Shown piece after piece: positions 1 to 64,000 of a stretch of 64,000 nt of DNA. Position 1 is the stretch's first letter, and each line of letters starts with the position of its first letter. The stretch is from contig CAKNFP010000002.1 in assembly GCA_930633525.1 (NCBI GenBank), positions 124,001-188,000 on the forward strand, given 5' to 3'. A program made the position numbers and the translations under genes. A model generated the notes under the pieces. It made no database searches and was not told the origin of the DNA. It was given only the letters and a program-made list of their open reading frames with translations. Source of the stretch: Hyphomicrobiales bacterium (lineage in GTDB: Bacteria > Pseudomonadota > Alphaproteobacteria > Rhizobiales > Beijerinckiaceae).

Positions 1-84
1 TCGCTCAGGGCGAACGAGCGCGTAAGTCAGATAGGTGGTGAGAAAGAGGGCCACCGCACCGCCCAAGATATATTCAAGAAACAT
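1..84 (-). CDS. kdpF: KdpF, small subunit of the K+-transporting P-type ATPase (partial)
   Basis: The reverse strand encodes 28 residues from an ATG at 84 to the window edge, beginning MFLEYILGG and ending YALVRPER. This is one hydrophobic helix followed by the A-L-x-R-P-E-R tail that marks KdpF. The family is about 29 residues long, so probably only the last residue and the stop lie outside the window. KdpF is an inner-membrane peptide that stabilises the KdpABC high-affinity potassium pump. kdpA would be expected immediately beyond position 1. The gene starts 12 bases after the stop of another tiny membrane ORF on the same strand. The length and tail make the call firm despite the small size. 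Confidence 0.85.
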   Translation of the reverse strand, partial: MFLEYILGGAVALFLTTYLTYALVRPER

Positions 85-96
85 GTCGCATACTCT

Positions 97-177
97 CTAT
101 AGAGCGTCGCATATCCAAGTATAGGAATATGCGAGAAGGAAGAAAAATTCCGTCAGGCCAATGAAAATAATATCCAT
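97..177 (-). CDS. 26-residue single-helix membrane peptide upstream of kdpF
   Basis: An ATG at 177 is preceded on the minus strand by TGGAGG with 7 bases of spacing, a strong ribosome site. It opens a 26-codon frame ending in TAG at 97-99. The product starts MDIIFIGLTEFFFLLAYSY and ends WICDAL: a short acidic N-terminus, one hydrophobic helix, then a polar tail with a Cys. A longer in-frame reading back to 381 exists, but its extra 68 residues are Arg-rich and look non-coding. From memory, short ORFs of this shape often precede kdpF in proteobacterial kdp operons. That was not checked here, and the function is unknown. Likely cotranscribed with kdpF. Confidence 0.65.
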   Translation of the reverse strand: MDIIFIGLTEFFFLLAYSYTWICDAL

Positions 178-319
178 ATCCAGGCCTCCATGCCCGCGGC
201 GTGATTGACGCCAAACTGCGTCGCGCCGGCCGCGCTCGCACTGACCGCATAGCAGCGGCATCGCGGGGTATATGGCACCGAAGGTCATAAAGGTTCGAGA
301 GCGCTGGAAGCGTCGAGAG

Positions 320-335
320 ATAAAAATCTCATAAA
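320..335 (-). promoter_or_regulatory. T-rich repeat resembling a KdpE box
   Basis: On the minus strand the sequence reads TTTATGAGATTTTTAT: two TTTAT units separated by six bases, about 145 bases upstream of the first small kdp ORF. E. coli KdpE binds a T-rich site with TTTATA-like elements, so this is a plausible activator site for the kdp operon. The match is only by resemblance. The same bases also form a weak GAGAT/ATCTC inverted repeat. Confidence 0.3.
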
Positions 336-357
336 GAAACAGGCGCGGGCGGCCATG

Positions 358-390
358 AAAAAAGCCCTGCCGTTTCATCAAGGCAGGGCT
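358..390 (-). terminator. Rho-independent terminator, minus strand
   Basis: AGCCCTGCC (363-371) and GGCAGGGCT (382-390) form a perfect 9-bp stem with a 10-base loop. The minus strand continues directly into a run of six T. This would end transcripts from the ilvD end of the long minus-strand train before the kdp genes, so kdp is a separate transcription unit. Confidence 0.85.
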
Positions 391-501
391 GGTAATCCTG
401 ATGGGGCTTCAAGTAGCTACGCGACGTAGAGGTCGGCGCCTTTATCGGTGTTGTTGGAGTGTTTTCCGATCAATTCGAAACAGCTGATACGCCGACGCCA
501 T

Positions 502-576
502 CCCCGGCCTTGTTCCGGGGACCCCGATTGGAAAGGTACTGGCCTCAATCGGGATGGCCAGGACAAGCCCGGCCAT
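502..576. repeat. REP-like palindromic intergenic repeat
   Basis: Three inverted repeats follow one another in the 200-base gap downstream of ilvD: CCCCGG/CCGGGG (502-520), CCCGATTG/CAATCGGG (523-553) and ATGGCC/GGCCAT (554-576). The wording GGACAAGCCCGGCCATGAC is of the kind that recurs between genes in Hyphomicrobiales genomes, and it creates spurious short ORFs. Only one copy was noticed in this window, so the dispersed nature is recalled, not shown. The remainder of 391-587 holds nothing else I can name. Confidence 0.5.
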
Positions 577-587
577 GACAACGAAAC

Positions 588-2330
588 CTAGATATCGGAG
601 TAGTCGAAGACTTCGGCCTTCGCGCCAGGGTGTGTCACCGCGCCGGTTGCAGCGGAACTCGCCAGTTGGGCGAAGCGCCACAGCGCGCCGCTGCCATAGC
701 GGGTCTGGCGCGGCACCCACGTCTTCCTGCGCTCCGCCAATTCCTCGTCCGTTACCTCCACGGTGAGGTGGCCCTGCTCTCCATCGATGATGATGGTGTC
801 GCCGTCGCGGAGTAGCGCGATGGGGCCGCCGACGGCCGCTTCCGGCGAAATATGCCCGACGCTGATACCGCGGGTCGCGCCGGAAAAGCGGCCGTCAGTG
901 ATCAGGGCGACACGGTTGCCGACATTCTGGCCGGCCAGCGCCGCCGTGGTCGACAGCATCTCGCGCATACCAGGGCCGCCGCGCGGTCCCTCGTAACGAA
1001 TGACGAGAACGTCCCCATCCTTATAGGCGCGGCTTTCGACCGCCGCGAAGCACTCCTCCTCGGAATCGAAGCAGCGCGCCGTACCCCTGAAGACAGAGGT
1101 CGCCAAGCCGGCCACCTTCACGATGGCTCCTTCCGGTGCGAGATTGCCCTTGAGCACGACAAGGCCGCCGGTGGGCGAATAGGCCTCGCTGACGGGCTTC
1201 ACGACATCCTGCCCCGTCGGCACCTGGGTATCAGCGAGGTTTTCAGCCACCGTCTTGCCAGACACGGTCAGGCAATCCCCGTGCAGAAGTCCGGCGTCGA
1301 GCAGCGCCTTCATGATGACCGGCACGCCGCCGACATCGTAGAGATCCTTGGCGACATATTTGCCGCCGGGCTTGAGGCTCGTGAGATACGGGGTCGTTTC
1401 GAAGATGCGGCCGATATCCTCAAGGGTGAAGTTGACGCCGGCCTCATTGGCGATGGCCGGGAGATGCAGGACCGCATTGGTCGAGCCCCCGGAGGCCGCA
1501 ACGACCCGCGCGGCATTCTCAAGCGCTTTGCGGGTCACGATATCGCGCGGGCGGATGCGATGGGACAGGAGATCCATGACGGAGCGACCACTCTGGCGTG
1601 CCACCCTGTCGCGGCTTTCATAGACCGCCGGCGGCGAGGCCGAGCCGGGCAGGGCGACGCCCAGGGCTTCGGACACGCAGGCCATGGTGTTGGCCGTATA
1701 TTGTCCGCCACAGGTGCCGGCCGAAGGGCAGGCGACGCATTCAAGCTCATGCAGCTCCTCGTCCGTCATCGTGCCGGCCTGGCGCGCACCGACCGCCTCG
1801 AAGACGTCTTGCACGGTGACATCGCGGCCCCGATGGCGGCCCGGCAAAATAGAGCCGCCGTAGAGGAAGAGCGCGGGGATGTTGAGCCGCAACATGGCCA
1901 TCATCATCCCCGGCAGGGACTTGTCACAACTGCCGACGCAGACGAGCGCGTCATAGGAATGGCCGCGGATGAAGACTTCTACGGAATCGGCGATGACTTC
2001 CCGGCTGACGAGAGAGGACTTCATACCCTCGTGGCCCATGGCGAGGCTGTCGGTCACCGTGATGGTGCAGAATTCGCGTGGCAGGCCGCCGCATTCGGCA
2101 ACACCGGCCTTCACGGCAGCCGCCTGGCGATCGAGCGCGATATTGCAGGGCGCGGCCTCGTTCCAGCAACTGACGACGCCGACAAACGGCTTTGCGACCT
2201 CGTCGGGGCCGAGGCCCATCGCGTAATAGAACGAGCGATGCGGCGCCCGCTCGACGCCGAGCGTGACATGACGGCTCGGCAGATCGGATTTCTCGGGCAG
2301 GTGCGGCGCTGTGGTAGGGGTGGTCGTCAT
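588..2330 (-). CDS. ilvD: Dihydroxy-acid dehydratase family protein (IlvD/Edd)
   Basis: A 580-residue protein of the IlvD/Edd family, which dehydrates 2,3-dihydroxy acids or sugar acids using an Fe-S cluster and Mg2+. The three expected cluster cysteines are visible near residues 62 (APCNIAL), 135 (GSCDKSLPG) and 207 (CPSAGTCGG). The C-terminal barrel carries the conserved [11 protein letters not shown] stretch. It matches true IlvD more closely than Edd, including the YGGSILPG and [15 protein letters not shown] segments, but biosynthetic and sugar-acid members cannot be separated by eye. It is the last gene of the minus-strand train, 19 bases after the molybdoenzyme gene. That placement suggests a catabolic dehydratase rather than the housekeeping valine/isoleucine enzyme. 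Confidence 0.85.
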
Positions 2331-2349
2331 GGCGTGTTTCCTCGGGATA

Positions 2350-4659
2350 TCAGCTAGCGTTGCGGACGCTATTGCCGTGAATGAGGGGAGGGAGTTCGTG
2401 CGCTGTCGGCGGTACCGGCATGGCGCAGCGCCGGATCTCGACGAGGCAGCTCAACGCGGCACACCCTTGCGAGAAGCTGGACGCCGGCCGATCGGCTGTC
2501 AGGACATTGGGATTGCCATGCGCATCGATGTCTTCGGCGGGATCGATCCAGGCCCCTGTCGCGAGGCGGGCCGCTCCCGTCACGATGTCGTCGCTGACCG
2601 CGGCAATTGCCTGGACAGTGCCTCGGCCGTTGAAGATTTCAACCACATTGCCGTCGGCGATGTGTCTTACGGCCGCGTCAGCGGTGTTGATCAGAATGAT
2701 CTCGCGGCCGCCGCTTTTTCCGGCGAGGCTCCATGGCGCATGGTCGAGCTGGCTGTGCAGCCGGCGCGCGGGCTGGTCCGACACAAGATGGATGGGCCAA
2801 TGCGCGGCGGCTGGTGCGCCGCCCCACTCGGTGGGCGGCAGCCAGGCGGGGTGTCCAGGACAGTCGGCCGCCTGGGCCGCGGCAACGGTCGCGGAGAAGA
2901 GTTCGATGCGCCCTGACGGCGTAGGCCGGGGATGGGCCGCGGGATCGCGGCGAAACTCATCGAGAAACACGACAGGGTGGTCATGCGAGGCGAGGTCGAT
3001 GAAACCGCGTTCCCAGAACGTGGGGAAGTCGGGCACGACGATGCCATTGGCCTGCGCGCTTGCCACGAAGGTCTCGTACAGGCGCGCGAGCCACGCGCTT
3101 TCATCGAGCCCTTCGGTGAAGGCCGTGCCCGCGCCAAGGCGGCTGGCAAGATCGCTGAAGATCGAAAAATCGTCGCGCGCCTCCGCGTTGGCCGACGCTG
3201 CCTTGTGCATAGCCACCAGCACGCCCTCCCGCGTGGCAAAGGCAATATCGTTGCGCTCGGCGGCCAATGTCGCGGGCAGGACGATGTCGGCCATGCGCGC
3301 ATGTGCGTTCCAGAACTGCTCGTGGACAATGATGGTGTCGGGCTTGGCCCAGGCCCGGCGCAGGCGCGTCAGGTCTTGGTGGTGATGGTAGGGATTGCCG
3401 CCGGCCCAGTAGACGAGGCGGATGTCCGGATAGCGATGCGTCTCTCCCTCATAGGTGAAATGGTCGCCCGGGTTGAGGAGCATGTCGGCGATGCGCGCGA
3501 CGGGAATGAAGGCCGCGACGGGATTGTGGCCCTGCGGGAGGGAGGGGCCCTTGAGGCGCGGATGCGGGCTGCCGATGGCGTTCATGGCGCCGTAGCCAAG
3601 ACCGAATCCACCGCCGGGCAGCCCGACCTGTCCGAGCACGCAGGCAAGCGCCACGATGGCCCAGAACGGTTGCTCGCCATGCTCGGCGCGCTGCAGCGAC
3701 CAGGCGACATTGAGAAGGGTGCGCGTTTCCGCCATGTCTCGCGCGAGGGCTTCTATCCGTTGAGCCGGCACTCCGGACAGCATCGCCGCCCAGGCCGGTG
3801 TCTTCGGAGCATCGTCGGACAAACCCAGCACGTAGTCGCGGAAAGCGCCGCCACCCACGCAGCAGCGCTTCAGAAATGCCTCGTCCGCCTGTCCCGTCGT
3901 GAAGAGCTGATAGGCCAGCGCGAGCATGACTGCGGTGTCGGTGTTAGGCCGGATCGGGATCCACTCCACGTCGCCATCGGTGATCAGATTCTCGCGGACG
4001 GGGCTGATGTTGATGAAGCGGGTGCCGCGCGCGGCCATGGCCGCCAGCGCTTCCTTGACTCGATGGCGCCCAGCGCCTCCCGGAGAGACGCGTGAATTCT
4101 TCAGCGGGACCCCGCCGAAGGAGATGAAGAGGCGCGTGTGCGCGGCTAGGACATCCCAGGATGTGTGCTCGGCGTGGAGATCGTCGATGGGCCCCACCAC
4201 ATGCGGCATGATCACCCGCCCGGCGGCGAGGCTGTAGGTATCGACATGGCGGACATAGCCGCCGATCGTGTTGAGGAAGCGGTGCACCTGGCTCTGGGCA
4301 TGGTGGAAGCGGCCAGCGCTCGACCAGCCGTAGGAGCCGCCGAAGATCGCCTCATTGCCGTAGTCCGTCCGCACGCGGCTCAGTTCCCCCGCGACAAGCG
4401 CGAGAGCGTCCTCCCAGGACACTTCGACAAAAGGCTCGCGGCCGCGCCGATCGGGTTGAGCACCAGGACCCTGCTCCAGAAAGGAACGGCGTACGGCTGG
4501 CCGCGCGACGCGCAGCCGCGTGACGGAACTCCCCAACTGGTCGAGGCCGATGGGAGACGGGTCCGGATCACCGCTGAAGGGTCGCAGCCGGGGCCTGCCG
4601 TCGCCCTTCCGCTCGATCTCATAGAGCCCCCAGTGGCTGGCGGTGTAGCGCGTCGCCAT
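2350..4659 (-). CDS. BisC/TorA-family molybdopterin oxidoreductase, cytoplasmic
   Basis: A 769-residue member of the DMSO-reductase superfamily. The N-terminal SHWGLYE, the SYGWSSAGRFHHAQSQVHRFLN region (Ser as expected Mo ligand, near residue 118) and the YWAGGNPYHHHQDL and EQFWNAHARMADIVLPAT segments are those of biotin-sulfoxide/TMAO reductases. There is no twin-arginine signal and no N-terminal Cys cluster, so it should be a soluble cytoplasmic bis-MGD enzyme of the BisC type, reducing S- or N-oxides. The C-terminal third (SDQPARRLHSQLDH onward) is the MGD-binding domain. It starts 4 bases after the Gfo/Idh/MocA gene and lies 19 bases before ilvD, so cotranscription is likely. The substrate is not evident. 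Confidence 0.85.
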   Translation of the reverse strand: MATRYTASHWGLYEIERKGDGRPRLRPFSGDPDPSPIGLDQLGSSVTRLRVARPAVRRSFLEQGPGAQPDRRGREPFVEVSWEDALALVAGELSRVRTDYGNEAIFGGSYGWSSAGRFHHAQSQVHRFLNTIGGYVRHVDTYSLAAGRVIMPHVVGPIDDLHAEHTSWDVLAAHTRLFISFGGVPLKNSRVSPGGAGRHRVKEALAAMAARGTRFINISPVRENLITDGDVEWIPIRPNTDTAVMLALAYQLFTTGQADEAFLKRCCVGGGAFRDYVLGLSDDAPKTPAWAAMLSGVPAQRIEALARDMAETRTLLNVAWSLQRAEHGEQPFWAIVALACVLGQVGLPGGGFGLGYGAMNAIGSPHPRLKGPSLPQGHNPVAAFIPVARIADMLLNPGDHFTYEGETHRYPDIRLVYWAGGNPYHHHQDLTRLRRAWAKPDTIIVHEQFWNAHARMADIVLPATLAAERNDIAFATREGVLVAMHKAASANAEARDDFSIFSDLASRLGAGTAFTEGLDESAWLARLYETFVASAQANGIVVPDFPTFWERGFIDLASHDHPVVFLDEFRRDPAAHPRPTPSGRIELFSATVAAAQAADCPGHPAWLPPTEWGGAPAAAHWPIHLVSDQPARRLHSQLDHAPWSLAGKSGGREIILINTADAAVRHIADGNVVEIFNGRGTVQAIAAVSDDIVTGAARLATGAWIDPAEDIDAHGNPNVLTADRPASSFSQGCAALSCLVEIRRCAMPVPPTAHELPPLIHGNSVRNAS

Positions 4660-4663
4660 GGTC

Positions 4664-5614
4664 TCACGCCTTCAGAAGCTGTGCCGTCAGCGCGACAGAT
4701 TTCAGCCCATCGGCGCCACTCGCCGAGGGGGAGCGCCCCGCCGCGACCGCTTCGGCAAAGGCTTCGAATTGTGCGGCATAAAGATCGACGACCGGGAACT
4801 CGCGTGTCTCGGTGTGCCCCTCACGCGTGATCTCGAGATGCCCGGTCGGTGCCATCCCGAGGGTGCCGATTCCGCTGGCCGCTCCCTTCGTGCCCAGCAC
4901 ATGCACGCTGTTGAGGGCGGCCCGGGCGCGCCGCGTGATTGTCACCGTCCCCATAGTGCCATTCGCATAGCGCAGCGCGGCGGCGATGGTCTGGTCGAGG
5001 CCCGTATCGGCCGCGCGATCGACGATGGAAGCGGTCTTCGAAACATCGGCTCCGACCAGGAAACCGAGGAGATCGAAGACATGCACGCCGACGGCGCCGA
5101 GAATATCGGAGCCTGATTTCGCCGGATCGGCGCGCCAGTTCGTCCACGGGCCGTAGGCCGTGTGCCACTCGCCGCGCACCAGCATGATATCGCCGAGCTG
5201 GCCGGAGGCGATGAGTTCGCGCAAGGCGCGATGCACCGGCGCATGGCGCTGCTGGAAGCCGATGCCAAGCGCCACACCGGCGCGCTCGCATGCGGCGATC
5301 ATCGCGCGGCAATCCCCCTCGGTCAGCGCCATGGGCTTTTCGACGAGAATATGCTTGCCTGCGGCGGCGGCCTTCTCGGTTTGTTCGCGGTGCTGATCGT
5401 TGGGCGTGGCGATGAAGACGGCATCAACCTCGTCATCTCCGAGCATCGCCTCCAGCGAGGGATAGGCGACGCCTCCCGCCTCGGCCGCAAAACGCGCGGA
5501 CTTGTCCGGCGTGCTGCCAAGCGCGCCCCTGAGGCTTGCGCCCTTTGTGCTTCTCAACGCAGGCGCGATCTTCTGCAGGGCATGGGCGCCCGCACCTATC
5601 AGTCCCCAACGCAT
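4664..5614 (-). CDS. Gfo/Idh/MocA-family NAD(P)-dependent oxidoreductase
   Basis: A 316-residue dehydrogenase. The N-terminus MRWGLIGAGAHALQ is the GxGxxA dinucleotide-binding turn, and VEKPMAL (about residue 95) is the family EKP motif with the catalytic Lys. The ATG at 5614 was chosen because GGGAAGG lies 7 bases upstream. The frame runs back to 5677, but the extra 21 residues precede the Rossmann strand and are not family-like. Members oxidise or reduce sugars, inositols and related alcohols. It is followed after 4 bases by the molybdoenzyme gene and preceded by an SDR 115 bases away, in the minus-strand catabolic train. The substrate is unknown. Confidence 0.85.
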   Translation of the reverse strand: MRWGLIGAGAHALQKIAPALRSTKGASLRGALGSTPDKSARFAAEAGGVAYPSLEAMLGDDEVDAVFIATPNDQHREQTEKAAAAGKHILVEKPMALTEGDCRAMIAACERAGVALGIGFQQRHAPVHRALRELIASGQLGDIMLVRGEWHTAYGPWTNWRADPAKSGSDILGAVGVHVFDLLGFLVGADVSKTASIVDRAADTGLDQTIAAALRYANGTMGTVTITRRARAALNSVHVLGTKGAASGIGTLGMAPTGHLEITREGHTETREFPVVDLYAAQFEAFAEAVAAGRSPSASGADGLKSVALTAQLLKA

Positions 5615-5729
5615 GGTGACGCCTTCCCGGTGCTGCGGCATGATCCCGAGACGCCGGTCGGCTTTCGGAGCGATCATGCGTTAAAACGATATTTTGGAGC
5701 CCACTCCGACCCGGCCGAAGTGGATCGTC

Positions 5730-6506
5730 CTAGAAGCGGATCACCGCTGTGCCGCCACCTTCGACGGGGAGCGCCGCGGCGGTGGTGAAGGATGAGAGAT
5801 CGCTGACGAAGAACAGCATGGCCTTGGCGACGTCTTCCGGGGTGCACACGCGGCCGAGGGGCGAGAGCCGCTTCATCACATCCGCGCGACGCGACAACTG
5901 CTCGTCCGTGAGGATCTGGAGACGGTCGACGGAGGGCTGCTCCAAGCCGCTCGGGCAGATGCAATTGGCGCGGATGCCATCGGCGCCGTGGTCGGAGGCG
6001 ATCTGGCGCGTGAGCTGCAGAACGCCGGCCTTTGACACGCCATAGGCGGTCATGCCGGGAAGCGTCAGCAACGAGCCCTGTGAGCCGATGTTCACGATGC
6101 TTCCGCCCCCGCCGGCGCGCATGGCCGGCAACACGGCGCGGCAGGCCAGGAATACGGCCGTCAGATTGACCGCTATGATCCTGTTCCAGTCCGCTTCACT
6201 CGTGTCGAGGGTGCCCTTCGCTGTGGGGGGATCGATCCCGAATGTATTGCAAAGACCATCGATCCTGCCGAAACGCGCGAGGGCTTGCCCGACCATGCGC
6301 TCATTAGCGGCGGCATCCGTCAGGTCGGCTGCGATGACAAGACGGCTGTCCGAAGGTGATGCCGACGTGGTGCTGATGCGGCTTACGTCGCGATCAACCA
6401 GCGCGAGGCGAGCGCCGTGCGTGAGGAACAGGTGCTCGGCAGCGCGGCCGACATTGGAGCCTGCGCCCGTGATGATGATCGTCTTGCCGTCCAATAGTCC
6501 CTTCAT
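5730..6506 (-). CDS. Short-chain dehydrogenase/reductase (SDR)
   Basis: A 258-residue classical SDR. TGAGSNVG at residues 13-20 is the cofactor turn. Ser142, Tyr155 and Lys159 (YGVSK) complete the catalytic set. One deviation: the usual NNAG motif is replaced by CNTFG (residues 86-90), which alters the strand that supports the central sheet. The start overlaps the stop of the next upstream SDR by 4 bases (ATGA), implying translational coupling. The C-terminus ends PVEGGGTAVIRF, the usual DGG region in altered form. Probably an alcohol or sugar dehydrogenase acting with its neighbours; the substrate cannot be read from the sequence. Confidence 0.82.
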   Translation of the reverse strand: MKGLLDGKTIIITGAGSNVGRAAEHLFLTHGARLALVDRDVSRISTTSASPSDSRLVIAADLTDAAANERMVGQALARFGRIDGLCNTFGIDPPTAKGTLDTSEADWNRIIAVNLTAVFLACRAVLPAMRAGGGGSIVNIGSQGSLLTLPGMTAYGVSKAGVLQLTRQIASDHGADGIRANCICPSGLEQPSVDRLQILTDEQLSRRADVMKRLSPLGRVCTPEDVAKAMLFFVSDLSSFTTAAALPVEGGGTAVIRF

Positions 6507-7285
6507 CCCATGCTCCCTCCGCCATCGACGCGGATGACCTGGCCCGTCACGAAACGTGATGCGGACGAGGCGAGGAAAATGACGGCGCCCGTGGCGTCAT
6601 CGGGCTCCTGCACACGCGCAAAGGCCTGGTCGCTGACCATGCGCGCGACCGCCTCTGCAGGAAATGTCGCCTTGACGCGCGGCGTCGGCGTAAAGCCGGG
6701 CGCGACAGCATTGACGCGGATTCCTGTCGGGCCGAGCTCCCGTGCCAGTGCCCGCGTTAGGCCGACGACGCCACCCTTGGCCGCGACATAGCCGACGAGA
6801 TTGGCTGGCAGGGGCGGCCGGTGAAGCGCGGCCGTGATACCGCTGAAGACCGAAGTCGAGGCGATATTGACGATGCTGCCAGCCCCCTGCCGTTTCATGG
6901 CCGGCAGCACGGCGCGAATGCAGAGGAACTGGCTGGTGAGATTGAGGCGGAGTTCCGCCTCGAACTCACCGAGCGTCATGTCCGCGAGGCCCTTGCCCGT
7001 CGCGGCGCCGCCGGCGTTATTGACGAGCACATCGCAGCGGCCAGCTTCCGTGATGAGGCGGGCGAAGCTGTGCTCAACCGCCTCCTCCGATGTCACGTCC
7101 ACCAGGGCCGAGAGAAGATCAGGAGCCTCAAGACGCAAGTCCTCGACAACGGCGTCGAGCGCTTCAGCGGCGTGATCCACGCATGCGACCCGGAAGCCCG
7201 CCCGGCTTAACCCCTCCAGATGGGCGCGGCCCATGCCTTGGGCCGCACCCGTCACGATGGCGACGGGGCGCTCTGTCCTGGCCAT
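6503..7285 (-). CDS. Short-chain dehydrogenase/reductase (FabG-like)
   Basis: A 260-residue SDR with cofactor turn TGAAQGMG (12-19), NNAG (89-92), Ser143, Tyr166 and Lys170 (YVAAK) and a C-terminal VIRVDGGGSMG. The loop before the catalytic Tyr (GITAALHRPPLPANLVGY) is longer than usual for FabG, which may shape a substrate pocket. The gene overlaps the downstream SDR by 4 bases and starts 2 bases after the stop of the livK-like binding-protein gene, so it is part of the same transcript. Likely an NAD(P)-dependent alcohol dehydrogenase of the imported compound's catabolism. Confidence 0.85.
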   Translation of the reverse strand: MARTERPVAIVTGAAQGMGRAHLEGLSRAGFRVACVDHAAEALDAVVEDLRLEAPDLLSALVDVTSEEAVEHSFARLITEAGRCDVLVNNAGGAATGKGLADMTLGEFEAELRLNLTSQFLCIRAVLPAMKRQGAGSIVNIASTSVFSGITAALHRPPLPANLVGYVAAKGGVVGLTRALARELGPTGIRVNAVAPGFTPTPRVKATFPAEAVARMVSDQAFARVQEPDDATGAVIFLASSASRFVTGQVIRVDGGGSMG

Positions 7286-7287
7286 GG

Positions 7288-8427
7288 TCAGGACTTCACC
7301 CAGGGCACGAACTCCTCGTTCTTCACCATGACGCGTTGCAGGGCGAGGATGATCTCGCGATCAGGATCGATGGAGATGACGCCTGTCACGCCGGCGAAAT
7401 CCTTGGTCGCGGCAAGTGCATCCCGTATGCGCGTCGTATTGGGCGAGCCCGCCGTTTTCACCGCATTCGCGATCAGGCTCACGGCGTCGAATGCATGGGC
7501 GGAGAATTTGCTTGGGACAATTGAATACTTCGATTTGAAAAGATCAACAAAGCTTTTCACCTCTGCGCGATCGGAGGCCGGATGATAGGTCGAGACGAGC
7601 AGGAGCCCGTTCGCGGCTTCTCGCGCGAGGCTGATGACCTGTGGGTTGAACAGGCCGGCACCCGACATGAACGTGGGGCGGAAATTCATCTCGCGGGATT
7701 GCCGGAAAAGAAGCGCGGCCTCCACCTGGAACAGCGCCAGCAGCACGCATTCAGGCTGGCGCGCGCGCAGGCTGGTGATCGTCGGCTTCAGATCCGGTGT
7801 CTCGGCGTTGATATAGTCCTCGCCGACAACCGTCGCCCCATTGGCGACCGCGCGTTTCTTGAACAGCTCGCCGTAGACGCGGCCATAGTCATCGTTGCGG
7901 CCGACGATGGCGATCTTCTTGAAACCAAGGTCCTTGGTGCCCCAGTCCGTCGTGGCATCGGCCTCGGTGGCCGCGATGGGCGTATTCCGGAAGATGAAAT
8001 TGCCAGTCTTGGTAATATCGGGATGCGAGGCTGTCGGCGTAATCATGATGATGCCGGCGCGCTGATAGATGGGCGCCGCCGCCAGAGAGGCGGTGCTCGA
8101 GAAATCGCCAATGACCGCGGTGATGTCGCCGCGCGCGGCGAATTTCTGCGCGACATTGGCCGCTTCCTGCGGGTCGCCCTTGGAGTCCTCGACGGCTAGC
8201 TGGAAGCTGATGTCCGGGACGGTATTCTTCGCGTTGAGTTCGGCGATCGCGAGTTCCGCGCCGCGCTTGATGTCCTCGCCATATTGCGCCTGATTTCCTG
8301 TGATTGGCGCGGAGAGTCCAAGTGTCAGCGTCTTCTTTGTGCCCTGCGCGAAGGTCGCGGCAGGTAAAAGGCCTGCCGCTGCACCGGCCGTCGCGAGCTT
8401 TACAATATTTCGTCTCGTAAGCGACAT
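7288..8427 (-). CDS. Branched-chain amino acid-type ABC transporter substrate-binding protein
   Basis: A 379-residue periplasmic binding protein of the LivK/type-1 fold. The N-terminus MSLTRRNIVKLATAGAAAGLL carries adjacent arginines before a hydrophobic stretch and an A-x-A-type site, so export via Tat or Sec is expected. The mature start TLTLGLSAPITGNQAQYGEDIKRGAELAIAELN and the later VIGDFSSTASLAAAPIYQRAGI stretch are typical of the family. The start has AGAAGGGGACC upstream. It lies in the middle of the train that encodes the fused LivHM permease, LivG and LivF, and is the obvious partner of that importer. Ligands in this family range well beyond amino acids, to amides, urea and aromatics. 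Confidence 0.88.
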   Translation of the reverse strand: MSLTRRNIVKLATAGAAAGLLPAATFAQGTKKTLTLGLSAPITGNQAQYGEDIKRGAELAIAELNAKNTVPDISFQLAVEDSKGDPQEAANVAQKFAARGDITAVIGDFSSTASLAAAPIYQRAGIIMITPTASHPDITKTGNFIFRNTPIAATEADATTDWGTKDLGFKKIAIVGRNDDYGRVYGELFKKRAVANGATVVGEDYINAETPDLKPTITSLRARQPECVLLALFQVEAALLFRQSREMNFRPTFMSGAGLFNPQVISLAREAANGLLLVSTYHPASDRAEVKSFVDLFKSKYSIVPSKFSAHAFDAVSLIANAVKTAGSPNTTRIRDALAATKDFAGVTGVISIDPDREIILALQRVMVKNEEFVPWVKS

Positions 8428-8520
8428 GTCAGGTCCCCTTCTGATGGCGAGGCGCGATGCGCCAGCCTGTTATGATGTCTGGAACATATCGACTGTATTC
8501 TTCTTCGTCTAAACGCAGAA

Positions 8521-9036
8521 CTATTCACGTACCCATTCCGAAACGATGTTGACCTTCGCGTCAGTCATCAGATGATAAAGCGGGCAAAGCCGCTCGACTT
8601 CGGAGCGGAACTTGGCGAGACGCTCGTCAGATTCCGGCGTCTTCATAAAAACCTTCTGATCAATCTTGTGATAGTGGTACGCAATGGGCTCGACCTGCGA
8701 GAACAACTTGCCCGTGCGCCGCATCTCTGCGCGGCGCACGTCGTGCTGGGCGACAGCTTCGAGGCGCACGCCGGTGATCTCGAACTTCATCTCCTTGCGC
8801 AGGATGTTCATGATCATGGCGGTGCAGGAGTTCAGCGCGCACAGGGTCATTTCGAGCGGCGTCGGGCCGCTGTCCTTGCCGCCGAGCTCGACCGGCTCGT
8901 CGACATAGATCGGCGGGAGGTCGCGGACACGATTGACGCTCTGATAATTGCCGAGATAGTCCGTCTTGACGCGAATGCTTTGCAAGCGCTCGCTGACCTG
9001 GATGTCAGCCGCCGCCGTCGTGGAAAGGTCGGTCAT
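8521..9036 (-). CDS. OsmC/Ohr-family protein
   Basis: A 171-residue OsmC-fold protein. GGKDSGPTPLEMTLCALNSCTAM (about 52-74) and the later LCPLYHL (about 150) supply the cysteines that OsmC/Ohr proteins use as thiol peroxidatic pair; both motifs are present here. CAGGAGC five bases before the ATG supports the start. It lies 43 bases downstream of hyuB and 93 bases upstream of the binding-protein gene on the same strand. Family members detoxify organic hydroperoxides, but many OsmC-like proteins in catabolic operons have no proven role. Here a role in handling a reactive intermediate is only an inference. Confidence 0.8.
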   Translation of the reverse strand: MTDLSTTAAADIQVSERLQSIRVKTDYLGNYQSVNRVRDLPPIYVDEPVELGGKDSGPTPLEMTLCALNSCTAMIMNILRKEMKFEITGVRLEAVAQHDVRRAEMRRTGKLFSQVEPIAYHYHKIDQKVFMKTPESDERLAKFRSEVERLCPLYHLMTDAKVNIVSEWVRE

Positions 9037-9079
9037 ATCTTGCTCCTGTCGTTACCTTGTTTGTGATTGGCCCGCATGG

Positions 9080-10891
9080 TCAGTCGCGGCCATCCTCGCC
9101 GCGATCGAAGGTCCAGGTGATAGCTCCGCGTTCGGTTGCCAGTTGCGCCCGCAGCGCGTCAGTCGCGGTGACATCGATGTGGAGCGCCGCATCAAGGACG
9201 ACGCCATAGTCTGTCTGCGCGGCAGAGAGGGAGATCTGCCCCTCGGCCACGTCATTGGCGACGCGCGCGGCAGGGCGGCTCAAGGGATCACCATAGCCGC
9301 CTCCGCCCGCCGTGTCCGAGACCAGGATGTCGCCGGTGCGCAGTGTGAAGCGCTCGCGCGCGGGCACTTTGTGCTCACTGCCGTCGGTGCGCTTGATGAC
9401 GGAAGACCAGGGCATGGCGGGCTTACCGCCTTTCAGGCCCCAGGGGCGCGAGAAATGGCGATCACCGCGATGGGTGACTTCAAGGGGCCCTTCGACCACC
9501 TCGAAGATCTTGCACATACCGAGACCGCCGCGATGCAGACCCGCGCCGCCGGAGTCGGTCTTCAGCCGCATGGAATGGATGCGCAGCGGATATTCGAGCT
9601 CCACCGCCTCGGTCGGCGCGTTCATCATGTTGGTGATGTCAGTCTCGATGTAGTCCACCCCGTCCTTCGTCGGCCGCGCACCCATGCCACCGCAGAACAG
9701 CTCGAGATAGACATAGGCGCGGCCATCGGTGGCGCGTCGTCCTGAGAAGCTGACTCCCTGCATGCCGCTGGAGGAGGCGCGGACCCGGTCTGGCGCCGCC
9801 TGGGCCAGACAGCCGAAAATGACGTCCGTCATGCGGCAGACCGTCATGGTGCGGGCGTTGACGGGGGCGGGATGGCGCGGATTGACCAGCGTGCCCTCTG
9901 GCAAACTGACACTGATCGGACGGAAGCAGCCGGCATTGTTGGGCAGGCGCGGGTCGGTGATACAGCGCACGCAGTAATAGGTGACGCAGGCGGCATGAGA
10001 AAATGCCGCGTTGGCGGCGCCCGCGACCTGCGGATCCGTGCCCGCGAAGTCGACATGGATGTCGGAGCCCCTGATGGTCAGGGTGGCCTGGATCTTGACG
10101 CGCTTGTCGAGCACGATCCCATCGTTGTCGATGTAGTCGATGAAGGTATAGCTGCCGTCCGGAATCTCGGCGATGCGGGCGCGGGTCAGCGCCTCCGAGC
10201 GGTCCATCAGCTCATCGATATAGGCGAGCACGGTGTCCTCGCCGAACTCCTCGCAGATCTCGGCGAAGCGCGCCGCGCCGATCTTGATCGAGGCGAACTG
10301 GGCGCCGAGGTCCGCTTCCAGGAAGGCTGGCATGCGCACGTTTTTGAGCAGGATGCCGCGGATCTGCTCGTCGAATACGCCCCGCGCGATCAGCTTGACC
10401 GGCGGCAGAACGATACCCTCCTGGAAAAGCTCGGTGGCATCAGGCGGCAGGCTGCCGATCGCCATGCCGCCGAGGTCTGAATGATGCGCCATGGAGGCCG
10501 CCATCGCGACGCAGCGCCCTGACGAAAACACCGGCGTCAGCGCGGTGATGTCGGGCAGATGCGTGCCTCCATCATACGGGTCGTTCATGATGTAGACGTC
10601 GCCTTCCTCCATGGTTTCCGGAGGAAAGGCGCGCAGCAGCGACTTCACCGTGGCGGCCAGTACCCCGAGGTGCTGCGGCAGCGCGACCGACTGGGCCATG
10701 GTGTCGCCGCTCACGGTGAACAAGGCGCATGAGCAGTCGGCCCCCTCCTTCAGGACGACGGAAAAGGCGCTGCGGATCAGCGTGCCTTCCATCTCCGCGG
10801 CGACGACATCGAGGCGGTTGCGGATCACCTCCAAGGTTATGGGATCGATCGCCATGCTGTCGCTGCGGGCTTCGATGGTGTTGAGCATCAT
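9080..10891 (-). CDS. hyuB: Hydantoinase/oxoprolinase B-family subunit (first copy)
   Basis: About 603 residues with the HyuB hallmarks: DPITLEVIRNRLDVVAAEMEGTLIRSAFS at the N-terminus, NDPYDGGTHLPDIT (about 105), MAHHSDLGGMA (about 135) and a Gly-rich C-terminus TAGGGGYGDPLSRP. The frame extends to 10951. The ATG at 10891 is chosen because AAGGA precedes it by 6 bases and it fits 10 bases after the upstream SDR stop. HyuB pairs with HyuA to make ATP-dependent hydrolases of cyclic amides (hydantoins, 5-oxoproline) or, in related enzymes, ketone carboxylases. The motifs do not tell these apart. Its HyuA partner is two genes upstream. Confidence 0.88.
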   Translation of the reverse strand: MMLNTIEARSDSMAIDPITLEVIRNRLDVVAAEMEGTLIRSAFSVVLKEGADCSCALFTVSGDTMAQSVALPQHLGVLAATVKSLLRAFPPETMEEGDVYIMNDPYDGGTHLPDITALTPVFSSGRCVAMAASMAHHSDLGGMAIGSLPPDATELFQEGIVLPPVKLIARGVFDEQIRGILLKNVRMPAFLEADLGAQFASIKIGAARFAEICEEFGEDTVLAYIDELMDRSEALTRARIAEIPDGSYTFIDYIDNDGIVLDKRVKIQATLTIRGSDIHVDFAGTDPQVAGAANAAFSHAACVTYYCVRCITDPRLPNNAGCFRPISVSLPEGTLVNPRHPAPVNARTMTVCRMTDVIFGCLAQAAPDRVRASSSGMQGVSFSGRRATDGRAYVYLELFCGGMGARPTKDGVDYIETDITNMMNAPTEAVELEYPLRIHSMRLKTDSGGAGLHRGGLGMCKIFEVVEGPLEVTHRGDRHFSRPWGLKGGKPAMPWSSVIKRTDGSEHKVPARERFTLRTGDILVSDTAGGGGYGDPLSRPAARVANDVAEGQISLSAAQTDYGVVLDAALHIDVTATDALRAQLATERGAITWTFDRGEDGRD

Positions 10892-10901
10892 TCCGGATCC
10901 T

Positions 10902-11693
10902 TCAGGATGAACGCCGCGGAAAATCGAGGCGGCCGGCCGAGAAACCGCCATCGATAACGATGGTGTCGCCGGCGATGGCCGCGGCGCCCGCGGAAGCGAG
11001 AAACATTACGGCGCCGGCTACCGCCTCGGGCGTCGCCAGCACGTGGTTTGCACTCTGGCTGCGATAGTAGTCAGCGACCTTCAGGAAGGCTGGATCGGTG
11101 AAGCCCGGCCGATCGACCAGTCCCGGAGCAACCGCGTTGATGGCAATGCCGAAAGCGCCGTATTCCAACGCGAGCCCGCGCGTGAGCATCTCCATGGCGG
11201 CTTTCGTGGCGCTGTAAAGCGCCGCGTCCGGGCGGGCATAGCGATAGTTGCCGGAGGTGATGTTGACGACGCGGCCGCGGATGCCAGCCTTCGCCATGCG
11301 CTCGCAGGCGTCGCGGCTCGTGAAAAGCATCGCCTTGACGTTCACCCGGAAGAGGCGGTCGAACTCATCCTCCGTGATGTCGCGGATCATCCGGTTGAAG
11401 TTGATGCCGGCGCCGTTGACCAGCACCGCCGGGGTACCGAAGCGTTCGGCGATGCCGTCGAGCACCCGGCTCACGGTGTTTGGATCGCTCATATCAGCGG
11501 CAATGCCATGCCCATCGCCGAGGGACGCGAGCCGCGCACCCGCCGCCGTGGCGCGGGTCTCGGTCGAGCCGATGGCGATGGTGGTCGCGCCGGCCGCGAC
11601 AAAAGCCTCGGCGATAGCAAGACCCACATGGCCCGTGCCGCCGGTGATGATCACCGGTCCGAGGGTCCAGGGTTCAGGCGCCCGATCACGCAT
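10902..11693 (-). CDS. SDR-family oxidoreductase between hyuA and hyuB
   Basis: A 263-residue SDR with cofactor turn TGGTGHVG (17-24), Ser147, Tyr160 and Lys164 (YSATK) and C-terminal VIDGGFSAG. The frame could extend to 11747, but the ATG at 11693 overlaps the hyuA stop by 8 bases and gives a normal SDR N-terminus, so that start is used. The gene sits between hyuA and hyuB, with 10 bases to hyuB. Such tight interleaving suggests that its product acts on the same substrate or product as the HyuAB enzyme. The exact reaction is unknown. Confidence 0.85.
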   Translation of the reverse strand: MRDRAPEPWTLGPVIITGGTGHVGLAIAEAFVAAGATTIAIGSTETRATAAGARLASLGDGHGIAADMSDPNTVSRVLDGIAERFGTPAVLVNGAGINFNRMIRDITEDEFDRLFRVNVKAMLFTSRDACERMAKAGIRGRVVNITSGNYRYARPDAALYSATKAAMEMLTRGLALEYGAFGIAINAVAPGLVDRPGFTDPAFLKVADYYRSQSANHVLATPEAVAGAVMFLASAGAAAIAGDTIVIDGGFSAGRLDFPRRSS

Positions 11694-13764
11694 CGGCCGG
11701 CATCTCCACGATGATATTGCCGTTGGGTTCGACGAAGGCGGTCTCACCCGGCAGCACGACGGTGGTGCTATCCAGCTGTTCGACGATGAACGGCCCGGCC
11801 TGCTTGGTGCCTATCGGCAACTGATCGCGACGATAGACCGGGATATCGACGTGACGATCGTGATCGCTCAGGTAGACCGAGCGCGTTCCGTGCTGCGCCT
11901 TCTCCCAGGATGGGCCGGGCTTTGGCGGTTCGAGGCGGACCTTCGGCACAGTCGCGAAATGCACAGTGCGCAGATTGACGAATTCCACGGCGGCCGCGGG
12001 GTTGCGTTGCCGATAAACCCGCTCGTGGTGCTCGTGGAAGGCGGCGACGAGGCTGCTGATCAGTGCGTCGTCGAAGGCCTCGGTAATGGGGATCTCCAGC
12101 TCGTAGGACTGGCCGACGTAGCGCATCTCGGCATAACGGCGCACGCCCACGCGTGTATCGGCGATATTCTCCTGCCGCATGCGTTCCCGCCCGGCGCGGT
12201 CCAGCCTGTCGAAGGCTTCCGCCAGTTCCGCGAGGGGGAGCCCTGTCGCTGACTGGCGGAATGAAGCGGTATGATCGTGCTCGATGTCGGACACGAGGAG
12301 GCCGAATGCCGAGAGAACGCCGGGGGCGAAGGGCACGATGACGCGCGGGATGCGCAACGCACGCGCCAGCGCACTGCCGTGTAATGGGCCGGCACCGCCC
12401 AGCACGATCAAGGCGAATTCCCGCGGATCATAGCCCCTGGCGATCGTGAGCAGGCGGATCTCGTCGGCCATGCGGTTGTTGAGGATGGTGTGGATGCCAT
12501 GTGCCACGCGGACCTTGCTCATGGCGAGCCTCGCGCCCATCGCCTCGATGACGCGATGAGAAGCTGAAGCATCGAGTTTGACATGGCCGCCGGCGAAGTA
12601 ATCTGCATTGAGATAGCCGAGCACGATCGAGGCATCGGTCACCGTCGGTTCGGTGCCCCCCTGGCCATAGCAGGCCGGTCCCGGCACGGAGCCGGCGCTC
12701 TGCGGGCCGACATGCAGGCTGGACGCCTCGTCGAGCCAGGCGATGCTGCCACCGCCGGCGCCAATCGAGACGACATCGAGCATGGGAATACGCAGGGGAT
12801 ATTTGAGCACCTTGCCTTCCGCCGAGGTCAGCGGCTTGCCGTCGACCACGAGGCCGATGTCGGCTGTGGTGCCGCCGATGTCGTTGGAGATCAGGTTCTT
12901 CTCACCGCACAGCTCCCCCACCATCTGCGCGGCGACGACGCCAGCGGCCGGCCCCGAGCGCAGGAGGCTGACCGGTCGCTCCACCGCCGTGCGCGCCGCC
13001 GCGATGCCGCCACGGGACTGCATGATTTCGAGCCGCGCCGGCACGCCCGTCTCCGTGAGCTTGCCTTCCAAGGCATCGATATAGTTGGCAACCTTCGGGC
13101 GGACATAGGCATCGAAAGTCGTCACCAGTGTTCGCTCATATTCGCGAAAGGTGGGATCGATGGCCGAGGACAGTGAAACCGGCAGATGCGGATACATCTC
13201 GTTGATGATGGCCTTCGTCCGCAATTCATGGGCGGGATGAAGGAAGGAGAACAGATAACAGACCGAGATGACCTCGGCGCCCTGGCTTTCAACCAGTTCA
13301 CGCACCGCCGCGCGCACGCCTTCTTCATCAAGGGACTTGAGAACGGAGCCGTCGGCCGCGATGCGTTCACGGATGCCGATCCGCCGCCGGCGCGGGGCGA
13401 GGAAGCCAGGCGTCTCGGCATCGATGAAGAGGTTATAGAGTTCGGAGCGCTTCTGGCGCCCGATGACCAGCACATCCTCGAAGCCTTCGGTGGTCAGGAG
13501 TCCGGTGATTGCGCCTTTCTGTTCGACCACGGCATTGGTCGCGACAGTGGTGCCGTGGATGAAACGCGTGACATTGGCGGGTGTGAGGGCTGTTCCACCG
13601 AGCAGGCGCGTCATGCCGTCGACAACACCAAGGGAGGGGTTCGCAGGCGTGCTCGGAACCTTGATCAGGGTCATCGCGCCGCCGTCCGTCATGCCCACGA
13701 CATCGGTGAAGGTTCCGCCGACGTCGATCGCTATCGAAAGGGTGGTGTCCATCTGTCGTGTCAT
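11686..13764 (-). CDS. hyuA: Hydantoinase/oxoprolinase A-family subunit (first copy)
   Basis: A 692-residue HyuA protein. The N-terminal SIAIDVGGTFTDVVG is the ATP-binding turn of the ASKHA-like fold. FIHGTTVATNAVVEQKGA (about 68), SNDIGGTTADIGLV (about 293), GAGGGSIAW (about 335) and LGGAGPLHGSALA (about 445) are the conserved blocks in order. The length is normal. The first ATG at 13764 and another at 13752 are both possible; neither has an ideal ribosome site. It begins 33 bases after livF ends and overlaps the following SDR by 8 bases, so it is part of the importer train. It should form a complex with the HyuB encoded two genes downstream. Confidence 0.88.
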   Translation of the reverse strand: MTRQMDTTLSIAIDVGGTFTDVVGMTDGGAMTLIKVPSTPANPSLGVVDGMTRLLGGTALTPANVTRFIHGTTVATNAVVEQKGAITGLLTTEGFEDVLVIGRQKRSELYNLFIDAETPGFLAPRRRRIGIRERIAADGSVLKSLDEEGVRAAVRELVESQGAEVISVCYLFSFLHPAHELRTKAIINEMYPHLPVSLSSAIDPTFREYERTLVTTFDAYVRPKVANYIDALEGKLTETGVPARLEIMQSRGGIAAARTAVERPVSLLRSGPAAGVVAAQMVGELCGEKNLISNDIGGTTADIGLVVDGKPLTSAEGKVLKYPLRIPMLDVVSIGAGGGSIAWLDEASSLHVGPQSAGSVPGPACYGQGGTEPTVTDASIVLGYLNADYFAGGHVKLDASASHRVIEAMGARLAMSKVRVAHGIHTILNNRMADEIRLLTIARGYDPREFALIVLGGAGPLHGSALARALRIPRVIVPFAPGVLSAFGLLVSDIEHDHTASFRQSATGLPLAELAEAFDRLDRAGRERMRQENIADTRVGVRRYAEMRYVGQSYELEIPITEAFDDALISSLVAAFHEHHERVYRQRNPAAAVEFVNLRTVHFATVPKVRLEPPKPGPSWEKAQHGTRSVYLSDHDRHVDIPVYRRDQLPIGTKQAGPFIVEQLDSTTVVLPGETAFVEPNGNIIVEMPADA

Positions 13765-13797
13765 TTCCAGTTTTGTGCGGACGTTCGGAGTGGAATG

Positions 13798-14502
13798 TCA
13801 GCCGAGGTACGCACGGATGGTGTCTTCATCCTTGAGAAGGTCGATGCCCGGCCCCTCGGCCACGACCGTCCCGGTCCTGAGCACATAGGCGTAATGGGCA
13901 ACGTTGAGAGCCATGAAGGCGTTCTGCTCGATGAGCAGGACCGAGGTGCCGCCCGCATTGATGGCGCGGATCGCTTCGAACATCGTTTGAACGAGGATGG
14001 GCGCCAACCCGAGGGAGGGTTCATCGAGAAGCAGGATGTCCGGCGCGGCCATCATGGCCCGGCCGATGGCCAGCATCTGCTGTTCGCCGCCGGACAGGGT
14101 GCCGGCGGTCTGCGTCCGCCGTTCCTTGAGCCGCGGAAAGATGGTGAAGATGCGCTCCAGGGTCTCGGCGGCCTGCGCGAGCTGGCCCCGTCCATAGGCG
14201 CCCAGACGCAGGTTTTCCATGACAGAGAGGCCGGCAAAGACGCGCCGCCCCTCGGGACATTGCACGATGCCCCGGCGCGCCACCTGGAAGGCCGGTATGC
14301 CCGAGAGGGAAGCCCCGCGATAGACGATCTCGCCGCGCGCCGGCGCCAGCTCGCCGGAGATGGCGCGCACGATCGTGCTTTTGCCCGCTCCATTGGCGCC
14401 GACGATCGAGACAATGTGGCCCTGGGGAATGGCGAGAGACACGCCGCGGACGGCGACGATGGGCCCGTAGGAGACGTGAAGATCGCGCGTTTCGAGCAGC
14501 AT
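13798..14502 (-). CDS. livF: Branched-chain amino acid-type ABC transporter ATPase LivF
   Basis: A 234-residue ATPase. Walker A GANGAGKST (about 35-43), Q-loop CPEGRRVF, signature LSGGEQQMLAIGRAM (about 139) and Walker B ILLLDEPSLGLAP are all present, and the GRRVFAGLSVMENL stretch is LivF-specific. It ends IRAYLG, as LivF proteins do. It follows livG after 2 bases and supplies one of the two ATPases of the Liv-type importer encoded upstream. Confidence 0.93.
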   Translation of the reverse strand: MLLETRDLHVSYGPIVAVRGVSLAIPQGHIVSIVGANGAGKSTIVRAISGELAPARGEIVYRGASLSGIPAFQVARRGIVQCPEGRRVFAGLSVMENLRLGAYGRGQLAQAAETLERIFTIFPRLKERRTQTAGTLSGGEQQMLAIGRAMMAAPDILLLDEPSLGLAPILVQTMFEAIRAINAGGTSVLLIEQNAFMALNVAHYAYVLRTGTVVAEGPGIDLLKDEDTIRAYLG

Positions 14503-14504
14503 CG

Positions 14505-15277
<773 letters not shown>

Positions 15278-15281
<4 letters not shown>

Positions 15282-17164
15282 CCGACCTCCTTCACGACTG
15301 CGCCGCGCGCCACGGGCGCCTTGCGCGTGGGGGCGTCATGACGCCGGCCGAGCAGGCCCTGCGGCCGGAAGAGAATGATGAGGACCATGATCAGTCCGTA
15401 GATCGCGAGCCTGTATTCGGAAGCGAAGCGAAGGAGTTCGGGAAGCGCGGCCAGGACAGCCCCGCCGAATATGGCGCCGGGCACGCTGCCGAGGCCTCCC
15501 AGCACCACCATGGCGAGATAGGAGATGGAGACCACCGGGGTGAAGCTGTCCGGGCTGATGAAGCTGATGTAGTGCGCCCAGAACGCGCCGGCCGCGCCTG
15601 CGATCGCCGCAGAAACGATGAACACTTTCGCCTTAACGACGCGCGGATCGACACCCACGCTCGCCATGCCCAGTTCATCGTCACGCATGGCGCGCAGGGC
15701 GCGGCCGAACGGTGAATTCAGCAGGGCGAGGACGACAAAGGTCGAGATAACCAGAATGGCCAGTATAAGGTAGTAAAAGCCGACGCCGTGCAGCTCGCTT
15801 CCGAAGAAGCTGGGTGCAGGGATGGCGCGAATACCCATCGGGCCGCGTGTGAGATCAATCCAGTTCAGCATGATCATCCAGACGACGCCGGATAATCCGA
15901 ATGTTCCCATGGCGACGTAGTGACCGCGCAGGCGCATCATCGGCCAGGCGAAGACCGCGCCGAAAAGTCCTGTCGCGGCGATGGCAAGCCCCATGCTGAT
16001 CCAGGTCGGCACGCCGTATCGCGTGCTCAGGATGGCTGTGGCATAGGCGCCGAAGCCGTAGAAGGCCGCATGCCCCAGGGAGATGAGCCCGGCGAAGCCC
16101 GCGATGAGGTTGAGGCTGAGGGCGATCGTGCCGGACATCGCCATGATGGTGAGAACGCGCAGGTAATACGCGTCCGTGACGACCAGCGGCAATGCCGCTG
16201 CGATGACGATCGGCAGCACCAGCAGGGGCTGCCGCAGATCAAGTTTGGGCACGGGGGGAAGCGGGAAAATGCTGAGATTTGTGCGCTCGACCTTGTCGAG
16301 CCCGCGCCGGCCGAGCAATCCCGTCGGCTTGACGACCAGGACCGCCACGAGAAGCCCGAAGGCGATGGCGTCGCGCCAAGCGGAGGAGAAATAGACGCTG
16401 GTGACGGATTCCGCGATTCCGAGCAGGAGGCCGCCGACGATTGCGCCTGCGATCTGCTCCATCCCGCCCAACACGGAGGCAGCAAAGGCCTTCGTCATGC
16501 TGAGCGAGCCCATGGTGGGATAAATTGAATTGTAGAGCGCCGCGCCGAGCACGCCTGCCGCGCCACCCATCGCAGAGGCAATGCAGAAGGACACCACGAT
16601 CAGGCGATCGACGTCGATGCCAAGGAGTTGCGCGGCACGCCTGTCCTCGGCGACGGCCCGGACCGCAGTGCCGAAATCCGTATGGTGCAGCACATAGTGC
16701 AGGCAAGCGATCGCTGCGACGACGACCGCGAGCGTCACGAGTTCCCAGGTGCTGACGGTGATCATGCCGAGCTGGAAGACGTGCGCCGTGAGCGTCGGGG
16801 AAAGCGGCTGCGTTTGCGGACCAAAAATGAAATGGGCCAGGTTCTCGATGATGAGCCCGAGGCCCATGGTCGTGATCAAGGACATCAGCAACGGTTGGTC
16901 CCTGAGGGGCCGCACGGCGATGCGCTCGATAATCCAGCCGACAATGAAAGCTGCGACAATGCCGCCTGCAAACGCGAGCACAACGGGTGCGCCCGCACTC
17001 ACCATGAGGACCATCGCAATATAGGCCGCGACGGTATAGGAAGCTCCTTGACCGAAATTGATAATATTCAGAACGCCGAATACAAGGGATACGCCGATAG
17101 CACCCAGCGCATAGGTCCCTCCTACCGTCAATCCGTTGGTGATGACCTGCAATAAGAGATCCAT
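15278..17164 (-). CDS. Fused LivH-LivM permease of a Liv-type ABC importer
   Basis: A 628-residue protein in which two permeases normally encoded separately are one chain. Residues 1 to about 290 are LivH-like (TYALGAIGVSLVFGVLNIINFGQG, ERIAVRPLRDQP, and the terminal VKPTGLLGRRG). Residues from about 310 are LivM-like (SLNLIAGFAGLISLGHAAFYGFGAYA, RLRGHYVAMGTF, SPFGRALRAMRDDELGMASVG, LVVLGGLGSVPGAIFGG). Each half ends with the same PxGLLGRR coupling tail, as in separate proteins. No stop or frameshift separates the halves. It is the first gene of the train and overlaps livG by 4 bases. About 15 membrane helices are expected. Confidence 0.9.
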
Positions 17165-17406
17165 CGAGCGTTATCTCTCTCGTCGGCTGGCTGGTTGTCA
17201 CACGGCATGATCCGGATGCCTGATCCGGCAGACCGGAAGTAATCACCTCGACGCGATCGTTATGAGTCTCGCGTCGGGCACGGTATGAGCGTAACGAAAT
17301 GCTTATCGTTGCTATGAAGCGACGATATACTCACGCAGTGAACGAAATACGCCAAAAACAGAAGCTGTCGTTAGGTCTGAACTCGCTTCTGGGCACGGGA
17401 AAAGAG

Positions 17407-17426
17407 GCCGGACTTATCCGTCCGGC
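17407..17426 (-). other. Hairpin in the leader of the livHM train
   Basis: GCCGGAC and GTCCGGC form a 7-bp stem with a 6-base loop, followed on the minus strand by CTCTTTTCCC. It lies about 245 bases upstream of livHM and could act as a weak terminator or attenuator in a leader transcript. A short plus-strand frame at 17299-17493 overlaps it but shows no family resemblance. The rest of 17165-17503 holds nothing I recognise. Confidence 0.4.
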
Positions 17427-17503
17427 TGCACAGCGAAGAAACTGGACCCCGTCTTACGCTAATTTATTAGCAGATCCTCGGATGCTGCAGTAGTATCTTT
17501 AAG

Positions 17504-17532
17504 TGTTGCGACTGTCGCAACAGTGTTGCGTC
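17504..17532. promoter_or_regulatory. Palindromic operator between iclR and the livHM train
   Basis: TGTTGCGACTGTCGCAACA (17504-17522) is a perfect inverted repeat with 9-bp arms and one central base. A third half-site TGTTGCGTC follows at 17524-17532. It lies about 80-105 bases upstream of the IclR start and in the only intergenic shared with the minus-strand train. It is the natural candidate for the binding site of this IclR protein. The assignment rests on position and symmetry. Confidence 0.65.
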
Positions 17533-17608
17533 TTCAATAAATCTAAACTACAGCTAAAATGAATGTCAATGTGACTTTGGCGCTGCCATGCAAAAAAGAG
17601 AGGCGTTC

Positions 17609-18418
17609 ATGGAGGGCAGCTTGAATCGAGGGAGCGCGGAGGCGCCTGGCGGGTTCCAGAGCATCGCGGCAGTCGATCATGCTCTGGTCGTGCTGAAGAC
17701 CCTCGCCACGAGCGTCGAGCCGCTGGGCGTCAACGAACTGGCGCGGCGGATCGGCCTGCACAAGAGTACGGTTTCCCGTCTTCTCCGGACCCTTGAGAAC
17801 CACCATTTCATCCAACGCGACGCGGCCCACGGGCGCATCAGCCTGGGGCTAGGGGTCGTCGCGCTCGCCGGGCCGATGCTGGGTGCGATGGATGTTATCG
17901 CCATCGGCCGGCCTGTGCTGGAACGCATCGCCAATACGACGGGCGAAACGGTCAGCCTTGCCCTCTGGAACGGCCAGGAAGCCGTTATGGTAGAGCAGGT
18001 CCTGGGGACGCGAACCGTGGTACACTATACGTGGCGCGGCAAGGCAGTGCCCGCCCATTCCACCGCGGTCGGCAAGATCTTCCTGGCGTTTCTTCCTGAC
18101 AGCGAGGTGCGTCCCCTTCTGGCGGCGCCCCTCGAGCGATATACGGAATTCACGATTGTCGATCCCGAGACGATGGCCGTTGAGATCGCCCGGATTCGAC
18201 ACACCGGCTACGCGCTCAATTTTGAAGAGAACGAGCTCGAGTCCTGTGGCGTTGCGGCTGCGGCCTATGATTTCAACGGCAAGGTTGCAACCGTTCTCAA
18301 TATCGCTATTCCCAAATATCGCTTTGATGAGGAGCAGCAACTGCGCCTGGCAGAGATCGTCGTCGAGGGCGCGCGCGAGTTGTCTGGCAAGCTCGGCTAT
18401 GGCAATCGCGCGCGTTGA
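17609..18418 (+). CDS. IclR-family transcriptional regulator of the livHM-hyu train
   Basis: A 269-residue IclR protein. The N-terminal winged helix spans roughly residues 18-80 (AAVDHALVVLKTL, LGVNELARRIGLHKSTVSRLLRTLENHHFI). The C-terminal effector domain includes LERIANTTGETVSLALW and HSTAVGKIFLAFLP. The ATG at 17609 is preferred to 17588 because GAGAGG lies just upstream. It is divergent from the 17-kb minus-strand catabolic train, with a strong palindrome in the intergenic, and is followed at 113 bases by a RidA gene. IclR proteins usually sense a pathway intermediate. Confidence 0.9.
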   Translation: MEGSLNRGSAEAPGGFQSIAAVDHALVVLKTLATSVEPLGVNELARRIGLHKSTVSRLLRTLENHHFIQRDAAHGRISLGLGVVALAGPMLGAMDVIAIGRPVLERIANTTGETVSLALWNGQEAVMVEQVLGTRTVVHYTWRGKAVPAHSTAVGKIFLAFLPDSEVRPLLAAPLERYTEFTIVDPETMAVEIARIRHTGYALNFEENELESCGVAAAAYDFNGKVATVLNIAIPKYRFDEEQQLRLAEIVVEGARELSGKLGYGNRAR

Positions 18419-18531
18419 AGGGATCAGCCCGAGTGGTCTTCCTTGGTGAGGCTTGAGGCCGCCTTGGTCCTGAGCTACGAGAATGCGGACAGGCAGGGCG
18501 TTGCGTGTCGGCCTGATGTAAGAGGAAGACG

Positions 18532-18924
18532 ATGACCACGAAAAGCGACGTATCCAGCCTTGTCCAGCATTTTGGCATCGGTGCGCGAGCGAGCATTGCC
18601 GTCACCCACAATGGCGTTGGATATTTCGCGGTCACGCCTCAGGCGCCCTACGACGGAACGCTGCCCGCGGCGGACCAGGCGCGCCAGCTTTTCGCGAAGG
18701 CTGACGGCCGACTGGCCGAGATCGGCAGCGGGAAGGACAAGCTGCTGTTCGTGGCCATCATCGTCGCCGATATGAACGACAAAGACGCGGTGAATGCGGT
18801 ATGGGACGCGTGGGTCTCAGACGTCACGCCTCCGGCCCGTGCCTGTTTCGAGGCCAAACTGGCGAGCCCCGATCTCAAGGTCGAGATGATCATGCTCTGC
18901 GCGGCGGATCAGGGCGGCGCCTGA
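18532..18924 (+). CDS. RidA/YjgF-family protein
   Basis: A 130-residue RidA-fold protein. The C-terminal PPARACFEAKLASPDLKVEMIML contains the Arg (about 105) and acidic residues that RidA uses to hydrolyse reactive enamines/imines. The middle part (DKLLFVAIIVADMNDKDAVNAVWDAWV) matches the YjgF subgroup. It lies 113 bases after the IclR gene on the same strand and is convergent with the next IclR gene. A RidA next to a HyuAB-type amide-degrading cluster could remove reactive imine by-products, but this is an inference. It may have its own promoter. Confidence 0.85.
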   Translation: MTTKSDVSSLVQHFGIGARASIAVTHNGVGYFAVTPQAPYDGTLPAADQARQLFAKADGRLAEIGSGKDKLLFVAIIVADMNDKDAVNAVWDAWVSDVTPPARACFEAKLASPDLKVEMIMLCAADQGGA

Positions 18925-19019
18925 AGCGGACGGTTTCGTTCAGGTGTCGGCGACGAGGGGCGGGCGGATGTATCAGGAGCCTGCGGCTGGAAATTCCTCA
19001 CCTCCCGCCCGATCTTCTT

Positions 19020-19844
19020 CTATACCCTCAGCTCGCGCGCTACGCGCTGTAGCAGCCCAAGCGTGCGCTGCAGATCGACAGGCTCCTCGCCCATCCGCTG
19101 GATATACGGGCAGGTCAGTACAGCGATCGCGTGACCTTCCGTTGAAAGGATGGGCACGCTGATATCGCTCACACCGAATATCTGCTGGCTCTTGTCGATG
19201 CGATAGCCAGCCTGGTGATATTCGGCCAGCACCGGTTCAAGCTGGCGAAGCGCCTGCTCCTTTTCCGTCCCCCTCCAGTGGGCAAAAAGCTCAGATCGGG
19301 ATTGGTCATCCTGAAAGGCAAGGAAAAGCTGGCCGGAACTCGTCGCCAGCAGATCGATCGGGGTGCCGACGCGAACGGTGAACACCCAGTCGCCCGACGC
19401 GGCTGCATTGGCCACGACGACGGCGGCATCACGCTCGCGCACCACGAGATGGCACGATTGGCCGGCCTCCACGGCGAAAGTGTCCATCATGGGCACCGCG
19501 CGTGACGTGAGGCGTCGCAATGGCGGATGGTGCTGGCCAAGCACGAATAGTTTCATGCTCAGGGAGAACCGATCCCCCTCGGCCGATCGGTAGACATATC
19601 CGCGCGCGACCAGCCGCTCGAGCATCCGATAGATTTCACTCGCGCCGCGGCCCAGCTCCTTTACGATTTCCGCGCGGGTCAGGGCGTCGGAGCGCGCTGC
19701 CAGCAGTTCCAGAATGTCGAGGCCCTTGTCGAGCGCCGGAGCGCGATAGAGCTCCTCGCGGCCCATCGTCTTGGTCAAATCGTCCGTAGCGCTCGTCAAT
19801 CCACAATCCCCCCTTCGCGCAGTGGCGCGGTCTTTTATTGACAT
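19020..19844 (-). CDS. IclR-family transcriptional regulator of fucD
   Basis: An IclR protein of up to 274 residues. The winged-helix domain (about 35-95: APALDKGLDILELLAARSDALTRAEIVKELGRGASEIYRMLERL) is followed by an effector domain (MDTFAVEAGQSCHLVVRERD, RVGTPIDLLATSSGQLFLAF). The ATG at 19844 lacks a ribosome site and lies inside a palindrome. An ATG at 19766 (MGREELYRAP) would also give a complete HTH domain, so the start is uncertain. The gene diverges from the L-fuconate dehydratase gene, and the shared intergenic holds a -35 box overlapping an inverted repeat, which suggests repression and autoregulation. Confidence 0.87.
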   Translation of the reverse strand: MSIKDRATARRGDCGLTSATDDLTKTMGREELYRAPALDKGLDILELLAARSDALTRAEIVKELGRGASEIYRMLERLVARGYVYRSAEGDRFSLSMKLFVLGQHHPPLRRLTSRAVPMMDTFAVEAGQSCHLVVRERDAAVVVANAAASGDWVFTVRVGTPIDLLATSSGQLFLAFQDDQSRSELFAHWRGTEKEQALRQLEPVLAEYHQAGYRIDKSQQIFGVSDISVPILSTEGHAIAVLTCPYIQRMGEEPVDLQRTLGLLQRVARELRV

Positions 19845-19866
19845 ATGAATACAATGTTCATATTTG
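19838..19866 (+). promoter_or_regulatory. Promoter with overlapping operator for fucD
   Basis: A consensus -35 TTGACA (19838-19843) is followed after 17 bases by TATTTG (19861-19866). Between and across them ATATGAA (19843-19849) and TTCATAT (19857-19863) form a perfect inverted repeat with a 7-base spacer. A bound dimer would block the plus-strand promoter and cover the 5' end of the divergent IclR gene. The leader to the fucD ATG would be about 165 bases. Confidence 0.55.
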
Positions 19867-20037
19867 ATCCGTCAACGACGACGATGCGTGATTGTCAGGG
19901 AGGCGGTACTGTGCACCTGAGCGAGAAGCGCGTTTTCATCATCGCGATGCCGTCTGTCAGGGCGCGGTTGATGATGGTCGGGAGCCTTGTTTTGCGTGCG
20001 TGATCGGCGTGCCCGGCGCCGCATCGGAGAACTCGTC

Positions 20038-21315
20038 ATGACCAAGATCGTCGACATCGAGGTGATCGATCTTCGCTTTCCGACCTCCCAGCATCTCGAC
20101 GGGTCGGATGCGATGAACCCGGATCCGGATTATTCGGCAGCTTACGTTATTCTTAAGACGGACCAGCCCGAGCTCCAGGGCCACGGGCTGACGTTCACGA
20201 TCGGCCGGGGTAACGAGATTTGCTGTGCCGCCATCAAGGCAATGGCACATCTCGTCGTTGGATTGTCGCTTGAAGATGTGCGCGCGGATCTCGGCGCTTT
20301 CTGGCGTCACGTCACATCCGACAGCCAGCTGCGCTGGATCGGCCCGGACAAGGGCGCTATCCATCTCGCAACGGGCGCGGTGGTCAATGCGGTGTGGGAT
20401 CTGCTCGCCAAGATGGCGGGCAAGCCGGTCTGGCGTCTCGTCAGCGATATGACACCGGAAGAATTCGTCAGGGCAATCGATTTCCGCTACCTCACCGATT
20501 GCATCACGGCCGACGAAGCCTTGGCCATGCTTCGCGAGAAGGAAGTTGGCAAAGCCGAGCGGATCGCTGTTCTGGAGCGTGAGGGCTACCCCTGCTACAC
20601 CACTTCGGCTGGCTGGCTCGGCTATGACGACGACAAGCTGCGGCGGTTGTGCCAGGAGGCCGTCGACCAGGGCTTCAACCACGTGAAGCTGAAGGTCGGG
20701 CGGGACCTCGAGGATGACAAACGTCGCCTGCGCATCGCGCGGGAGGTCATCGGACCGGACCGGCAACTGATGATCGATGCCAACCAGGTCTGGGAGGTCG
20801 GCGAGGCTATCGAACACGTGCGCCAGTTGGCTTTTGCCGAGCCCTGGTTCATCGAGGAGCCGACAAGCCCAGACGATATTGAGGGCCACCGGAAAATTCG
20901 CGAAGGCGTCGAGCCGGTCAAGGTCGCGACCGGCGAAATGTGCCAAAACCGCATCATGTTCAAACAGTTCATCATGCGTGGCGCAATCGATGTCGTGCAG
21001 ATAGACTCCTGCCGTCTCGGCGGGGTCAACGAAATCCTGGCTATTCTGCTGATGGCCGCCAAATATGGCTTGCCCGTTTGTCCGCACGCGGGCGGTGTCG
21101 GCTTGTGTGAATATGTCCAGCACTTGTCGATGATCGACTTCGTCTGTGTCTCCGGCACCCGCGAGGGTCGCGTCATTGAATATGTCGATCATCTGCACGA
21201 GCACTTCAAGGAGCCATGCGTCATTCGTGACGCCGCTTATATGCCGCCGAAGGCGCCCGGCTTCTCGATCGAAATGAAGCCTGCCAGCCTGAAGGACTAT
21301 CGTTTTGGAGCCTGA
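20038..21315 (+). CDS. fucD: L-fuconate dehydratase (enolase superfamily)
   Basis: A 425-residue enolase-superfamily protein very like bacterial FucD and human ENOSF1 along its whole length. Segments such as FPTSQHLDGSDAMNPDPDYSAAYV, SDSQLRWIGPDKGAIHLATGA and EYVDHLHEHFK agree. The catalytic set is in place: K217/K219 (KLK), metal ligands D247, E273 and E300 (IDANQ, IEEP, ATGE), D323, and H350 in CPHAGGVGLCE. It dehydrates L-fuconate to 2-keto-3-deoxy-L-fuconate, a step in L-fucose oxidation. The ATG at 20038 has GGAGA upstream. The gene lies downstream of an IclR-type operator and upstream of a sugar-acid MFS carrier, so the pair may import and dehydrate an aldonate. Confidence 0.9.
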   Translation: MTKIVDIEVIDLRFPTSQHLDGSDAMNPDPDYSAAYVILKTDQPELQGHGLTFTIGRGNEICCAAIKAMAHLVVGLSLEDVRADLGAFWRHVTSDSQLRWIGPDKGAIHLATGAVVNAVWDLLAKMAGKPVWRLVSDMTPEEFVRAIDFRYLTDCITADEALAMLREKEVGKAERIAVLEREGYPCYTTSAGWLGYDDDKLRRLCQEAVDQGFNHVKLKVGRDLEDDKRRLRIAREVIGPDRQLMIDANQVWEVGEAIEHVRQLAFAEPWFIEEPTSPDDIEGHRKIREGVEPVKVATGEMCQNRIMFKQFIMRGAIDVVQIDSCRLGGVNEILAILLMAAKYGLPVCPHAGGVGLCEYVQHLSMIDFVCVSGTREGRVIEYVDHLHEHFKEPCVIRDAAYMPPKAPGFSIEMKPASLKDYRFGA

Positions 21316-21446
21316 TGGCTTCCGCCAGATACATTTCTAGCCTTCGAGCCACATCAATTCCCTCGTTGCAAGACATCGCGCGTGATCGGCATGGACTGGT
21401 CACGCAGAGCTGTCGAGGGTCTAGGAAATACTCAAGGGAGCTTCCC

Positions 21447-22787
21447 ATGAAGCATGTCGCACCCACCAGGGGCAGCGCCAAAGCGCCGGTCGGCGCCACA
21501 AAGATACGCTACGTCATGTTGACGCTGTGTTTCTTTGGGCTCGTCATCAACTATCTCGACAGGGCCAACATGAGTGTGGCCTTGCCCTATATCGACGCTG
21601 AGCTCCAGCTCAACCTCTCGAATACGGAAAAAGGCCTGATCCTCGGGGCGTTCTTCTGGGCCTACGACGGTATGATGCTACTGGCCGGCTGGTTCACGGA
21701 CAAGGTCGGGTCACGCCGGGCCTTCACCCTCGCGGCCATCTGGTGGTCGATCTTCACCGCGCTGACGCCTCTCGCCCGCGGCTTCTGGGGGTTCTTCGGC
21801 TTCCGCTTCATGCTAGGGGCCGGCGAGGCACCGGCCTATCCCAGTGCCACGAAGGCGGCCTCGCGCTGGTTCCCGGTGGGAGAGCGTGCATTCGCGACCG
21901 CGGTAATCGATTCCGGTTCGCGCGTCGGCACGGTGTTGTCGCTTCCGATCGTGACGAGCCTGATTGCCTTGACCACCTGGCATTATTCCTTCGTCGTGCT
22001 GGGTGTGGTTGGTCTCGTTTGGGCGGGTGTGTGGTATTGGTATTATCGCGATCCCACCGAGCATTCCGCGGCCAATGATCTGGAGCGCCAGTATATCGCG
22101 GAGAACGGCAGTCGCACGGAGGCCAATGACGACAGCGAGGCCGTCAAGATCCGCTGGTCGCAACTGTTCCGCTACCGCACGGTCTGGGGGATGATGCTCG
22201 GCTTCTTCTGCCTGAACTTCGTCATCTATTTCTTCCTGACGTGGTTTCCCGACTATCTCAGGAACGCCCGGGGGCTCAACCTGACGCAACTTGGCACGTT
22301 GGGCATGCTGCCGGGGCTCGCCGCGGTCGTGACAGCGTGGACCGCCGGTGCCTACGCCGATCGCCTCATCCGTGGCGGTGCGAATGTCACCGTGGTGCGC
22401 AAAGTCGTTATGGTGGGCGGGCTCCTGGGTGGAGCGGCCATCCTGCCGGCCGCTTTTGCGTCCTCGATCTATATGGCCCTGTTCTTTCTCGCCATTTCCT
22501 ACAGCAGCCTTGCTGTCGCCGCGACAGGCATCTGGTCGCTGCCAGCCGACGTGGCGCCAAGCTCGCACCATGTCGCTTCGATCGGCGGTATCCAGAACTT
22601 CGCGTCAAATATTGCCGGCATTGTCAGTCCCTTCATGTTCGGCTTCCTGCTCGACAAGTTCCATGGCGATTACACGCCGTCCTTCGCGGTGGCGGCGGGC
22701 TTTGCAGTTCTCGGGGCGTTCTCCTACGCCTTTATCGTCGGCCGGGCCGAGCCGCTGCCGATCCTTCCCAGCACGGCTCGCGGTTGA
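21447..22787 (+). CDS. MFS transporter, anion:cation symporter type (sugar acids)
   Basis: A 446-residue 12-helix permease. RYVMLTLCFFGLVINYLDRANMSVALPYI is the ACS-family signature seen in glucarate and hexuronate carriers. GWFTDKVGSRRAF is the loop 2-3 motif, and the second half is IRWSQLFRYRTVWGMMLGFFC onward. The ATG at 21447 with GGGAG upstream is preferred over the open frame back to 21315. It follows fucD by 131 bases and is likely cotranscribed, delivering an aldonate such as L-fuconate or galactonate. Substrate assignment is contextual. Confidence 0.88.
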   Translation: MKHVAPTRGSAKAPVGATKIRYVMLTLCFFGLVINYLDRANMSVALPYIDAELQLNLSNTEKGLILGAFFWAYDGMMLLAGWFTDKVGSRRAFTLAAIWWSIFTALTPLARGFWGFFGFRFMLGAGEAPAYPSATKAASRWFPVGERAFATAVIDSGSRVGTVLSLPIVTSLIALTTWHYSFVVLGVVGLVWAGVWYWYYRDPTEHSAANDLERQYIAENGSRTEANDDSEAVKIRWSQLFRYRTVWGMMLGFFCLNFVIYFFLTWFPDYLRNARGLNLTQLGTLGMLPGLAAVVTAWTAGAYADRLIRGGANVTVVRKVVMVGGLLGGAAILPAAFASSIYMALFFLAISYSSLAVAATGIWSLPADVAPSSHHVASIGGIQNFASNIAGIVSPFMFGFLLDKFHGDYTPSFAVAAGFAVLGAFSYAFIVGRAEPLPILPSTARG

Positions 22788-22791
22788 GGGA

Positions 22792-22820
22792 CCTTGCGGA
22801 ACCTCAAGGGTTCCGCAAGG
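22792..22820 (+). terminator. Perfect 12-bp hairpin after the MFS gene
   Basis: CCTTGCGGAACC and GGTTCCGCAAGG pair perfectly around a 5-base loop, starting 5 bases after the transporter stop codon. No T-run follows, so termination may be Rho-assisted, or the hairpin may protect the 3' end. It marks the end of the fucD-MFS transcript. Of the remaining sequence to 23059, only the prpF promoter and operators are recognisable. Confidence 0.65.
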
Positions 22821-22985
22821 GGGATGGGCCTGCAATGGAGCAGGCCGGCGAGGAGAGCCGCCGCCCGGGCTCTTCAAATTCGAAAGCCGCGCGCCGCGTC
22901 ACAGTTCTGTGGCGCGGCGCGATGCGTATCATGTCGGCCGGCAGGACGACGCGATAGCATCCTGGCAAGGCGGTTGCTGATCAAA

Positions 22986-23017
22986 GAGTCGACAAAATCT
23001 GCGATATTCCCTATCAA
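22986..23017 (+). promoter_or_regulatory. Promoter of the prpF-like gene with degenerate GntR site
   Basis: TCGACA (22989-22994), a 17-base spacer and TATCAA (23012-23017) form a plausible sigma-70 promoter. GAGTCGACAA (22986-22995) overlaps the -35 and fits eight of ten positions of the TTGTNNACAA pattern found at the other sites in this cluster, so repressor binding here would block RNA polymerase. Confidence 0.45.
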
Positions 23018-23047
23018 TGATGATGGTTGGCATGTTTTTGAAGGCAT

Positions 23048-23057
23048 TTGTAGACAA
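23048..23057. promoter_or_regulatory. TTGTAGACAA operator at the prpF start
   Basis: A perfect TTGTNNACAA element ends 2 bases before the prpF ATG. It is shared with the sites upstream of prpD. It occupies the ribosome-binding position, and no good Shine-Dalgarno is visible between it and the ATG. Confidence 0.6.
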
Positions 23058-23059
23058 TT

Positions 23060-24196
23060 ATGGCCGCTCCCATTTCCCTGCCTGTCGCCTTCATGCGCGG
23101 TGGTACAAGCAAGGCGCTGGTTTTTCACGCGCGTGATCTGCCGCCGCTTCATTCCGACGGTCAACGCGCGGCCTGGTCGGATGTCTTTCTGAGAGCGCTC
23201 GGGAGCCCGGATCCCAACGGCCGGCAGCTCAATGGTATGGGCGGAGGGCTATCGTCGCTCTCGAAGGTGGCTGTCGTTGGCCCCGCGACCCGCGCTGATG
23301 CTGATGTCGACTACACATTCGCGCAGGTTGGCATAGGGGATACGGCGGTCGGTTATCGCGGCAACTGCGGCAATATTTCCGCTGCAATCGGCCCGTTTGC
23401 TGTCGATGAAGGCTTGATCGCTCCACACAAGGGAAGGGCGACGGTTCGCATCCACAACACCAATACAGGAAAGATCATCGTTGCAGACTTCGAGGTTCTA
23501 GACGGTCGCGCGGCGATCGAGGGGGACTTCGCGATACAGGGCGTGTCAGGTACCGGCGCACCTATCAGGCTTGCCTTTCAACAGCCGGGCGGCGCCGCAA
23601 CGGGCAGGCTCTTTCCGACAGGCGAGGCTGTCGATCGGCTCGACATTTCCGGGTATCCTCGTTTGCCGGTAACACTGCTCGACGTCTCGAACCCCGTGGT
23701 TTTCGTTGCGGCGACCGAACTGGGGCTGAGGGGAGATGAGGCCCCCGCGGATCTAGCCGCGAACGCCTCTCTAATCCAGACATTCGAGGATATTCGCAGC
23801 GCCGCGGCCGTTGCCATGGGGCTGGTCCCGTCAGAGGTCGAAGCACGGACCAAGTTGAAAAATCTTCCGCTTGTCGCGCTGCTGTCCAGACCTTCCGATG
23901 AGTCATGCGATATCGTGACCCGCATGGTCTCGACGGGCCAGCCGCACAAGGCGACACCGCTGACAGGTGCGATGTGCCTTGCTGCCGCGGTCAAGCTTCC
24001 CGGCACGATCGCGCATCAACTGGCGCGGATATCAGAGCCGGGCGCTGATGTACGGATCGCCCACGCGTCCGGGATATTGCCGGTATCAGCCACTGTGAGA
24101 AAGCAGGACAACACCTTCGAAGTTACCGAGGCTGTCGTCTATCGTACCGCACGGCGTCTTATGGATGGGCGCGTTTATCTCGCGCCCTCACACTGA
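23060..24196 (+). CDS. PrpF-family isomerase (aconitate/methylitaconate isomerase-like)
   Basis: A 378-residue PrpF-fold protein. FMRGGTSKALVFHARDLP at the N-terminus, GMGGGLSSLSKVAVV (about 59), YRGNCGNISAAIGPFAV (about 98, with the conserved Cys) and the C-terminal ASGILPVSATVRKQ are family blocks. PrpF proteins shift double bonds in unsaturated tricarboxylates: trans-2-methylaconitate, 4-oxalomesaconate or 3-methylitaconate. Here no AcnD is adjacent, so the classic 2-methylcitrate role is not assured. The start lacks a clear ribosome site and sits on a GntR-type operator. It is convergent with gntR and belongs to the regulon containing the PrpD-like and PrpB-like genes. Confidence 0.85.
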   Translation: MAAPISLPVAFMRGGTSKALVFHARDLPPLHSDGQRAAWSDVFLRALGSPDPNGRQLNGMGGGLSSLSKVAVVGPATRADADVDYTFAQVGIGDTAVGYRGNCGNISAAIGPFAVDEGLIAPHKGRATVRIHNTNTGKIIVADFEVLDGRAAIEGDFAIQGVSGTGAPIRLAFQQPGGAATGRLFPTGEAVDRLDISGYPRLPVTLLDVSNPVVFVAATELGLRGDEAPADLAANASLIQTFEDIRSAAAVAMGLVPSEVEARTKLKNLPLVALLSRPSDESCDIVTRMVSTGQPHKATPLTGAMCLAAAVKLPGTIAHQLARISEPGADVRIAHASGILPVSATVRKQDNTFEVTEAVVYRTARRLMDGRVYLAPSH

Positions 24197-24207
24197 CGCT
24201 CTCCACA

Positions 24208-24948
24208 TCAGCTCTTGCGACGTCGACGTGTCGACACGCTCGCCGCCTCTTGTTCCTCACGGGCCCGCAGCGCCTTCTCCATGTTGGCGCGTGAGGCTTG
24301 GATATGCCTGCGCATCAACATTTCCGCCAGATCCGCGTCACGATCAGCAATCGCGGCGGCGATACGCTGGTGTTCGATGAAGGCGCGCTGTGCTCGGCCG
24401 CTGACGATGGCGTGCTGAAAGCGATAAAGGCGGATCAACTGGTAGTATTCGTCGCACAAGAGATGAAAGAGGCTCGAACTCCCACTATAGCGCACGATTG
24501 CGAAATGAAAGTCCTCGTCAGCGCCATTCTGAACATAGCCCCTTGAACCTAGATTGAGCTGTGTTTCATGCGCTTGCAGCATTGTGTAGAGTTCGTCGAC
24601 TTGGGCATCGGTGATCCGTCCGGCTGCCTCGCGTGCCGCCAAGCCCTCAAGGACCTCGCGGATGGCGAAAGTCTCACTCATCATTTCTTGGGTTATAGTC
24701 ACCACGCGCGCGCCGAGGCGCGGCGAGCGGGTGACGAGGCGTCGCTCTTCCAGCCGCCTGATTGCCTCGCGGAGCGGCCCGCGACTGACGCCGAGACGGC
24801 GTGAAAGATCCGGCTCGCTCAGCTTCGCGCCAGGTTTGATCTCCCCCCGCACGATCGCGTCACTGATCTGGCGGAAGGCGCGATCGGACAATGTTTGCTC
24901 ATCGCCTTCGGTGCCTTCCAGAATGGTTCTGCCCACGGTGTCGTTCAT
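24208..24948 (-). CDS. GntR-family (FCD) transcriptional regulator
   Basis: A 246-residue regulator. The GntR winged helix spans about residues 20-85 (LSDRAFRQISDAIVRGEIKPGAKLSEPDLSRRLGVSRGPLREAIRRLEE). The FCD effector domain follows (about 95-220), with FAIREVLEGLAAREAAGR and metal-type acid/His positions DEDFHFAIVRYSGS. A basic tail RRRRKS ends the protein. It lies between prpF and prpD. An ATGTCGACAA site is 29 bases upstream of its own start, and TTGTNNACAA sites mark both neighbours. It is almost certainly the local repressor, sensing an organic acid of the pathway. Confidence 0.9.
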   Translation of the reverse strand: MNDTVGRTILEGTEGDEQTLSDRAFRQISDAIVRGEIKPGAKLSEPDLSRRLGVSRGPLREAIRRLEERRLVTRSPRLGARVVTITQEMMSETFAIREVLEGLAAREAAGRITDAQVDELYTMLQAHETQLNLGSRGYVQNGADEDFHFAIVRYSGSSSLFHLLCDEYYQLIRLYRFQHAIVSGRAQRAFIEHQRIAAAIADRDADLAEMLMRRHIQASRANMEKALRAREEQEAASVSTRRRRKS

Positions 24949-24976
24949 GCCGGGAATTTAAGGGAAACCCCAGAAG

Positions 24977-24986
24977 ATGTCGACAA
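24977..24986. promoter_or_regulatory. ATGTCGACAA operator upstream of gntR
   Basis: Matches TTGTNNACAA at nine of ten positions with a TGTCGACA palindromic core. On the minus strand it overlaps a TTGTCG -35-like hexamer, spaced 17 bases from a CCTTAA-like -10, so it suggests autoregulation of the GntR gene. Confidence 0.5.
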
Positions 24987-25014
24987 CGCGACGGTCGCAA
25001 CCTGCGATGCGAAA

Positions 25015-25024
25015 TTGTTGACAA
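25015..25024. promoter_or_regulatory. TTGTTGACAA operator, prpD promoter (distal copy)
   Basis: A perfect TTGTNNACAA element containing a TTGACA -35 hexamer. An identical 10-mer occurs 63 bases downstream. It lies between gntR and prpD. Confidence 0.6.
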
Positions 25025-25077
25025 AAATGCTGACACATCCTGTTCAATGGTCGGAACTGCGGAGATTCTGGCAATAT

Positions 25078-25087
25078 TTGTTGACAA
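25078..25087. promoter_or_regulatory. TTGTTGACAA operator, prpD promoter (proximal copy)
   Basis: The second identical TTGTTGACAA, also containing TTGACA, 75 bases upstream of the chosen prpD start. The 63-base centre-to-centre distance is six helical turns, which would allow two dimers on one face of the DNA. Confidence 0.6.
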
Positions 25088-25161
25088 AATAGCCCGATCT
25101 CCGGAAGGTAGGGCGCATAAGTGATAAAACTCCGCCAATGAGCGGGAGGAGGCGCCCGGAC

Positions 25162-26682
25162 ATGAAGTCGCATAAAGTTCGAGTATTTAGGAGCGCGGAG
25201 ACGCCGGTTAGGCAGAATCTCTTGGCCTGGAAGCTCGCCGAGGTTGCGCTCGACGATGCGCCGCTCGATCGCGATGTTGTCGACATGATCGTCAATCGTG
25301 TCATTGACAACACGGGCGTAGCGATTGCCGGAATAGCGCGCCGCCCCGTTGCCAATGCACGCGCGCAGGCGGTGTGTCATCCCCACGCCGGCGGCGCGAC
25401 CGTCTACGGCCTCCCGCGAGACCAGCGCGTCTCGGCGGAATGGGCCGCATGGGCCAATTGCACCGCTGTTCGGGAACTCGACTTTCACGACACGTTCCTC
25501 GCCGAGGATATGAACCATCCGGGAGACATGATTCCCGCCGTGTTGGCTGTCGGGCAGCAGATCGGCGCGACGGGTGCGGATCTCATCCGCGGATTGGCGG
25601 CGTCCTATGAGATATGCGGAGATCTGACCAAGGGCATCTGCCTGCACAAGCACCGGATCGACCATCTGACTCATATCGGAGCGGGCATGGTTGCTGGTAT
25701 CGGCGCCATGATGCGCCTGCCGACCGAGGTCCTCTACCAAGCTATCAACCACATCGTCCATGCGAGCGTTACGACGCGGCAGTCCCGCAAGGGCGAGATT
25801 TCCACCTGGAAGGCCAATGCACCCGGCCACACGGGAAAGCTCGCCGTGGAGGCGATCGACCGGGCCATGCGCGGTGAAACCGCTCCAGCGCCGATCTATG
25901 AGGGCGATGACAGTATCATCGCCTGGCTTTTGAAGGGGCCGGATGCTGAGTACGATGTGCCGCTGCCCGAAAAGGGCGAGCCGAAGCGGGCTATTCTTGA
26001 GACATACACCAAGGCCTATTCAGCTGAGATCCAGGCCCAGGCGCTGATCGACCTCGCGTTTCGTATGCGCCAGCGCATTCCGGATCTTGGCGCCGTACGC
26101 TCCATCGTCATTCACACGAGCCATCATACCCATCGCATCATCGGCAATGGTTCGGAGGATCCCCAGAAGTACAATCCGGAAGCAAGCCGCGAAACACTCG
26201 ACCACAGCGCCATGTATATCTTCTCCGTGGCCCTTGAGGATGGCGTGTGGGATCACATCACGAGCTACACGCCAGAACGCGCCGGACGTCCCGATACGGT
26301 CGCACTCTGGCGGAAGATCAGCACGGTCGAGGATGCGGAGTGGACCGCGCTTTATCACCACGCTGACCCGGCGAAAAGAGCTTTCGGCGGTCGCGCTGTC
26401 ATCACGCTTGTCGATGGGACGGTGATCGAGGATGCGCTCAATGTCGCGGATGCGCATCCATCGGGCGCCCGGCCATTCGGGCGCGAGGACTATGTCGCGA
26501 AATTCCGGGCGCTCGCTGCGCTGATGGCGACGGAGACCGAGATCGATCGCTTCCTGTCACAGGCCTTGAGCTTGCCGGACCTGCCCGCTGGCAAGCTCGT
26601 CGAACTGACTCTCGAGATCGAGGCATCGCGTCGCGAACCCCCGGGATTGAAGCGCGGCCTGTTCGAGATGTCCTCGCTTTGA
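25162..26682 (+). CDS. MmgE/PrpD-family dehydratase (2-methylcitrate dehydratase-like)
   Basis: A 506-residue MmgE/PrpD protein. RVIDNTGVAIAGIARRPVANARAQ (about 45), VRELDFHDTFLAEDMNHPGDMIPAVLAVGQQ (about 107, the family's conserved D/H region) and STWKANAPGHTGKLAVEA are recognisable. The ATG at 25162 follows GGGAGGAGG by 9 bases and is preferred to 25138. Family members dehydrate 2-methylcitrate, and the fold is shared with cis-aconitate decarboxylase, so the substrate is a citrate-like acid. It is expressed from a promoter with two GntR-type operators. Downstream are an ABC importer and a PrpB-like lyase. Confidence 0.85.
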   Translation: MKSHKVRVFRSAETPVRQNLLAWKLAEVALDDAPLDRDVVDMIVNRVIDNTGVAIAGIARRPVANARAQAVCHPHAGGATVYGLPRDQRVSAEWAAWANCTAVRELDFHDTFLAEDMNHPGDMIPAVLAVGQQIGATGADLIRGLAASYEICGDLTKGICLHKHRIDHLTHIGAGMVAGIGAMMRLPTEVLYQAINHIVHASVTTRQSRKGEISTWKANAPGHTGKLAVEAIDRAMRGETAPAPIYEGDDSIIAWLLKGPDAEYDVPLPEKGEPKRAILETYTKAYSAEIQAQALIDLAFRMRQRIPDLGAVRSIVIHTSHHTHRIIGNGSEDPQKYNPEASRETLDHSAMYIFSVALEDGVWDHITSYTPERAGRPDTVALWRKISTVEDAEWTALYHHADPAKRAFGGRAVITLVDGTVIEDALNVADAHPSGARPFGREDYVAKFRALAALMATETEIDRFLSQALSLPDLPAGKLVELTLEIEASRREPPGLKRGLFEMSSL

Positions 26683-26758
26683 AGCATAGCGGTCCGGCTG
26701 GTTGGGAGGCCCGCCGGATCGCCCGTTCAAATCAAGACAAGAACACCGTCCATAGAAA

Positions 26759-26770
26759 ATGTCCGGACAT
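26759..26770. promoter_or_regulatory. ATGTCCGGACAT palindrome upstream of the importer
   Basis: A perfect 12-bp palindrome lies 28 bases upstream of the substrate-binding-protein ATG. It differs from the TTGTNNACAA sites by wider half-site spacing. It could be another operator or chance in GC-rich DNA. Confidence 0.3.
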
Positions 26771-26797
26771 ATCCGGTAATAACATGAGGAGGAAAAC

Positions 26798-27907
26798 ATG
26801 ATTTCAAGACGTTTACTGCTGGCTGCATCAGTATTTTCTCTATCGGCGGCGATGTTGCCTGCCGGCGCGCGCTCAGCGGAGGTGCCCGCGGGCTATCCCG
26901 CCACCTACAGCGATGTTGTCAAGAAAGGCACCGCGGAGGCGAAGCTGCGCGTTTATTCGACAACCGATGCAGCTTCCGTGCAGCCTCTGATCGCGGACTT
27001 CGAGGCACTTTATCCTGGTATCAAGGTCGAATATTCTGATATTTCCAGCGCGGAAATCTATAATCGTGTGATCTCCGAGGATGCCGCCCGGCAGCCGGGC
27101 GCCGATGTCGTGTGGACGAGCGGCATGGATACGGGTACGCGCCTAGCCGCTGACGGCTACGCCGCCGAATATGCGTCACCGGAAACGGCAAAGCTGCCGG
27201 GTTGGGCGAACTGGAAGAATATAGCCTACGGAACAACGTTTGAGCCGCTGGTCTTCATCTACAACAATCGCCTTCTCAAGGAAGATATGGTTCCTAAAAG
27301 CCATGCTGACCTGGTCAAGTTGGTGAAGGAGAAGCCGGACGTATTCAATGGCAAGTTCACCACATACGATCCGAGCCGCACGCTCGGCCTGATGCTGAAC
27401 ATGTTCGACGAGGTTCAGTGGCCGAATTTCTGGGATGCTCTTACCAGCCTCGGCAAGGGGGGGATGAGGATCGACGCGAGCTCCGGCTCGATGATGGAAA
27501 AGGTGGGCTCCGGCGAATATGTGCTCGCCTGGAACACCATCGGCTCCTACGTGCCGGCGTTGAAGCGGCGCAATCCGGCGATCGGCATGGTCGTTCCCTC
27601 GGACTACACCCTGATCCTCTCCCGCGTGGCCTTCGTTTCCGCAAAGGCCCAACATCCGAACGCGGCGCGTTTGTTCCTCGACTATCTCCTCTCCGCTCGC
27701 GGGCAGAAAATCCTGATGGATAAGGCCGAACTCTATTCCATCCGGAGTGACCTGGAAGGCGAACTCACGGCGGCGGCGCTGGCGAAGCAGATCGGCGAGG
27801 CGGCCCGTCCTATTCCCATCGGCGACCAGTTGCTCGACCGGGTCATGAACGAGCGCGGGCGTGTGGAGTTCCTGCGCAAGTTCCAGGAGTCCCTTCGTGC
27901 ACGGTAA
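26798..27907 (+). CDS. Fe3+/PotD-type ABC transporter substrate-binding protein
   Basis: A 369-residue type-2 periplasmic binding protein. The signal peptide MISRRLLLAASVFSLSAAML ends near ARSAEV. The mature part has AKLRVYSTTDAASVQPLIADFEALYPGIKVEY and QPGADVVWTSGMD, typical of the AfuA/FbpA group, which also binds organic phosphonates and carboxylates. GAGGAGG stands 7 bases before the ATG. It overlaps the permease start by 11 bases. Located between PrpD-like and PrpB-like genes, it probably brings in the organic acid they degrade, rather than iron. Confidence 0.85.
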   Translation: MISRRLLLAASVFSLSAAMLPAGARSAEVPAGYPATYSDVVKKGTAEAKLRVYSTTDAASVQPLIADFEALYPGIKVEYSDISSAEIYNRVISEDAARQPGADVVWTSGMDTGTRLAADGYAAEYASPETAKLPGWANWKNIAYGTTFEPLVFIYNNRLLKEDMVPKSHADLVKLVKEKPDVFNGKFTTYDPSRTLGLMLNMFDEVQWPNFWDALTSLGKGGMRIDASSGSMMEKVGSGEYVLAWNTIGSYVPALKRRNPAIGMVVPSDYTLILSRVAFVSAKAQHPNAARLFLDYLLSARGQKILMDKAELYSIRSDLEGELTAAALAKQIGEAARPIPIGDQLLDRVMNERGRVEFLRKFQESLRAR

Positions 27908-29633
27908 TACGCTTACGGCTTCGGACGCGGGGAGGGTGCACCGGCCCCCCCGTTGGCGCAGGGCCGGCGACCACCCGATACGCATCGCTGGCGTAGGCCT
28001 CGTTGCGCTCATCGTTTTGGCGCCAATCGCACTTATTCTATACCAGAGTTTCCTCGACAAGCCGTTCTTCATGCCGCGCACGGCGATGAGCCTTGCGGCC
28101 TATGATTTTGTCCTGCGTGATCCGGAGTTCTACCGCGCGCTGGCAAATTCCGTGATTATCGCGATCGGCATGCTCGTTATCGCGGTTCCGCTTGGCGCCC
28201 TGCTGGCCTTTCTCATGACACGGACCGATATGCCCGGTGCCGGGTGGATCGAGCCCGTGCTGCTTGCGCCGGTGTTCATCTCCGCGATCGTGATGGCCTT
28301 CGGCTATGTCGTCTCGATAGGGCCGGTCGGCTTTCTGTCACTATGGGCCAAGGATGCCTTCGGCGTCGTGCCGTGGAATCTCTATTCGATCGAGTCGCTG
28401 ATCATCATTTCCGGCCTGACGCATGTTCCGCATGTCTATCTCTACGCGTCTGCGGCTCTACGTGGCCTCAATCCCGAAGTCGAAGAGGCGGCGCGCATTT
28501 CCGGAGCGGGGGTATGGCGCGTCGCCTTCACGCTGAGCATGCCGCTCATTCTGCCCGCGCTGATCTTCAGTGGAATGCTGGTATTCCTGCTCGGCATTGA
28601 GATGTTCGGATTCGCCCTGATACTGGGTGACCCCGCCGGCATCGTTGTCCTGACAACCTATCTTTACAAGCTCACCAATCTCCTGGGGACGCCGTCGTTT
28701 CATCTTATGGCGGTCGTGGCCGTGATCATCGTGCTCATGACCCTGCCTCTGGTATTGCTGCAGCGCTACCTGCTGCGCTCGTCCGAACATTATGTCACAA
28801 TTCGCGGCAAGGGCATGTCCGGACGGCCCTTGTCGCTTGGCGCATGGCGATGGCCGGCATTTGGCTTGGTCGTGGCCTGGCTGTTCTTCACGGTTATTCT
28901 GCCGGTCAGTGGCCTTTTGCTGCGCTCGCTGGTGTCCACCTGGGGCGAGGGCGTCGACATTCTTAATGTACTCACGCTTGCGAACTACCGTGAGCTGTTT
29001 AACTATCCAAATCTTATACGCAGTATCGTGAATACGATTCTCATTGCTGGAATTGGTGGCGCGCTTGCTGTCGTCTGCTATACGGGTGTGGCGTTGATCA
29101 GCCACCGTTGGCGCAGTTCGGGCGCCGCGCTGCTCGACTTCCTCGTGATGATGCCGCGGGCGCTTCCTGGCCTCATCGCGGGCCTTGCCTTCCTGTGGAT
29201 TTTCCTGTTCGTGCCATTTCTGACACCCTTGCGGAGCACACTTGTCAGCCTTTGGGTGGCTTATACCGTAGTCTGGCTCGCCTATGGCATGCGCCTCATA
29301 AGTTCGGCGCTTTACCAGGTGGGACCAGAACTGGAGGAGGCAGCACGCGTCACCGGCGCGAGTCAGGCCAGGACCTACCGGGATGTGACAGTGCCGCTCG
29401 TGCGCTTCGGATTGATCGGAAGCTGGCTTCTCATTTTCATGACCTTTACGCGCGAATACTCGACGGGCGTCTATCTCCTCGGACCAAACACGGAGGTCAT
29501 CGGATCTATGATCATTTCGTTGTTTGGCAGCGGCGGTCTCGACCTCATCGCCGCCATGTCGGTTATCAATCTCTGCCTCGTCGGGATCCCGCTGATCGTC
29601 GCGCTGCGACTTGGAGTGCGCTTGAATGCCTGA
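27897..29633 (+). CDS. ABC transporter permease with two fused TM domains (Fe3+ type)
   Basis: About 578 residues from a GTG at 27897, which has GGAG 7 bases upstream and overlaps the SBP stop. Two BPD_transp_1 units are fused, as is normal for the FbpB-type family. Each has an EAA loop: EVEEAARISGAGVWRVAFTLSMPLI (about 200) and ELEEAARVTGASQARTYRDVTVPLV (about 480). About 12 helices are visible. The gene overlaps the ATPase gene by 8 bases. It is the sole permease of the importer in this operon. Confidence 0.88.
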   Translation: MHGNTLTASDAGRVHRPPRWRRAGDHPIRIAGVGLVALIVLAPIALILYQSFLDKPFFMPRTAMSLAAYDFVLRDPEFYRALANSVIIAIGMLVIAVPLGALLAFLMTRTDMPGAGWIEPVLLAPVFISAIVMAFGYVVSIGPVGFLSLWAKDAFGVVPWNLYSIESLIIISGLTHVPHVYLYASAALRGLNPEVEEAARISGAGVWRVAFTLSMPLILPALIFSGMLVFLLGIEMFGFALILGDPAGIVVLTTYLYKLTNLLGTPSFHLMAVVAVIIVLMTLPLVLLQRYLLRSSEHYVTIRGKGMSGRPLSLGAWRWPAFGLVVAWLFFTVILPVSGLLLRSLVSTWGEGVDILNVLTLANYRELFNYPNLIRSIVNTILIAGIGGALAVVCYTGVALISHRWRSSGAALLDFLVMMPRALPGLIAGLAFLWIFLFVPFLTPLRSTLVSLWVAYTVVWLAYGMRLISSALYQVGPELEEAARVTGASQARTYRDVTVPLVRFGLIGSWLLIFMTFTREYSTGVYLLGPNTEVIGSMIISLFGSGGLDLIAAMSVINLCLVGIPLIVALRLGVRLNA

Positions 29634-30681
29634 GCTCGTCATTGAGAATATCCGGCGGCAGATCGGTTCTCTGGAAATATTGAAGGGCATTTCTCTATCC
29701 CTCCGGCCAGGGGAGATCGTTGCGCTTCTCGGGCATTCCGGAAGCGGCAAGACCACGCTGCTGCGGTCGGTGGCGGGACTTGATGTGCCAAGCACGGGAC
29801 GTATTCAGCTCCGCGACAAGACAGTTTTCGACGACAACCGCGGCATCAACCTGCCGCCGGAACATCGCGGCCTCAGTCTTGTCTTTCAGTCCTATGCGCT
29901 CTGGCCGAACAAGACCGTTGACCAGAACGTGGGCTACGGGCTGAGACTGCGGGGCGCCAGTGCGGCGGAGACCGCGACGAAAGTCTCCGCTCTGCTGGAG
30001 CGCCTTGGGCTTGCGAGCCTCGGTAAGCGCTACCCGCATCAACTATCGGGCGGCCAGCAACAACGGGTCGCGCTCGCGCGGGCTCTGGTCTATCAGCCGC
30101 CTGTTCTGCTTCTGGACGAGCCGCTCTCCAATCTCGATGCGAAATTGCGCGAGGAAGCACGGTCCTGGCTGCGCGAACTGATCGTCCAGGCCAATATCAG
30201 CGCGCTCTACGTGACCCACGACCAGATCGAAGCGATGGCGGTGGCCGACAGGATCATGCTGCTGCGCGGCGGCAGCGTGGAGCAGGAGGGTACGCCGCAG
30301 GAGATCTATGAGCGCCCGAACTCGCTGGACGCCGCGGAATTCATGGGCAGCAACAATCGCTTCCCGGTATCCATCATCAGTGTCGATAACGGGGTCGCTT
30401 CCTTCCGACTGGGCGGGGCTGACTTGCGCGGCGCGTTGCGCGGCGCCAAGGCGGCGGGAGAAAAGGCCACCGCTCTCGTGAGGATCGAGCGGGTGCGGAT
30501 TGCCGACGGGCCCGGCGCGAACCGCATGCAGTGCGAGCTCAACGGCACGCTCTACCTTGGCGAACGGCGCGAGTACATGTTGACGGTTGATGGGACGCGT
30601 TTTCGGGCCTGGGGGCAGGTTGACCGTGCACCGGGGCCTTGCTGGGTGGACATATCGCCCGAAGATCTATGGCTGTTCTGA
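29626..30681 (+). CDS. Fe3+/PotA-type ABC transporter ATPase
   Basis: A 351-residue ATPase. Walker A GHSGSGKTT (about 36), FQSYALWPNKTV (Q-loop), signature LSGGQQQRVALARAL (about 138), Walker B VLLLDEPLSNLDAKLREEA and H-loop YVTHDQIEAM are intact. A C-terminal TOBE-like domain follows from about 245. The ATG overlaps the permease stop by 8 bases, so production should be coupled. It completes the SBP-permease-ATPase importer. Confidence 0.92.
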   Translation: MPELVIENIRRQIGSLEILKGISLSLRPGEIVALLGHSGSGKTTLLRSVAGLDVPSTGRIQLRDKTVFDDNRGINLPPEHRGLSLVFQSYALWPNKTVDQNVGYGLRLRGASAAETATKVSALLERLGLASLGKRYPHQLSGGQQQRVALARALVYQPPVLLLDEPLSNLDAKLREEARSWLRELIVQANISALYVTHDQIEAMAVADRIMLLRGGSVEQEGTPQEIYERPNSLDAAEFMGSNNRFPVSIISVDNGVASFRLGGADLRGALRGAKAAGEKATALVRIERVRIADGPGANRMQCELNGTLYLGERREYMLTVDGTRFRAWGQVDRAPGPCWVDISPEDLWLF

Positions 30682-30694
30682 ACTGAGAAAAATC

Positions 30695-31585
30695 ATGACG
30701 CATTTTGAACGTGGAAAGAGACTGCGCGCGGCTGTGGCGGACCGCCGGGCGTTGCTCGCGCCGGGCGCCGCCAACGCCTTGACCGCACGGATCGCGGAGG
30801 ATCTCGGCTACGAAACCGTCTATGTCACGGGCGCTGGCATCGCCAATACAGGCTATGGGGTTCCCGATATCGGCCTCACAACCGTGACAGAGGTCGCCAA
30901 TACAGTCGCGGCTATTTCCGACTGCTGCGACTTGCCGCTCATCGTTGATGCCGACACCGGATTCGGCAATCCTTTGAACATGATCAGGACGGTCCGCTCG
31001 CTGGAGCGCGCGGGTGCCAATGCGCTGCAGATCGAAGACCAGCAGTTTCCCAAGCGCTGCGGGCACTTTGCCGGCAAATCCGTGATCCCCCAGGCGGAGA
31101 TGTGCGAGAAGGTCAAGGCAGCGGTCGACAGTCGCTCCACGGAGGACCTGCTGATCATCGCCAGAACGGATGCCTATGCCGTCGAAGGTCTCGCCGCGGC
31201 GCTGGACCGCGCCGCGGCCTATATCGAGGCCGGTGCGGATGTGACCTTCGTGGAGGCCCCGACGAGTGAAGCCCAACTGCGGGAGATCGTAAAGCGCCTG
31301 GCGGCGCCGCAGGTCATCAATCTGGTGATAGGTGGAAAGACACCGCTTCTCTCCCAAGCCGCGTTGAAAGATATTGGCTTTTCGCTGGTTCTCTATGCCA
31401 ACGCGGCCTTGCAGGCGTCGATCGTGGCTATTCGCGACGTCCTGTCGGGAATTCGCGACCAGGGGGGCGCCGGAACGCTGCTCCATCGGCTGGCGACTTT
31501 CGAGGATCGACAGAACGTCGTGCGCAAGCCCTATTGGGATGATCTGGAGAAGCGCTATGTGGACGATCCCGGTGCTCCGGCTTGA
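30695..31585 (+). CDS. Isocitrate lyase/PEP mutase superfamily lyase (PrpB-like)
   Basis: A 296-residue beta-barrel lyase. YVTGAGIANTGYGVPDIG (about 43), the metal-binding IVDADTGFG (D85/D87) and KRCGH (120-124), with the catalytic Cys, are the hallmarks of methylisocitrate lyase, dimethylmalate lyase and relatives. The full KRCGH motif favours C-C lyase activity over phosphonate mutation. The ATG at 30695 has a modest GAGAAA site 13 bases after the ATPase stop. As the last gene of the operon, it probably cleaves the hydrated acid to pyruvate or glyoxylate plus a carboxylate. Confidence 0.85.
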   Translation: MTHFERGKRLRAAVADRRALLAPGAANALTARIAEDLGYETVYVTGAGIANTGYGVPDIGLTTVTEVANTVAAISDCCDLPLIVDADTGFGNPLNMIRTVRSLERAGANALQIEDQQFPKRCGHFAGKSVIPQAEMCEKVKAAVDSRSTEDLLIIARTDAYAVEGLAAALDRAAAYIEAGADVTFVEAPTSEAQLREIVKRLAAPQVINLVIGGKTPLLSQAALKDIGFSLVLYANAALQASIVAIRDVLSGIRDQGGAGTLLHRLATFEDRQNVVRKPYWDDLEKRYVDDPGAPA

Positions 31586-31680
31586 GTGCCGGCCGGGTGC
31601 TCGCATGTCTGGCCCATCGGAGCGCGGGGCGGTCGAAATCCTGCCGCGCTGGCCAGCGCCGCCAATCCGGCATTGGATGA

Positions 31681-31716
31681 TTGTCTGAAAAGCGATCAAT
31701 CTTATGATAGTATCAT
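31681..31716 (+). promoter_or_regulatory. Promoter with palindromic site for the methyltransferase gene
   Basis: TTGTCT (31681-31686), a 16-base spacer and TATGAT (31703-31708) form a good promoter 42 bases before the ATG. ATGATAGTATCAT (31704-31716) is a perfect inverted repeat around one base covering the -10, so regulated expression is likely. Confidence 0.55.
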
Positions 31717-31749
31717 CCCAGCCGTTGAACGAACCATGCGTGATAAGCC

Positions 31750-32562
31750 ATGTTGGAAACGGACAGGGTGTTCACGGGCTCGATTCCGGAGAATTATGAC
31801 CGGTATATGGTGCCGCTGATTTTCGAGCCCTATGCAACCGACATCGCGCGACGCGCAGCCTCCCTCACGCCGGATGCCGTTTTGGAAACCGCCGCGGGTA
31901 GCGGCGTTGTCACCCGCGCTCTGGCGCCACGACTGCCGTTGGCGGCGAGCTATGTCGTAACCGATCTCAATCAGCCTATGCTTGACTATGCTGCATCTCG
32001 ACAAGTGCCGGACAGTCGCATCAGATGGCGTTGTGCTGATGCTATGGCGCTGCCGTTTGAAGACGCCGCCTTTGATCTTGTGTGTTGTCAGTTCGGCGCG
32101 ATGTTCTTTCCCGATCGTCTGTCGGCTTATCGTGAGGCAAAGCGTGTCTTGAAGCCCGGTGGGCATTTCTTGCTCAGCGTATGGGACCGCATAGAAGAAA
32201 ACGTTTTTGCGGACGAGGTGACGCAGGCTCTCGCAAAGATTTTTCCTAATGATCCGCCACGTTTCTTGGCCCGGACACCGCATGGCTACCACGATACGGC
32301 CTTGATCCGCAGCGAGTTGGCGAGAGCGGGCTTTTCCCGTGTGACTATCGAGACGAGGGCGGAACAAAGCCGCGCATCTTCAGCGCACGTTCCGGCTGTC
32401 GCCTATTGCCAGGGAACGGTGCTTCGTAACGAGATCGAGGCGAGAGAACCGGGCAAGCTGGACGCTGCCACGGACTACGTCGAGGCCGTGCTGGCAGATA
32501 AACATGGCAGCGGCGAGGTTTCTGCCAAAATACAAGCGCATATAATCGCGGCTGTTTCTTGA
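31750..32562 (+). CDS. Class I SAM-dependent methyltransferase (UbiE/Methyltransf_11-like)
   Basis: A 270-residue protein. The SAM-binding motif I is VLETAAGSGVVTRAL (about 44-58), with an acidic D at the end of strand 2 (VVTDLNQPML). Motif II is FDLVCCQFGAMFFPD, and REAKRVLKPGGHFLLSVWD is the usual post-II region. The substrate cannot be inferred. It has its own promoter and appears to be a separate unit from the lyase gene upstream. Its downstream neighbour is on the opposite strand, so it is monocistronic. Confidence 0.85.
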   Translation: MLETDRVFTGSIPENYDRYMVPLIFEPYATDIARRAASLTPDAVLETAAGSGVVTRALAPRLPLAASYVVTDLNQPMLDYAASRQVPDSRIRWRCADAMALPFEDAAFDLVCCQFGAMFFPDRLSAYREAKRVLKPGGHFLLSVWDRIEENVFADEVTQALAKIFPNDPPRFLARTPHGYHDTALIRSELARAGFSRVTIETRAEQSRASSAHVPAVAYCQGTVLRNEIEAREPGKLDAATDYVEAVLADKHGSGEVSAKIQAHIIAAVS

Positions 32563-32914
32563 ATATTCGGATATTCTCCTCAGGTTCCCGACGTCTTTCT
32601 CGCTCCTGCGGCATTCAACCGCCGTCGGGGATGCTCACACGGCTGGCTGTGAATGTATAGTCTGTCTACTCGGCAGCAACAGGAGCGACGCGAGTGAACG
32701 TTGGGCGCAATCAATGCCTCGTGGAAGAGGCTTCTGTGGTTCCCGTTTTCCTGTCCCACGAGGCCTAGCCAATCATTCGCGAATGCGAACGCACGACCGC
32801 CGCCGTCTTCAATGGCGATGTGCAGCCGTAGGCTGCTCGCTATGCAGGAGGTGTTGTGGCGAGCAGCTGTGCGCCTCGTGGTCGCGACGTGAAAGGGCGG
32901 TGCGCTTCATGTGA
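32563..32914. other. Intergenic region between convergent genes, no feature recognised
   Basis: This 352-base gap separates the methyltransferase stop from the stop of a minus-strand ATPase gene. Short open frames exist, but they lack ribosome sites and family resemblance. No tRNA-like fold or convincing terminator was found by eye. Confidence 0.5.
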
Positions 32915-34003
32915 TCAGACATGGCCGGCGAAGGCCAGTGCGTCTTCCGCGCGCCACGATACCGAGACATTATCGCCTGGGCCGGGGATGCTACCTGCGA
33001 CGGAGCTGTTCAGCATCGTCGCGCGTAGGCTGAGGCCAAGCGCAGACACCGTGATTTGAAACCGATCACCAATGAGCGCGGTATGCTCCACGGTGCCCGG
33101 TAGCCCTTCTTCACCGCTCCCGAGCCGGATGTTCTCGGGGCGCACCATGAGCGTGGCGGGCCCGGCGGAAAGCTGTGATCGCGGTAAGGCATAATCCCTC
33201 GCTGGCCCATCAAGGCGGAAAATCGACCCGGCGGCGGCCGGACGGAGTTCTCCGTGGAGCCTGTTGGTCTCACCGACGAAATCCGCCACGAATGGTGTTG
33301 CCGGTTGATTGTAGAGGTCCAGCGGCCTGCCGATCTGTTCGATGCGCCCCGCGTTCATGACGGCAATACGATCCGACATTGTCATCGCCTCCGCCTGATC
33401 GTGGGTGACGAGGATCGTCGTGACGCCGAGCCTTTTCTGTAGGTTGCGTATCTCGATCTGGACGGACGCCCTGAGCTTGGCATCTAGTGCGGCAAGTGGC
33501 TCATCGAGCAGCAGGATTGTCGGCTCCACGACGATGGCGCGCGCCAGCGCCACCCTTTGCTGCTGGCCGCCCGAGAGTTGCGCTGGCCGCCTCTCGGCGA
33601 AGGCCGCCATCTGGACGAGATCCAGGGCATGGGCAACGCGCCTGGCAACCTCAGTTTTGTCGAGGCGCCTCATCTTGAGCCCGAAGGCGACGTTTTGCGC
33701 GACGTTCATGTGGGGAAAGAGAGCATAGCTCTGGAAGACGACACTGATGTCCCGCTTCCAGGGCGCCGTTTCCACGAGTGAGCGATCGTCAACGCGGATA
33801 TCACCGCGATCCACGGTGATCAGGCCCGCGATACACCGAAGCAAGGTCGTCTTGCCGCATCCCGAGGGCCCGAGCAGCGCAATGAACTCACCGGGCGCCG
33901 CCTCGAGATTGATGTCGCGCAGCGCGGGGGCGTCATCATAGGATTTCGCGACATCCCGGATCGCGATGCGCCCGCGCGTGGGACGGGAAGCGAGCTCAGC
34001 CAT
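32915..34003 (-). CDS. Spermidine/putrescine-type ABC transporter ATPase (PotA-like)
   Basis: A 362-residue ATPase. Walker A GPSGCGKTT (about 45), FQSYALFPHMNVAQNVAFGLKMR, signature LSGGQQQRVALARAI, Walker B ILLLDEPLAALDAKLR and VTHDQAEAM are intact. A TOBE domain forms the last 100 residues. The ATG at 34003 overlaps the permease stop by 8 bases and is preferred to the open frame back to 34069. It is the last gene of a four-gene minus-strand importer. Confidence 0.92.
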   Translation of the reverse strand: MAELASRPTRGRIAIRDVAKSYDDAPALRDINLEAAPGEFIALLGPSGCGKTTLLRCIAGLITVDRGDIRVDDRSLVETAPWKRDISVVFQSYALFPHMNVAQNVAFGLKMRRLDKTEVARRVAHALDLVQMAAFAERRPAQLSGGQQQRVALARAIVVEPTILLLDEPLAALDAKLRASVQIEIRNLQKRLGVTTILVTHDQAEAMTMSDRIAVMNAGRIEQIGRPLDLYNQPATPFVADFVGETNRLHGELRPAAAGSIFRLDGPARDYALPRSQLSAGPATLMVRPENIRLGSGEEGLPGTVEHTALIGDRFQITVSALGLSLRATMLNSSVAGSIPGPGDNVSVSWRAEDALAFAGHV

Positions 34004-34820
34004 TGCGGCGTTGTTCCTGGTTGCTGGGCAGGGTGAGATTGCGCAGTCCATAGGTATATTCGAGCGCAACGAGGCCGATGATGACGATGATCATCTTGAC
34101 CACGGAAATCGCTGCGACAGCAGGGTCGTAGTTGTTGACGAGATAGCCGAGTATTGCCACGGGAAGGGTCATTGAACGGGCGTTCGACAACAGCAGCGAA
34201 ATCGCGACTTCGTCGAAGGAAATCAGAAAGGCGAACATCCCTCCCGCGAACAGGGCTGGTCGCAGCATCGGCAATGTCACATGCCAGAAGGTTGCGAGCG
34301 GCGGCGCGCCCAGCGTGTAGGAAGCCTCCTCGATGCGAGGGTCCGTGCTCGCATAGACGGCGACGATCGTACGCAGGAGATAGGGGATAGTGATCACGAC
34401 ATGGCCGATGACAAGGCCAGTGAACGTGTTTCCGAGACCGATTGCGCTGAGGTAAAACAGCAATGCGATCGCCAGGATCAGCGCTGGCATGCTGAGCGGC
34501 GACAAGAGAAAGGTCTGGATGGCCGTCGAAAAGCGGAAGGGATGCCGGACAAGCGCGATGGCGGCGGGCACCGCGACGACCGCGGCAAACACTGTCGCCA
34601 GCAACCCGAGAACCACGCTGTTCCACATGGGCCGCATGAACGCCGGATCTGCCATGACCTGTCCAAACCACCGCAGCGAGAAGCCGGGCGGGGGAAATGA
34701 CACGAAGCTTGCAGAGGAAAAGGCGACGACGAAGACGATCGCTTGCGGCGCCATGATGAAGAGGCCGGCAAGGATCACATAGACCCGCAAGCCATTGCCG
34801 AGCTTCTCGACCTGTCTCAT
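33996..34820 (-). CDS. PotC-like ABC transporter permease
   Basis: A 274-residue permease with six predicted helices and the EAA loop IEEASYTLGAPPLATFWHVTLPML (about 170). SSASFVSFPPPGFSLRWF after the first helix is typical of the PotC group. The ATG at 34820 overlaps the upstream permease stop by 4 bases (ATGA), so the frame's extension to 34916 is rejected. Confidence 0.9.
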   Translation of the reverse strand: MRQVEKLGNGLRVYVILAGLFIMAPQAIVFVVAFSSASFVSFPPPGFSLRWFGQVMADPAFMRPMWNSVVLGLLATVFAAVVAVPAAIALVRHPFRFSTAIQTFLLSPLSMPALILAIALLFYLSAIGLGNTFTGLVIGHVVITIPYLLRTIVAVYASTDPRIEEASYTLGAPPLATFWHVTLPMLRPALFAGGMFAFLISFDEVAISLLLSNARSMTLPVAILGYLVNNYDPAVAAISVVKMIIVIIGLVALEYTYGLRNLTLPSNQEQRRNG

Positions 34821-35656
34821 CGACCAGCCCTCGACCTGGCGAGACGCAGCTGCAGCGCAATCACGATGATCGCGGTCAGCAGCAGAATATTGCCAAGGGC
34901 GGCCGCGAACGGCCAATCCGATGCAAGGTTGAGTTGCTGATAGATCAGCAGAGGGAGAACCATCGTTGCATTGCTGCCCATGAGCATCACCGTCACGAAA
35001 CTGCCCATGCTCAAAGCGAAGACCAGCAGCATACCGGTCATCACGCCCTGCGCACTCAGCGGCAGAACCACATGGATGAAGCTCCGAAAAGGCGAGGCGC
35101 CAAGTGTTGTTGCGGCCTCCTCCAGAGCGCCGTCAATGCCTTCGAGCGTGCTGGCGATGGACAGCACCATGAACGGAAGGAGGACATGCACAAGTGCCAG
35201 CCAGATGGCAAACCACCCGCTGCCGATGTTGACTGTATCGAGGTTGAGCGCCTTGAGGATCGCATTGATAACGCCGCTTCGGCCCAGGATGATCATCCAG
35301 CCAAAAGTCCGGACCACAACATTGATGAGTAGCGGTGTGACGATCAGAAAGATCAGGAGGCTCTTCGTGCGCCCCGACGACCGCGCGATGGCAAGAGCGA
35401 GCGGATAGCCCAGCACAAGCGTGGCCGACGTGACCGCGATGCTGAGTGCAAGCGTGACGCCGAGGACACCGAGATAATAGGCGTCGCCGAGGGCGCGCGC
35501 ATATTGGTAAATCCCGAGGCCTTCGGGCGTCTCAAGACTGCGTCCCGTGTTGAGCGCAAGCGGCCCGACGAAGAACGCAAGAAGAAAAACGACGGCCGGG
35601 AGGGACAGAAGGAGGCCGGGTGCAACACCCGGCCTTAGACGAGCCGCTTCGGTCAT
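34817..35656 (-). CDS. PotB-like ABC transporter permease
   Basis: A 279-residue permease with six helices. The EAA loop is LEEAATTLGASPFRSFIHVVLPLS (about 175), and PLLINVVVRTFGWMIILGRSGVIN is a PotB-group stretch. The ATG at 35656 is used; a GTG directly before it is an alternative. It lies 30 bases after the SBP gene and overlaps the next permease by 4 bases. It pairs with the PotC-like protein as a heterodimeric channel. Confidence 0.9.
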   Translation of the reverse strand: MTEAARLRPGVAPGLLLSLPAVVFLLAFFVGPLALNTGRSLETPEGLGIYQYARALGDAYYLGVLGVTLALSIAVTSATLVLGYPLALAIARSSGRTKSLLIFLIVTPLLINVVVRTFGWMIILGRSGVINAILKALNLDTVNIGSGWFAIWLALVHVLLPFMVLSIASTLEGIDGALEEAATTLGASPFRSFIHVVLPLSAQGVMTGMLLVFALSMGSFVTVMLMGSNATMVLPLLIYQQLNLASDWPFAAALGNILLLTAIIVIALQLRLARSRAGR

Positions 35657-35686
35657 CACAGAACGCTGCCGCTAGCGGTCGCCATA

Positions 35687-36718
35687 TCAGCGGATTTCCT
35701 TGTTCCAGCGATCAATCCATGCCGGGATCTTATCGATGAACGATTTGAACTCAGGCTGGCGCACCTTCTCAAGCGGCGTTAGCTGTGCCTTCAAGGCGTC
35801 GGGATAGACCACTTTCGCGTTCACGACGGGATAGATAATAGTTTCGGCATGGCCAAGCTGGGCCTTGGGCGACAGGACGCAATCAATATACGTCCAGGCT
35901 GACTCGGGCGCATTCTTGACCTTCGCCAGCATGGCGGCGGACTGGAATGCACCCGGTTCCGGAATGTAGGCCCCGGCCCATTTGTTCTCATTGGCAAATG
36001 AATAGGAGCGCCCATCCCAATAAACGAGCAGGTCGATCTCCTTCGCCGCGAACATGTTCATGGCATCCACCGGGGATGTCCAGAATTTCGCTACGTGGGG
36101 CGCCATCGCCTTGTACTTCTCGAAAACGACGTTCTCGTCGCCGCCGTAAAGGGTGCTGAGGAACCAGGTGAACATCGGTCCCCAGGCCATCGTGACTGCG
36201 GGGAAGGACACCCGATCGCCGAACTTGCCGGCAATCACGTCATCGATCAGCGTCTTCCAATCGGCCGGCGGCGTGGGGATCTTGTCCTTGTTATACAGGA
36301 CAATCATCGCGCCGAAGTTCTGAATAGTGGCGAAGTCGTCCCACTGTTCACGGAAAACCTGGGGGACGTCTTTGAGATTCGGTGCTTTTGCGGGATCAAG
36401 CTTGTCGAGCAATCCCTCGCGGCCAGCCCGAATGGCGTCGATTTCGCTAAGCAGCGCCACATGGATAGGGGGATTCTTCGGGTTCGCCCTGATCTTGCTC
36501 ATGACGTCGCTCGAATTGAGCACGAGGATCTCGGGCGACTGCCCGGTTCGTTCCTTGTAACAGGCGGCAAAGTTCTTCTTGGCCGACTCCAGCCAGACTC
36601 CGCCCGAGGCAACCACCACAAGGGGTTCCTGCGCCTTCACCGGCACTGGCGCCAGCATACTCAGTCCTACCGCACCCGAGCCCAGGGCGATTGCCGCAAG
36701 CCTTGCAAATCCGACCAT
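35687..36718 (-). CDS. PotD/type-2 ABC transporter substrate-binding protein
   Basis: A 343-residue binding protein. The ATG at 36718 has AGGGAG 8 bases upstream and opens directly into a signal peptide, MVGFARLAAIALGSGAVGLSM, cleaved near VKAQ. The mature protein has PLVVVASGGVWLESAKKNFAACYKERTG and FGAMIVLYNKDKIPTPPADWKTL, characteristic of the PotD/polyamine-amino-acid group. It heads the four-gene importer and is divergent from an IclR regulator. The ligand is unknown; polyamines are only one option in this family. Confidence 0.88.
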   Translation of the reverse strand: MVGFARLAAIALGSGAVGLSMLAPVPVKAQEPLVVVASGGVWLESAKKNFAACYKERTGQSPEILVLNSSDVMSKIRANPKNPPIHVALLSEIDAIRAGREGLLDKLDPAKAPNLKDVPQVFREQWDDFATIQNFGAMIVLYNKDKIPTPPADWKTLIDDVIAGKFGDRVSFPAVTMAWGPMFTWFLSTLYGGDENVVFEKYKAMAPHVAKFWTSPVDAMNMFAAKEIDLLVYWDGRSYSFANENKWAGAYIPEPGAFQSAAMLAKVKNAPESAWTYIDCVLSPKAQLGHAETIIYPVVNAKVVYPDALKAQLTPLEKVRQPEFKSFIDKIPAWIDRWNKEIR

Positions 36719-36792
36719 TCCCCATGCTCCCTTTTCTCGCGATACCAGACCGTGCACCGGCGTCGCATCGCGAAGGATCGGTACAGAGGCAG

Positions 36793-36822
36793 GCTCATCT
36801 TGACGCTAGACTGCTCATCTTG
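36793..36822. promoter_or_regulatory. Two GCTCATCTTG direct repeats, 20-base period
   Basis: Identical 10-mers at 36793-36802 and 36813-36822 are spaced exactly 20 bases (about two helical turns) in the 160-base intergenic between the divergent PotD-like and IclR genes. This fits a tandem binding site for the IclR protein; it is supported by spacing only. Confidence 0.45.
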
Positions 36823-36878
36823 TACCAAATCTGTCAACCAGTTGCTGCAGATGAAACAATCACAGGGTTGATGCAATA

Positions 36879-37673
36879 ATGAGCAGTCTGGAAAGCGCCA
36901 TCCGGATTCTGCAATCTCTCTCCGCTCAGAAGCCGACCCTTCGGGTATCGGATGCGGCAGCCGAGCTGGATATTCCCAAAAGCACTGTCTCTCGGCTCTT
37001 GAAGACTTTGAGCGAGGGCGGGATTTTAGAGCGGCAGGATGGCGGCAGGGAATATAGTGTAGGCCCGCTCTTGCTCCAACTCGGTGGACTTTATGTGTCG
37101 ACCCATAGCGTCCTCGACCTTGTCGACCGCTCATTGTCACACCTGGTCGAGACATTCGGGTTCACGGCCTATGCCGGCATCCTCGATGGCGCCGACGTTG
37201 TCGTGCTTCGTCAGTGGCAAGGAAGCCATCCGCTTCGGCTTGTCCTCGATGTGGGATCTCGTCTTCCTGCGGAGCAAACGGCCCTCGGTCTGGCCCTGTT
37301 GTCGAACTGCGGAGATGCGGTGGTTGCCGAGCGGCTGGGGCCCTCCGTCGTTCATCCCGTTACTGGGGAAGCCATCCCGCTCGCAGACACTTTGGCGGAT
37401 GTGAAGCGTTGCCGTGAGGCGGGCTGGATTGAAGTCGCCTGCGCGACAGCGCCGGGCATCACATCCATTGGCGCGGTCATCAAGGCGCGCAACGCCAGCC
37501 AGCCGGACATCAGTATATCCGTCTCCTTTCCCGATCACGCAGCCGATGACGCCCTGAGATCCGCGATGGCCGGGGAAATTATTGGGGCTGCCCGCGAAAT
37601 CACGGACTTGTCCAGCATGCCGCTGCAGCTCAGCGGCCCGCGCAACCCAGGTACCGCGCGCGGCGCTCGTTGA
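36879..37673 (+). CDS. IclR-family transcriptional regulator of the PotDBCA-like importer
   Basis: A 264-residue IclR protein. The winged helix (about 2-62: SSLESAIRILQSLSAQ, RVSDAAAELDIPKSTVSRLLKTLSEGGIL) begins almost at the N-terminus, so there is no extra leader. The effector domain follows (AYAGILDGADVVVLRQW, LDVGSRLPAEQTALGLALLS). It is divergent from the importer and is followed after 28 bases by the SGNH-family gene on the same strand, so the two are probably cotranscribed. Confidence 0.9.
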   Translation: MSSLESAIRILQSLSAQKPTLRVSDAAAELDIPKSTVSRLLKTLSEGGILERQDGGREYSVGPLLLQLGGLYVSTHSVLDLVDRSLSHLVETFGFTAYAGILDGADVVVLRQWQGSHPLRLVLDVGSRLPAEQTALGLALLSNCGDAVVAERLGPSVVHPVTGEAIPLADTLADVKRCREAGWIEVACATAPGITSIGAVIKARNASQPDISISVSFPDHAADDALRSAMAGEIIGAAREITDLSSMPLQLSGPRNPGTARGAR

Positions 37674-37701
37674 TCGCGCCACCCTCAACAGAGAACGCAA
37701 G

Positions 37702-38364
37702 ATGAAGACCTTTCCTCCCAACCGGAACAGCTTCAGCCGCATCTGCTTCATTGGTGATGCGTTCACCGTCGGGGCCGGCGACGAGACGGCGCTCGGGTGG
37801 ACGGGCCGCCTCGTGGCGGGCGAGTGGGCCAAAAACCACGACATATCGCTCTACAATCTCGGCATCCGTGGAAATTCCACCCGGATGATCGCCGAACGCT
37901 GGCGCCGCGAATGCGAGGCCCGGATTCCACCAGCCGCCAACGGCCGGCTTGTCTTCATGTTTGGCGGCAACGACGCGAAGGAGGAAGTCGGCAGCGGGGT
38001 TGAGGTCCCGCTGGAGGAATCGGCGGCTATCGCGCGTGCTATTCTCCGCGAGGCCTCGCAATGGCTTCCAACGTTATGGATCGGGCTCATCCCGATGAAC
38101 GATACGTTGCCCTATCCGCAGCTCTTGAGCGGGCCGCAGTATCGCTTCTCAAACGCACGCCAGGCTGAATACAATGCCCGATATGCAGAGGTGGCGGCCG
38201 AGATCGGCGTGCCGTTCCTCGATCTCCACACGCCGCTAATGGAAGATCCGCGCTGGATGGCGCTCACCCAGGCGGGCGACGGCAGTAATCCCGCCGGTGA
38301 AGGCTATGCCTACGTCGCCGATATGATCGCGCGTTGGCCCCAGTGGCGTGCCTGGTTTGATTAG
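37702..38364 (+). CDS. SGNH/GDSL-fold protein lacking the catalytic Ser and His
   Basis: A 220-residue SGNH-hydrolase-fold protein. Block I reads FIGDAFTVGAGDE (about 16-28), where active members have GDS; the codon is GCG. Block II NLGIRGNST (Gly) and block III FGGNDAKEE (Asn) are kept. Block V reads GDGSNPAGEGYAYVAD (about 196), where the family has DGxHP: the His position is Asn. With both nucleophile and base missing, ester hydrolysis by the normal mechanism is not expected. The frame is otherwise intact, with no decay. It is cotranscribed with the IclR regulator, so a ligand-binding or accessory role is possible. Confidence 0.85.
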   Translation: MKTFPPNRNSFSRICFIGDAFTVGAGDETALGWTGRLVAGEWAKNHDISLYNLGIRGNSTRMIAERWRRECEARIPPAANGRLVFMFGGNDAKEEVGSGVEVPLEESAAIARAILREASQWLPTLWIGLIPMNDTLPYPQLLSGPQYRFSNARQAEYNARYAEVAAEIGVPFLDLHTPLMEDPRWMALTQAGDGSNPAGEGYAYVADMIARWPQWRAWFD

Positions 38365-38517
38365 GCTTAGCGCTGGCGCGGTCACAGCTGTCGCGACTGA
38401 ACCAATTAAGCTAGCCGCAGTGGGGCTGGAGGCGGGCTTTTCCCCCGGCTTCGCCGCGCGGCTGGACGGACGCGAAAAGAGCTCCGGCCGGTGGCCTCCG
38501 GCGTACCGGGGGACTGT

Positions 38518-39150
38518 TCATAAATGGCGGTCAAAGGTTATGTTGCTGACGAGCCAAAGAACGCGAGCGTCACTTGAACTCGCGTTGCGAATGGAATGCG
38601 GCCTGGTTCCCTCGAATTGAAAACTGTCGCCCTCAGCAAGTCGACACGTCTCATCGCCGTATTGGAGCACCACCTCTCCCATCAAAACCAAACCTGATTT
38701 TTCCGTGAGGGACACAAGGGGTGTTTCTCCCGTCGAACCGCCTGGGGGAATGTGAAGTATCATCATATCCAGGGAGCGCGACGTGCCCGTCGAGATCAGT
38801 TCTTTGGTCAAGACCCCCAGATCGCAGAGCGGCCGCCGATCCTTCCGCCTGATATAATCGGGATCCTCCGCACGGGCTGGCACCGTGGGAAACAGTGTTT
38901 GCTGCGTGACCCCCAGAGCCGACTGAATCTTCTGCATCGTCTTGAAGGACGGGTTCGCGATGCCGCGTTCGATCTGACTGAGAGTGCCGATCGAAACGCC
39001 CGCGGAATCAGAAAGCTGTTTCAGCGAAATACCGAGAGAGACGCGCGTCCGGCGGATTCTGCCGCCGACCGTCGTTCCAATCTCGCTCAGGTTTTCCCCC
39101 GTCTGCGTGACATTCGGGTGCGTGTGCCTGTTCGGCTTCGTTGAACCCAC
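38518..39150 (-). CDS. XRE-family regulator with C-terminal cupin domain
   Basis: A 210-residue regulator starting at a GTG (39150) with AAGGA 6 bases upstream. The helix-turn-helix (about 29-85: VGGRIRRTRVSLGISLKQLSDSAGVSIGTLSQIERGIANPS) is followed by a cupin_2 barrel (about 125-205: HIPPGGSTGE, GEVVLQYGDETCRLAEGDSFQFEGTRPHSIRN). This architecture is common for repressors of amino acid and polyamine catabolism. It lies 44 bases after the last hydrolase gene, at the end of the second minus-strand train, so it could give feedback on it. A plus-strand frame at 38348-38620 overlapping it looks spurious. Confidence 0.88.
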   Translation of the reverse strand: MGSTKPNRHTHPNVTQTGENLSEIGTTVGGRIRRTRVSLGISLKQLSDSAGVSIGTLSQIERGIANPSFKTMQKIQSALGVTQQTLFPTVPARAEDPDYIRRKDRRPLCDLGVLTKELISTGTSRSLDMMILHIPPGGSTGETPLVSLTEKSGLVLMGEVVLQYGDETCRLAEGDSFQFEGTRPHSIRNASSSDARVLWLVSNITFDRHL

Positions 39151-39194
39151 GAATCATCCTTCATAGCTGATCTCAAAGCCGGCGAGCGGCGAAT

Positions 39195-40175
39195 TTACGA
39201 TTTTCTGCCGTTGTCATAGGCCAAATATGCGACCTTGTCGCCACTCGCCGCCGCCTGGTTCCCCTGGAGGGGATAGGCCAGCAGAAGGCCGTCCACCGGT
39301 GCCGTGATCGTCTCGATTTCGTCACCCCAAATGCCATGCAACGACACCAGGGCCTCCCCTGCCTTGACCCGGTCACCACATGTCTTAAGCAGACGGCAGA
39401 TTCCTCCTTGTTTTGCAGAGAGGACCCTATAGTCCAGCGCTTCGGCAAAATGCCCGGCGACGGAGATGGTCTCGATTGCGCCGTCAAGCATGGAGAGCGA
39501 TTTCATCACATTTTGAACGCCGACCACGCCAGTGGTGACAGAAACGGGGTCCATGCGCCGAGAGAACACGAACTCCGGTGTGATGGCAGGCTTTCCGCAC
39601 GAAACGAAATAACCCCTTGCCGTTCCCGCATGGTCGCTACTCGCAAAAATGACGGGATACCCAAAGGCTCGCGCCATGGCGATCGAACGCTGAGCAACGT
39701 CTGGATCGCCGTCTTCGCTGACGATCGTGAAATGTAGCGACGGCGGATTGCAGGAGTGACAGTCGATGAGATAGTCCGCGCGATCCAGCAGTTCGCGGGT
39801 GATGGTCTGTGCGGCGTGGCCAGTCAAGGTCGATCCCGTCTTACCCGGGAAGACGCGGTTCATATCCTGCGCGTCATGCGGCGTCAGGCGATGCGATGCG
39901 TGGAACGCCCAGGGATTAAGCTGTGGCGCGAGCACCACCGTCCCGGCTACTGCTGCAGGGTCCAGTGTCTCGCGCAGGAGGATGCGCAGGATCTCGATCG
40001 TGACGATCTCGATGCCATGCAATCCTCCCGCGACCAGGAGTGTCGGCCCGGGACGGCTTCCGCCGACGACTGCGATAGGAATGGTCACCCGCCTGCCATC
40101 CATCGCGTGAGCAATCGTCAGCTCTCCGGTCTTCGCCTCTCCAGTTGCGCATTCAATCGTGCCGAGCCTATACAT
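39195..40175 (-). CDS. AstE/AspA-family zinc deacylase (copy 1)
   Basis: A 326-residue member of the succinylglutamate desuccinylase/aspartoacylase family (M14-like). The zinc ligands are GGLHGIE (HxxE, about 53) and IDCHSC (about 138). NRVFPG (about 106) binds substrate, and the Glu in AITPEF (about 197) fits the general-base position. The C-terminal domain (CRLLKTCGDRVKAGEALVSLHGIWG) resembles a lipoyl-like barrel seen in this subgroup. It shares length and motifs with the gene just upstream. It should cleave an N-acyl amino acid or similar amide in the cytoplasm. Confidence 0.85.
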   Translation of the reverse strand: MYRLGTIECATGEAKTGELTIAHAMDGRRVTIPIAVVGGSRPGPTLLVAGGLHGIEIVTIEILRILLRETLDPAAVAGTVVLAPQLNPWAFHASHRLTPHDAQDMNRVFPGKTGSTLTGHAAQTITRELLDRADYLIDCHSCNPPSLHFTIVSEDGDPDVAQRSIAMARAFGYPVIFASSDHAGTARGYFVSCGKPAITPEFVFSRRMDPVSVTTGVVGVQNVMKSLSMLDGAIETISVAGHFAEALDYRVLSAKQGGICRLLKTCGDRVKAGEALVSLHGIWGDEIETITAPVDGLLLAYPLQGNQAAASGDKVAYLAYDNGRKS

Positions 40176-40229
40176 CCAGCATCCTCGTCATTCTTGTTGC
40201 CCGGGCACAGCCGGATGAGATTTCAGGCG

Positions 40230-41210
40230 TCAGGCCATCTCGACAGATTGAAGGGGGACTGCCTCGCCGACGATCTCGCCCGCGTGGGTGGGAAAATAGT
40301 TGCAACGCAGGGCTGCGACAAAGGCATCGTCATGTGGCGACACGATCTCCTCCAGCGTATTCCCGAATAGATCGACAATCCTGCCCATCAGCTGTCCCTT
40401 CGCGACGAAGTCTCCGACATGGCATGCGGGGACGAACATGCCGCCTTCGCGGTTGTGCAGGAATGATCCATTTGAGACGATCTTGTAACTCGCCTGCCGC
40501 TCAGGTTGCCCGGGGAGAACATCGACCGCCCGCAGGAAATTTTCGATCGCGCGGCGGAAATCGCGAAGATGCTCAGTCGTCACCGTACCGCCGCCACACT
40601 CGATGGTCACCGCCGGTACACCGATTCTGAGGGCTTCCGATGTCACGGTACTTCCAAGACCTTCACCTCCCTCCGCTCGCCAAATGACTTTGCATCCGAC
40701 CAGTTTCGCAAGCTCACGCGAGCGTTCCACGGCCGCTGAGCCGTTATCCTTGTAGATCGCGTAGAAAGGGACTTCCGCACCAATGCCGCCGCTGTGCAAG
40801 TCGAGGATATAGTCGGCGTGCTCTTGCAGATGCTCTCTGAGAACCGCCGCCAGCTGGAAGCTGTACGATCCGCCCGAGTTCCCTGGAAACACACGATTCA
40901 GGTTCTGCCCGTCGATATAGGAAAAGCGCGAACGGTGATTATACGACGGCGGATTGGCGACAGGGACCGCGATAATAGTTCCGGAAATGCTCGCGGCATC
41001 CAGATCATGCATGAAATTCATGATCGCCGCAGCGCCCCCATATTCATCGCCGTGGATGCAGCCCTCGAGCCAAACGGTTGGCCCCGGCTTGTGACCCGTC
41101 GCGATGGAAACGGGCAGGCGGATTTCGGAAGCGTCTGCCATGCGTCCCACACGCAAGTAACCGCGTGCGACAGCGCCGGGCTCGGCCCTCGCAGTGCCGA
41201 TCTCAATCAT
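40230..41210 (-). CDS. AstE/AspA-family zinc deacylase (copy 2)
   Basis: A 326-residue paralogue of the next gene. Zinc ligands lie in EGCIHGDEYGG (HxxE, about 53) and LDLHSGG. NRVFPG and VTIECGGG (Glu base) are present. The ATG at 41210 is chosen because AGGAG lies 9 bases upstream; the in-frame ATG at 41219 sits on that site. The C-terminal half ends with a barrel (FVPACHVGDFVAKGQLMGRIVD). The 213 bases between dppC and this gene hold nothing recognisable. Two side-by-side copies suggest sequential or differently specific deacylations of the imported compound. Confidence 0.85.
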   Translation of the reverse strand: MIEIGTARAEPGAVARGYLRVGRMADASEIRLPVSIATGHKPGPTVWLEGCIHGDEYGGAAAIMNFMHDLDAASISGTIIAVPVANPPSYNHRSRFSYIDGQNLNRVFPGNSGGSYSFQLAAVLREHLQEHADYILDLHSGGIGAEVPFYAIYKDNGSAAVERSRELAKLVGCKVIWRAEGGEGLGSTVTSEALRIGVPAVTIECGGGTVTTEHLRDFRRAIENFLRAVDVLPGQPERQASYKIVSNGSFLHNREGGMFVPACHVGDFVAKGQLMGRIVDLFGNTLEEIVSPHDDAFVAALRCNYFPTHAGEIVGEAVPLQSVEMA

Positions 41211-41423
41211 CTTGGGCATCTCCTTGCAATCTGCGCGGCCTTGCGCGCAACATTCCATGTTGTTGTTGAAACTTTCCCGCAGGCTCGGCTTGGACCGTGT
41301 CCGCGAAACAAGGCGTCAGTCGTTGTTCGGGCATGTTCCAGACGCGCGCGTCGGCCCTCCGCAGACGTGAAACCCTATGGCCGAGGCGGCAGAAGCATCT
41401 TGATGGCGCCCCTGCCGCGCAAG

Positions 41424-42329
41424 CTAGTCCTGGCTGCGCATATGCGGGTCAAGGTAGTCTCGCAATCGGTCTCCCAAGGCGTTAAAGAGAATGACGGCGA
41501 GAACGATCGCCAAGCCTGGATAGAATGAGACAGACCACGACAGCGCCAGATACTTCGTTCCATCGCTGATCATGCCTCCCCAAGTCGGCGTTGGCGGCTG
41601 CACGCCAAGCCCGAGAAAGCTGAGTGTCGCCTCAACCAGCATCATGCGTCCCATCTCAAAGGTGGCGTAGACAATGATTGAAGACATGACATTGCGCAGT
41701 ACATGGTAAAACATGATGCGCACGTCACCGACTCCGATAGACCGCGCTGCCTCGATATACTCAAGATCCCGGACTGATATCACTGCGCCGCGTGTGATCC
41801 GGGCGAATTGGGGCCATGCCGACAGGCCCATGACGACGACCAGGTTTGCAAGCGATGGACCGACAACCGCGACAATCGCGATCACAAGGAGTACGACAGG
41901 GAATGACAGCTGGATATCGATCACACGCACCACAAGTGCGTCGACCCAACCGCGGAAGTACGCCCCAAGCAAACCAACGGTCGTTCCCACTACGGCCGCG
42001 ATCAAAACTGCCAAGCTGCTGGCGATAATGGTGACACGAACGCCATAGATCAACCTGGAGAGGATATCGCGGCCCAGCTGATCCGTGCCGAGCCAGAAGC
42101 CATCGCGTCCACCCGTCATAAAGGCCGGGGGTTTCAATCGATTGATGATCGACTGCTTGTAAGGATCCTGAGGGGCGAAGAATTGCGGAAAGGCCGCAAT
42201 CGCTAGAAGGATGATGAGGCACAGTAACAGGAACGCGGTCTCAGCCTTGCGGCGGGAAAAAGTTCCATCCGAGCGCCTTAGGATACGCAGAGGATTGTAA
42301 GTGACATAGGATGGAGACGTCATCGTCAT
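41424..42329 (-). CDS. DppC/OppC-like ABC transporter permease
   Basis: A 301-residue permease. The cytoplasmic N-terminus is followed by a first helix (AFLLLCLIILLAIAAFPQFFAPQDPYKQ). GTDQLGRDILSRLIYGVRVT (about 82) is the OppC signature, and the EAA loop is YIEAARSIGVGDVRIMFYHVLRNVM. The start overlaps dppB by 4 bases. It forms the channel with the DppB-like protein. No ATPase subunits are encoded nearby. Confidence 0.9.
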   Translation of the reverse strand: MTMTSPSYVTYNPLRILRRSDGTFSRRKAETAFLLLCLIILLAIAAFPQFFAPQDPYKQSIINRLKPPAFMTGGRDGFWLGTDQLGRDILSRLIYGVRVTIIASSLAVLIAAVVGTTVGLLGAYFRGWVDALVVRVIDIQLSFPVVLLVIAIVAVVGPSLANLVVVMGLSAWPQFARITRGAVISVRDLEYIEAARSIGVGDVRIMFYHVLRNVMSSIIVYATFEMGRMMLVEATLSFLGLGVQPPTPTWGGMISDGTKYLALSWSVSFYPGLAIVLAVILFNALGDRLRDYLDPHMRSQD

Positions 42330-43243
42330 TTATAGCCTACCCGTGGATCCATAGCCGCATAGAGAACATCGACAAGGAGGTTGACGAGAATGAAGACGAC
42401 GGAGAAAAACAGCACGACAGCTTGTACGACCGGGAAATCACGAGCGTAGATGGCCTGGATCGCGAGCCGTCCAATGCCAGGCCAGGCGAATACGGTTTCT
42501 GTCACGACGACGCCGCTCATCAGCGCGCCGACCTGCAGTCCGATCACTGTGACGAGGGGGATGCAGGCGTTGCGCAGCGAATGTTTCCAGACGATGAGCG
42601 TCTCCTTTACACCCTTGGCGCGCGCCGTTCGGATGTAGTCGCGGCCAAGCTCGTCCAACATGCATGATCGGGTGACTCGGGCTATCAGCGGGACGAGGCC
42701 GCTAGCCAGCGTGATCGCGGGAAGAACAAGATTCGACGGCCCTTCCCGTCCACCGATCGGAAGCATTCCGAGGCCGACTGCGAAGACCATCATCAGCAGA
42801 ATGCCCACATAAAATGATGGCACCGCCTGGCTTACGGCGATTCCGTTCCGGATCAACCGGTCCAGCCAGCTGTTATAGCGTTGGGCAGCTATAACGCCCA
42901 AGGGGATGCCTATGGCAATCGATAGACCGAGCGCGGCAAGGGCGAGCTCGGATGTCGCAGCGAGCCTCTCGGACACCAGCCGCAATGAAGGCTCGCCAAA
43001 TCGTAGAGAGCGTCCCATATCGCCCTGCAGGGCATTCACGGTGAACGTCAGAAACTGTTCAGCGATCGGCTTGTCCAATCCATGCGCGTGCCGAAATGCG
43101 GCGCGGGCATCGTCCGAGACATCGATCGGCAGCATCAGATCCGCGGGGTCACCACTTATCCGCGTAAGGCAGAAGCAGATGATGAGCACCGCGATCAGCG
43201 TTGGTATCGTCAACAGTATCCTGCGGAGTAGATAATTCACCAT
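42326..43243 (-). CDS. DppB/OppB-like ABC transporter permease
   Basis: A 305-residue permease. MVNYLLRRILLTIPTLIAVLIICF is the typical first helix, and GDPADLMLP and the EAA-like loop YIRTARAKGVKETLIVWKHSLRNACIPLVTVIG are standard OppB features. It begins 74 bases after the SBP gene, with a 22-bp perfect palindrome in the gap. It is translationally coupled to dppC by a 4-base overlap. Confidence 0.9.
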   Translation of the reverse strand: MVNYLLRRILLTIPTLIAVLIICFCLTRISGDPADLMLPIDVSDDARAAFRHAHGLDKPIAEQFLTFTVNALQGDMGRSLRFGEPSLRLVSERLAATSELALAALGLSIAIGIPLGVIAAQRYNSWLDRLIRNGIAVSQAVPSFYVGILLMMVFAVGLGMLPIGGREGPSNLVLPAITLASGLVPLIARVTRSCMLDELGRDYIRTARAKGVKETLIVWKHSLRNACIPLVTVIGLQVGALMSGVVVTETVFAWPGIGRLAIQAIYARDFPVVQAVVLFFSVVFILVNLLVDVLYAAMDPRVGYK

Positions 43244-43288
43244 AAGAGATATCCTGCAGGTGACAATCGGTAGCCAAATGGCAAGACA

Positions 43289-43310
43289 CGACGGGGGCGC
43301 GCCCCCGTCG
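43289..43310 (-). terminator. Palindromic hairpin between SBP and permease genes
   Basis: CGACGGGGGCG and CGCCCCCGTCG are perfect complements with no spacer, giving a very stable GC hairpin 8 bases after the SBP stop. It has no T-run. Placed between a binding-protein gene and its permeases, it probably stabilises the upstream mRNA or partly terminates, giving more SBP than permease. Confidence 0.65.
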
Positions 43311-43317
43311 CGCCGAG

Positions 43318-44856
43318 TTACTCGAGAGTTACGTTATAGAGCGCGAAGCGCTGATCGCCGCGTGGCGTAAAATTCTTGACTCTGTTCGTGGTGCCATAGA
43401 GATCATTGGCCTGATACAGAAATATCATGTAGGCTTTATCGTAGATGAGCTTCATAGCCTTCTTGTATATGTCCGCGCGCTTGGCCGGGTCGAGCTCACC
43501 GGAACCGGCCTTGATCAGCACGTCCAATTCCGGGTCCTGGATGTGGGAATAGCGCCAGTCGGACAGGTAAGCCGACAGCATGGCGTCCGGATCGTCCTGG
43601 GGAGCAGATCCACGCAGAGCCATCTGAAATAGCTCGCGATTGTTCAGCTGGTTGAGGAATTCGCCCGCCTCGAGCTGGACCATGTTAACCTTCACGCCGA
43701 CATCGCTGAGCATGCCGGCAACGGCCTCCGAAACCTCCTTGTCCTGAGCGTACCGGCCCGAGGGAAATTTGAAGGTGATTTCGACGTTTCCGCCGACTTC
43801 CGCCAGGAGAGCTTTCGCTTTCGCGGGATCGAAGGGATAATCCTCGATCTCGGGGTTGAAGCCGAGCTGATTGGATCTCAGGATTTGGCCATGCAACGGC
43901 GAAGCCAGGCCTGAGAAGAGCACGTCGCGAATGGCCTTCTTGTCGATCGCATAGTTCAAGGCTTGCCGCACCCGCAGATCGTGCTGAGCGCCGGGGTGAG
44001 TGTCTAGGGTCGAAAAATCGATCTTGAAGATGCGATAGCTAGGTACGGAGATCGCCGACACCCCCGCCCGTCCTTGCAACTGCGGCAGCGAAGTCGCGGG
44101 CAGGTTGGCTGCGATATCATAGGCGCCCGTCATCACCCCGGCAGCGCGTGCGGTATCATCAGGCACCGGCTTCCAAATGATCTTGTCGATGCCAACCGGA
44201 GGTTTTCCCCAGAAGGTCGGATTGCGGTCCATCACCACGCGATCGTCGCGGACCCATTCTGTGAGCTTGTACGGCCCCGTGCCGATAGGCTTGCGGCCAA
44301 ACCCGTCCGGGCCGACCTCAGCCCAATACTTGGGAGGAACGACGTAAATTTGACTGAGAAGCAGAGGGACCGCGGGATACTTCTGAGACAACCTGATGAG
44401 GACTGTGTGATCGTCAATCTTCTCGACTGAGCCGATCTTGGCAGCGTCTCGCGCATAGGCGGGTGTGATCGCCTTGTCCCTGAATATCCTGATGCTTTCG
44501 ATTACCGCATCGGCATTCATCGGCTCGCCATTCGAGAAGGAAACATCCTTTCTCAGGGCGAGCTTGACAGTCGTATCGTCGACAAACTCGAATCCCGTCG
44601 CCAAAATCGGCTCCGCTTTATCCGTAGCAGGATCAAGCCATAGCAGCGACTCGACCACTGCGTTGCCGACGTTCATCTGTTCCTGGGATGTCGAGAAGTT
44701 CGGCCAAAGCGACTGAGGATCGTAGCTCTGTGCAACCGTCAAGGTTCCTGCCTTGGCCTGATGGCCGAGCGGCAGCACAAGGCCGAGCGATGCAACGCCT
44801 ATGAGCGCGGTGGCGTAGAGAAGCTTCCGCGCTTTGGACGTGATACGATTAATCAC
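43318..44856 (-). CDS. Oligopeptide/dipeptide-type (family 5) substrate-binding protein
   Basis: About 512 residues from a GTG at 44856 that has AAGGGG 6 bases upstream; the open frame to 45012 would run into hyuA. The signal peptide (KARKLLYATALIGVASLGLVL) ends at HQAKA. The mature protein has TLTVAQSYDPQSLWPN, RKDVSFSNGEPMNADAVIESI and IGTGPYKLTEWVRDDRVVMDRNPTFWG, which is the SBP_bac_5 signature. Ligands in this family include peptides, opines, nickel and glycosides. It is transcribed after hyuA (59 bases) and before dppBC. Confidence 0.88.
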   Translation of the reverse strand: MINRITSKARKLLYATALIGVASLGLVLPLGHQAKAGTLTVAQSYDPQSLWPNFSTSQEQMNVGNAVVESLLWLDPATDKAEPILATGFEFVDDTTVKLALRKDVSFSNGEPMNADAVIESIRIFRDKAITPAYARDAAKIGSVEKIDDHTVLIRLSQKYPAVPLLLSQIYVVPPKYWAEVGPDGFGRKPIGTGPYKLTEWVRDDRVVMDRNPTFWGKPPVGIDKIIWKPVPDDTARAAGVMTGAYDIAANLPATSLPQLQGRAGVSAISVPSYRIFKIDFSTLDTHPGAQHDLRVRQALNYAIDKKAIRDVLFSGLASPLHGQILRSNQLGFNPEIEDYPFDPAKAKALLAEVGGNVEITFKFPSGRYAQDKEVSEAVAGMLSDVGVKVNMVQLEAGEFLNQLNNRELFQMALRGSAPQDDPDAMLSAYLSDWRYSHIQDPELDVLIKAGSGELDPAKRADIYKKAMKLIYDKAYMIFLYQANDLYGTTNRVKNFTPRGDQRFALYNVTLE

Positions 44857-44915
44857 TGTTTTCCCCTTCTTATATTTTACACGGGCTATACCTGAATGGG
44901 CCAAGCCGAGAGATT

Positions 44916-47030
44916 CTAGACCTGGACGGCTCCTTCCTTCAGAAGGTCGATAAATACACTGCCGAATTCGTCGATCCGGACCGTCCCGGATGGCCCGACA
45001 ACGATAGTACACTCGCGTTCTTCGATGACGGCGGGACCAGAGAACGTCATATCCGGCGCGAGCTTATAGCGATCGTAGACCGCCGCTTCTGCAAAAGTCC
45101 GTAGCTCGGGGAAGTAGACAAGGCGCCTTCCTTTTAGCGCTGTACTGAGGTCATTACTTGCCTTCTCATGGCGAACGAGCGTGACCGGCGGCGGCGGCGC
45201 ACTGACAGTCAGGCGGCACGTAATCAATTGGACAGGAAGGTGGCGATGGGCATGGCCGAAGCGGCTTTCATGGGTTTCGAAGAACAACGCGCGGATAGCT
45301 TCAACATCGCCCGATCGCACGAGCCCAGCTGGAACTGTCAGGGTCATCTCGTGGCCCTGACCCTTGTGACGCAGGTCAAGTTGGTAGGTTACGGTGACGG
45401 CATCCCCTACGGCGCCTGCGTCGACGCCCGCAATGATCTCCCGGCCGTTTGCCTCCATCTCCCGCAGCAACGTTTCAATTTGCGGCCAGGTATCGATGTT
45501 GAGGCGGACGATCAAGGAGCGGGCAAAATCGAACGATACGGCCGACGTGACGAGACCCATGGCCGACGCCGTTCCGGCACCATTGGGAATGATGACGCCT
45601 TTCATTTGCGCGGCTCGCGCCAGTTCATAGGCATGGGCCGGCCCCGCACCTCCAAATGCAAACAAGTAGAACTTGCGCGGATCGTCGCCTCGCTCGGCGA
45701 TATGCACCTTCATGGCCGAAACCATGCTCTGGTTGACGATCTCGTAAATGCCTGCGGCGGCTTTCTCCGCCGAAATTCCCAAGGGCGTTCCGACGTGCTG
45801 ATCCAGCGCTCTGGCGGCGGCGGTCTTGTCCAATTGCATGGAGCCGCCCAGGAAATAGTCTGGATTGAGGTAGCCGAGGACGACGTTGCTGTCGGTGACG
45901 GTGGGAGAGGCGCCGCCGAGCCCGTAACATGCCGGGCCGGGGTGAGCGCCCGCACTGCGCGGGCCGACTTTAATTAGGCCGAGCTTATCGATGCTGGCAA
46001 TACTTCCGCCCCCGGCGCCGATTTCGATAAGCTCGATGATCGGAACCTTGACGGGCAGCCCGCTACCCTTTTTGAACCGCGCCACTCTCCCGAATTCAAA
46101 TAATCCCGATTTTTCCGCCTCGTAATTCTTGATCAGGCCAACCTTCGCAGTCGTGCCGCCCATATCGAAGGTAACCAGACTGGGGATCCGCATCTGCCGT
46201 GCGTAGAATATCGCGGCCAGGACGCCGGCGGCTGGCCCGGATTCCAGCATGCGGATGGGAAATTCCTTGGCGACATCGGCATCAGTGACGCCGCCGGACG
46301 ACAGCATCATATAGAGCCGTCTGCCATACCCCGAAGTGTCGAGCGTAGCCGACACCTTATCGAGATAGGTTGATGTAATCGGCTTGGCATAGGCATTCGC
46401 CACCGTCGTGCTGGTGCGTTCATACTCGCGAATTTCCGGCGCGACGGATGACGAAAGGCTAATTGCCATACCCGGCAGCTCTCGCGCCAGGATATCCGCC
46501 ACACGCCGTTCGTTTTCCGGGTTGCGATAGGCGTGCATGAAGGAGATCGCGATGGATTCAACTCCGAGGTCGCGCAGCTGCTGCGCCAGCCGTATCACCT
46601 CCATCTCATCCACCGGAGCAAGAACATGACCGTCGCTATCGACCCGTTCTGTCACCTCAAAACGCAAGTCGCGGCTGATCAAAGGCTCAGGTTTCTCCAT
46701 GAACAGATCATAGAGATCGTAACGGACTTCGCTGCCCATCTCGACGATGTCGCGAAATCCGCGTGTTGTGATCAACGCGGTTTTGAGGCCTCGGCGCTCA
46801 ATCAGTGCATTCGTTATCAGCGTGGTTGCGTGAATGCAGATCTCGATCGCGGAGCCATCGAGATCGCAGCGCTGGAAGAGGGACCGGATGCCGTTGGCCA
46901 CGCCGCGGGAGGGATCATCCGGCGTCGTGAGACATTTTTCCAGCTCCATGGCGCCGGTCGCAGTGTTGGTCAGGACAAAATCTGTAAATGTTCCGCCAAT
47001 GTCGAAACCAAGACGATATAGACTTGACAT
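44916..47030 (-). CDS. hyuA: Hydantoinase/oxoprolinase A-family subunit (second copy)
   Basis: A 704-residue HyuA protein. RLGFDIGGTFTDFVL at the N-terminus, IHATTLITNALIERRG (about 70), VTFDMGGTTAKVGLI (about 290), GAGGGSIASIDKLGL and FAFGGAGPAHAYELARA (about 470) are the family blocks. The ATG at 47030 has GGGG 9 bases upstream and is preferred to the longer frame at 47078, which would overlap hyuB. It differs throughout from the first HyuA, so it is not a recent duplicate. Together with the hyuB upstream it forms an ATP-dependent amidohydrolase of unknown specificity. Confidence 0.88.
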   Translation of the reverse strand: MSSLYRLGFDIGGTFTDFVLTNTATGAMELEKCLTTPDDPSRGVANGIRSLFQRCDLDGSAIEICIHATTLITNALIERRGLKTALITTRGFRDIVEMGSEVRYDLYDLFMEKPEPLISRDLRFEVTERVDSDGHVLAPVDEMEVIRLAQQLRDLGVESIAISFMHAYRNPENERRVADILARELPGMAISLSSSVAPEIREYERTSTTVANAYAKPITSTYLDKVSATLDTSGYGRRLYMMLSSGGVTDADVAKEFPIRMLESGPAAGVLAAIFYARQMRIPSLVTFDMGGTTAKVGLIKNYEAEKSGLFEFGRVARFKKGSGLPVKVPIIELIEIGAGGGSIASIDKLGLIKVGPRSAGAHPGPACYGLGGASPTVTDSNVVLGYLNPDYFLGGSMQLDKTAAARALDQHVGTPLGISAEKAAAGIYEIVNQSMVSAMKVHIAERGDDPRKFYLFAFGGAGPAHAYELARAAQMKGVIIPNGAGTASAMGLVTSAVSFDFARSLIVRLNIDTWPQIETLLREMEANGREIIAGVDAGAVGDAVTVTYQLDLRHKGQGHEMTLTVPAGLVRSGDVEAIRALFFETHESRFGHAHRHLPVQLITCRLTVSAPPPPVTLVRHEKASNDLSTALKGRRLVYFPELRTFAEAAVYDRYKLAPDMTFSGPAVIEERECTIVVGPSGTVRIDEFGSVFIDLLKEGAVQV

Positions 47031-47062
47031 ATAATTGACCCCAGATCGTTCCTGGCGAGGGA

Positions 47063-48727
47063 TTATGACCGCTTCCACCCATAGAGGTTCGTCGCGGCGT
47101 CCGTGCTGATAAGTCCGAGCTCCAGATCACGTTGAACGCGGTCGGGACTGCGCTCCAAGGGGTTTCCAATGCCGCCCCCGCCGGGAAGGTTGAGGGTGAA
47201 TACCTGTCCGGGCTCGAGAGAGAAGGGGTTCGGCTCAATGGAGACGCCGTCGACCAGCAATTCTCCGATGCCGCCGTCATGCCCCATGAGCAATCCGGGA
47301 GCTGGATATTTGGTGCGATCGGGGCGGATTGTGATGCGCAAGGGCGCGTTGCCGCGCGGCATAACCCGTATCGTCTGTCCCAGGCCTCCGCGATATTCGC
47401 CAGCGCCCCCTGAATCCTGCCGCAAGCTGCGCTCGCAAACAAGAACCGGACCGTTTGCTTCGATGATCTCGGCGGGCGTGATCATCGAACAGCCTGGAAA
47501 TGCTGTCGTGGAATGCCCATCAATACCTATCGAAGCGCCTTCGCCGCCATTTGGCAGAACGTGAACAATGAAAGGGTGTCCTTCATCATCGTTGCAAAGG
47601 AAGCGAAGTGACCAAAAGGAGCCACTTGTCGCTTGAACGATACGAGGCGCGACCTTCGAGAGCGCGTCGTATATGGCCGTATGTGTGTGGAAGCTTGTCC
47701 GCGAACGCGCACGCACCGCCGCTGGAAACTGCGCATTGAGGATCGAGCCTTCGGGGGCATAGGTGCTGATGGGGCCGAATAGGCCCTCATTGTTGGGAAG
47801 ATCAGGGCAAAGGCTGCACTTGAGGGCCAGTAGCGAATGAGCATGTGTGACATTCATGACCACATTCACTGCGGCGTCCGATTTCTGCGGGCTGGTGCCG
47901 GTGTAGTCGAGGTGCATGGTCTCACCGCGCACCGAAAGTTTCAATTTAATGTTCGTTGGCGAGGTAACTCCGTCGCATATGGCCGCCCCCTCATAGTCCC
48001 CATCGGGAATTTCGGAGATCGCGGCACGCATCGCTGTCGTGGACCGCTCCAGGATAAAATCGGCGACCGCATCCATTTCTCTTTCGCCGTATTCGTCCAC
48101 GAGTGACAGATAACGCTCTGCCCCGATCTTTGCAGCGCCGACGATCGCACCCACATCACCCAGCACAAGCCGGGGGAACCGAACATTCGCTTCCATGATG
48201 CGAATGAGTTGCTGATTGGGCTTTCCTGCCTCATACAGCTTGCTCGGCGGGATGCGAAGGCCTTCCTCATAAAGATCCCGCGCGTTCAATTCGTCGAGGC
48301 GCCCCCCGATATCTGAAATATGGGCGGCGGTCGCGATATAGCCCACAATAGACTTACCATCTTTGAAGACGGGCATAACGATATAAAGATCAGGTAAATG
48401 CCCATGGCAGAGCCAGGGGTCGTTCGTGATCAATATATCGCCATCGACAAGTGTCTCGGCCGGAAAAATCTTCAGCATAGAGCGCGTCGCCGAAGGCAGC
48501 GAACATGTAAAAGCGGGTACGCAGATCTGTGACTGTGCGATCGACCGCGCGTTCCGATCCAGCAGTACAATCGCGTAGTCCCGAGACTCCGAGACAATTG
48601 TGGAAAACGCAGTCCGCAGGAGGATCGCGTCGACTTCATCCATCATCGACGTCAGCCGATCCCATTGGATTTGGAGATCGATGGCGTGCCCCGATGGCTC
48701 CGATTGCACACCGGCTTGATAATTCAT
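47063..48727 (-). CDS. hyuB: Hydantoinase/oxoprolinase B-family subunit (second copy)
   Basis: A 554-residue HyuB protein. QIQWDRLTSMMDEVDAILLRTAFSTIVSESRDY, ITNDPWLCHGHLPDLYIV and TAAHISDIGG are N-terminal family blocks, and the C-terminus has LPGGGGIGNPLERSPDRVQRD. It is about 50 residues shorter than the first HyuB, within family range. The ATG at 48727 has GGGGAA upstream and is preferred to the frame start at 48757. It is the first gene of the train and divergent from a GntR-FCD regulator. HyuA follows after 32 bases. Confidence 0.88.
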   Translation of the reverse strand: MNYQAGVQSEPSGHAIDLQIQWDRLTSMMDEVDAILLRTAFSTIVSESRDYAIVLLDRNARSIAQSQICVPAFTCSLPSATRSMLKIFPAETLVDGDILITNDPWLCHGHLPDLYIVMPVFKDGKSIVGYIATAAHISDIGGRLDELNARDLYEEGLRIPPSKLYEAGKPNQQLIRIMEANVRFPRLVLGDVGAIVGAAKIGAERYLSLVDEYGEREMDAVADFILERSTTAMRAAISEIPDGDYEGAAICDGVTSPTNIKLKLSVRGETMHLDYTGTSPQKSDAAVNVVMNVTHAHSLLALKCSLCPDLPNNEGLFGPISTYAPEGSILNAQFPAAVRARSRTSFHTHTAIYDALSKVAPRIVQATSGSFWSLRFLCNDDEGHPFIVHVLPNGGEGASIGIDGHSTTAFPGCSMITPAEIIEANGPVLVCERSLRQDSGGAGEYRGGLGQTIRVMPRGNAPLRITIRPDRTKYPAPGLLMGHDGGIGELLVDGVSIEPNPFSLEPGQVFTLNLPGGGGIGNPLERSPDRVQRDLELGLISTDAATNLYGWKRS

Positions 48728-48755
48728 GATCGTGTTCCCCGTGTCTGCAAGCAGC

Positions 48756-48773
48756 ATTTCATTTTAATGAAAT
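48756..48773. promoter_or_regulatory. AT-rich 18-bp palindrome upstream of hyuB
   Basis: ATTTCATT and AATGAAAT are perfect inverted repeats around TT, 29-46 bases upstream of the hyuB ATG, in a locally AT-rich patch. It probably lies in the promoter or leader of the hyuB-hyuA-SBP-dppBC train and could bind the divergent GntR protein or the XRE-cupin regulator at the train's end. No other strong signal was seen between 48774 and 48949. Confidence 0.5.
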
Positions 48774-48949
48774 CTTTTCAAGCCCGAGTCCCGCTTTTTC
48801 CATAAAGCAATTTACAGGCCAGTCTCCGCTTCAAGGATGCCTATGGCTGCGGGAGAAAGGCAGCGTCGCAGGCCGTAGGTGGTGTGAGTTCGTGCAACGG
48901 ACGGTGGTCTTGTCGTCTGTGTTGGAAAAAGCCGCGCATTCACTTGACG

Positions 48950-48978
48950 TTCGCATCATGGGTCGTCATACGTATTAT
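48950..48978 (+). promoter_or_regulatory. Putative promoter of the GntR-led sugar-acid operon
   Basis: TTCGCA (48950-48955), a 17-base spacer and TATTAT (48973-48978) would start transcription near 48985. That excludes the ATG at 48977 and agrees with the GTG start at 49004. The ATACGTAT palindrome overlapping the -10 may be an operator. Confidence 0.4.
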
Positions 48979-49003
48979 GTATTCGCAATTTGTGGAGTTT
49001 GCC

Positions 49004-49714
49004 GTGCAGGTCACCAAGCTCAACGACAGTGGTCGGCGCGCGTTTGTCATCGAACAATTGTTAGGGTTCATCCGCAGCCGGCAGGTCGAGCCCGGAGCAA
49101 GGCTGCCTCCGGAGCCTGTCCTCTCGGAAATGTTTGGGGTCAGTCGAACGATTGTGCGCGAAGCAATGCAATCTCTGCAGGCAACCGGTGCGATTCGAAT
49201 CGAGCAGGGCCGCGGAACCTTTGTCTCGGAGAATCCGCTGGCGCAGCCGTTTAACGTCTGGGCTTCAATGAATGCCCATCGCATCGATGAATTGTTTGAT
49301 GTCCGCGGTATCCTCGAGGGTGAGTCCGCCGCGCGTGCCGCAAGCAATCGCACTCAGGCCGATATTGAGACGCTTGAGGCGATACTGGATCAGATGCGCC
49401 AGAAAGTAGAAGAGACCGATTGGCTCGGCACTTTGTCATGCGATGTAGGCTTTCATCGGTCGGTGACGCAGGCGGCCAATCTTCCGTTGCTCCAGGAAAT
49501 GCTGGAAGTGGCGATGCCGGCGTGGGTCGAGCTCACGTCCAATGTGACCAAGGAAAAGAACAAAGTGGCGCGCTTGGAACTTGTTTTGGCCGAGCATGCG
49601 GAAATTCTGGCAGCCATTCGCGCGTCTAACCCAGATGCCGCGCGATCAGCCATGCGCAGACATTTGGGAAATTCATGGGCCAGGCGCCTGAAGAACGAGA
49701 ATAATTCGAGCTGA
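49004..49714 (+). CDS. GntR-family (FCD) regulator heading the sugar-acid cluster
   Basis: About 236 residues from a GTG with GGAG 6 bases upstream. The winged helix (about 10-75: RRAFVIEQLLGFIRSRQVEPGARLPPEPVLSEMFGVSRTIVREAMQSLQATGAIRIEQGRGTFV) is followed by an FCD domain (ELFDVRGILEGESAARAASN, DVGFHRSVTQAANLPLL, and EHAEILAAIRASNPDAARSAMRRHL). FCD repressors of this type commonly respond to sugar acids or intermediates. It is 37 bases upstream of the sugar-binding protein gene, probably the same operon. It is also divergent from the hyuB train and may regulate both. The frame is open upstream to 48884, without support. Confidence 0.87.
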   Translation: MQVTKLNDSGRRAFVIEQLLGFIRSRQVEPGARLPPEPVLSEMFGVSRTIVREAMQSLQATGAIRIEQGRGTFVSENPLAQPFNVWASMNAHRIDELFDVRGILEGESAARAASNRTQADIETLEAILDQMRQKVEETDWLGTLSCDVGFHRSVTQAANLPLLQEMLEVAMPAWVELTSNVTKEKNKVARLELVLAEHAEILAAIRASNPDAARSAMRRHLGNSWARRLKNENNSS

Positions 49715-49751
49715 GGCCATCAAGGGCCAACAAAAAAATTGGGAGGTGAAA

Positions 49752-51068
49752 ATGCCGGAGAATAAAGCACCATCTCTTATGTTGATGTCGGCGGCCGCGG
49801 CGATGGGTCTCGCAATGGCGGTAATGCCGACCTACGCTACTGAAAAGATCGTTTTCTGGAACAATTGGGATGGAAGCAGGGCGCCGCAACTGCGCTCAGT
49901 CCTCGACAAGTTCGAGAAAGAAAATCCGGGTTACGTTGTCGAAAACGTCACTTTGAGCAGCGACACAACCGCCCAGCGTATGTTGACTGCGGTGGCCTCC
50001 GGCGATGTGCCGGACCTCTATATGACGCAGGCGAATGATTTTCCGAAATGGGCCGGTCTTGGCGCCTTCAGGCCATTGGACGACCTCGTCGTACGCGACG
50101 GATTAAAACTTGATGAGATCTTTTTTTCCGGCGGCATCGAAGGTTCCCGCTACGGCGGCAAACTCATTCAGTTCCCCTTCAAGGTGCCGACGTCGCTGAT
50201 GATCTGGTACAATAAGGACTTGTTTAAGAACGCAGGCCTGGACCCCAATAGTCCGCCCAAGACCTGGAAGGAATTGGAGGATGCTGCGACAAAGACGACC
50301 ATCCGTGATGGGGCCGTCATCTCGCAGCTCGGCCTGAATATCTGCTTGAACTGTGCTACCGGAAGCGGATCCGAGAATGCGTTTGTTGAATGGCTGTCGC
50401 GTAACGGCGGCGAGGTGCTGACGGCTGACGCCAAGGATGTTGCCTTCAATTCGCCCGCGGGGCTGGACACCTTGAACTGGATGCAAGGCTTCTCCAATCG
50501 CACGGCGGGCAGCTGGCAGAATGCGGTGCGTCAATTCGGTTCCACGTTCAAGGACCAGCGACCCAGCTTCTATATGGGTAAAATGGCCATGATCATGGAT
50601 GGACCGTTCCTCTATAATATCATGGCGAAGGACGCGCCGCAGATGCTGGACAAGGTGGGCGTTTTCGTCGCCCCCATCAATGGCCACAACAAGGAAGCCA
50701 CGCAGCTCTATCTGGCCTATGGTACACCAGGCTATGCTATTCCCGCGAAAGCCAAGCATCCCGAGGGTGCATGGAAACTGCTGAAATTCATCGCGGCCGG
50801 TGACGGTGCGTGTCAGTTCTTTACAATGCAGCAGCGCGTGGATACGCCGCTCCGCAACTGCAGGGTTGATGTTCCGCCGCAGTTTGTCGCGGCATTCAAG
50901 GCTAATGGCGACCTCGTGCAGTCGCGCCAAGCGCCCAGCTCCTTCCAGCAGATCCACGTCAGGCTTCAGCAGATGCAAGAAGCTGTCCTTCTTGGCAAAG
51001 AAACGCCCGAGGCCGCTCTTAAGTCAGCAGCGAAGGACGTAAAGGCTATCCTCGCCCGCACCAACTGA
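49752..51068 (+). CDS. Sugar ABC transporter substrate-binding protein (family 1, UgpB-like)
   Basis: A 438-residue SBP_bac_1 protein. GGGAGG precedes the ATG. A signal peptide (PSLMLMSAAAAMGLAMAVMP) ends near TYATEK. The mature start KIVFWNNWDGSRAPQLRSVLDKFEKENPGYVVENV, GDVPDLYMTQANDFPKW and VPTSLMIWYNKDLFKNAGLDPNSPPKTWKEL are family features. It binds a sugar or polyol outside the inner membrane and delivers it to the two permeases encoded next. The downstream UxuA/Eda genes suggest a hexuronate or a glycoside of one. Confidence 0.88.
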   Translation: MPENKAPSLMLMSAAAAMGLAMAVMPTYATEKIVFWNNWDGSRAPQLRSVLDKFEKENPGYVVENVTLSSDTTAQRMLTAVASGDVPDLYMTQANDFPKWAGLGAFRPLDDLVVRDGLKLDEIFFSGGIEGSRYGGKLIQFPFKVPTSLMIWYNKDLFKNAGLDPNSPPKTWKELEDAATKTTIRDGAVISQLGLNICLNCATGSGSENAFVEWLSRNGGEVLTADAKDVAFNSPAGLDTLNWMQGFSNRTAGSWQNAVRQFGSTFKDQRPSFYMGKMAMIMDGPFLYNIMAKDAPQMLDKVGVFVAPINGHNKEATQLYLAYGTPGYAIPAKAKHPEGAWKLLKFIAAGDGACQFFTMQQRVDTPLRNCRVDVPPQFVAAFKANGDLVQSRQAPSSFQQIHVRLQQMQEAVLLGKETPEAALKSAAKDVKAILARTN

Positions 51069-51130
51069 TGCCAAGCCATCGCGGTCGGGCGTCTTAGGCC
51101 GCCCGACCGCTCTTGACTGGAGCCGCCGCA

Positions 51131-52087
51131 ATGGCCGAGATCTCTCTTCTTCGGAAGGTAACGCACGCTCCGCGCCATCGCGCTGAGGGGCGCTCGTCGG
51201 GGCTTAGCAATACGGCGCGCGAGGCGCTATGGGGCTACTTTTTCATCGCCCCATGGATCATCGGCTTTCTGCTTTTCTCCCTAGGGCCGATCCTCGCGAC
51301 GATGTACCTGAGCCTGACGCACTACGATGTCGTCTCCGCCCCGCGCTGGGCCGGTCTCGATAATTTCTCGCGCATGTTCTTTGAGGATGCGGAATACTGG
51401 AAGACGCTAGCAGTTACAGTTAAATATTCAGCGATAAGGGTGCCGCTATGCATCGCGGTTGGCCTGGTCCTGGCCATGCTGATCAATACGCAAGCGCGTG
51501 GCATCAGCATTTTTCGCCTGGCGCTTTATCTGCCTGCCATTGTGCCTCTGGTCGCCGCCTCCATTCTTTGGCTGTGGCTTCTCAATCCGCAATATGGCTT
51601 TATCAATCCGACTTTGCGCGACACCTTCGGTGTTGTCGCCCCAAACTGGCTACGTGACGAGAATTTTGCCTTGCTGGCGATCATCAGCCTCAGTGTTTGG
51701 CAGATCGGCCACACGATGATGATTTTCCTCGCGGGGCTGCAGGAAATACCAAAGGAACTCTACGAAGCCGCGGAACTCGATGGCGCTAGCACCTTGCAGA
51801 AGACACGGTTCGTGACGCTGTCGATGCTGACGCCGACGATCTACTTCAATCTTATCATCGGTATTATCAATTCGTTCCAAGCCTTCGCGGCCGTCTTCAT
51901 TCTCACCCGCGGCGGCCCGGCAAACGAGACCATGGTCTACATCATGTATCTCTACCGGCGTGGAATTGAATATCTTGAAATGGGCTATGCCTCGACAATG
52001 GCGTTGGTGCTGGTCGCGATTATCCTGTCGCTCACTATCCTGATCATGAAAACTTCTGACAAGTGGGTGAACTATGACCGTGTCTGA
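51131..52087 (+). CDS. Sugar ABC transporter permease (UgpA/MalF-like)
   Basis: A 318-residue permease. The ATG at 51131 has GGAG 8 bases upstream. GYFFIAPWIIGFLLFSLGPILATMYLSLTHYDV is the typical first helix, and the EAA loop is LYEAAELDGASTLQKTRFVTLSMLTPTIYFN. FILTRGGPANETMVYIMYLYRRG near the C-terminus is standard for the family. It overlaps the second permease gene by 14 bases. Confidence 0.92.
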   Translation: MAEISLLRKVTHAPRHRAEGRSSGLSNTAREALWGYFFIAPWIIGFLLFSLGPILATMYLSLTHYDVVSAPRWAGLDNFSRMFFEDAEYWKTLAVTVKYSAIRVPLCIAVGLVLAMLINTQARGISIFRLALYLPAIVPLVAASILWLWLLNPQYGFINPTLRDTFGVVAPNWLRDENFALLAIISLSVWQIGHTMMIFLAGLQEIPKELYEAAELDGASTLQKTRFVTLSMLTPTIYFNLIIGIINSFQAFAAVFILTRGGPANETMVYIMYLYRRGIEYLEMGYASTMALVLVAIILSLTILIMKTSDKWVNYDRV

Positions 52088-52916
52088 GCAATGGTGGTCG
52101 GAGCGAGGACGATACATCGTCCTGTTTGGACTGAGCGCGGTCTGGCTCATGCCGGTCGTACTGCTCGTGGCCACTTCACTGAAAACTCAAAGTCAGCTTT
52201 ATGATCCCACACGCATTCTCCCCAACCCGGTGGCGTGGGAGAATTACCGGACTGTGCTGGTGGAGGCGTTTCCTTTCGCCCGTTATGTAATGAACAGCCT
52301 GATCGTATCTGTTCTCTCGGTCATCGGTGACGTACTCTCCAGCGCCTTTATCGCTTACGGCTTCGCGCAATTGAGATTTCCTGGCCGCCGGATCCTGTTT
52401 CTTGTCATGCTGTCGACCATGATGCTCCCGTTCGCGGTTAGGATGATCCCGCTGTTCCTGATTTTCAAGGAGATGGGTTGGATCAATACGTTCCTACCGC
52501 TGATCATTCCATCCTATCTGGGAACTCACGCGTTCTTTATTTTTCTCCTTCACCAGTTTTTTCTCGGCATACCAAAGGCGCCGCTCGAATCCGCCCGCAT
52601 CGACGGGGCTAATGAACTGCAGATCTGGTGGATGGTTGTCCTGCCGTTGTCGAAGCCGGCGCTCGCCGTGGTGGCGATCCTTGCGTTCGAGCAGAGCTGG
52701 GGCGATTTCCTATCACCGCTGCTCTATATCAATGACACCTCCAAATATACATTGCCGCTGGGCCTCTACAGCCTGATCACCGGCGACGATGTCGCCAGCC
52801 AGTGGCATCTTGTTATGGCCGGTACGGTCACAATGATCCTTCCCGTCATAGTAATTTTCGCGCTGGCGCAGCGATTTTTCGTGCGCGGCATCACCATGTC
52901 CGGGATGAAAGGCTAG
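52074..52916 (+). CDS. Sugar ABC transporter permease (UgpE/MalG-like)
   Basis: A 280-residue permease. WLMPVVLLVATSLKTQSQLYDP, NSLIVSVLSVIGDVLSSAFIAYGFAQLRFPGR and the EAA loop LESARIDGANELQIWWMVVLPLSKPALAVVAI are MalG-type features. The C-terminal RFFVRGITMSGMKG is the family tail. It completes the membrane part of the importer. No MalK/UgpC-type ATPase follows, so a shared ATPase elsewhere in the genome is probably used. Confidence 0.92.
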   Translation: MTVSEQWWSERGRYIVLFGLSAVWLMPVVLLVATSLKTQSQLYDPTRILPNPVAWENYRTVLVEAFPFARYVMNSLIVSVLSVIGDVLSSAFIAYGFAQLRFPGRRILFLVMLSTMMLPFAVRMIPLFLIFKEMGWINTFLPLIIPSYLGTHAFFIFLLHQFFLGIPKAPLESARIDGANELQIWWMVVLPLSKPALAVVAILAFEQSWGDFLSPLLYINDTSKYTLPLGLYSLITGDDVASQWHLVMAGTVTMILPVIVIFALAQRFFVRGITMSGMKG

Positions 52917-53219
52917 CCGCTAGCCTGATCCGTGAGTGTTGAACACGAAAGCGGCGGCCATCACAAAGTCTGTCACGAGGCTTCCACGCATACGGGTCGC
53001 GGGTTTGGTCAGTCTCCAGCCTTGTTGATGTGCCGAACCACCGCAGGTTTTTTTACGGCTGTTCGTATGTCGCCGAAGAGCCGGTCCATCGCCACCACGT
53101 GGCCGATGCCTCTCGATGACCAGCTATGAGCGGGCCGTCTGGCGATGTCCTTCGAGCCTCAACTGTCACTGCTTTGATCCTATCGAATGCATATCAACGA
53201 TGCCTGCGGAGATTTGACC
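52917..53219. other. 303-base gap with an unexplained minus-strand open stretch
   Basis: No recognisable gene lies between the permease and the FAD oxidoreductase. On the minus strand, 53009-53152 is open for about 47 codons, with ordinary amino-acid composition (DIARRPAHSWSSRGIGHVV... ending HINKAGD). It has no start codon with a ribosome site and no family I recognise, so it may be a fragment of a decayed gene. The gap could also hold a promoter for the downstream genes, but none was convincing. Confidence 0.3.
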
Positions 53220-54587
53220 ATGCAATATTCCAGAAGCCTTGAGGTATCTGCCAGTCCGGACGTTCTTGTTTGCGGCGCCGGTTGCGCAGGAACCGTCGCT
53301 GCGATCGCGGCAGCTCGCGAAGGAGCATCTGTTCTGCTTGTAGAGCGGTTCGGCTTTTCGGGTGGATACGTTACCGGCGTGATCGGTGCTTCGTTTGACG
53401 GATTCGTGGATCTGCGCAGTGGCCTGCCGGTGGTAGGCGGTATTGTCACCGAATTCGCAGGGATGGCAACCGGCGGTGGAGCGGATGTGATGCGGCGGGC
53501 GTTCAGCCCGAGTAACGAACTGCGCGAGATGAGCGAGACGCCTGATCGCAACAAGATCCGTTTCAATATCGAGGGATTCAAGCGCCAAGCAGACCGATTA
53601 TTTCGGGAAAGCGGCGCGGAGGTTCTGTATTACACCAAGGTCGTGGATGTTATCCGCAAGGGAAGTCGTGTCGAGGGCGTCGTCGTCGCCAACAAGGCCG
53701 GTCTGAGTATTATCACACCCAAGATGGTCGTGGATGCCTCCGGAGATGCGGACGCCGCGGCCTATGCGGGTGCCGACTTCGACATCAGCGAGGAAATGCA
53801 GCCCATGAGTTTGCATTTCCGTATCGGCAACGTGCATATTGATCGGGATACACGCGATCAATGCAGTGCCGTGCTCAAGGAAGCTCATCGAAGGGGCGAT
53901 CTTCTGTTGTATGGCGGTCCCTGGATAGGCCGGCTTGAGGCGGATACCGAAGTCTATTTCAACGCGTGCCGCGCGGCTGGCAGCGGTATTGATCCCGTCG
54001 ACCTGACCCGGGCCGAAGTTCAGGGCCGAATCGACGCCGCGTTGATGTTCGATCTTTTCAAACGCCATGTGCCGGCCTTTCGGGACGCCTACCTTTCCAG
54101 CACCGGGCCGTTCGCCGGCGTGCGCGAGACACGGCGTATCGTCGGGGACAGCACATTGACCGCCGAGGATATCGATCAGCAACGCAGCCAGGAAGACGTG
54201 ATAGCCTTGGGGTGCTGGTATCGGGACCGCCATCCCAAGGGGGCGTCCGGCTACCACATGCACGAGGTCGTGCGTCCCTACGACATCGGCTACGGGACGC
54301 TGCTGCCGCGTGGCATCGACAACATGATCGTTGCCGGGCGTTGTCATTCGGCTGACAGCTCCGCGCTGGCTTCCAGTCGCGTCACGGTTACGGCGATGGC
54401 CATGGGCGAGGCCGCCGGTACGGCCGCTGCGATGGCGTGCGCCGCCCACACAACGACGCGTGGATTGAAGGTCAGCGACCTGCAGAGGCGCCTTCTCGGC
54501 AATGGCGCGATCATCCTCGACCGTGCCGAGCAGGTGCTTTCAGTCGGCGATGCCAGGGAAGACGTTCCCGTCTCGGCGGTTCGCTGA
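53220..54587 (+). CDS. FAD-dependent oxidoreductase (FAD_oxidored family)
   Basis: A 455-residue flavoprotein. DVLVCGAGCAGTVAAIAAAREGASVLLVERFGFSGG is the N-terminal FAD-binding Rossmann motif (GxGxxG, then Glu at strand 2). VVDASGDADAAAYAGA (about 180) and DNMIVAGRCHSADSSALASSRVTVTAMAMGEAAG (about 375) are the second and third FAD contacts. The ATG at 53220 has CGGAG upstream. Family members of this subgroup occur beside sugar-acid genes, but the reaction is generally unassigned. Here it is 26 bases before uxuA, so it may oxidise or activate the imported sugar derivative. Confidence 0.82.
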   Translation: MQYSRSLEVSASPDVLVCGAGCAGTVAAIAAAREGASVLLVERFGFSGGYVTGVIGASFDGFVDLRSGLPVVGGIVTEFAGMATGGGADVMRRAFSPSNELREMSETPDRNKIRFNIEGFKRQADRLFRESGAEVLYYTKVVDVIRKGSRVEGVVVANKAGLSIITPKMVVDASGDADAAAYAGADFDISEEMQPMSLHFRIGNVHIDRDTRDQCSAVLKEAHRRGDLLLYGGPWIGRLEADTEVYFNACRAAGSGIDPVDLTRAEVQGRIDAALMFDLFKRHVPAFRDAYLSSTGPFAGVRETRRIVGDSTLTAEDIDQQRSQEDVIALGCWYRDRHPKGASGYHMHEVVRPYDIGYGTLLPRGIDNMIVAGRCHSADSSALASSRVTVTAMAMGEAAGTAAAMACAAHTTTRGLKVSDLQRRLLGNGAIILDRAEQVLSVGDAREDVPVSAVR

Positions 54588-54613
54588 AGCGGTACGGAAG
54601 AAGGAACTCGCCC

Positions 54614-55807
54614 ATGAAAGCAACTTGGCGGTGGTTTGGCCCGTCCGATCCGGTCACGCTTGCCGATGCCCGACAGGCGGGGGCCGCTGGTATCGTCTCT
54701 TCGCTGCACCATATTCCCGATGGTGAAGTGTGGTCCGAGGACGATGTTCGACGTCACGCTGGAACGATTGGCGCAGCGGGGTTCAGGTGGGACGTTGTCG
54801 AGAGCATTCCGGTCAGCAACGAGATCAAGGTTCGCGGTCCGGATCGCCGTCGGCATATCGACAATTACAAGACCAGTATTGCGTCGGTCGGTGCTGCTGG
54901 CATCGAGGTCGTCTGTTACAATTTTATTCCTGTCATCGACTGGGCTAGGACCGATCTACGCTATCCACTGCCGAGCGGCTTGGCGTTGCGGTTCGACCTG
55001 ACGGATTTCGCTGCATGCGATCTGTTCCTCCTCCGGCGCAAGAACGCTGCCGCAGCTTACGATGCGGCGATGTTGGCTGAAGCAGAGCGCCGCTTCAGGG
55101 CTATGTCCCCCGAGCGTCGCGCCGCGCTTGAGGCGACGGTCCTTGCTCCCTTGCCGGGCGGCACTGTTGCTTATTCCAGCCAAGAGTTCGCCGCGACTTT
55201 CGCGCGTTATGAAGATATCAATGAGGACGACTACCGCGAGACCTTGCTCGAATTCTTGCGCGAGGTCGTGCCGGTTGCCGAGGAACATGGAGTCCGGCTC
55301 TGCATCCACCCGGACGATCCGCCGATCAATCTTTTTGGCTTGCCTCGGATCGCGGGATCGATCGCTCAACTGCGCCGCATCGTATCCGGCGTGAAATCAC
55401 GGTCCAATGGCGTGACGTTCTGTGTCGGATCACTGGGCGTGCGAAGTGACAACGATCTGCCGGCGATGGTTCGGGAACTCGGTCCCGATATCCACTTCGC
55501 TCATCTGCGCAATGTGACGCGCGAATCGGACACCGTTTTTCACGAGGCGGAACATCTGGGCGGCAGTAGCGACATGGCGGCGGTTGTCTTTGCGCTACGG
55601 CGTGAAGAGCTGCGGCGCGGGGCTGAGGGGCGCCGTGACAACCAGATTCCCTTCCGGCCGGACCACGGTCACCTGATGCTGGACGACATCGAGAAAACGG
55701 GAACACGCCCGGGCTATTCGGCGATCGGGCGCTTGAAGGGGCTCGCGGAACTGCGCGGGGTGATTCGCGGCTTCGATCTCGCGATCGAGCAAGGTCTGCG
55801 GGTTTGA
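54614..55807 (+). CDS. uxuA: Mannonate dehydratase
   Basis: A 397-residue UxuA protein. MKATWRWFGPSDPVTLADARQAGAAGIVSSLHHIP is the characteristic start. WDVVESIPVSNEIK, NFIPVIDWARTDLRY, LCIHPDDPPINLFGLPRI (His ligand region), VTFCVGSLGVR (Cys), HFAHLRNVTRE and FRPDHGHLMLDD contain the metal-binding and catalytic residues of the family. It dehydrates D-mannonate to 2-keto-3-deoxygluconate in the cytoplasm. AAGGAA precedes the ATG. It is followed immediately by KDG kinase-like and KDPG aldolase genes, completing the route to pyruvate. Confidence 0.93.
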   Translation: MKATWRWFGPSDPVTLADARQAGAAGIVSSLHHIPDGEVWSEDDVRRHAGTIGAAGFRWDVVESIPVSNEIKVRGPDRRRHIDNYKTSIASVGAAGIEVVCYNFIPVIDWARTDLRYPLPSGLALRFDLTDFAACDLFLLRRKNAAAAYDAAMLAEAERRFRAMSPERRAALEATVLAPLPGGTVAYSSQEFAATFARYEDINEDDYRETLLEFLREVVPVAEEHGVRLCIHPDDPPINLFGLPRIAGSIAQLRRIVSGVKSRSNGVTFCVGSLGVRSDNDLPAMVRELGPDIHFAHLRNVTRESDTVFHEAEHLGGSSDMAAVVFALRREELRRGAEGRRDNQIPFRPDHGHLMLDDIEKTGTRPGYSAIGRLKGLAELRGVIRGFDLAIEQGLRV

Positions 55808-55820
55808 TGGCGACGCAGCG

Positions 55821-56735
55821 ATGACGATTGATGCGCCTCCGCTCCTGTGCGTCGGGGCCCTGACGTGTGACCTGATGGTCCACGTCAGCCGGCTTCCGTC
55901 CATATCCGGAAAATACCTTGCCCATAGTGGAGGCCTTGTGGCCGCCGGCATGGCGACGAGTGCCGCGACGGCGATCGTCAGGCTCGGTCATGCATGCGCC
56001 TTATGGGCATCGACCGGGACAGATCCAGTCGGCGATTTTCTTATCGCCGAGGTGGCACGGGAGGGGATCAGCACCGCCCATATACGTCGGGTCGCAGGTG
56101 CCGCGTCGGCCTTGGCGTCGATCACCCTGGATGATCGGGGTGAGCGTATCGTCGTCCCTTACTATGCGCCGGATCTCCTGACCGGGCCGGTCGCCTCTCC
56201 GTTCGCCTTCTCCGATTTCCGCGGCGTGCTCGTTGATGTTCGCTGGCCCGCCGCGGCGGCTTTGGCACTGGACGCCGCACGCCTGCGCGGACATCCGGCA
56301 ATCCTTGATCTGGACGTTGGTCCGCGCGAGGTGCTCGCCATGCTTCTGCCACGGGCCTCGCACGTCGTGGCCTCACTCGACGGCGCTTCCATTCTGTCGT
56401 CAGCAACCTCGACACAGGAGGCTGTTGCGGCCCTCGCGGTGCTGACCGATGCGACCGTTGTTGTGACAGGCGGCTCGAGCGGGCTGAGCTGGTGTACTTC
56501 AGACAAGACCGTGAACTCGATGCCGGCCTTCGCGGTCGATGCGGTCGACACGAACGCGGCTGGTGACATCTTCCACGGCGCTTTCGCCGTGGCGATGGTG
56601 GAGGCCATGCCGCTCGAGAACGCGCTGCGCTTCGCAAGCGCCGCGGCGGCGATCAAATGCACGCGCTACGGCGGGCGAGCCGGTGCACCGGCGCGTCACG
56701 AGGTGGTGCGTTTTCTTCGGGAGAGGTCGCGATGA
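55821..56735 (+). CDS. PfkB-family carbohydrate kinase (probable KDG kinase)
   Basis: A 304-residue ribokinase-fold enzyme. CVGALTCDLMV opens the fold, GGLVAAGMATSAATAIVRLGH is the substrate region, and VDTNAAGDIFHGAFAVAM (about 242-259) contains the anion hole and catalytic Asp249. The NAAGD form, where many kinases have GAGD, resembles the sulfofructose kinase and KDG kinase groups. It starts 13 bases after uxuA and overlaps the aldolase gene by 4 bases. From that context it should phosphorylate 2-keto-3-deoxygluconate to KDPG; an alternative sugar substrate cannot be excluded. Confidence 0.85.
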   Translation: MTIDAPPLLCVGALTCDLMVHVSRLPSISGKYLAHSGGLVAAGMATSAATAIVRLGHACALWASTGTDPVGDFLIAEVAREGISTAHIRRVAGAASALASITLDDRGERIVVPYYAPDLLTGPVASPFAFSDFRGVLVDVRWPAAAALALDAARLRGHPAILDLDVGPREVLAMLLPRASHVVASLDGASILSSATSTQEAVAALAVLTDATVVVTGGSSGLSWCTSDKTVNSMPAFAVDAVDTNAAGDIFHGAFAVAMVEAMPLENALRFASAAAAIKCTRYGGRAGAPARHEVVRFLRERSR

Positions 56736-57391
56736 ACCCCACACTGATAGCGCGCCTTGCCGAGGCACGGGTGATGCCCATCGTTTCTGTGGGAGGGGAG
56801 GCCGTGACCATTGCTCTTGTCGACGATCTCGTGGAAGCCGGTGCGGCGGCGATCGAGATTTTGTTTCGGCATCCCAAAGCGCCAGACGTATTGCATCATT
56901 GCCGAGCAAGGCATCGGCGCGTCCTGCTTGCCGCGGGAACTGTCATGGATGCCAAGCTGGGCCGGCAGGCGGCCGAAGCGGGTGCCGACTTCATGGTCAG
57001 CCCGGGGCTCACGCCATCCCTTGCGGCATTCGCGGCCACGGCGCCTCTTCCCCTGATACCCGGCGCGCAGACGCCAAGCGAAGTGATGCTTGCGGCGGAG
57101 CATGGCTTTCAGGTGCTCAAGTTCTATCCAGCTGAGCCCAACGATGCCGCCGCGATTCTGAAAGACTATGCCAATGTTTTCCCGGGTATTTACTTCATAC
57201 CGACTGGCGGAATAGGTGAGCCTTCGTTGGCGAAGTACGGCGCGTTGCCCAACGTCCTGGCTGTCGGTGGCAGCTGGACGCATGGTCGCCTCCCCCCCGC
57301 CAGCGAACGCCCGGCGGAGGTCGTCGAGGCGCTCCGCCGGGCGAGGTCGCTGCTGGGGACCGGGCCGGACATCGTCGTGCCGGCGCCCTGA
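56732..57391 (+). CDS. eda: 2-dehydro-3-deoxy-phosphogluconate (KDPG) aldolase
   Basis: A 219-residue class I aldolase. E42 and R46 (IEILFR), GTVMDAK (phosphate region), SPGLTP and the Schiff-base Lys130 in VLKFYPAE match the E. coli enzyme (E45, R49, K133). ILFRHP replaces the usual ITLRTP-like stretch, a small difference near the active site. The ATG overlaps the kinase stop by 4 bases. It cleaves KDPG to pyruvate and glyceraldehyde-3-phosphate, ending this Entner-Doudoroff branch. Confidence 0.92.
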   Translation: MNPTLIARLAEARVMPIVSVGGEAVTIALVDDLVEAGAAAIEILFRHPKAPDVLHHCRARHRRVLLAAGTVMDAKLGRQAAEAGADFMVSPGLTPSLAAFAATAPLPLIPGAQTPSEVMLAAEHGFQVLKFYPAEPNDAAAILKDYANVFPGIYFIPTGGIGEPSLAKYGALPNVLAVGGSWTHGRLPPASERPAEVVEALRRARSLLGTGPDIVVPAP

Positions 57392-57476
57392 CCGGGACTG
57401 CTTCGCACGGGCGTCGGACAACGACCGCACGATGGCTGGGCATGATGAAAGACGACAGACAATTGGCTGACGCGCC

Positions 57477-57506
57477 AAGTCACCAGGTCATAAGTCACCA
57501 AGTCAT
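57477..57506. repeat. Tandem 15-bp repeat upstream of a dehydrogenase gene
   Basis: AAGTCACCAGGTCAT (57477-57491) is followed without a gap by AAGTCACCAAGTCAT (57492-57506), differing at one base. It lies 14 bases before the ATG at 57520, in the 128-base gap after eda. It may be a tandem regulator site or a slippage product. Confidence 0.6.
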
Positions 57507-57519
57507 ATGAGGGGATGCC

Positions 57520-58599
57520 ATGACGACAACTGACGGGATATCTGCAAGGAGATTGCGGGTTGGATTGCTGGGCACAGGCGGGGTCGCCTCGAAATATGCG
57601 TCCCTCTATGGAGAGTATCCGCGCAGCGAGCTTGTCGCGGTTCATGACCCTTTCGATCCCGGGCTGGGCGCGTTGGCTGAACGTTTCGGAGCCAGGATTG
57701 CAAGCAGCACCGACGCGCTGATCAACAGCGATATTGAAGCCGTGATCATATCCACGCCAAACCAGTTCCACCTCGCGCAGGCCTCCGCCGCGCTCAGAGC
57801 GGGTCGGCATGTTTTGCTGCAGAAACCGATGGCCGTGACGCTCGATGAGGCGGAAACCCTTGCCGCGATCGCGCGGGACAGTGGAAAGACCTTGGCGCTC
57901 TACATGAATTCGCTCGACAACCCGATCTTCCGTGATCTCAAGCGGATGATCGACGAAGGCGTGCTGGGCGAGGTCGGCTCGATCAACTGCAAGCTCGCGA
58001 ACGGCATGGGCCATGTCTGGCGCAACCGCCCGGCCAATTTTTGGCGCGCATCACGGTCGGCGGTCGGCGGCGGCTCCTTTGCCATGCTGGCGTGCCACTA
58101 TCTCAACCTCGCACAATGGCTTCTAGGGCAGCAGATCGTGCGGACCGCCGCGGTGGGCAAGAACTTGATGTGCGATCACATCGAGGGCGACGACATCATG
58201 TCGGCTATCGTCGAGTTTGCCGATGGCGCGATGGGCGTGATCGAATCAGCCTGGTGCGTCAAAGGCGAGCAGATGTCCGTGCATGGCAGTTCCGGATCGA
58301 TCGCCTATATCGACAATTCCGTCATCTCCCTGAAGGCTGAGAGCCCCTTCGCGGGCGAGGCTATCCATTATGACAAGCCCGGAACCCGCATTGTCATCGA
58401 AGGGCTGTCGGCGCCCGCTATGGGCGACTGGCAGAACGCGTACAATCAGCATCGTTGCTTTGTTGACGCGATGCTCGCCCAACAGCCAGTCGTGATGTCC
58501 GCGGACAAGGGTGTCCAGGACATGCGGGTTCTCGCCGCCGCCTACCGGTCCGCCGTCAGCGGCCGGCGCGAAGCGGTGTTCACGGAGCCTGTGGCATGA
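57520..58599 (+). CDS. Gfo/Idh/MocA-family oxidoreductase with a QKP motif
   Basis: A 359-residue dehydrogenase. LRVGLLGTGGVASKYASLY is the NAD(P)-binding turn. VLLQKPMAV (about 97) occupies the EKP position: the Lys is kept but Glu is Gln. SAVGGGSFAMLACHYLNLAQWLLG (about 178) carries the conserved catalytic D/H region in the form ACHYLN. GAGGGG lies 5 bases before the ATG. It is coupled to the next SDR gene by a 4-base overlap. With the SDR it could interconvert the imported sugar and the mannonate or fructuronate used by UxuA. Confidence 0.85.
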   Translation: MTTTDGISARRLRVGLLGTGGVASKYASLYGEYPRSELVAVHDPFDPGLGALAERFGARIASSTDALINSDIEAVIISTPNQFHLAQASAALRAGRHVLLQKPMAVTLDEAETLAAIARDSGKTLALYMNSLDNPIFRDLKRMIDEGVLGEVGSINCKLANGMGHVWRNRPANFWRASRSAVGGGSFAMLACHYLNLAQWLLGQQIVRTAAVGKNLMCDHIEGDDIMSAIVEFADGAMGVIESAWCVKGEQMSVHGSSGSIAYIDNSVISLKAESPFAGEAIHYDKPGTRIVIEGLSAPAMGDWQNAYNQHRCFVDAMLAQQPVVMSADKGVQDMRVLAAAYRSAVSGRREAVFTEPVA

Positions 58600-59381
58600 C
58601 GGCCTCTCAGACGCCCCTCGCAGATCGCAACGTTTTGGTGACCGGCGGCAGCGATGGCATTGGCCTTGCCTCCGCGGTGGCCTTCAGCCGCGCGGGCCAT
58701 CGTGTGGCGATCGTTGGCCGCGATGCGCAAAAGTTGGCGACTGCCGTCGCTCAGCTTTCGGCAAATTGCTTCGCCATTGTCATGGACGCTGGCGAGCCGC
58801 GTTCGATCGAAGCGGGCATTGACCAACTGGCGGCGCAATCGTTCCGCGTCGATATTCTGGTCAACAATGCCGGGCTGATAGGCAATTCCGAGCCTGTTGG
58901 CCGAGGGCTTGACCAGGAACTCAGGCGGAGCATGGAAGCCAATTTCTTTGGCCCGGCCTTGCTGTGCAGCTTGCTCGTGCCATCCATGCAGTCCCGCGGA
59001 TGGGGCAGGGTGGTTAATGTAGCCTCATCCGCAGGTCTGTTCGCGCCCCCTCGACAACTTCCCTATTCGACTTCCAAGGCGGCACTCATAGCGTTGACGC
59101 GGGGATTGGCCGTAGAGTTGGCCCGTGATGGCGTGACCGTGAATGCCGTCGCCCCGGGGCCTGTGGCGACACCGCGATATCTCAGCGAGAAGGGAGAAGC
59201 GGCAGTTGCGTCGCGGGCACGCGCCGTACCATCCGGGCGCCTGGCGCGGCCGGATGAAATCGCGGCAGCGATCTTGTTTCTTGCAGATGAGAGATCCTCT
59301 CACATCACAGGCCATATCCTTTCGTTGGACGGCGGGGAGGCCGCCGCGGGTCCGTACACCGCTTTCTCCATTCAACGCTGA
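58596..59381 (+). CDS. SDR-family oxidoreductase (possible fructuronate/aldonate dehydrogenase)
   Basis: A 261-residue SDR. TGGSDGIG (16-23), NNAG (90-93), Ser144, Tyr157 and Lys161 (YSTSK), and a C-terminal HILSLDGGEAA are present. It is the last gene of the GntR-led cluster, overlapping the Gfo/Idh/MocA gene by 4 bases. No UxuB-type fructuronate reductase is encoded here, so one of these two dehydrogenases may fill that step. That is an inference from pathway completeness only. Confidence 0.85.
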   Translation: MTASQTPLADRNVLVTGGSDGIGLASAVAFSRAGHRVAIVGRDAQKLATAVAQLSANCFAIVMDAGEPRSIEAGIDQLAAQSFRVDILVNNAGLIGNSEPVGRGLDQELRRSMEANFFGPALLCSLLVPSMQSRGWGRVVNVASSAGLFAPPRQLPYSTSKAALIALTRGLAVELARDGVTVNAVAPGPVATPRYLSEKGEAAVASRARAVPSGRLARPDEIAAAILFLADERSSHITGHILSLDGGEAAAGPYTAFSIQR

Positions 59382-59402
59382 GGTGAGCCGTTTTATGGTT
59401 GG

Positions 59403-59418
59403 GCGCGGGGCACCGCGC
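59403..59418. terminator. GC hairpin between convergent SDR and araC genes
   Basis: GCGCGG and CCGCGC form a 6-bp stem with a 4-base loop, 22 bases after the SDR stop and between convergent genes. There is no T-run on either strand, so only a weak or Rho-dependent role is likely. Confidence 0.35.
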
Positions 59419-59508
59419 GTATCACCGATGAGACTGGATGGACGGTGCGGCGTGTACGATGGCTTGGAGCGCAAACCGGCCACGCAATGCAGGCTGGCGC
59501 AAGGCTGC

Positions 59509-60441
59509 CTAAATCCCGCAGGATTGCAGCGCCGTACGGTTGCGTTGCCGGTATTCGCCTGGCGAATAGCCCGTGCGGTTGGTGAAGGCGGTCGTGAATG
59601 AGCTCACACTCGCATAGCCGACATTCTGGGCGACCGACTCTATCGGCATGCTGTCCTGTGCCAAGAGCTCCATCGCGCGCATCGTTCGAACCTCGATGAT
59701 CAGCGATTTCAGTCCAAATGAAAACTCTTCTTGCGAGAGGCGCTGCATGGTGCGCGGTGCGAGATGACAGGCGGCGCAGGCCGACGCCACGGTCACGTCG
59801 GAAAGATGCGTGCTGATATAGCCGATGAGCGCTCGCATTTCGTCTGATTTGGCCGCCGGCAGCCATAGCATCTTGGGATTGGAGAACCATTCCTGGCAAA
59901 GGTGCGACAGTGTTCTGAACAGCTGGCGCAGCGTGATGGCGGTCTCAGGAGCCCGTTCCGACAGGCTGAGCATGAGCGTCAAGAGTTCGTGCACCAGCGG
60001 GTTGGCCTGGGTGACCCAGCAGCCGTGATGATGCCAGGGATGGTCGTCCGGCGCGAGAAACGCCACATGCGCGCGCATGCCGTGTGAGGTGCGCAGGTTG
60101 AAGGCGCGATCGGCGGGAATGAAGATCATGTGGTTGGGTACGACGAGCCAACCTCCCGCTTCTCCTTCGACGTCGATCTGGCCGCGCACCACAAGGATCA
60201 TTTTGTGAAGGCGGTCACCGTGCGAGGATTCGCTCCACCTGTCGCATTCAATGGCGGCGACGGAAAGCTCGCCGGAGTCGTTCTGCACGAACCTCCGCGC
60301 CGGGCTTGCAATGAGCGTGAACGGCCGGATTGTCCGTTCAAGTCTGGCGGCGGTGTTTACGCCTCTCGACAGCATGGCCTCCATGGTTTGCGCCCACACA
60401 GGATTTTGCGAGCGGCTGCTATCAGCATATTTCTTTGTCAC
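59509..60441 (-). CDS. AraC-family transcriptional regulator
   Basis: Up to 310 residues. An N-terminal cupin-like sensor (about 60-145: HKMILVVRGQIDVEGEAGGWLVVPNHMIFIPADRAFNL) is followed by a double helix-turn-helix (about 205-305: YISTHLSDVTVASACAACHLAPRTMQRLSQEEFS, ESVAQNVGYASVSSFTTAFTNRTGYSPGEYRQRN). The frame begins at a GTG (60441) without a ribosome site; ATGs at 60384 and 60375 are alternatives. It is divergent from the RbsABC-type importer and is likely its activator. Confidence 0.87.
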   Translation of the reverse strand: MTKKYADSSRSQNPVWAQTMEAMLSRGVNTAARLERTIRPFTLIASPARRFVQNDSGELSVAAIECDRWSESSHGDRLHKMILVVRGQIDVEGEAGGWLVVPNHMIFIPADRAFNLRTSHGMRAHVAFLAPDDHPWHHHGCWVTQANPLVHELLTLMLSLSERAPETAITLRQLFRTLSHLCQEWFSNPKMLWLPAAKSDEMRALIGYISTHLSDVTVASACAACHLAPRTMQRLSQEEFSFGLKSLIIEVRTMRAMELLAQDSMPIESVAQNVGYASVSSFTTAFTNRTGYSPGEYRQRNRTALQSCGI

Positions 60442-60541
60442 AGAACGCTGGCCAAAATAAGATTGTTCGTGTATTTTTTTTCAAAAATAGCCAATATCGC
60501 AGTGTTGTTCAGTTCGGGCCGTTCTGGGAGGGGGCGCGACA

Positions 60542-62095
60542 ATGACGACAGGGCCGGCACATCTGGCCGACGCAGGCGCGTCCGATGCCATGACGATCCG
60601 CGGCTTGTATAAGGCGTTCGGCGCGACCAAGGCCGTGCAGAATGTCGATCTGACGTTGCCAAGGGGCGAAATTCTTGCCCTGCTTGGCCAGAACGGCGCT
60701 GGCAAATCCACTCTGGTCAAGATCCTCGCGGGCGTCATCAGCGCCGACAGCGGGGAGGTGCTGCTGGATGGAAAGCCTTATGATCTGCGACGCGACCGCC
60801 ACGCGATCGCCTTCGTGCACCAGGATCTCGGGCTCATCGAATGGATGACGGTCGCGGAAAACATCGCGCTTGCGCAAGGTTTCACGCGGCGTTTCGGCCT
60901 GATCGACTGGAGCAGTGTTGAGGAGCAGGCGCGTCGATCCCTTCACGACATCGCACCTGCGATCGATCCGCGCAAAAGGGTGAGCGACCTCTCGCGAACT
61001 GAAAAGTCCCTTGTGGCGATCGCCCGCGCGGTCGGTGTCGGCGCGAGCATACTGGTGCTTGACGAGCCGACAGCCAGTTTGCCGAAGGACGACGTCGAGG
61101 TGCTGTTCTCGGTCCTGCGTGGGTTGAAGAGGCGCGGCGTCAGCATGATTTACGTGTCGCACCGGCTCGACGAGATTTTTGCGATCTCGGATTGTCTTCT
61201 GGTGCTGCGCGACGGTCGGGTGGCGGACGCGCGCCGGACCGCACAATCGAACCCCAAGAGCCTTGTGGGCGCCATCATGGGGCGTGCGCTGGAGAACACT
61301 TTCGAATTGCCGCCGCCTCCGACATCCGATGCGGTGCTCGAATGCAGGGACATTACCGGGGAGAATGTTGGCCCCGTATCTTTCGCGGTACGGCGGGGGG
61401 AGATCGTCGGCCTCGTCGGCCTGCGCGGCGCCGGTCACGAGATAGTCAGCCGGATCCTGATCGGCGATGAGCCGAAGGTGGCCGGCGCCATCACGATCCA
61501 TGGCAAGCCGCTCGACCACGCCTCGCCCAGCAGAGCGATCGCCGGGGGGCTGGGGATGATCGGGGCTGACCGCCTCGCTGAATCGGTCGCTCGGGGCCTC
61601 TCGATCCGTGAAAACATGTATCTCAACCCCCTGGCTGTCGGGAGTCATCTGTTCTCTTGGCGTTCGCCTGATGTCGAGACGGACGAATGCCGGGAGGCCG
61701 GACGTCATGTCGGGCTCGTACCCAATGAGCCGGAGGCCCCGATCGAAAGCCTTTCCGGCGGCAACCAGCAGAAAGTTGTTCTCTCACGCTGGATCCGCAT
61801 TGCGCCTGACGTGCTCATTCTGGAAGATCCGACGGCCGGGGTCGACGTTGGCGCCAAGAACGAAATCTACAGATTGCTGGCGCGCCAGCTCGAGGCTGGC
61901 CGGGCGATACTGCTGATCTCCACGGATTTCGAGGAGGTCGCCGCCATCTGCCATCGCGCACTCGTGTTCCGCGGCGGACAAATCGAGAGTGAGATCGACC
62001 GCGATGCGATGAGTGTCGAGGCTGTCACGCTCGCCTCATCGATGGCCGACAGTTCTTCGTCCAGTGGCGCTTCGATACAGGCAAGGGGGCGATAG
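60542..62095 (+). CDS. Ribose/monosaccharide-type ABC transporter ATPase (RbsA-like, two domains)
   Basis: A 517-residue tandem ATPase. The first half has Walker A GQNGAGKST (49-57), VHQDLGLIEWMTVAENIAL, a degenerate signature LSRTEKSLVAIARAV and Walker B ILVLDEPTASLP. The second half has the family's normal degenerate Walker A (GLRGAGHEI) and an intact signature LSGGNQQKVVLSRWI with VLILEDPTAGVDVGAK. This asymmetry is typical of RbsA/MglA. GGGAGGGGG lies 8 bases before the ATG. It is the first gene of the importer operon, 4 bases before the permease gene. Confidence 0.92.
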   Translation: MTTGPAHLADAGASDAMTIRGLYKAFGATKAVQNVDLTLPRGEILALLGQNGAGKSTLVKILAGVISADSGEVLLDGKPYDLRRDRHAIAFVHQDLGLIEWMTVAENIALAQGFTRRFGLIDWSSVEEQARRSLHDIAPAIDPRKRVSDLSRTEKSLVAIARAVGVGASILVLDEPTASLPKDDVEVLFSVLRGLKRRGVSMIYVSHRLDEIFAISDCLLVLRDGRVADARRTAQSNPKSLVGAIMGRALENTFELPPPPTSDAVLECRDITGENVGPVSFAVRRGEIVGLVGLRGAGHEIVSRILIGDEPKVAGAITIHGKPLDHASPSRAIAGGLGMIGADRLAESVARGLSIRENMYLNPLAVGSHLFSWRSPDVETDECREAGRHVGLVPNEPEAPIESLSGGNQQKVVLSRWIRIAPDVLILEDPTAGVDVGAKNEIYRLLARQLEAGRAILLISTDFEEVAAICHRALVFRGGQIESEIDRDAMSVEAVTLASSMADSSSSSGASIQARGR

Positions 62096-62099
62096 CCAT

Positions 62100-63142
62100 A
62101 TGCAATCGATCAAATCGACAGCTCTGGAGCCGACCATCGTTGAGCTGGAGCAAATGTCGCTCGGTCAAAAAATCAAGAGGTTGATACCTGTCTATGGTCT
62201 ATTGATATTTACGCTTCTCATGATCGTAGTTTTCTCAATACTTTTACCGAATACATTTCCAACAATGTTGAATTTACGTTCAATATTGGGCGATAAGGCT
62301 ATCATCGCCATTCTGTCGTTGGCCGCGATGATTCCGATGGCGGCAGGGCGCATCGATCTGACGGTCGGCTACGGCATCGTCCTGTGGCACATCCTGGCGA
62401 TCGCTTTGCAGACCCGCTTGGGCTTGCCCTGGCCGGGTGCTTGCTGGGACTGCTCAACGGCCTCCTGGTCGAGATTGCGCGCATCGATTCCTTTATTGCG
62501 ACGCTCGGCACGGGCACTGTGCTCTATGCGATCGCCCTCTGGTACACGGAGGGTCGCCAGATCGTCGGGATGCTGCCCCCGGGTTTCACGGGCCTCTATT
62601 CCTGGCAGCCTTTCGGCATTCCTGTTGTCGCGTTCTACGTTCTGATCATCAGCGTGGTGATGTGGGTCATCATGGCCTATACACCGATCGGCCGTTGCCT
62701 CTATGCGATCGGCGCCAATCCGCGTGCGGCGGAACTCAACGGTATTCCCAACAGGCGTTTCATCATCGGGGCTTTCGTCGCGGCGGGGTTTTTGGGCGCC
62801 CTGGCCGGCCTGCTGCTGGCGGCACGCCTCAGGATCGGTCAGGCGAGCGTCGGTCTCGAATATCTGTTGCCGGCGCTTGTGGGCGCCTTTCTCGGATCGA
62901 CGACGATCCGCCCCGGCCGCGTCAATGTCTGGGGTACGATCGTCGGCGTCGCGATCCTCGCGGTCGGCATATCGGGGATCCAGCAATTCGGCGGAGCCTT
63001 TTACATCGAGCCGCTCTTTAATGGCGTGACCTTGCTGATCGCCATTGGTCTGGCGGGTTACGCACAAAAGCGTCACAGCCGGTTTGTTGCGCGAAGTGTA
63101 CCGAGTGCACCCCAAACTATTCATCGACATCCCGATAGGTGA
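62100..63142 (+). pseudogene. Ribose-type ABC permease (RbsC-like), frameshifted
   Basis: An ATG at 62100 opens a permease that reads normally (KRLIPVYGLLIFTLLMIVVF, LGDKAIIAILSLAAMIPMAAGRIDLTVGYGIVLWHILAIALQ) to about 62430. It then loses sense and becomes Ser/Arg-rich until a stop at 62645. The continuation is in another frame, from about 62412 to 63142 (GLLNGLLVEIARIDSFIATLGTGTVLYAIALW, YAIGANPRAAELNGIPNRRFIIGAFVAAGFLGALAGLLLAARL, FLGSTTIRPGRVNVWGTIVGVAIL). Together these give a full RbsC-type protein. One shift near 62,405-62,440, possibly with a small deletion, explains it. It may be a sequencing error or a real mutation. Confidence 0.82.
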
Positions 63143-63190
63143 AATGGTTTTCACCCATCGGGATGCGATAACTTCGGGAGGAAAGATATA

Positions 63191-64000
63191 ATGAACACTG
63201 CCAGAAAACTGAAGTGGGCTGTAACCTATTGCCTGGCGTCTGCCCTGGGCATCGCCACCGCATCCGCTGATGCGGTATCGGACGCGAAGGACTTCGTTGC
63301 CAAGCTGAGCGCGCCGAACGCGCCCTGGAGCGGGCCGACCACGGGGCCGAAAGCCCTGCCGGGCAAGAGCATCATTTATGTATCGACCGACCAGCGCAAC
63401 GGCGGCGCGCGTGGCGCGGGCGAGGGCGTCAAGGCAGCGGCGGCACGGATCGGCTGGACCTTCAAGGAAAGCGACGGTCAGGGCTCCGTCGCGGGCCGCG
63501 CGACCGCTCTCAACCAGGCCATCGCTTCCAAGCCAGACGTCATCGTCCTCGGCGGCATTGATGCGACCGAGCAGGCTGCTGTCATTGAGGAGGCGGCCAA
63601 GCAGGGCATAGTCGTCATCGGCTGGCACGCCTATGGCAAGTCGGGCCCGCACGACAAGCTCCCGATCTTCACCAACATCACAACGGATCCGCTCGAAGTC
63701 GCCCGCGCGGCGGCGTCATATCCCTGCGCCGAGCTGAACGGCAAGGTCGGAGCGGTCATCTTCACCGACAGCACCTATGAAATCGCAGTCAGAAAATCCA
63801 ATGCGATGGCCGAGGTCATCAAGGCTTGCGGCGACAGCAAGGTGCTCGAGATTGTCGATACGCCCCTGGCTGACGCGTCGAACCGCATGCCTCAGCTCAC
63901 GACATCGCTGCTGCAGCGCTACGGCAAGCAATGGACGACGTCGCTGAGCATCAACGATCTGACGTTCGATTTCATGGCGCCCTCGCTTTCAGCGGCGGGG
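63191..64000 (+). CDS. Ribose/monosaccharide-type substrate-binding protein (RbsB-like, partial)
   Basis: An open frame from an ATG at 63191, with GGGAGG 9 bases upstream, to the right edge gives 270 residues. A signal peptide (WAVTYCLASALGIATASADA) precedes a mature region with GKSIIYVSTDQRNGGARGAGEGVKAAAARIGWTFKESDGQGS, QAIASKPDVIVLGGIDATEQAAVIEEAAKQGIVVIGWHAYG and ITTDPLEVARAAASY, typical of the Peripla_BP_4 family. It is the third gene of the AraC-controlled importer. The C-terminus lies outside the window. Confidence 0.87.
   Translation, partial: MNTARKLKWAVTYCLASALGIATASADAVSDAKDFVAKLSAPNAPWSGPTTGPKALPGKSIIYVSTDQRNGGARGAGEGVKAAAARIGWTFKESDGQGSVAGRATALNQAIASKPDVIVLGGIDATEQAAVIEEAAKQGIVVIGWHAYGKSGPHDKLPIFTNITTDPLEVARAAASYPCAELNGKVGAVIFTDSTYEIAVRKSNAMAEVIKACGDSKVLEIVDTPLADASNRMPQLTTSLLQRYGKQWTTSLSINDLTFDFMAPSLSAAG

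Follow-up and report, generated by a model that had tools for sequence, protein, structure and literature searches.

The window analysed here is a stretch of 64 kb (C2:124001-188000) from a genome of 7.16 Mb in 6 contigs; close relatives of its proteins bear the names Chelatococcus and Pseudochelatococcus, and the host probably belongs to that group. Between positions 23060 and 31585 it carries, in this order, prpF, a divergent GntR/FCD gene, prpD, the genes for a binding protein, a two-domain permease and an ATPase, and a lyase gene. From prpD to the lyase all genes point in one direction, and neighbours either overlap or lie 13-115 nt apart. The isomerase, dehydratase, lyase and importer genes named in a preliminary description of this DNA were all identified with Pfam and NCBIfam models (PrpF 347 bits; MmgE_PrpD N 203 and C 132; PEP_mutase 153; SBP_bac_8 83; ABC_tran 124; one permease with two BPD_transp_1 stretches). 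The features are:

23048..23057, plus strand: operator-like site TTGTNNACAA just before prpF (exact)
23060..24196, plus strand: PrpF-fold isomerase, 378 aa (Pfam/NCBIfam)
24208..24948, minus strand: GntR/FCD-type regulator between prpF and prpD, divergent from prpD
24977..25087: operator-like sites, TTGTTGACAA at 25015 and 25078 (exact) and ATGTCGACAA at 24977 (one mismatch)
25162..26682, plus strand: MmgE/PrpD-fold (de)hydratase, 506 aa, in a clade apart from prp-operon 2-methylcitrate dehydratases
26798..27907, plus strand: putative periplasmic binding protein of the Mg-citrate-binding (MctA) type
27897..29633, plus strand: two-domain ABC permease, predicted start
29626..30681, plus strand: ABC ATPase
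30695..31585, plus strand: PrpB-fold lyase of the ICL/PEP mutase superfamily, 296 aa, lacking the pocket motif of methylisocitrate lyases

The start of prpD is most likely the ATG at 25162 behind GGGAGGAGG rather than position 25138, the permease probably begins with the GTG at 27897, overlapping the stop of the binding protein gene, and the lyase start (ATG 30695) lies 13 nt past the ATPase stop. Rfam and tRNA scans of the window were empty, while promoter and terminator scans gave no more than in shuffles. The pattern TTGTNNACAA, chosen post hoc from the sites themselves, occurs exactly three times in the 64 kb (23048, 25015 and 25078), a count reached in 2 of 100 shuffles (mean 0.30). All exact copies fall in the two intergenic regions of the cassette, before prpF or between regulator and prpD, which fits one regulator for both arms, and co-regulation of the cassette genes via these predicted operator-like sites is plausible.

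Directly upstream of prpF lies a separate cluster (window 19020-22787) of an IclR gene, an MR_MLE (enolase-superfamily) dehydratase-like protein and a galactonate-type MFS transporter. The MFS gene ends only 272 nt before prpF, and the enolase-superfamily/MFS pair (19987-22787) was considered as part of the cassette; it was left out because an IclR gene of its own (19020-19844) accompanies it and no exact TTGTNNACAA site precedes it. After the cassette, at 32915-37673, come the genes of another ABC importer, all on the minus strand (a binding protein at 35687-36757, two permease frames and, at 32915-34069, an ATPase of the polyamine/2-aminoethylphosphonate type), together with a divergent IclR gene. 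Further upstream, a 628-aa frame at 15278-17164 (minus) reads by eye as fused LivH-like and LivM-like permeases, with a HAAT permease match, and a frame for a Liv-type ATPase, also assigned by eye, is found beside it at 14505-15281.

As the preliminary description had held, a citrate synthase homologue is absent from the window: three of the four citrate synthases of the genome, that of prpBCD included, gave no tblastn match there at a threshold of 1e-6. Nor did AcnA, LeuC, LeuD, TctA, TctC, TcuA or TcuB queries match within the 64 kb. A separate prpBCD operon, whose search the same description had called for, is present as a complete set on C1. PrpB, a 2-methylcitrate/citrate synthase and PrpD lie side by side at C1:2638987-2642518 and beyond, on the minus strand and in the order prpD-prpC-prpB, with scores of 417 (cut-off 354), 700 (cut-off 550) and 909 bits, respectively. 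In view of this complete set, propionate disposal was rejected as the task of the cassette.

With the methylisocitrate-lyase equivalog the lyase of the window scored 293 bits, under the cut-off that the genome's own PrpB passes. Of E. coli PrpB it retains D58, D85, D87, E115, R158, N210 and also the KxCGH loop, and its substrate pocket is changed at T212-E213-F214 (to V-I-G) and P236 (to A), so that V-I-G-G-K-T-P replaces the pocket motif T-E-F-G-x-T-P. None of the 120 listed relatives, among which the window copy is counted, has E213, and all of them share V212, G214 and A236; the own-genome PrpB keeps the usual T-E-F and P. Some records name this subfamily 'oxaloacetate decarboxylase' and others '2-methylisocitrate lyase-like'; given the first name, it is uncertain whether the enzyme splits an isocitrate-like acid. 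The cassette offers a testable function for proteins under both names.

The only strong model for the dehydratase is PrpD, at 751 bits against a cut-off of 950. Missing this cut-off is uninformative since the canonical PrpD of the same genome misses it too, as does that of Afipia (931 bits), while that of Tsukamurella passes (990); two clade mates of the window's protein reached 754 bits. The apparent difference from canonical PrpD rests on the gap of about 160 bits, the tree and a loop. A tree was built from 131 rows (the window's protein, the own-genome PrpD, 80 loci, 45 of 120 listed proteins and four more loci); in it the window's protein did not group with the PrpDs of prp operons and fell into a separate clade of 52 rows (SH-aLRT 100), with the own-genome PrpD among the other 79 rows. 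A citrate synthase homologue is held by 68 of the 80 PrpD loci, and the 12 whose stretch shows none are the four loci that belong to the window's clade plus eight from the canonical side. Majority residues differ between the clade and the rest at 15 positions (51 versus 79 rows, P0115 omitted). Three of these lie within the HPGD loop or next to it, a loop that we place in the active site on the basis of structures of the PrpD family.

The clade is rare in whole genomes. None of 384 others in a class sample had a PrpD match above 62% identity (six passed the E threshold at 59-62%), 6 of 74 genomes of the Bordetella-like family had one at 67-70%, including two already known, and in the order of the Acidimicrobiaceae genome a clade PrpD was found in 1 of 248, the starting genome itself. 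In three genomes of the same genus as the window neither the PrpD nor the binding protein was found at the set thresholds, which marks the cassette as accessory; a search for the binding protein in 14 genomes of the genus of a Xanthobacter locus was likewise empty. In two Acidimicrobiaceae loci a PrpF 46% identical to that of the window follows PrpD, while 6 of 8 other clade loci examined lack a PrpF near PrpD, so that the trio of isomerase, hydratase and lyase is not always linked. The six Bordetella-like loci have the PrpD relative without PrpF, and in five of them (L027, L030, L168, L170 and L171, not L169) a Bug/TctC-type binding-protein gene comes after PrpD; such genes are very numerous in Bordetella-like genomes. 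For a protein clade now often named '2-methylcitrate dehydratase' the cassette provides a testable function.

The isomerase scored 277 bits with the PrpF model, under the equivalog cut-off. Among solved structures, 3-methylitaconate isomerase (Mii, 3g7k) is its best relative (276 bits), followed by PrpF (224) and oxalomesaconate isomerase (184), although function in the PrpF family is not readable from such similarity. A Lys and a Cys of the protein align with the reported catalytic residues K73 and C107 of PrpF, and Shewanella PrpF is described as isomerising trans- to cis-aconitate (PMC5690661). The aconitate isomerases TarA and TbrA are likewise reported as members of the PrpF superfamily (PMC11495376); the window's protein, judged by its sequence, belongs there like TarA, and an aconitate isomerase activity is putative. 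A GalD-type oxalomesaconate tautomerase was rejected: that model scored above the PrpF one (325 bits against 277) but stayed far below its cut-off of 440, and the window's protein shows PrpF's MRGGTSK motif, at which the YbhH relative carries Arg.

In sequence, fold and ligand residues alike, the nearest match of the binding protein is a Mg-citrate-binding protein. With MctA, a metal-citrate ABC binding protein (PDB 7f6e and mutants), it shares the fold, 37-38% identity and the ligand residues S26, D28, S79, S164, T199 and Y221, a similarity that makes it a putative citrate binder of the MctA type. It differs from MctA in that it sits in a catabolic operon and its ligand is a predicted one. 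Through the cassette, a family of citrate-binding ABC importers that often carries an iron-transport annotation is connected with carbon uptake. Some relatives of the binding protein lie directly behind a histidine kinase (annotated in L195, by eye in L197) or a response regulator (L159), which suggests a periplasmic sensor role for these.

Relatives of PrpF were followed in 20 of 43 listed places outside this genome (same order, 43-61% identity; L137, L138 and L144 are short). As raw counts without a background set, these stretches contain a PrpB-type lyase in 13 cases, an importer (Tct, TRAP, HAAT or ABC) in 11, a TcuA-like protein in 8 and a hydratase (AcnA, LeuCD or MmgE/PrpD) in 7, while three (L143, L154 and L155) have no lyase, hydratase, importer or TcuA. 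In L145 a lyase (62% identical) and PrpF, with MmgE/PrpD immediately behind the latter, occur together with an ABC importer built in the same way, whose binding protein and permease are 27% identical. A weak citrate-synthase match (27-30%) lies 7-9 kb away in L149 and L153, and a 24% MmgE match in L179 is not readable as one clean frame. Eight plasmid loci were examined for relatives of PrpF or the lyase, and three match less closely or not at all. Not naming every gene, we found GntR, lyase, acnA, citrate symporter, PrpF and TctBA in Rhodococcus opacus, TctC, tcuA, LeuCD, TctC and PrpF in Hydrogenophaga, tcuBA, acnA, PrpF and GntR in Shinella, acnA, TctABC, GntR and lyase in Roseibium, and GntR, lyase, HAAT importer and MmgE/PrpD in Methylobacterium. 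The Agrobacterium locus has GntR and PrpF only, that of Sagittula a TRAP importer and a lyase without a hydratase of the AcnA, LeuCD or MmgE/PrpD kinds, and that of Paracoccus pantotrophus bears no annotation. The annotated plasmids carry what reads as the same theme with swapped parts.

The preliminary description had proposed that the cassette takes up and degrades a tricarboxylate, or an acid related to one, from outside and does not serve to dispose of propionate, and several independent lines support this: the complete prpBCD elsewhere, the citrate-type binding protein, PrpD and lyase as diverged paralogues, and relatives located beside tricarballylate, aconitase and Tct genes. Together with the observed gene set and order and the changed active sites, they lead us to a probability of roughly 70% that this is a GntR-controlled, patchily distributed cassette for importing, isomerising, hydrating and cleaving a citrate-like acid. 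In the reaction order that we infer, the MctA-type ABC importer would take up a citrate-like tricarboxylate, the PrpF-fold enzyme would move or flip a C=C bond in it by a trans/cis change or an allylic shift, the PrpD paralogue would add water to give an isocitrate-like 2-hydroxy acid, and the PrpB-fold lyase would release glyoxylate or pyruvate as the 2-oxo acid and succinate or a substituted succinate as the dicarboxylate, both for use in central metabolism. No synthase is needed, as the carbon skeleton would come from outside.

That the substrate is some external tricarboxylate or a close relative we rate at about two in three; the most likely kind, at about one in three, would be an unsaturated tricarboxylate such as trans-aconitate or a 2-alkyl-aconitate. 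The binding protein argues for three carboxylates, and the pairing of PrpF with PrpD speaks for import of an isomer that PrpD is unable to use as such; for these two reasons an unsaturated tricarboxylate is our first choice. With plain trans-aconitate the TCA cycle could take over after the isomerase, and a dedicated hydratase and lyase would be redundant. Tentatively, the 52-row PrpD clade might even represent a novel enzyme that hydrates an unsaturated tricarboxylate from the environment (derived from trans-aconitate, or a 2-alkyl-aconitate) and would act with the PrpF isomerase, a lyase of the 'LYANAALQA' subfamily and the MctA-type importer in an undescribed pathway. Among the papers listed by the literature searches (titles and abstract openings), none described an ABC-PrpF-PrpD-lyase cassette. 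The cassette itself is real, coherent and accessory, and joins known fold families in a combination not found among those papers.

The chief rival, which we regard as unlikely, is breakdown of a C6-C8 dicarboxylate that bears alkyl groups (methylitaconate, dimethylmaleate or some larger alkyl-itaconate). PrpF would then form the maleate, PrpD would hydrate this to a 2,3-dialkylmalate, and the lyase would cleave the product into a 2-oxo acid and a carboxylate. The methylitaconate-dimethylmalate route of nicotinate fermentation in Eubacterium barkeri also isomerises, hydrates and cleaves, with an aconitase-like hydratase. The likeness to this route drawn in the preliminary description stands as logic: Mii outscores PrpF as relative of the isomerase, and the C-terminal 82 residues of the lyase match petal death protein, 2,3-dimethylmalate lyase and oxaloacetate acetylhydrolase better than they do methylisocitrate lyases. 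As membership it fails, because the hydratase of the cassette comes from a different fold family (MmgE/PrpD), and an aconitase-type dimethylmaleate hydratase is missing from the window, where no AcnA, LeuC or LeuD homologue was found. Against a dicarboxylate speak, moreover, the MctA citrate-binding residues kept in the binding protein of the coupled ABC importer, and the lyase as a whole, whose top scores are with methylisocitrate lyases.

A second methylcitrate pathway, fed by imported or endogenous 2-methylcitrate or methylaconitate as propionate-related carbon, we consider improbable. It would share fold families and last steps, (de)hydration followed by C-C cleavage, with the 2-methylcitrate cycle (prpBCD or prpBC-acnD-prpF), and it draws on the 54-64% identity of the window's PrpD to relatives outside the clade, most of them in loci with a synthase, and on PrpD being the only strong model for a protein whose true counterpart in the genome misses the cut-off as well. 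The cassette departs from that cycle, however, in having an importer and GntR and no synthase beside a complete prpBCD elsewhere, in a lyase and isomerase under their equivalog cut-offs, and in a PrpD of a separate clade, with the loop changed throughout that clade and the lyase pocket throughout the listed subfamily. PrpF would also be superfluous beside PrpD: in the methylcitrate pathway it goes with AcnD, and AcnD plus PrpF are reported to replace PrpD (PMC5690661). Least probable by our estimate, and very much so, is an importer of the ferric-iron or thiamine type that neighbours the enzymes by chance. Many relatives of the binding protein are automatically named 'iron(III) transport system substrate-binding protein', and it shares a superfamily with ferric-binding proteins; yet iron or thiamine import was rejected on the fold comparison, in which the MctA entries lead the best ferric-binding protein by 14 Z units or more, the tight one-directional spacing from prpD to the lyase argues against chance, and relatives of PrpD and the binding protein occur on equally long contigs in six cases.

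Two further described systems come near the cassette. In the tarA-tarB-tarR operon of Bacillus velezensis (trans-aconitate) a PrpF-superfamily isomerase that serves an external acid likewise has an importer and a regulator of its own at its side, but the importer is MFS, the regulator LysR-type and the product cis-aconitate, a TCA intermediate, and the operon as described has no hydratase or lyase (PMC11495376). The tcu (tricarballylate) locus on a Paracoccus yeei plasmid has GntR, the same three-gene importer (45-51% identical), carboxylate enzymes and prpB; it carries tcuAB where the cassette has PrpF and the PrpD paralogue and, by tblastn of the window, no tcu gene.

Within the genome itself, a second PrpB over the cut-off was found at C2:197491 with TctC- and TctA-like genes; in this region (C2:189000-206000), about 9.5 kb past the window end, it has no PrpC or PrpD match and forms a further lyase-plus-importer set. 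The region C1:366000-384500 holds a HAAT importer, two MmgE/PrpD genes, a lyase, hydantoinase-like proteins and a TcuA-like FAD protein, and C1:3878000-3893000 a lyase and LeuCD-like genes beside genes that look HAAT-like by eye. With at least three such further sets in the same genome (C2:197k, C1:366-384k and C1:3878-3893k), the lyase-plus-importer logic looks modular and swappable.
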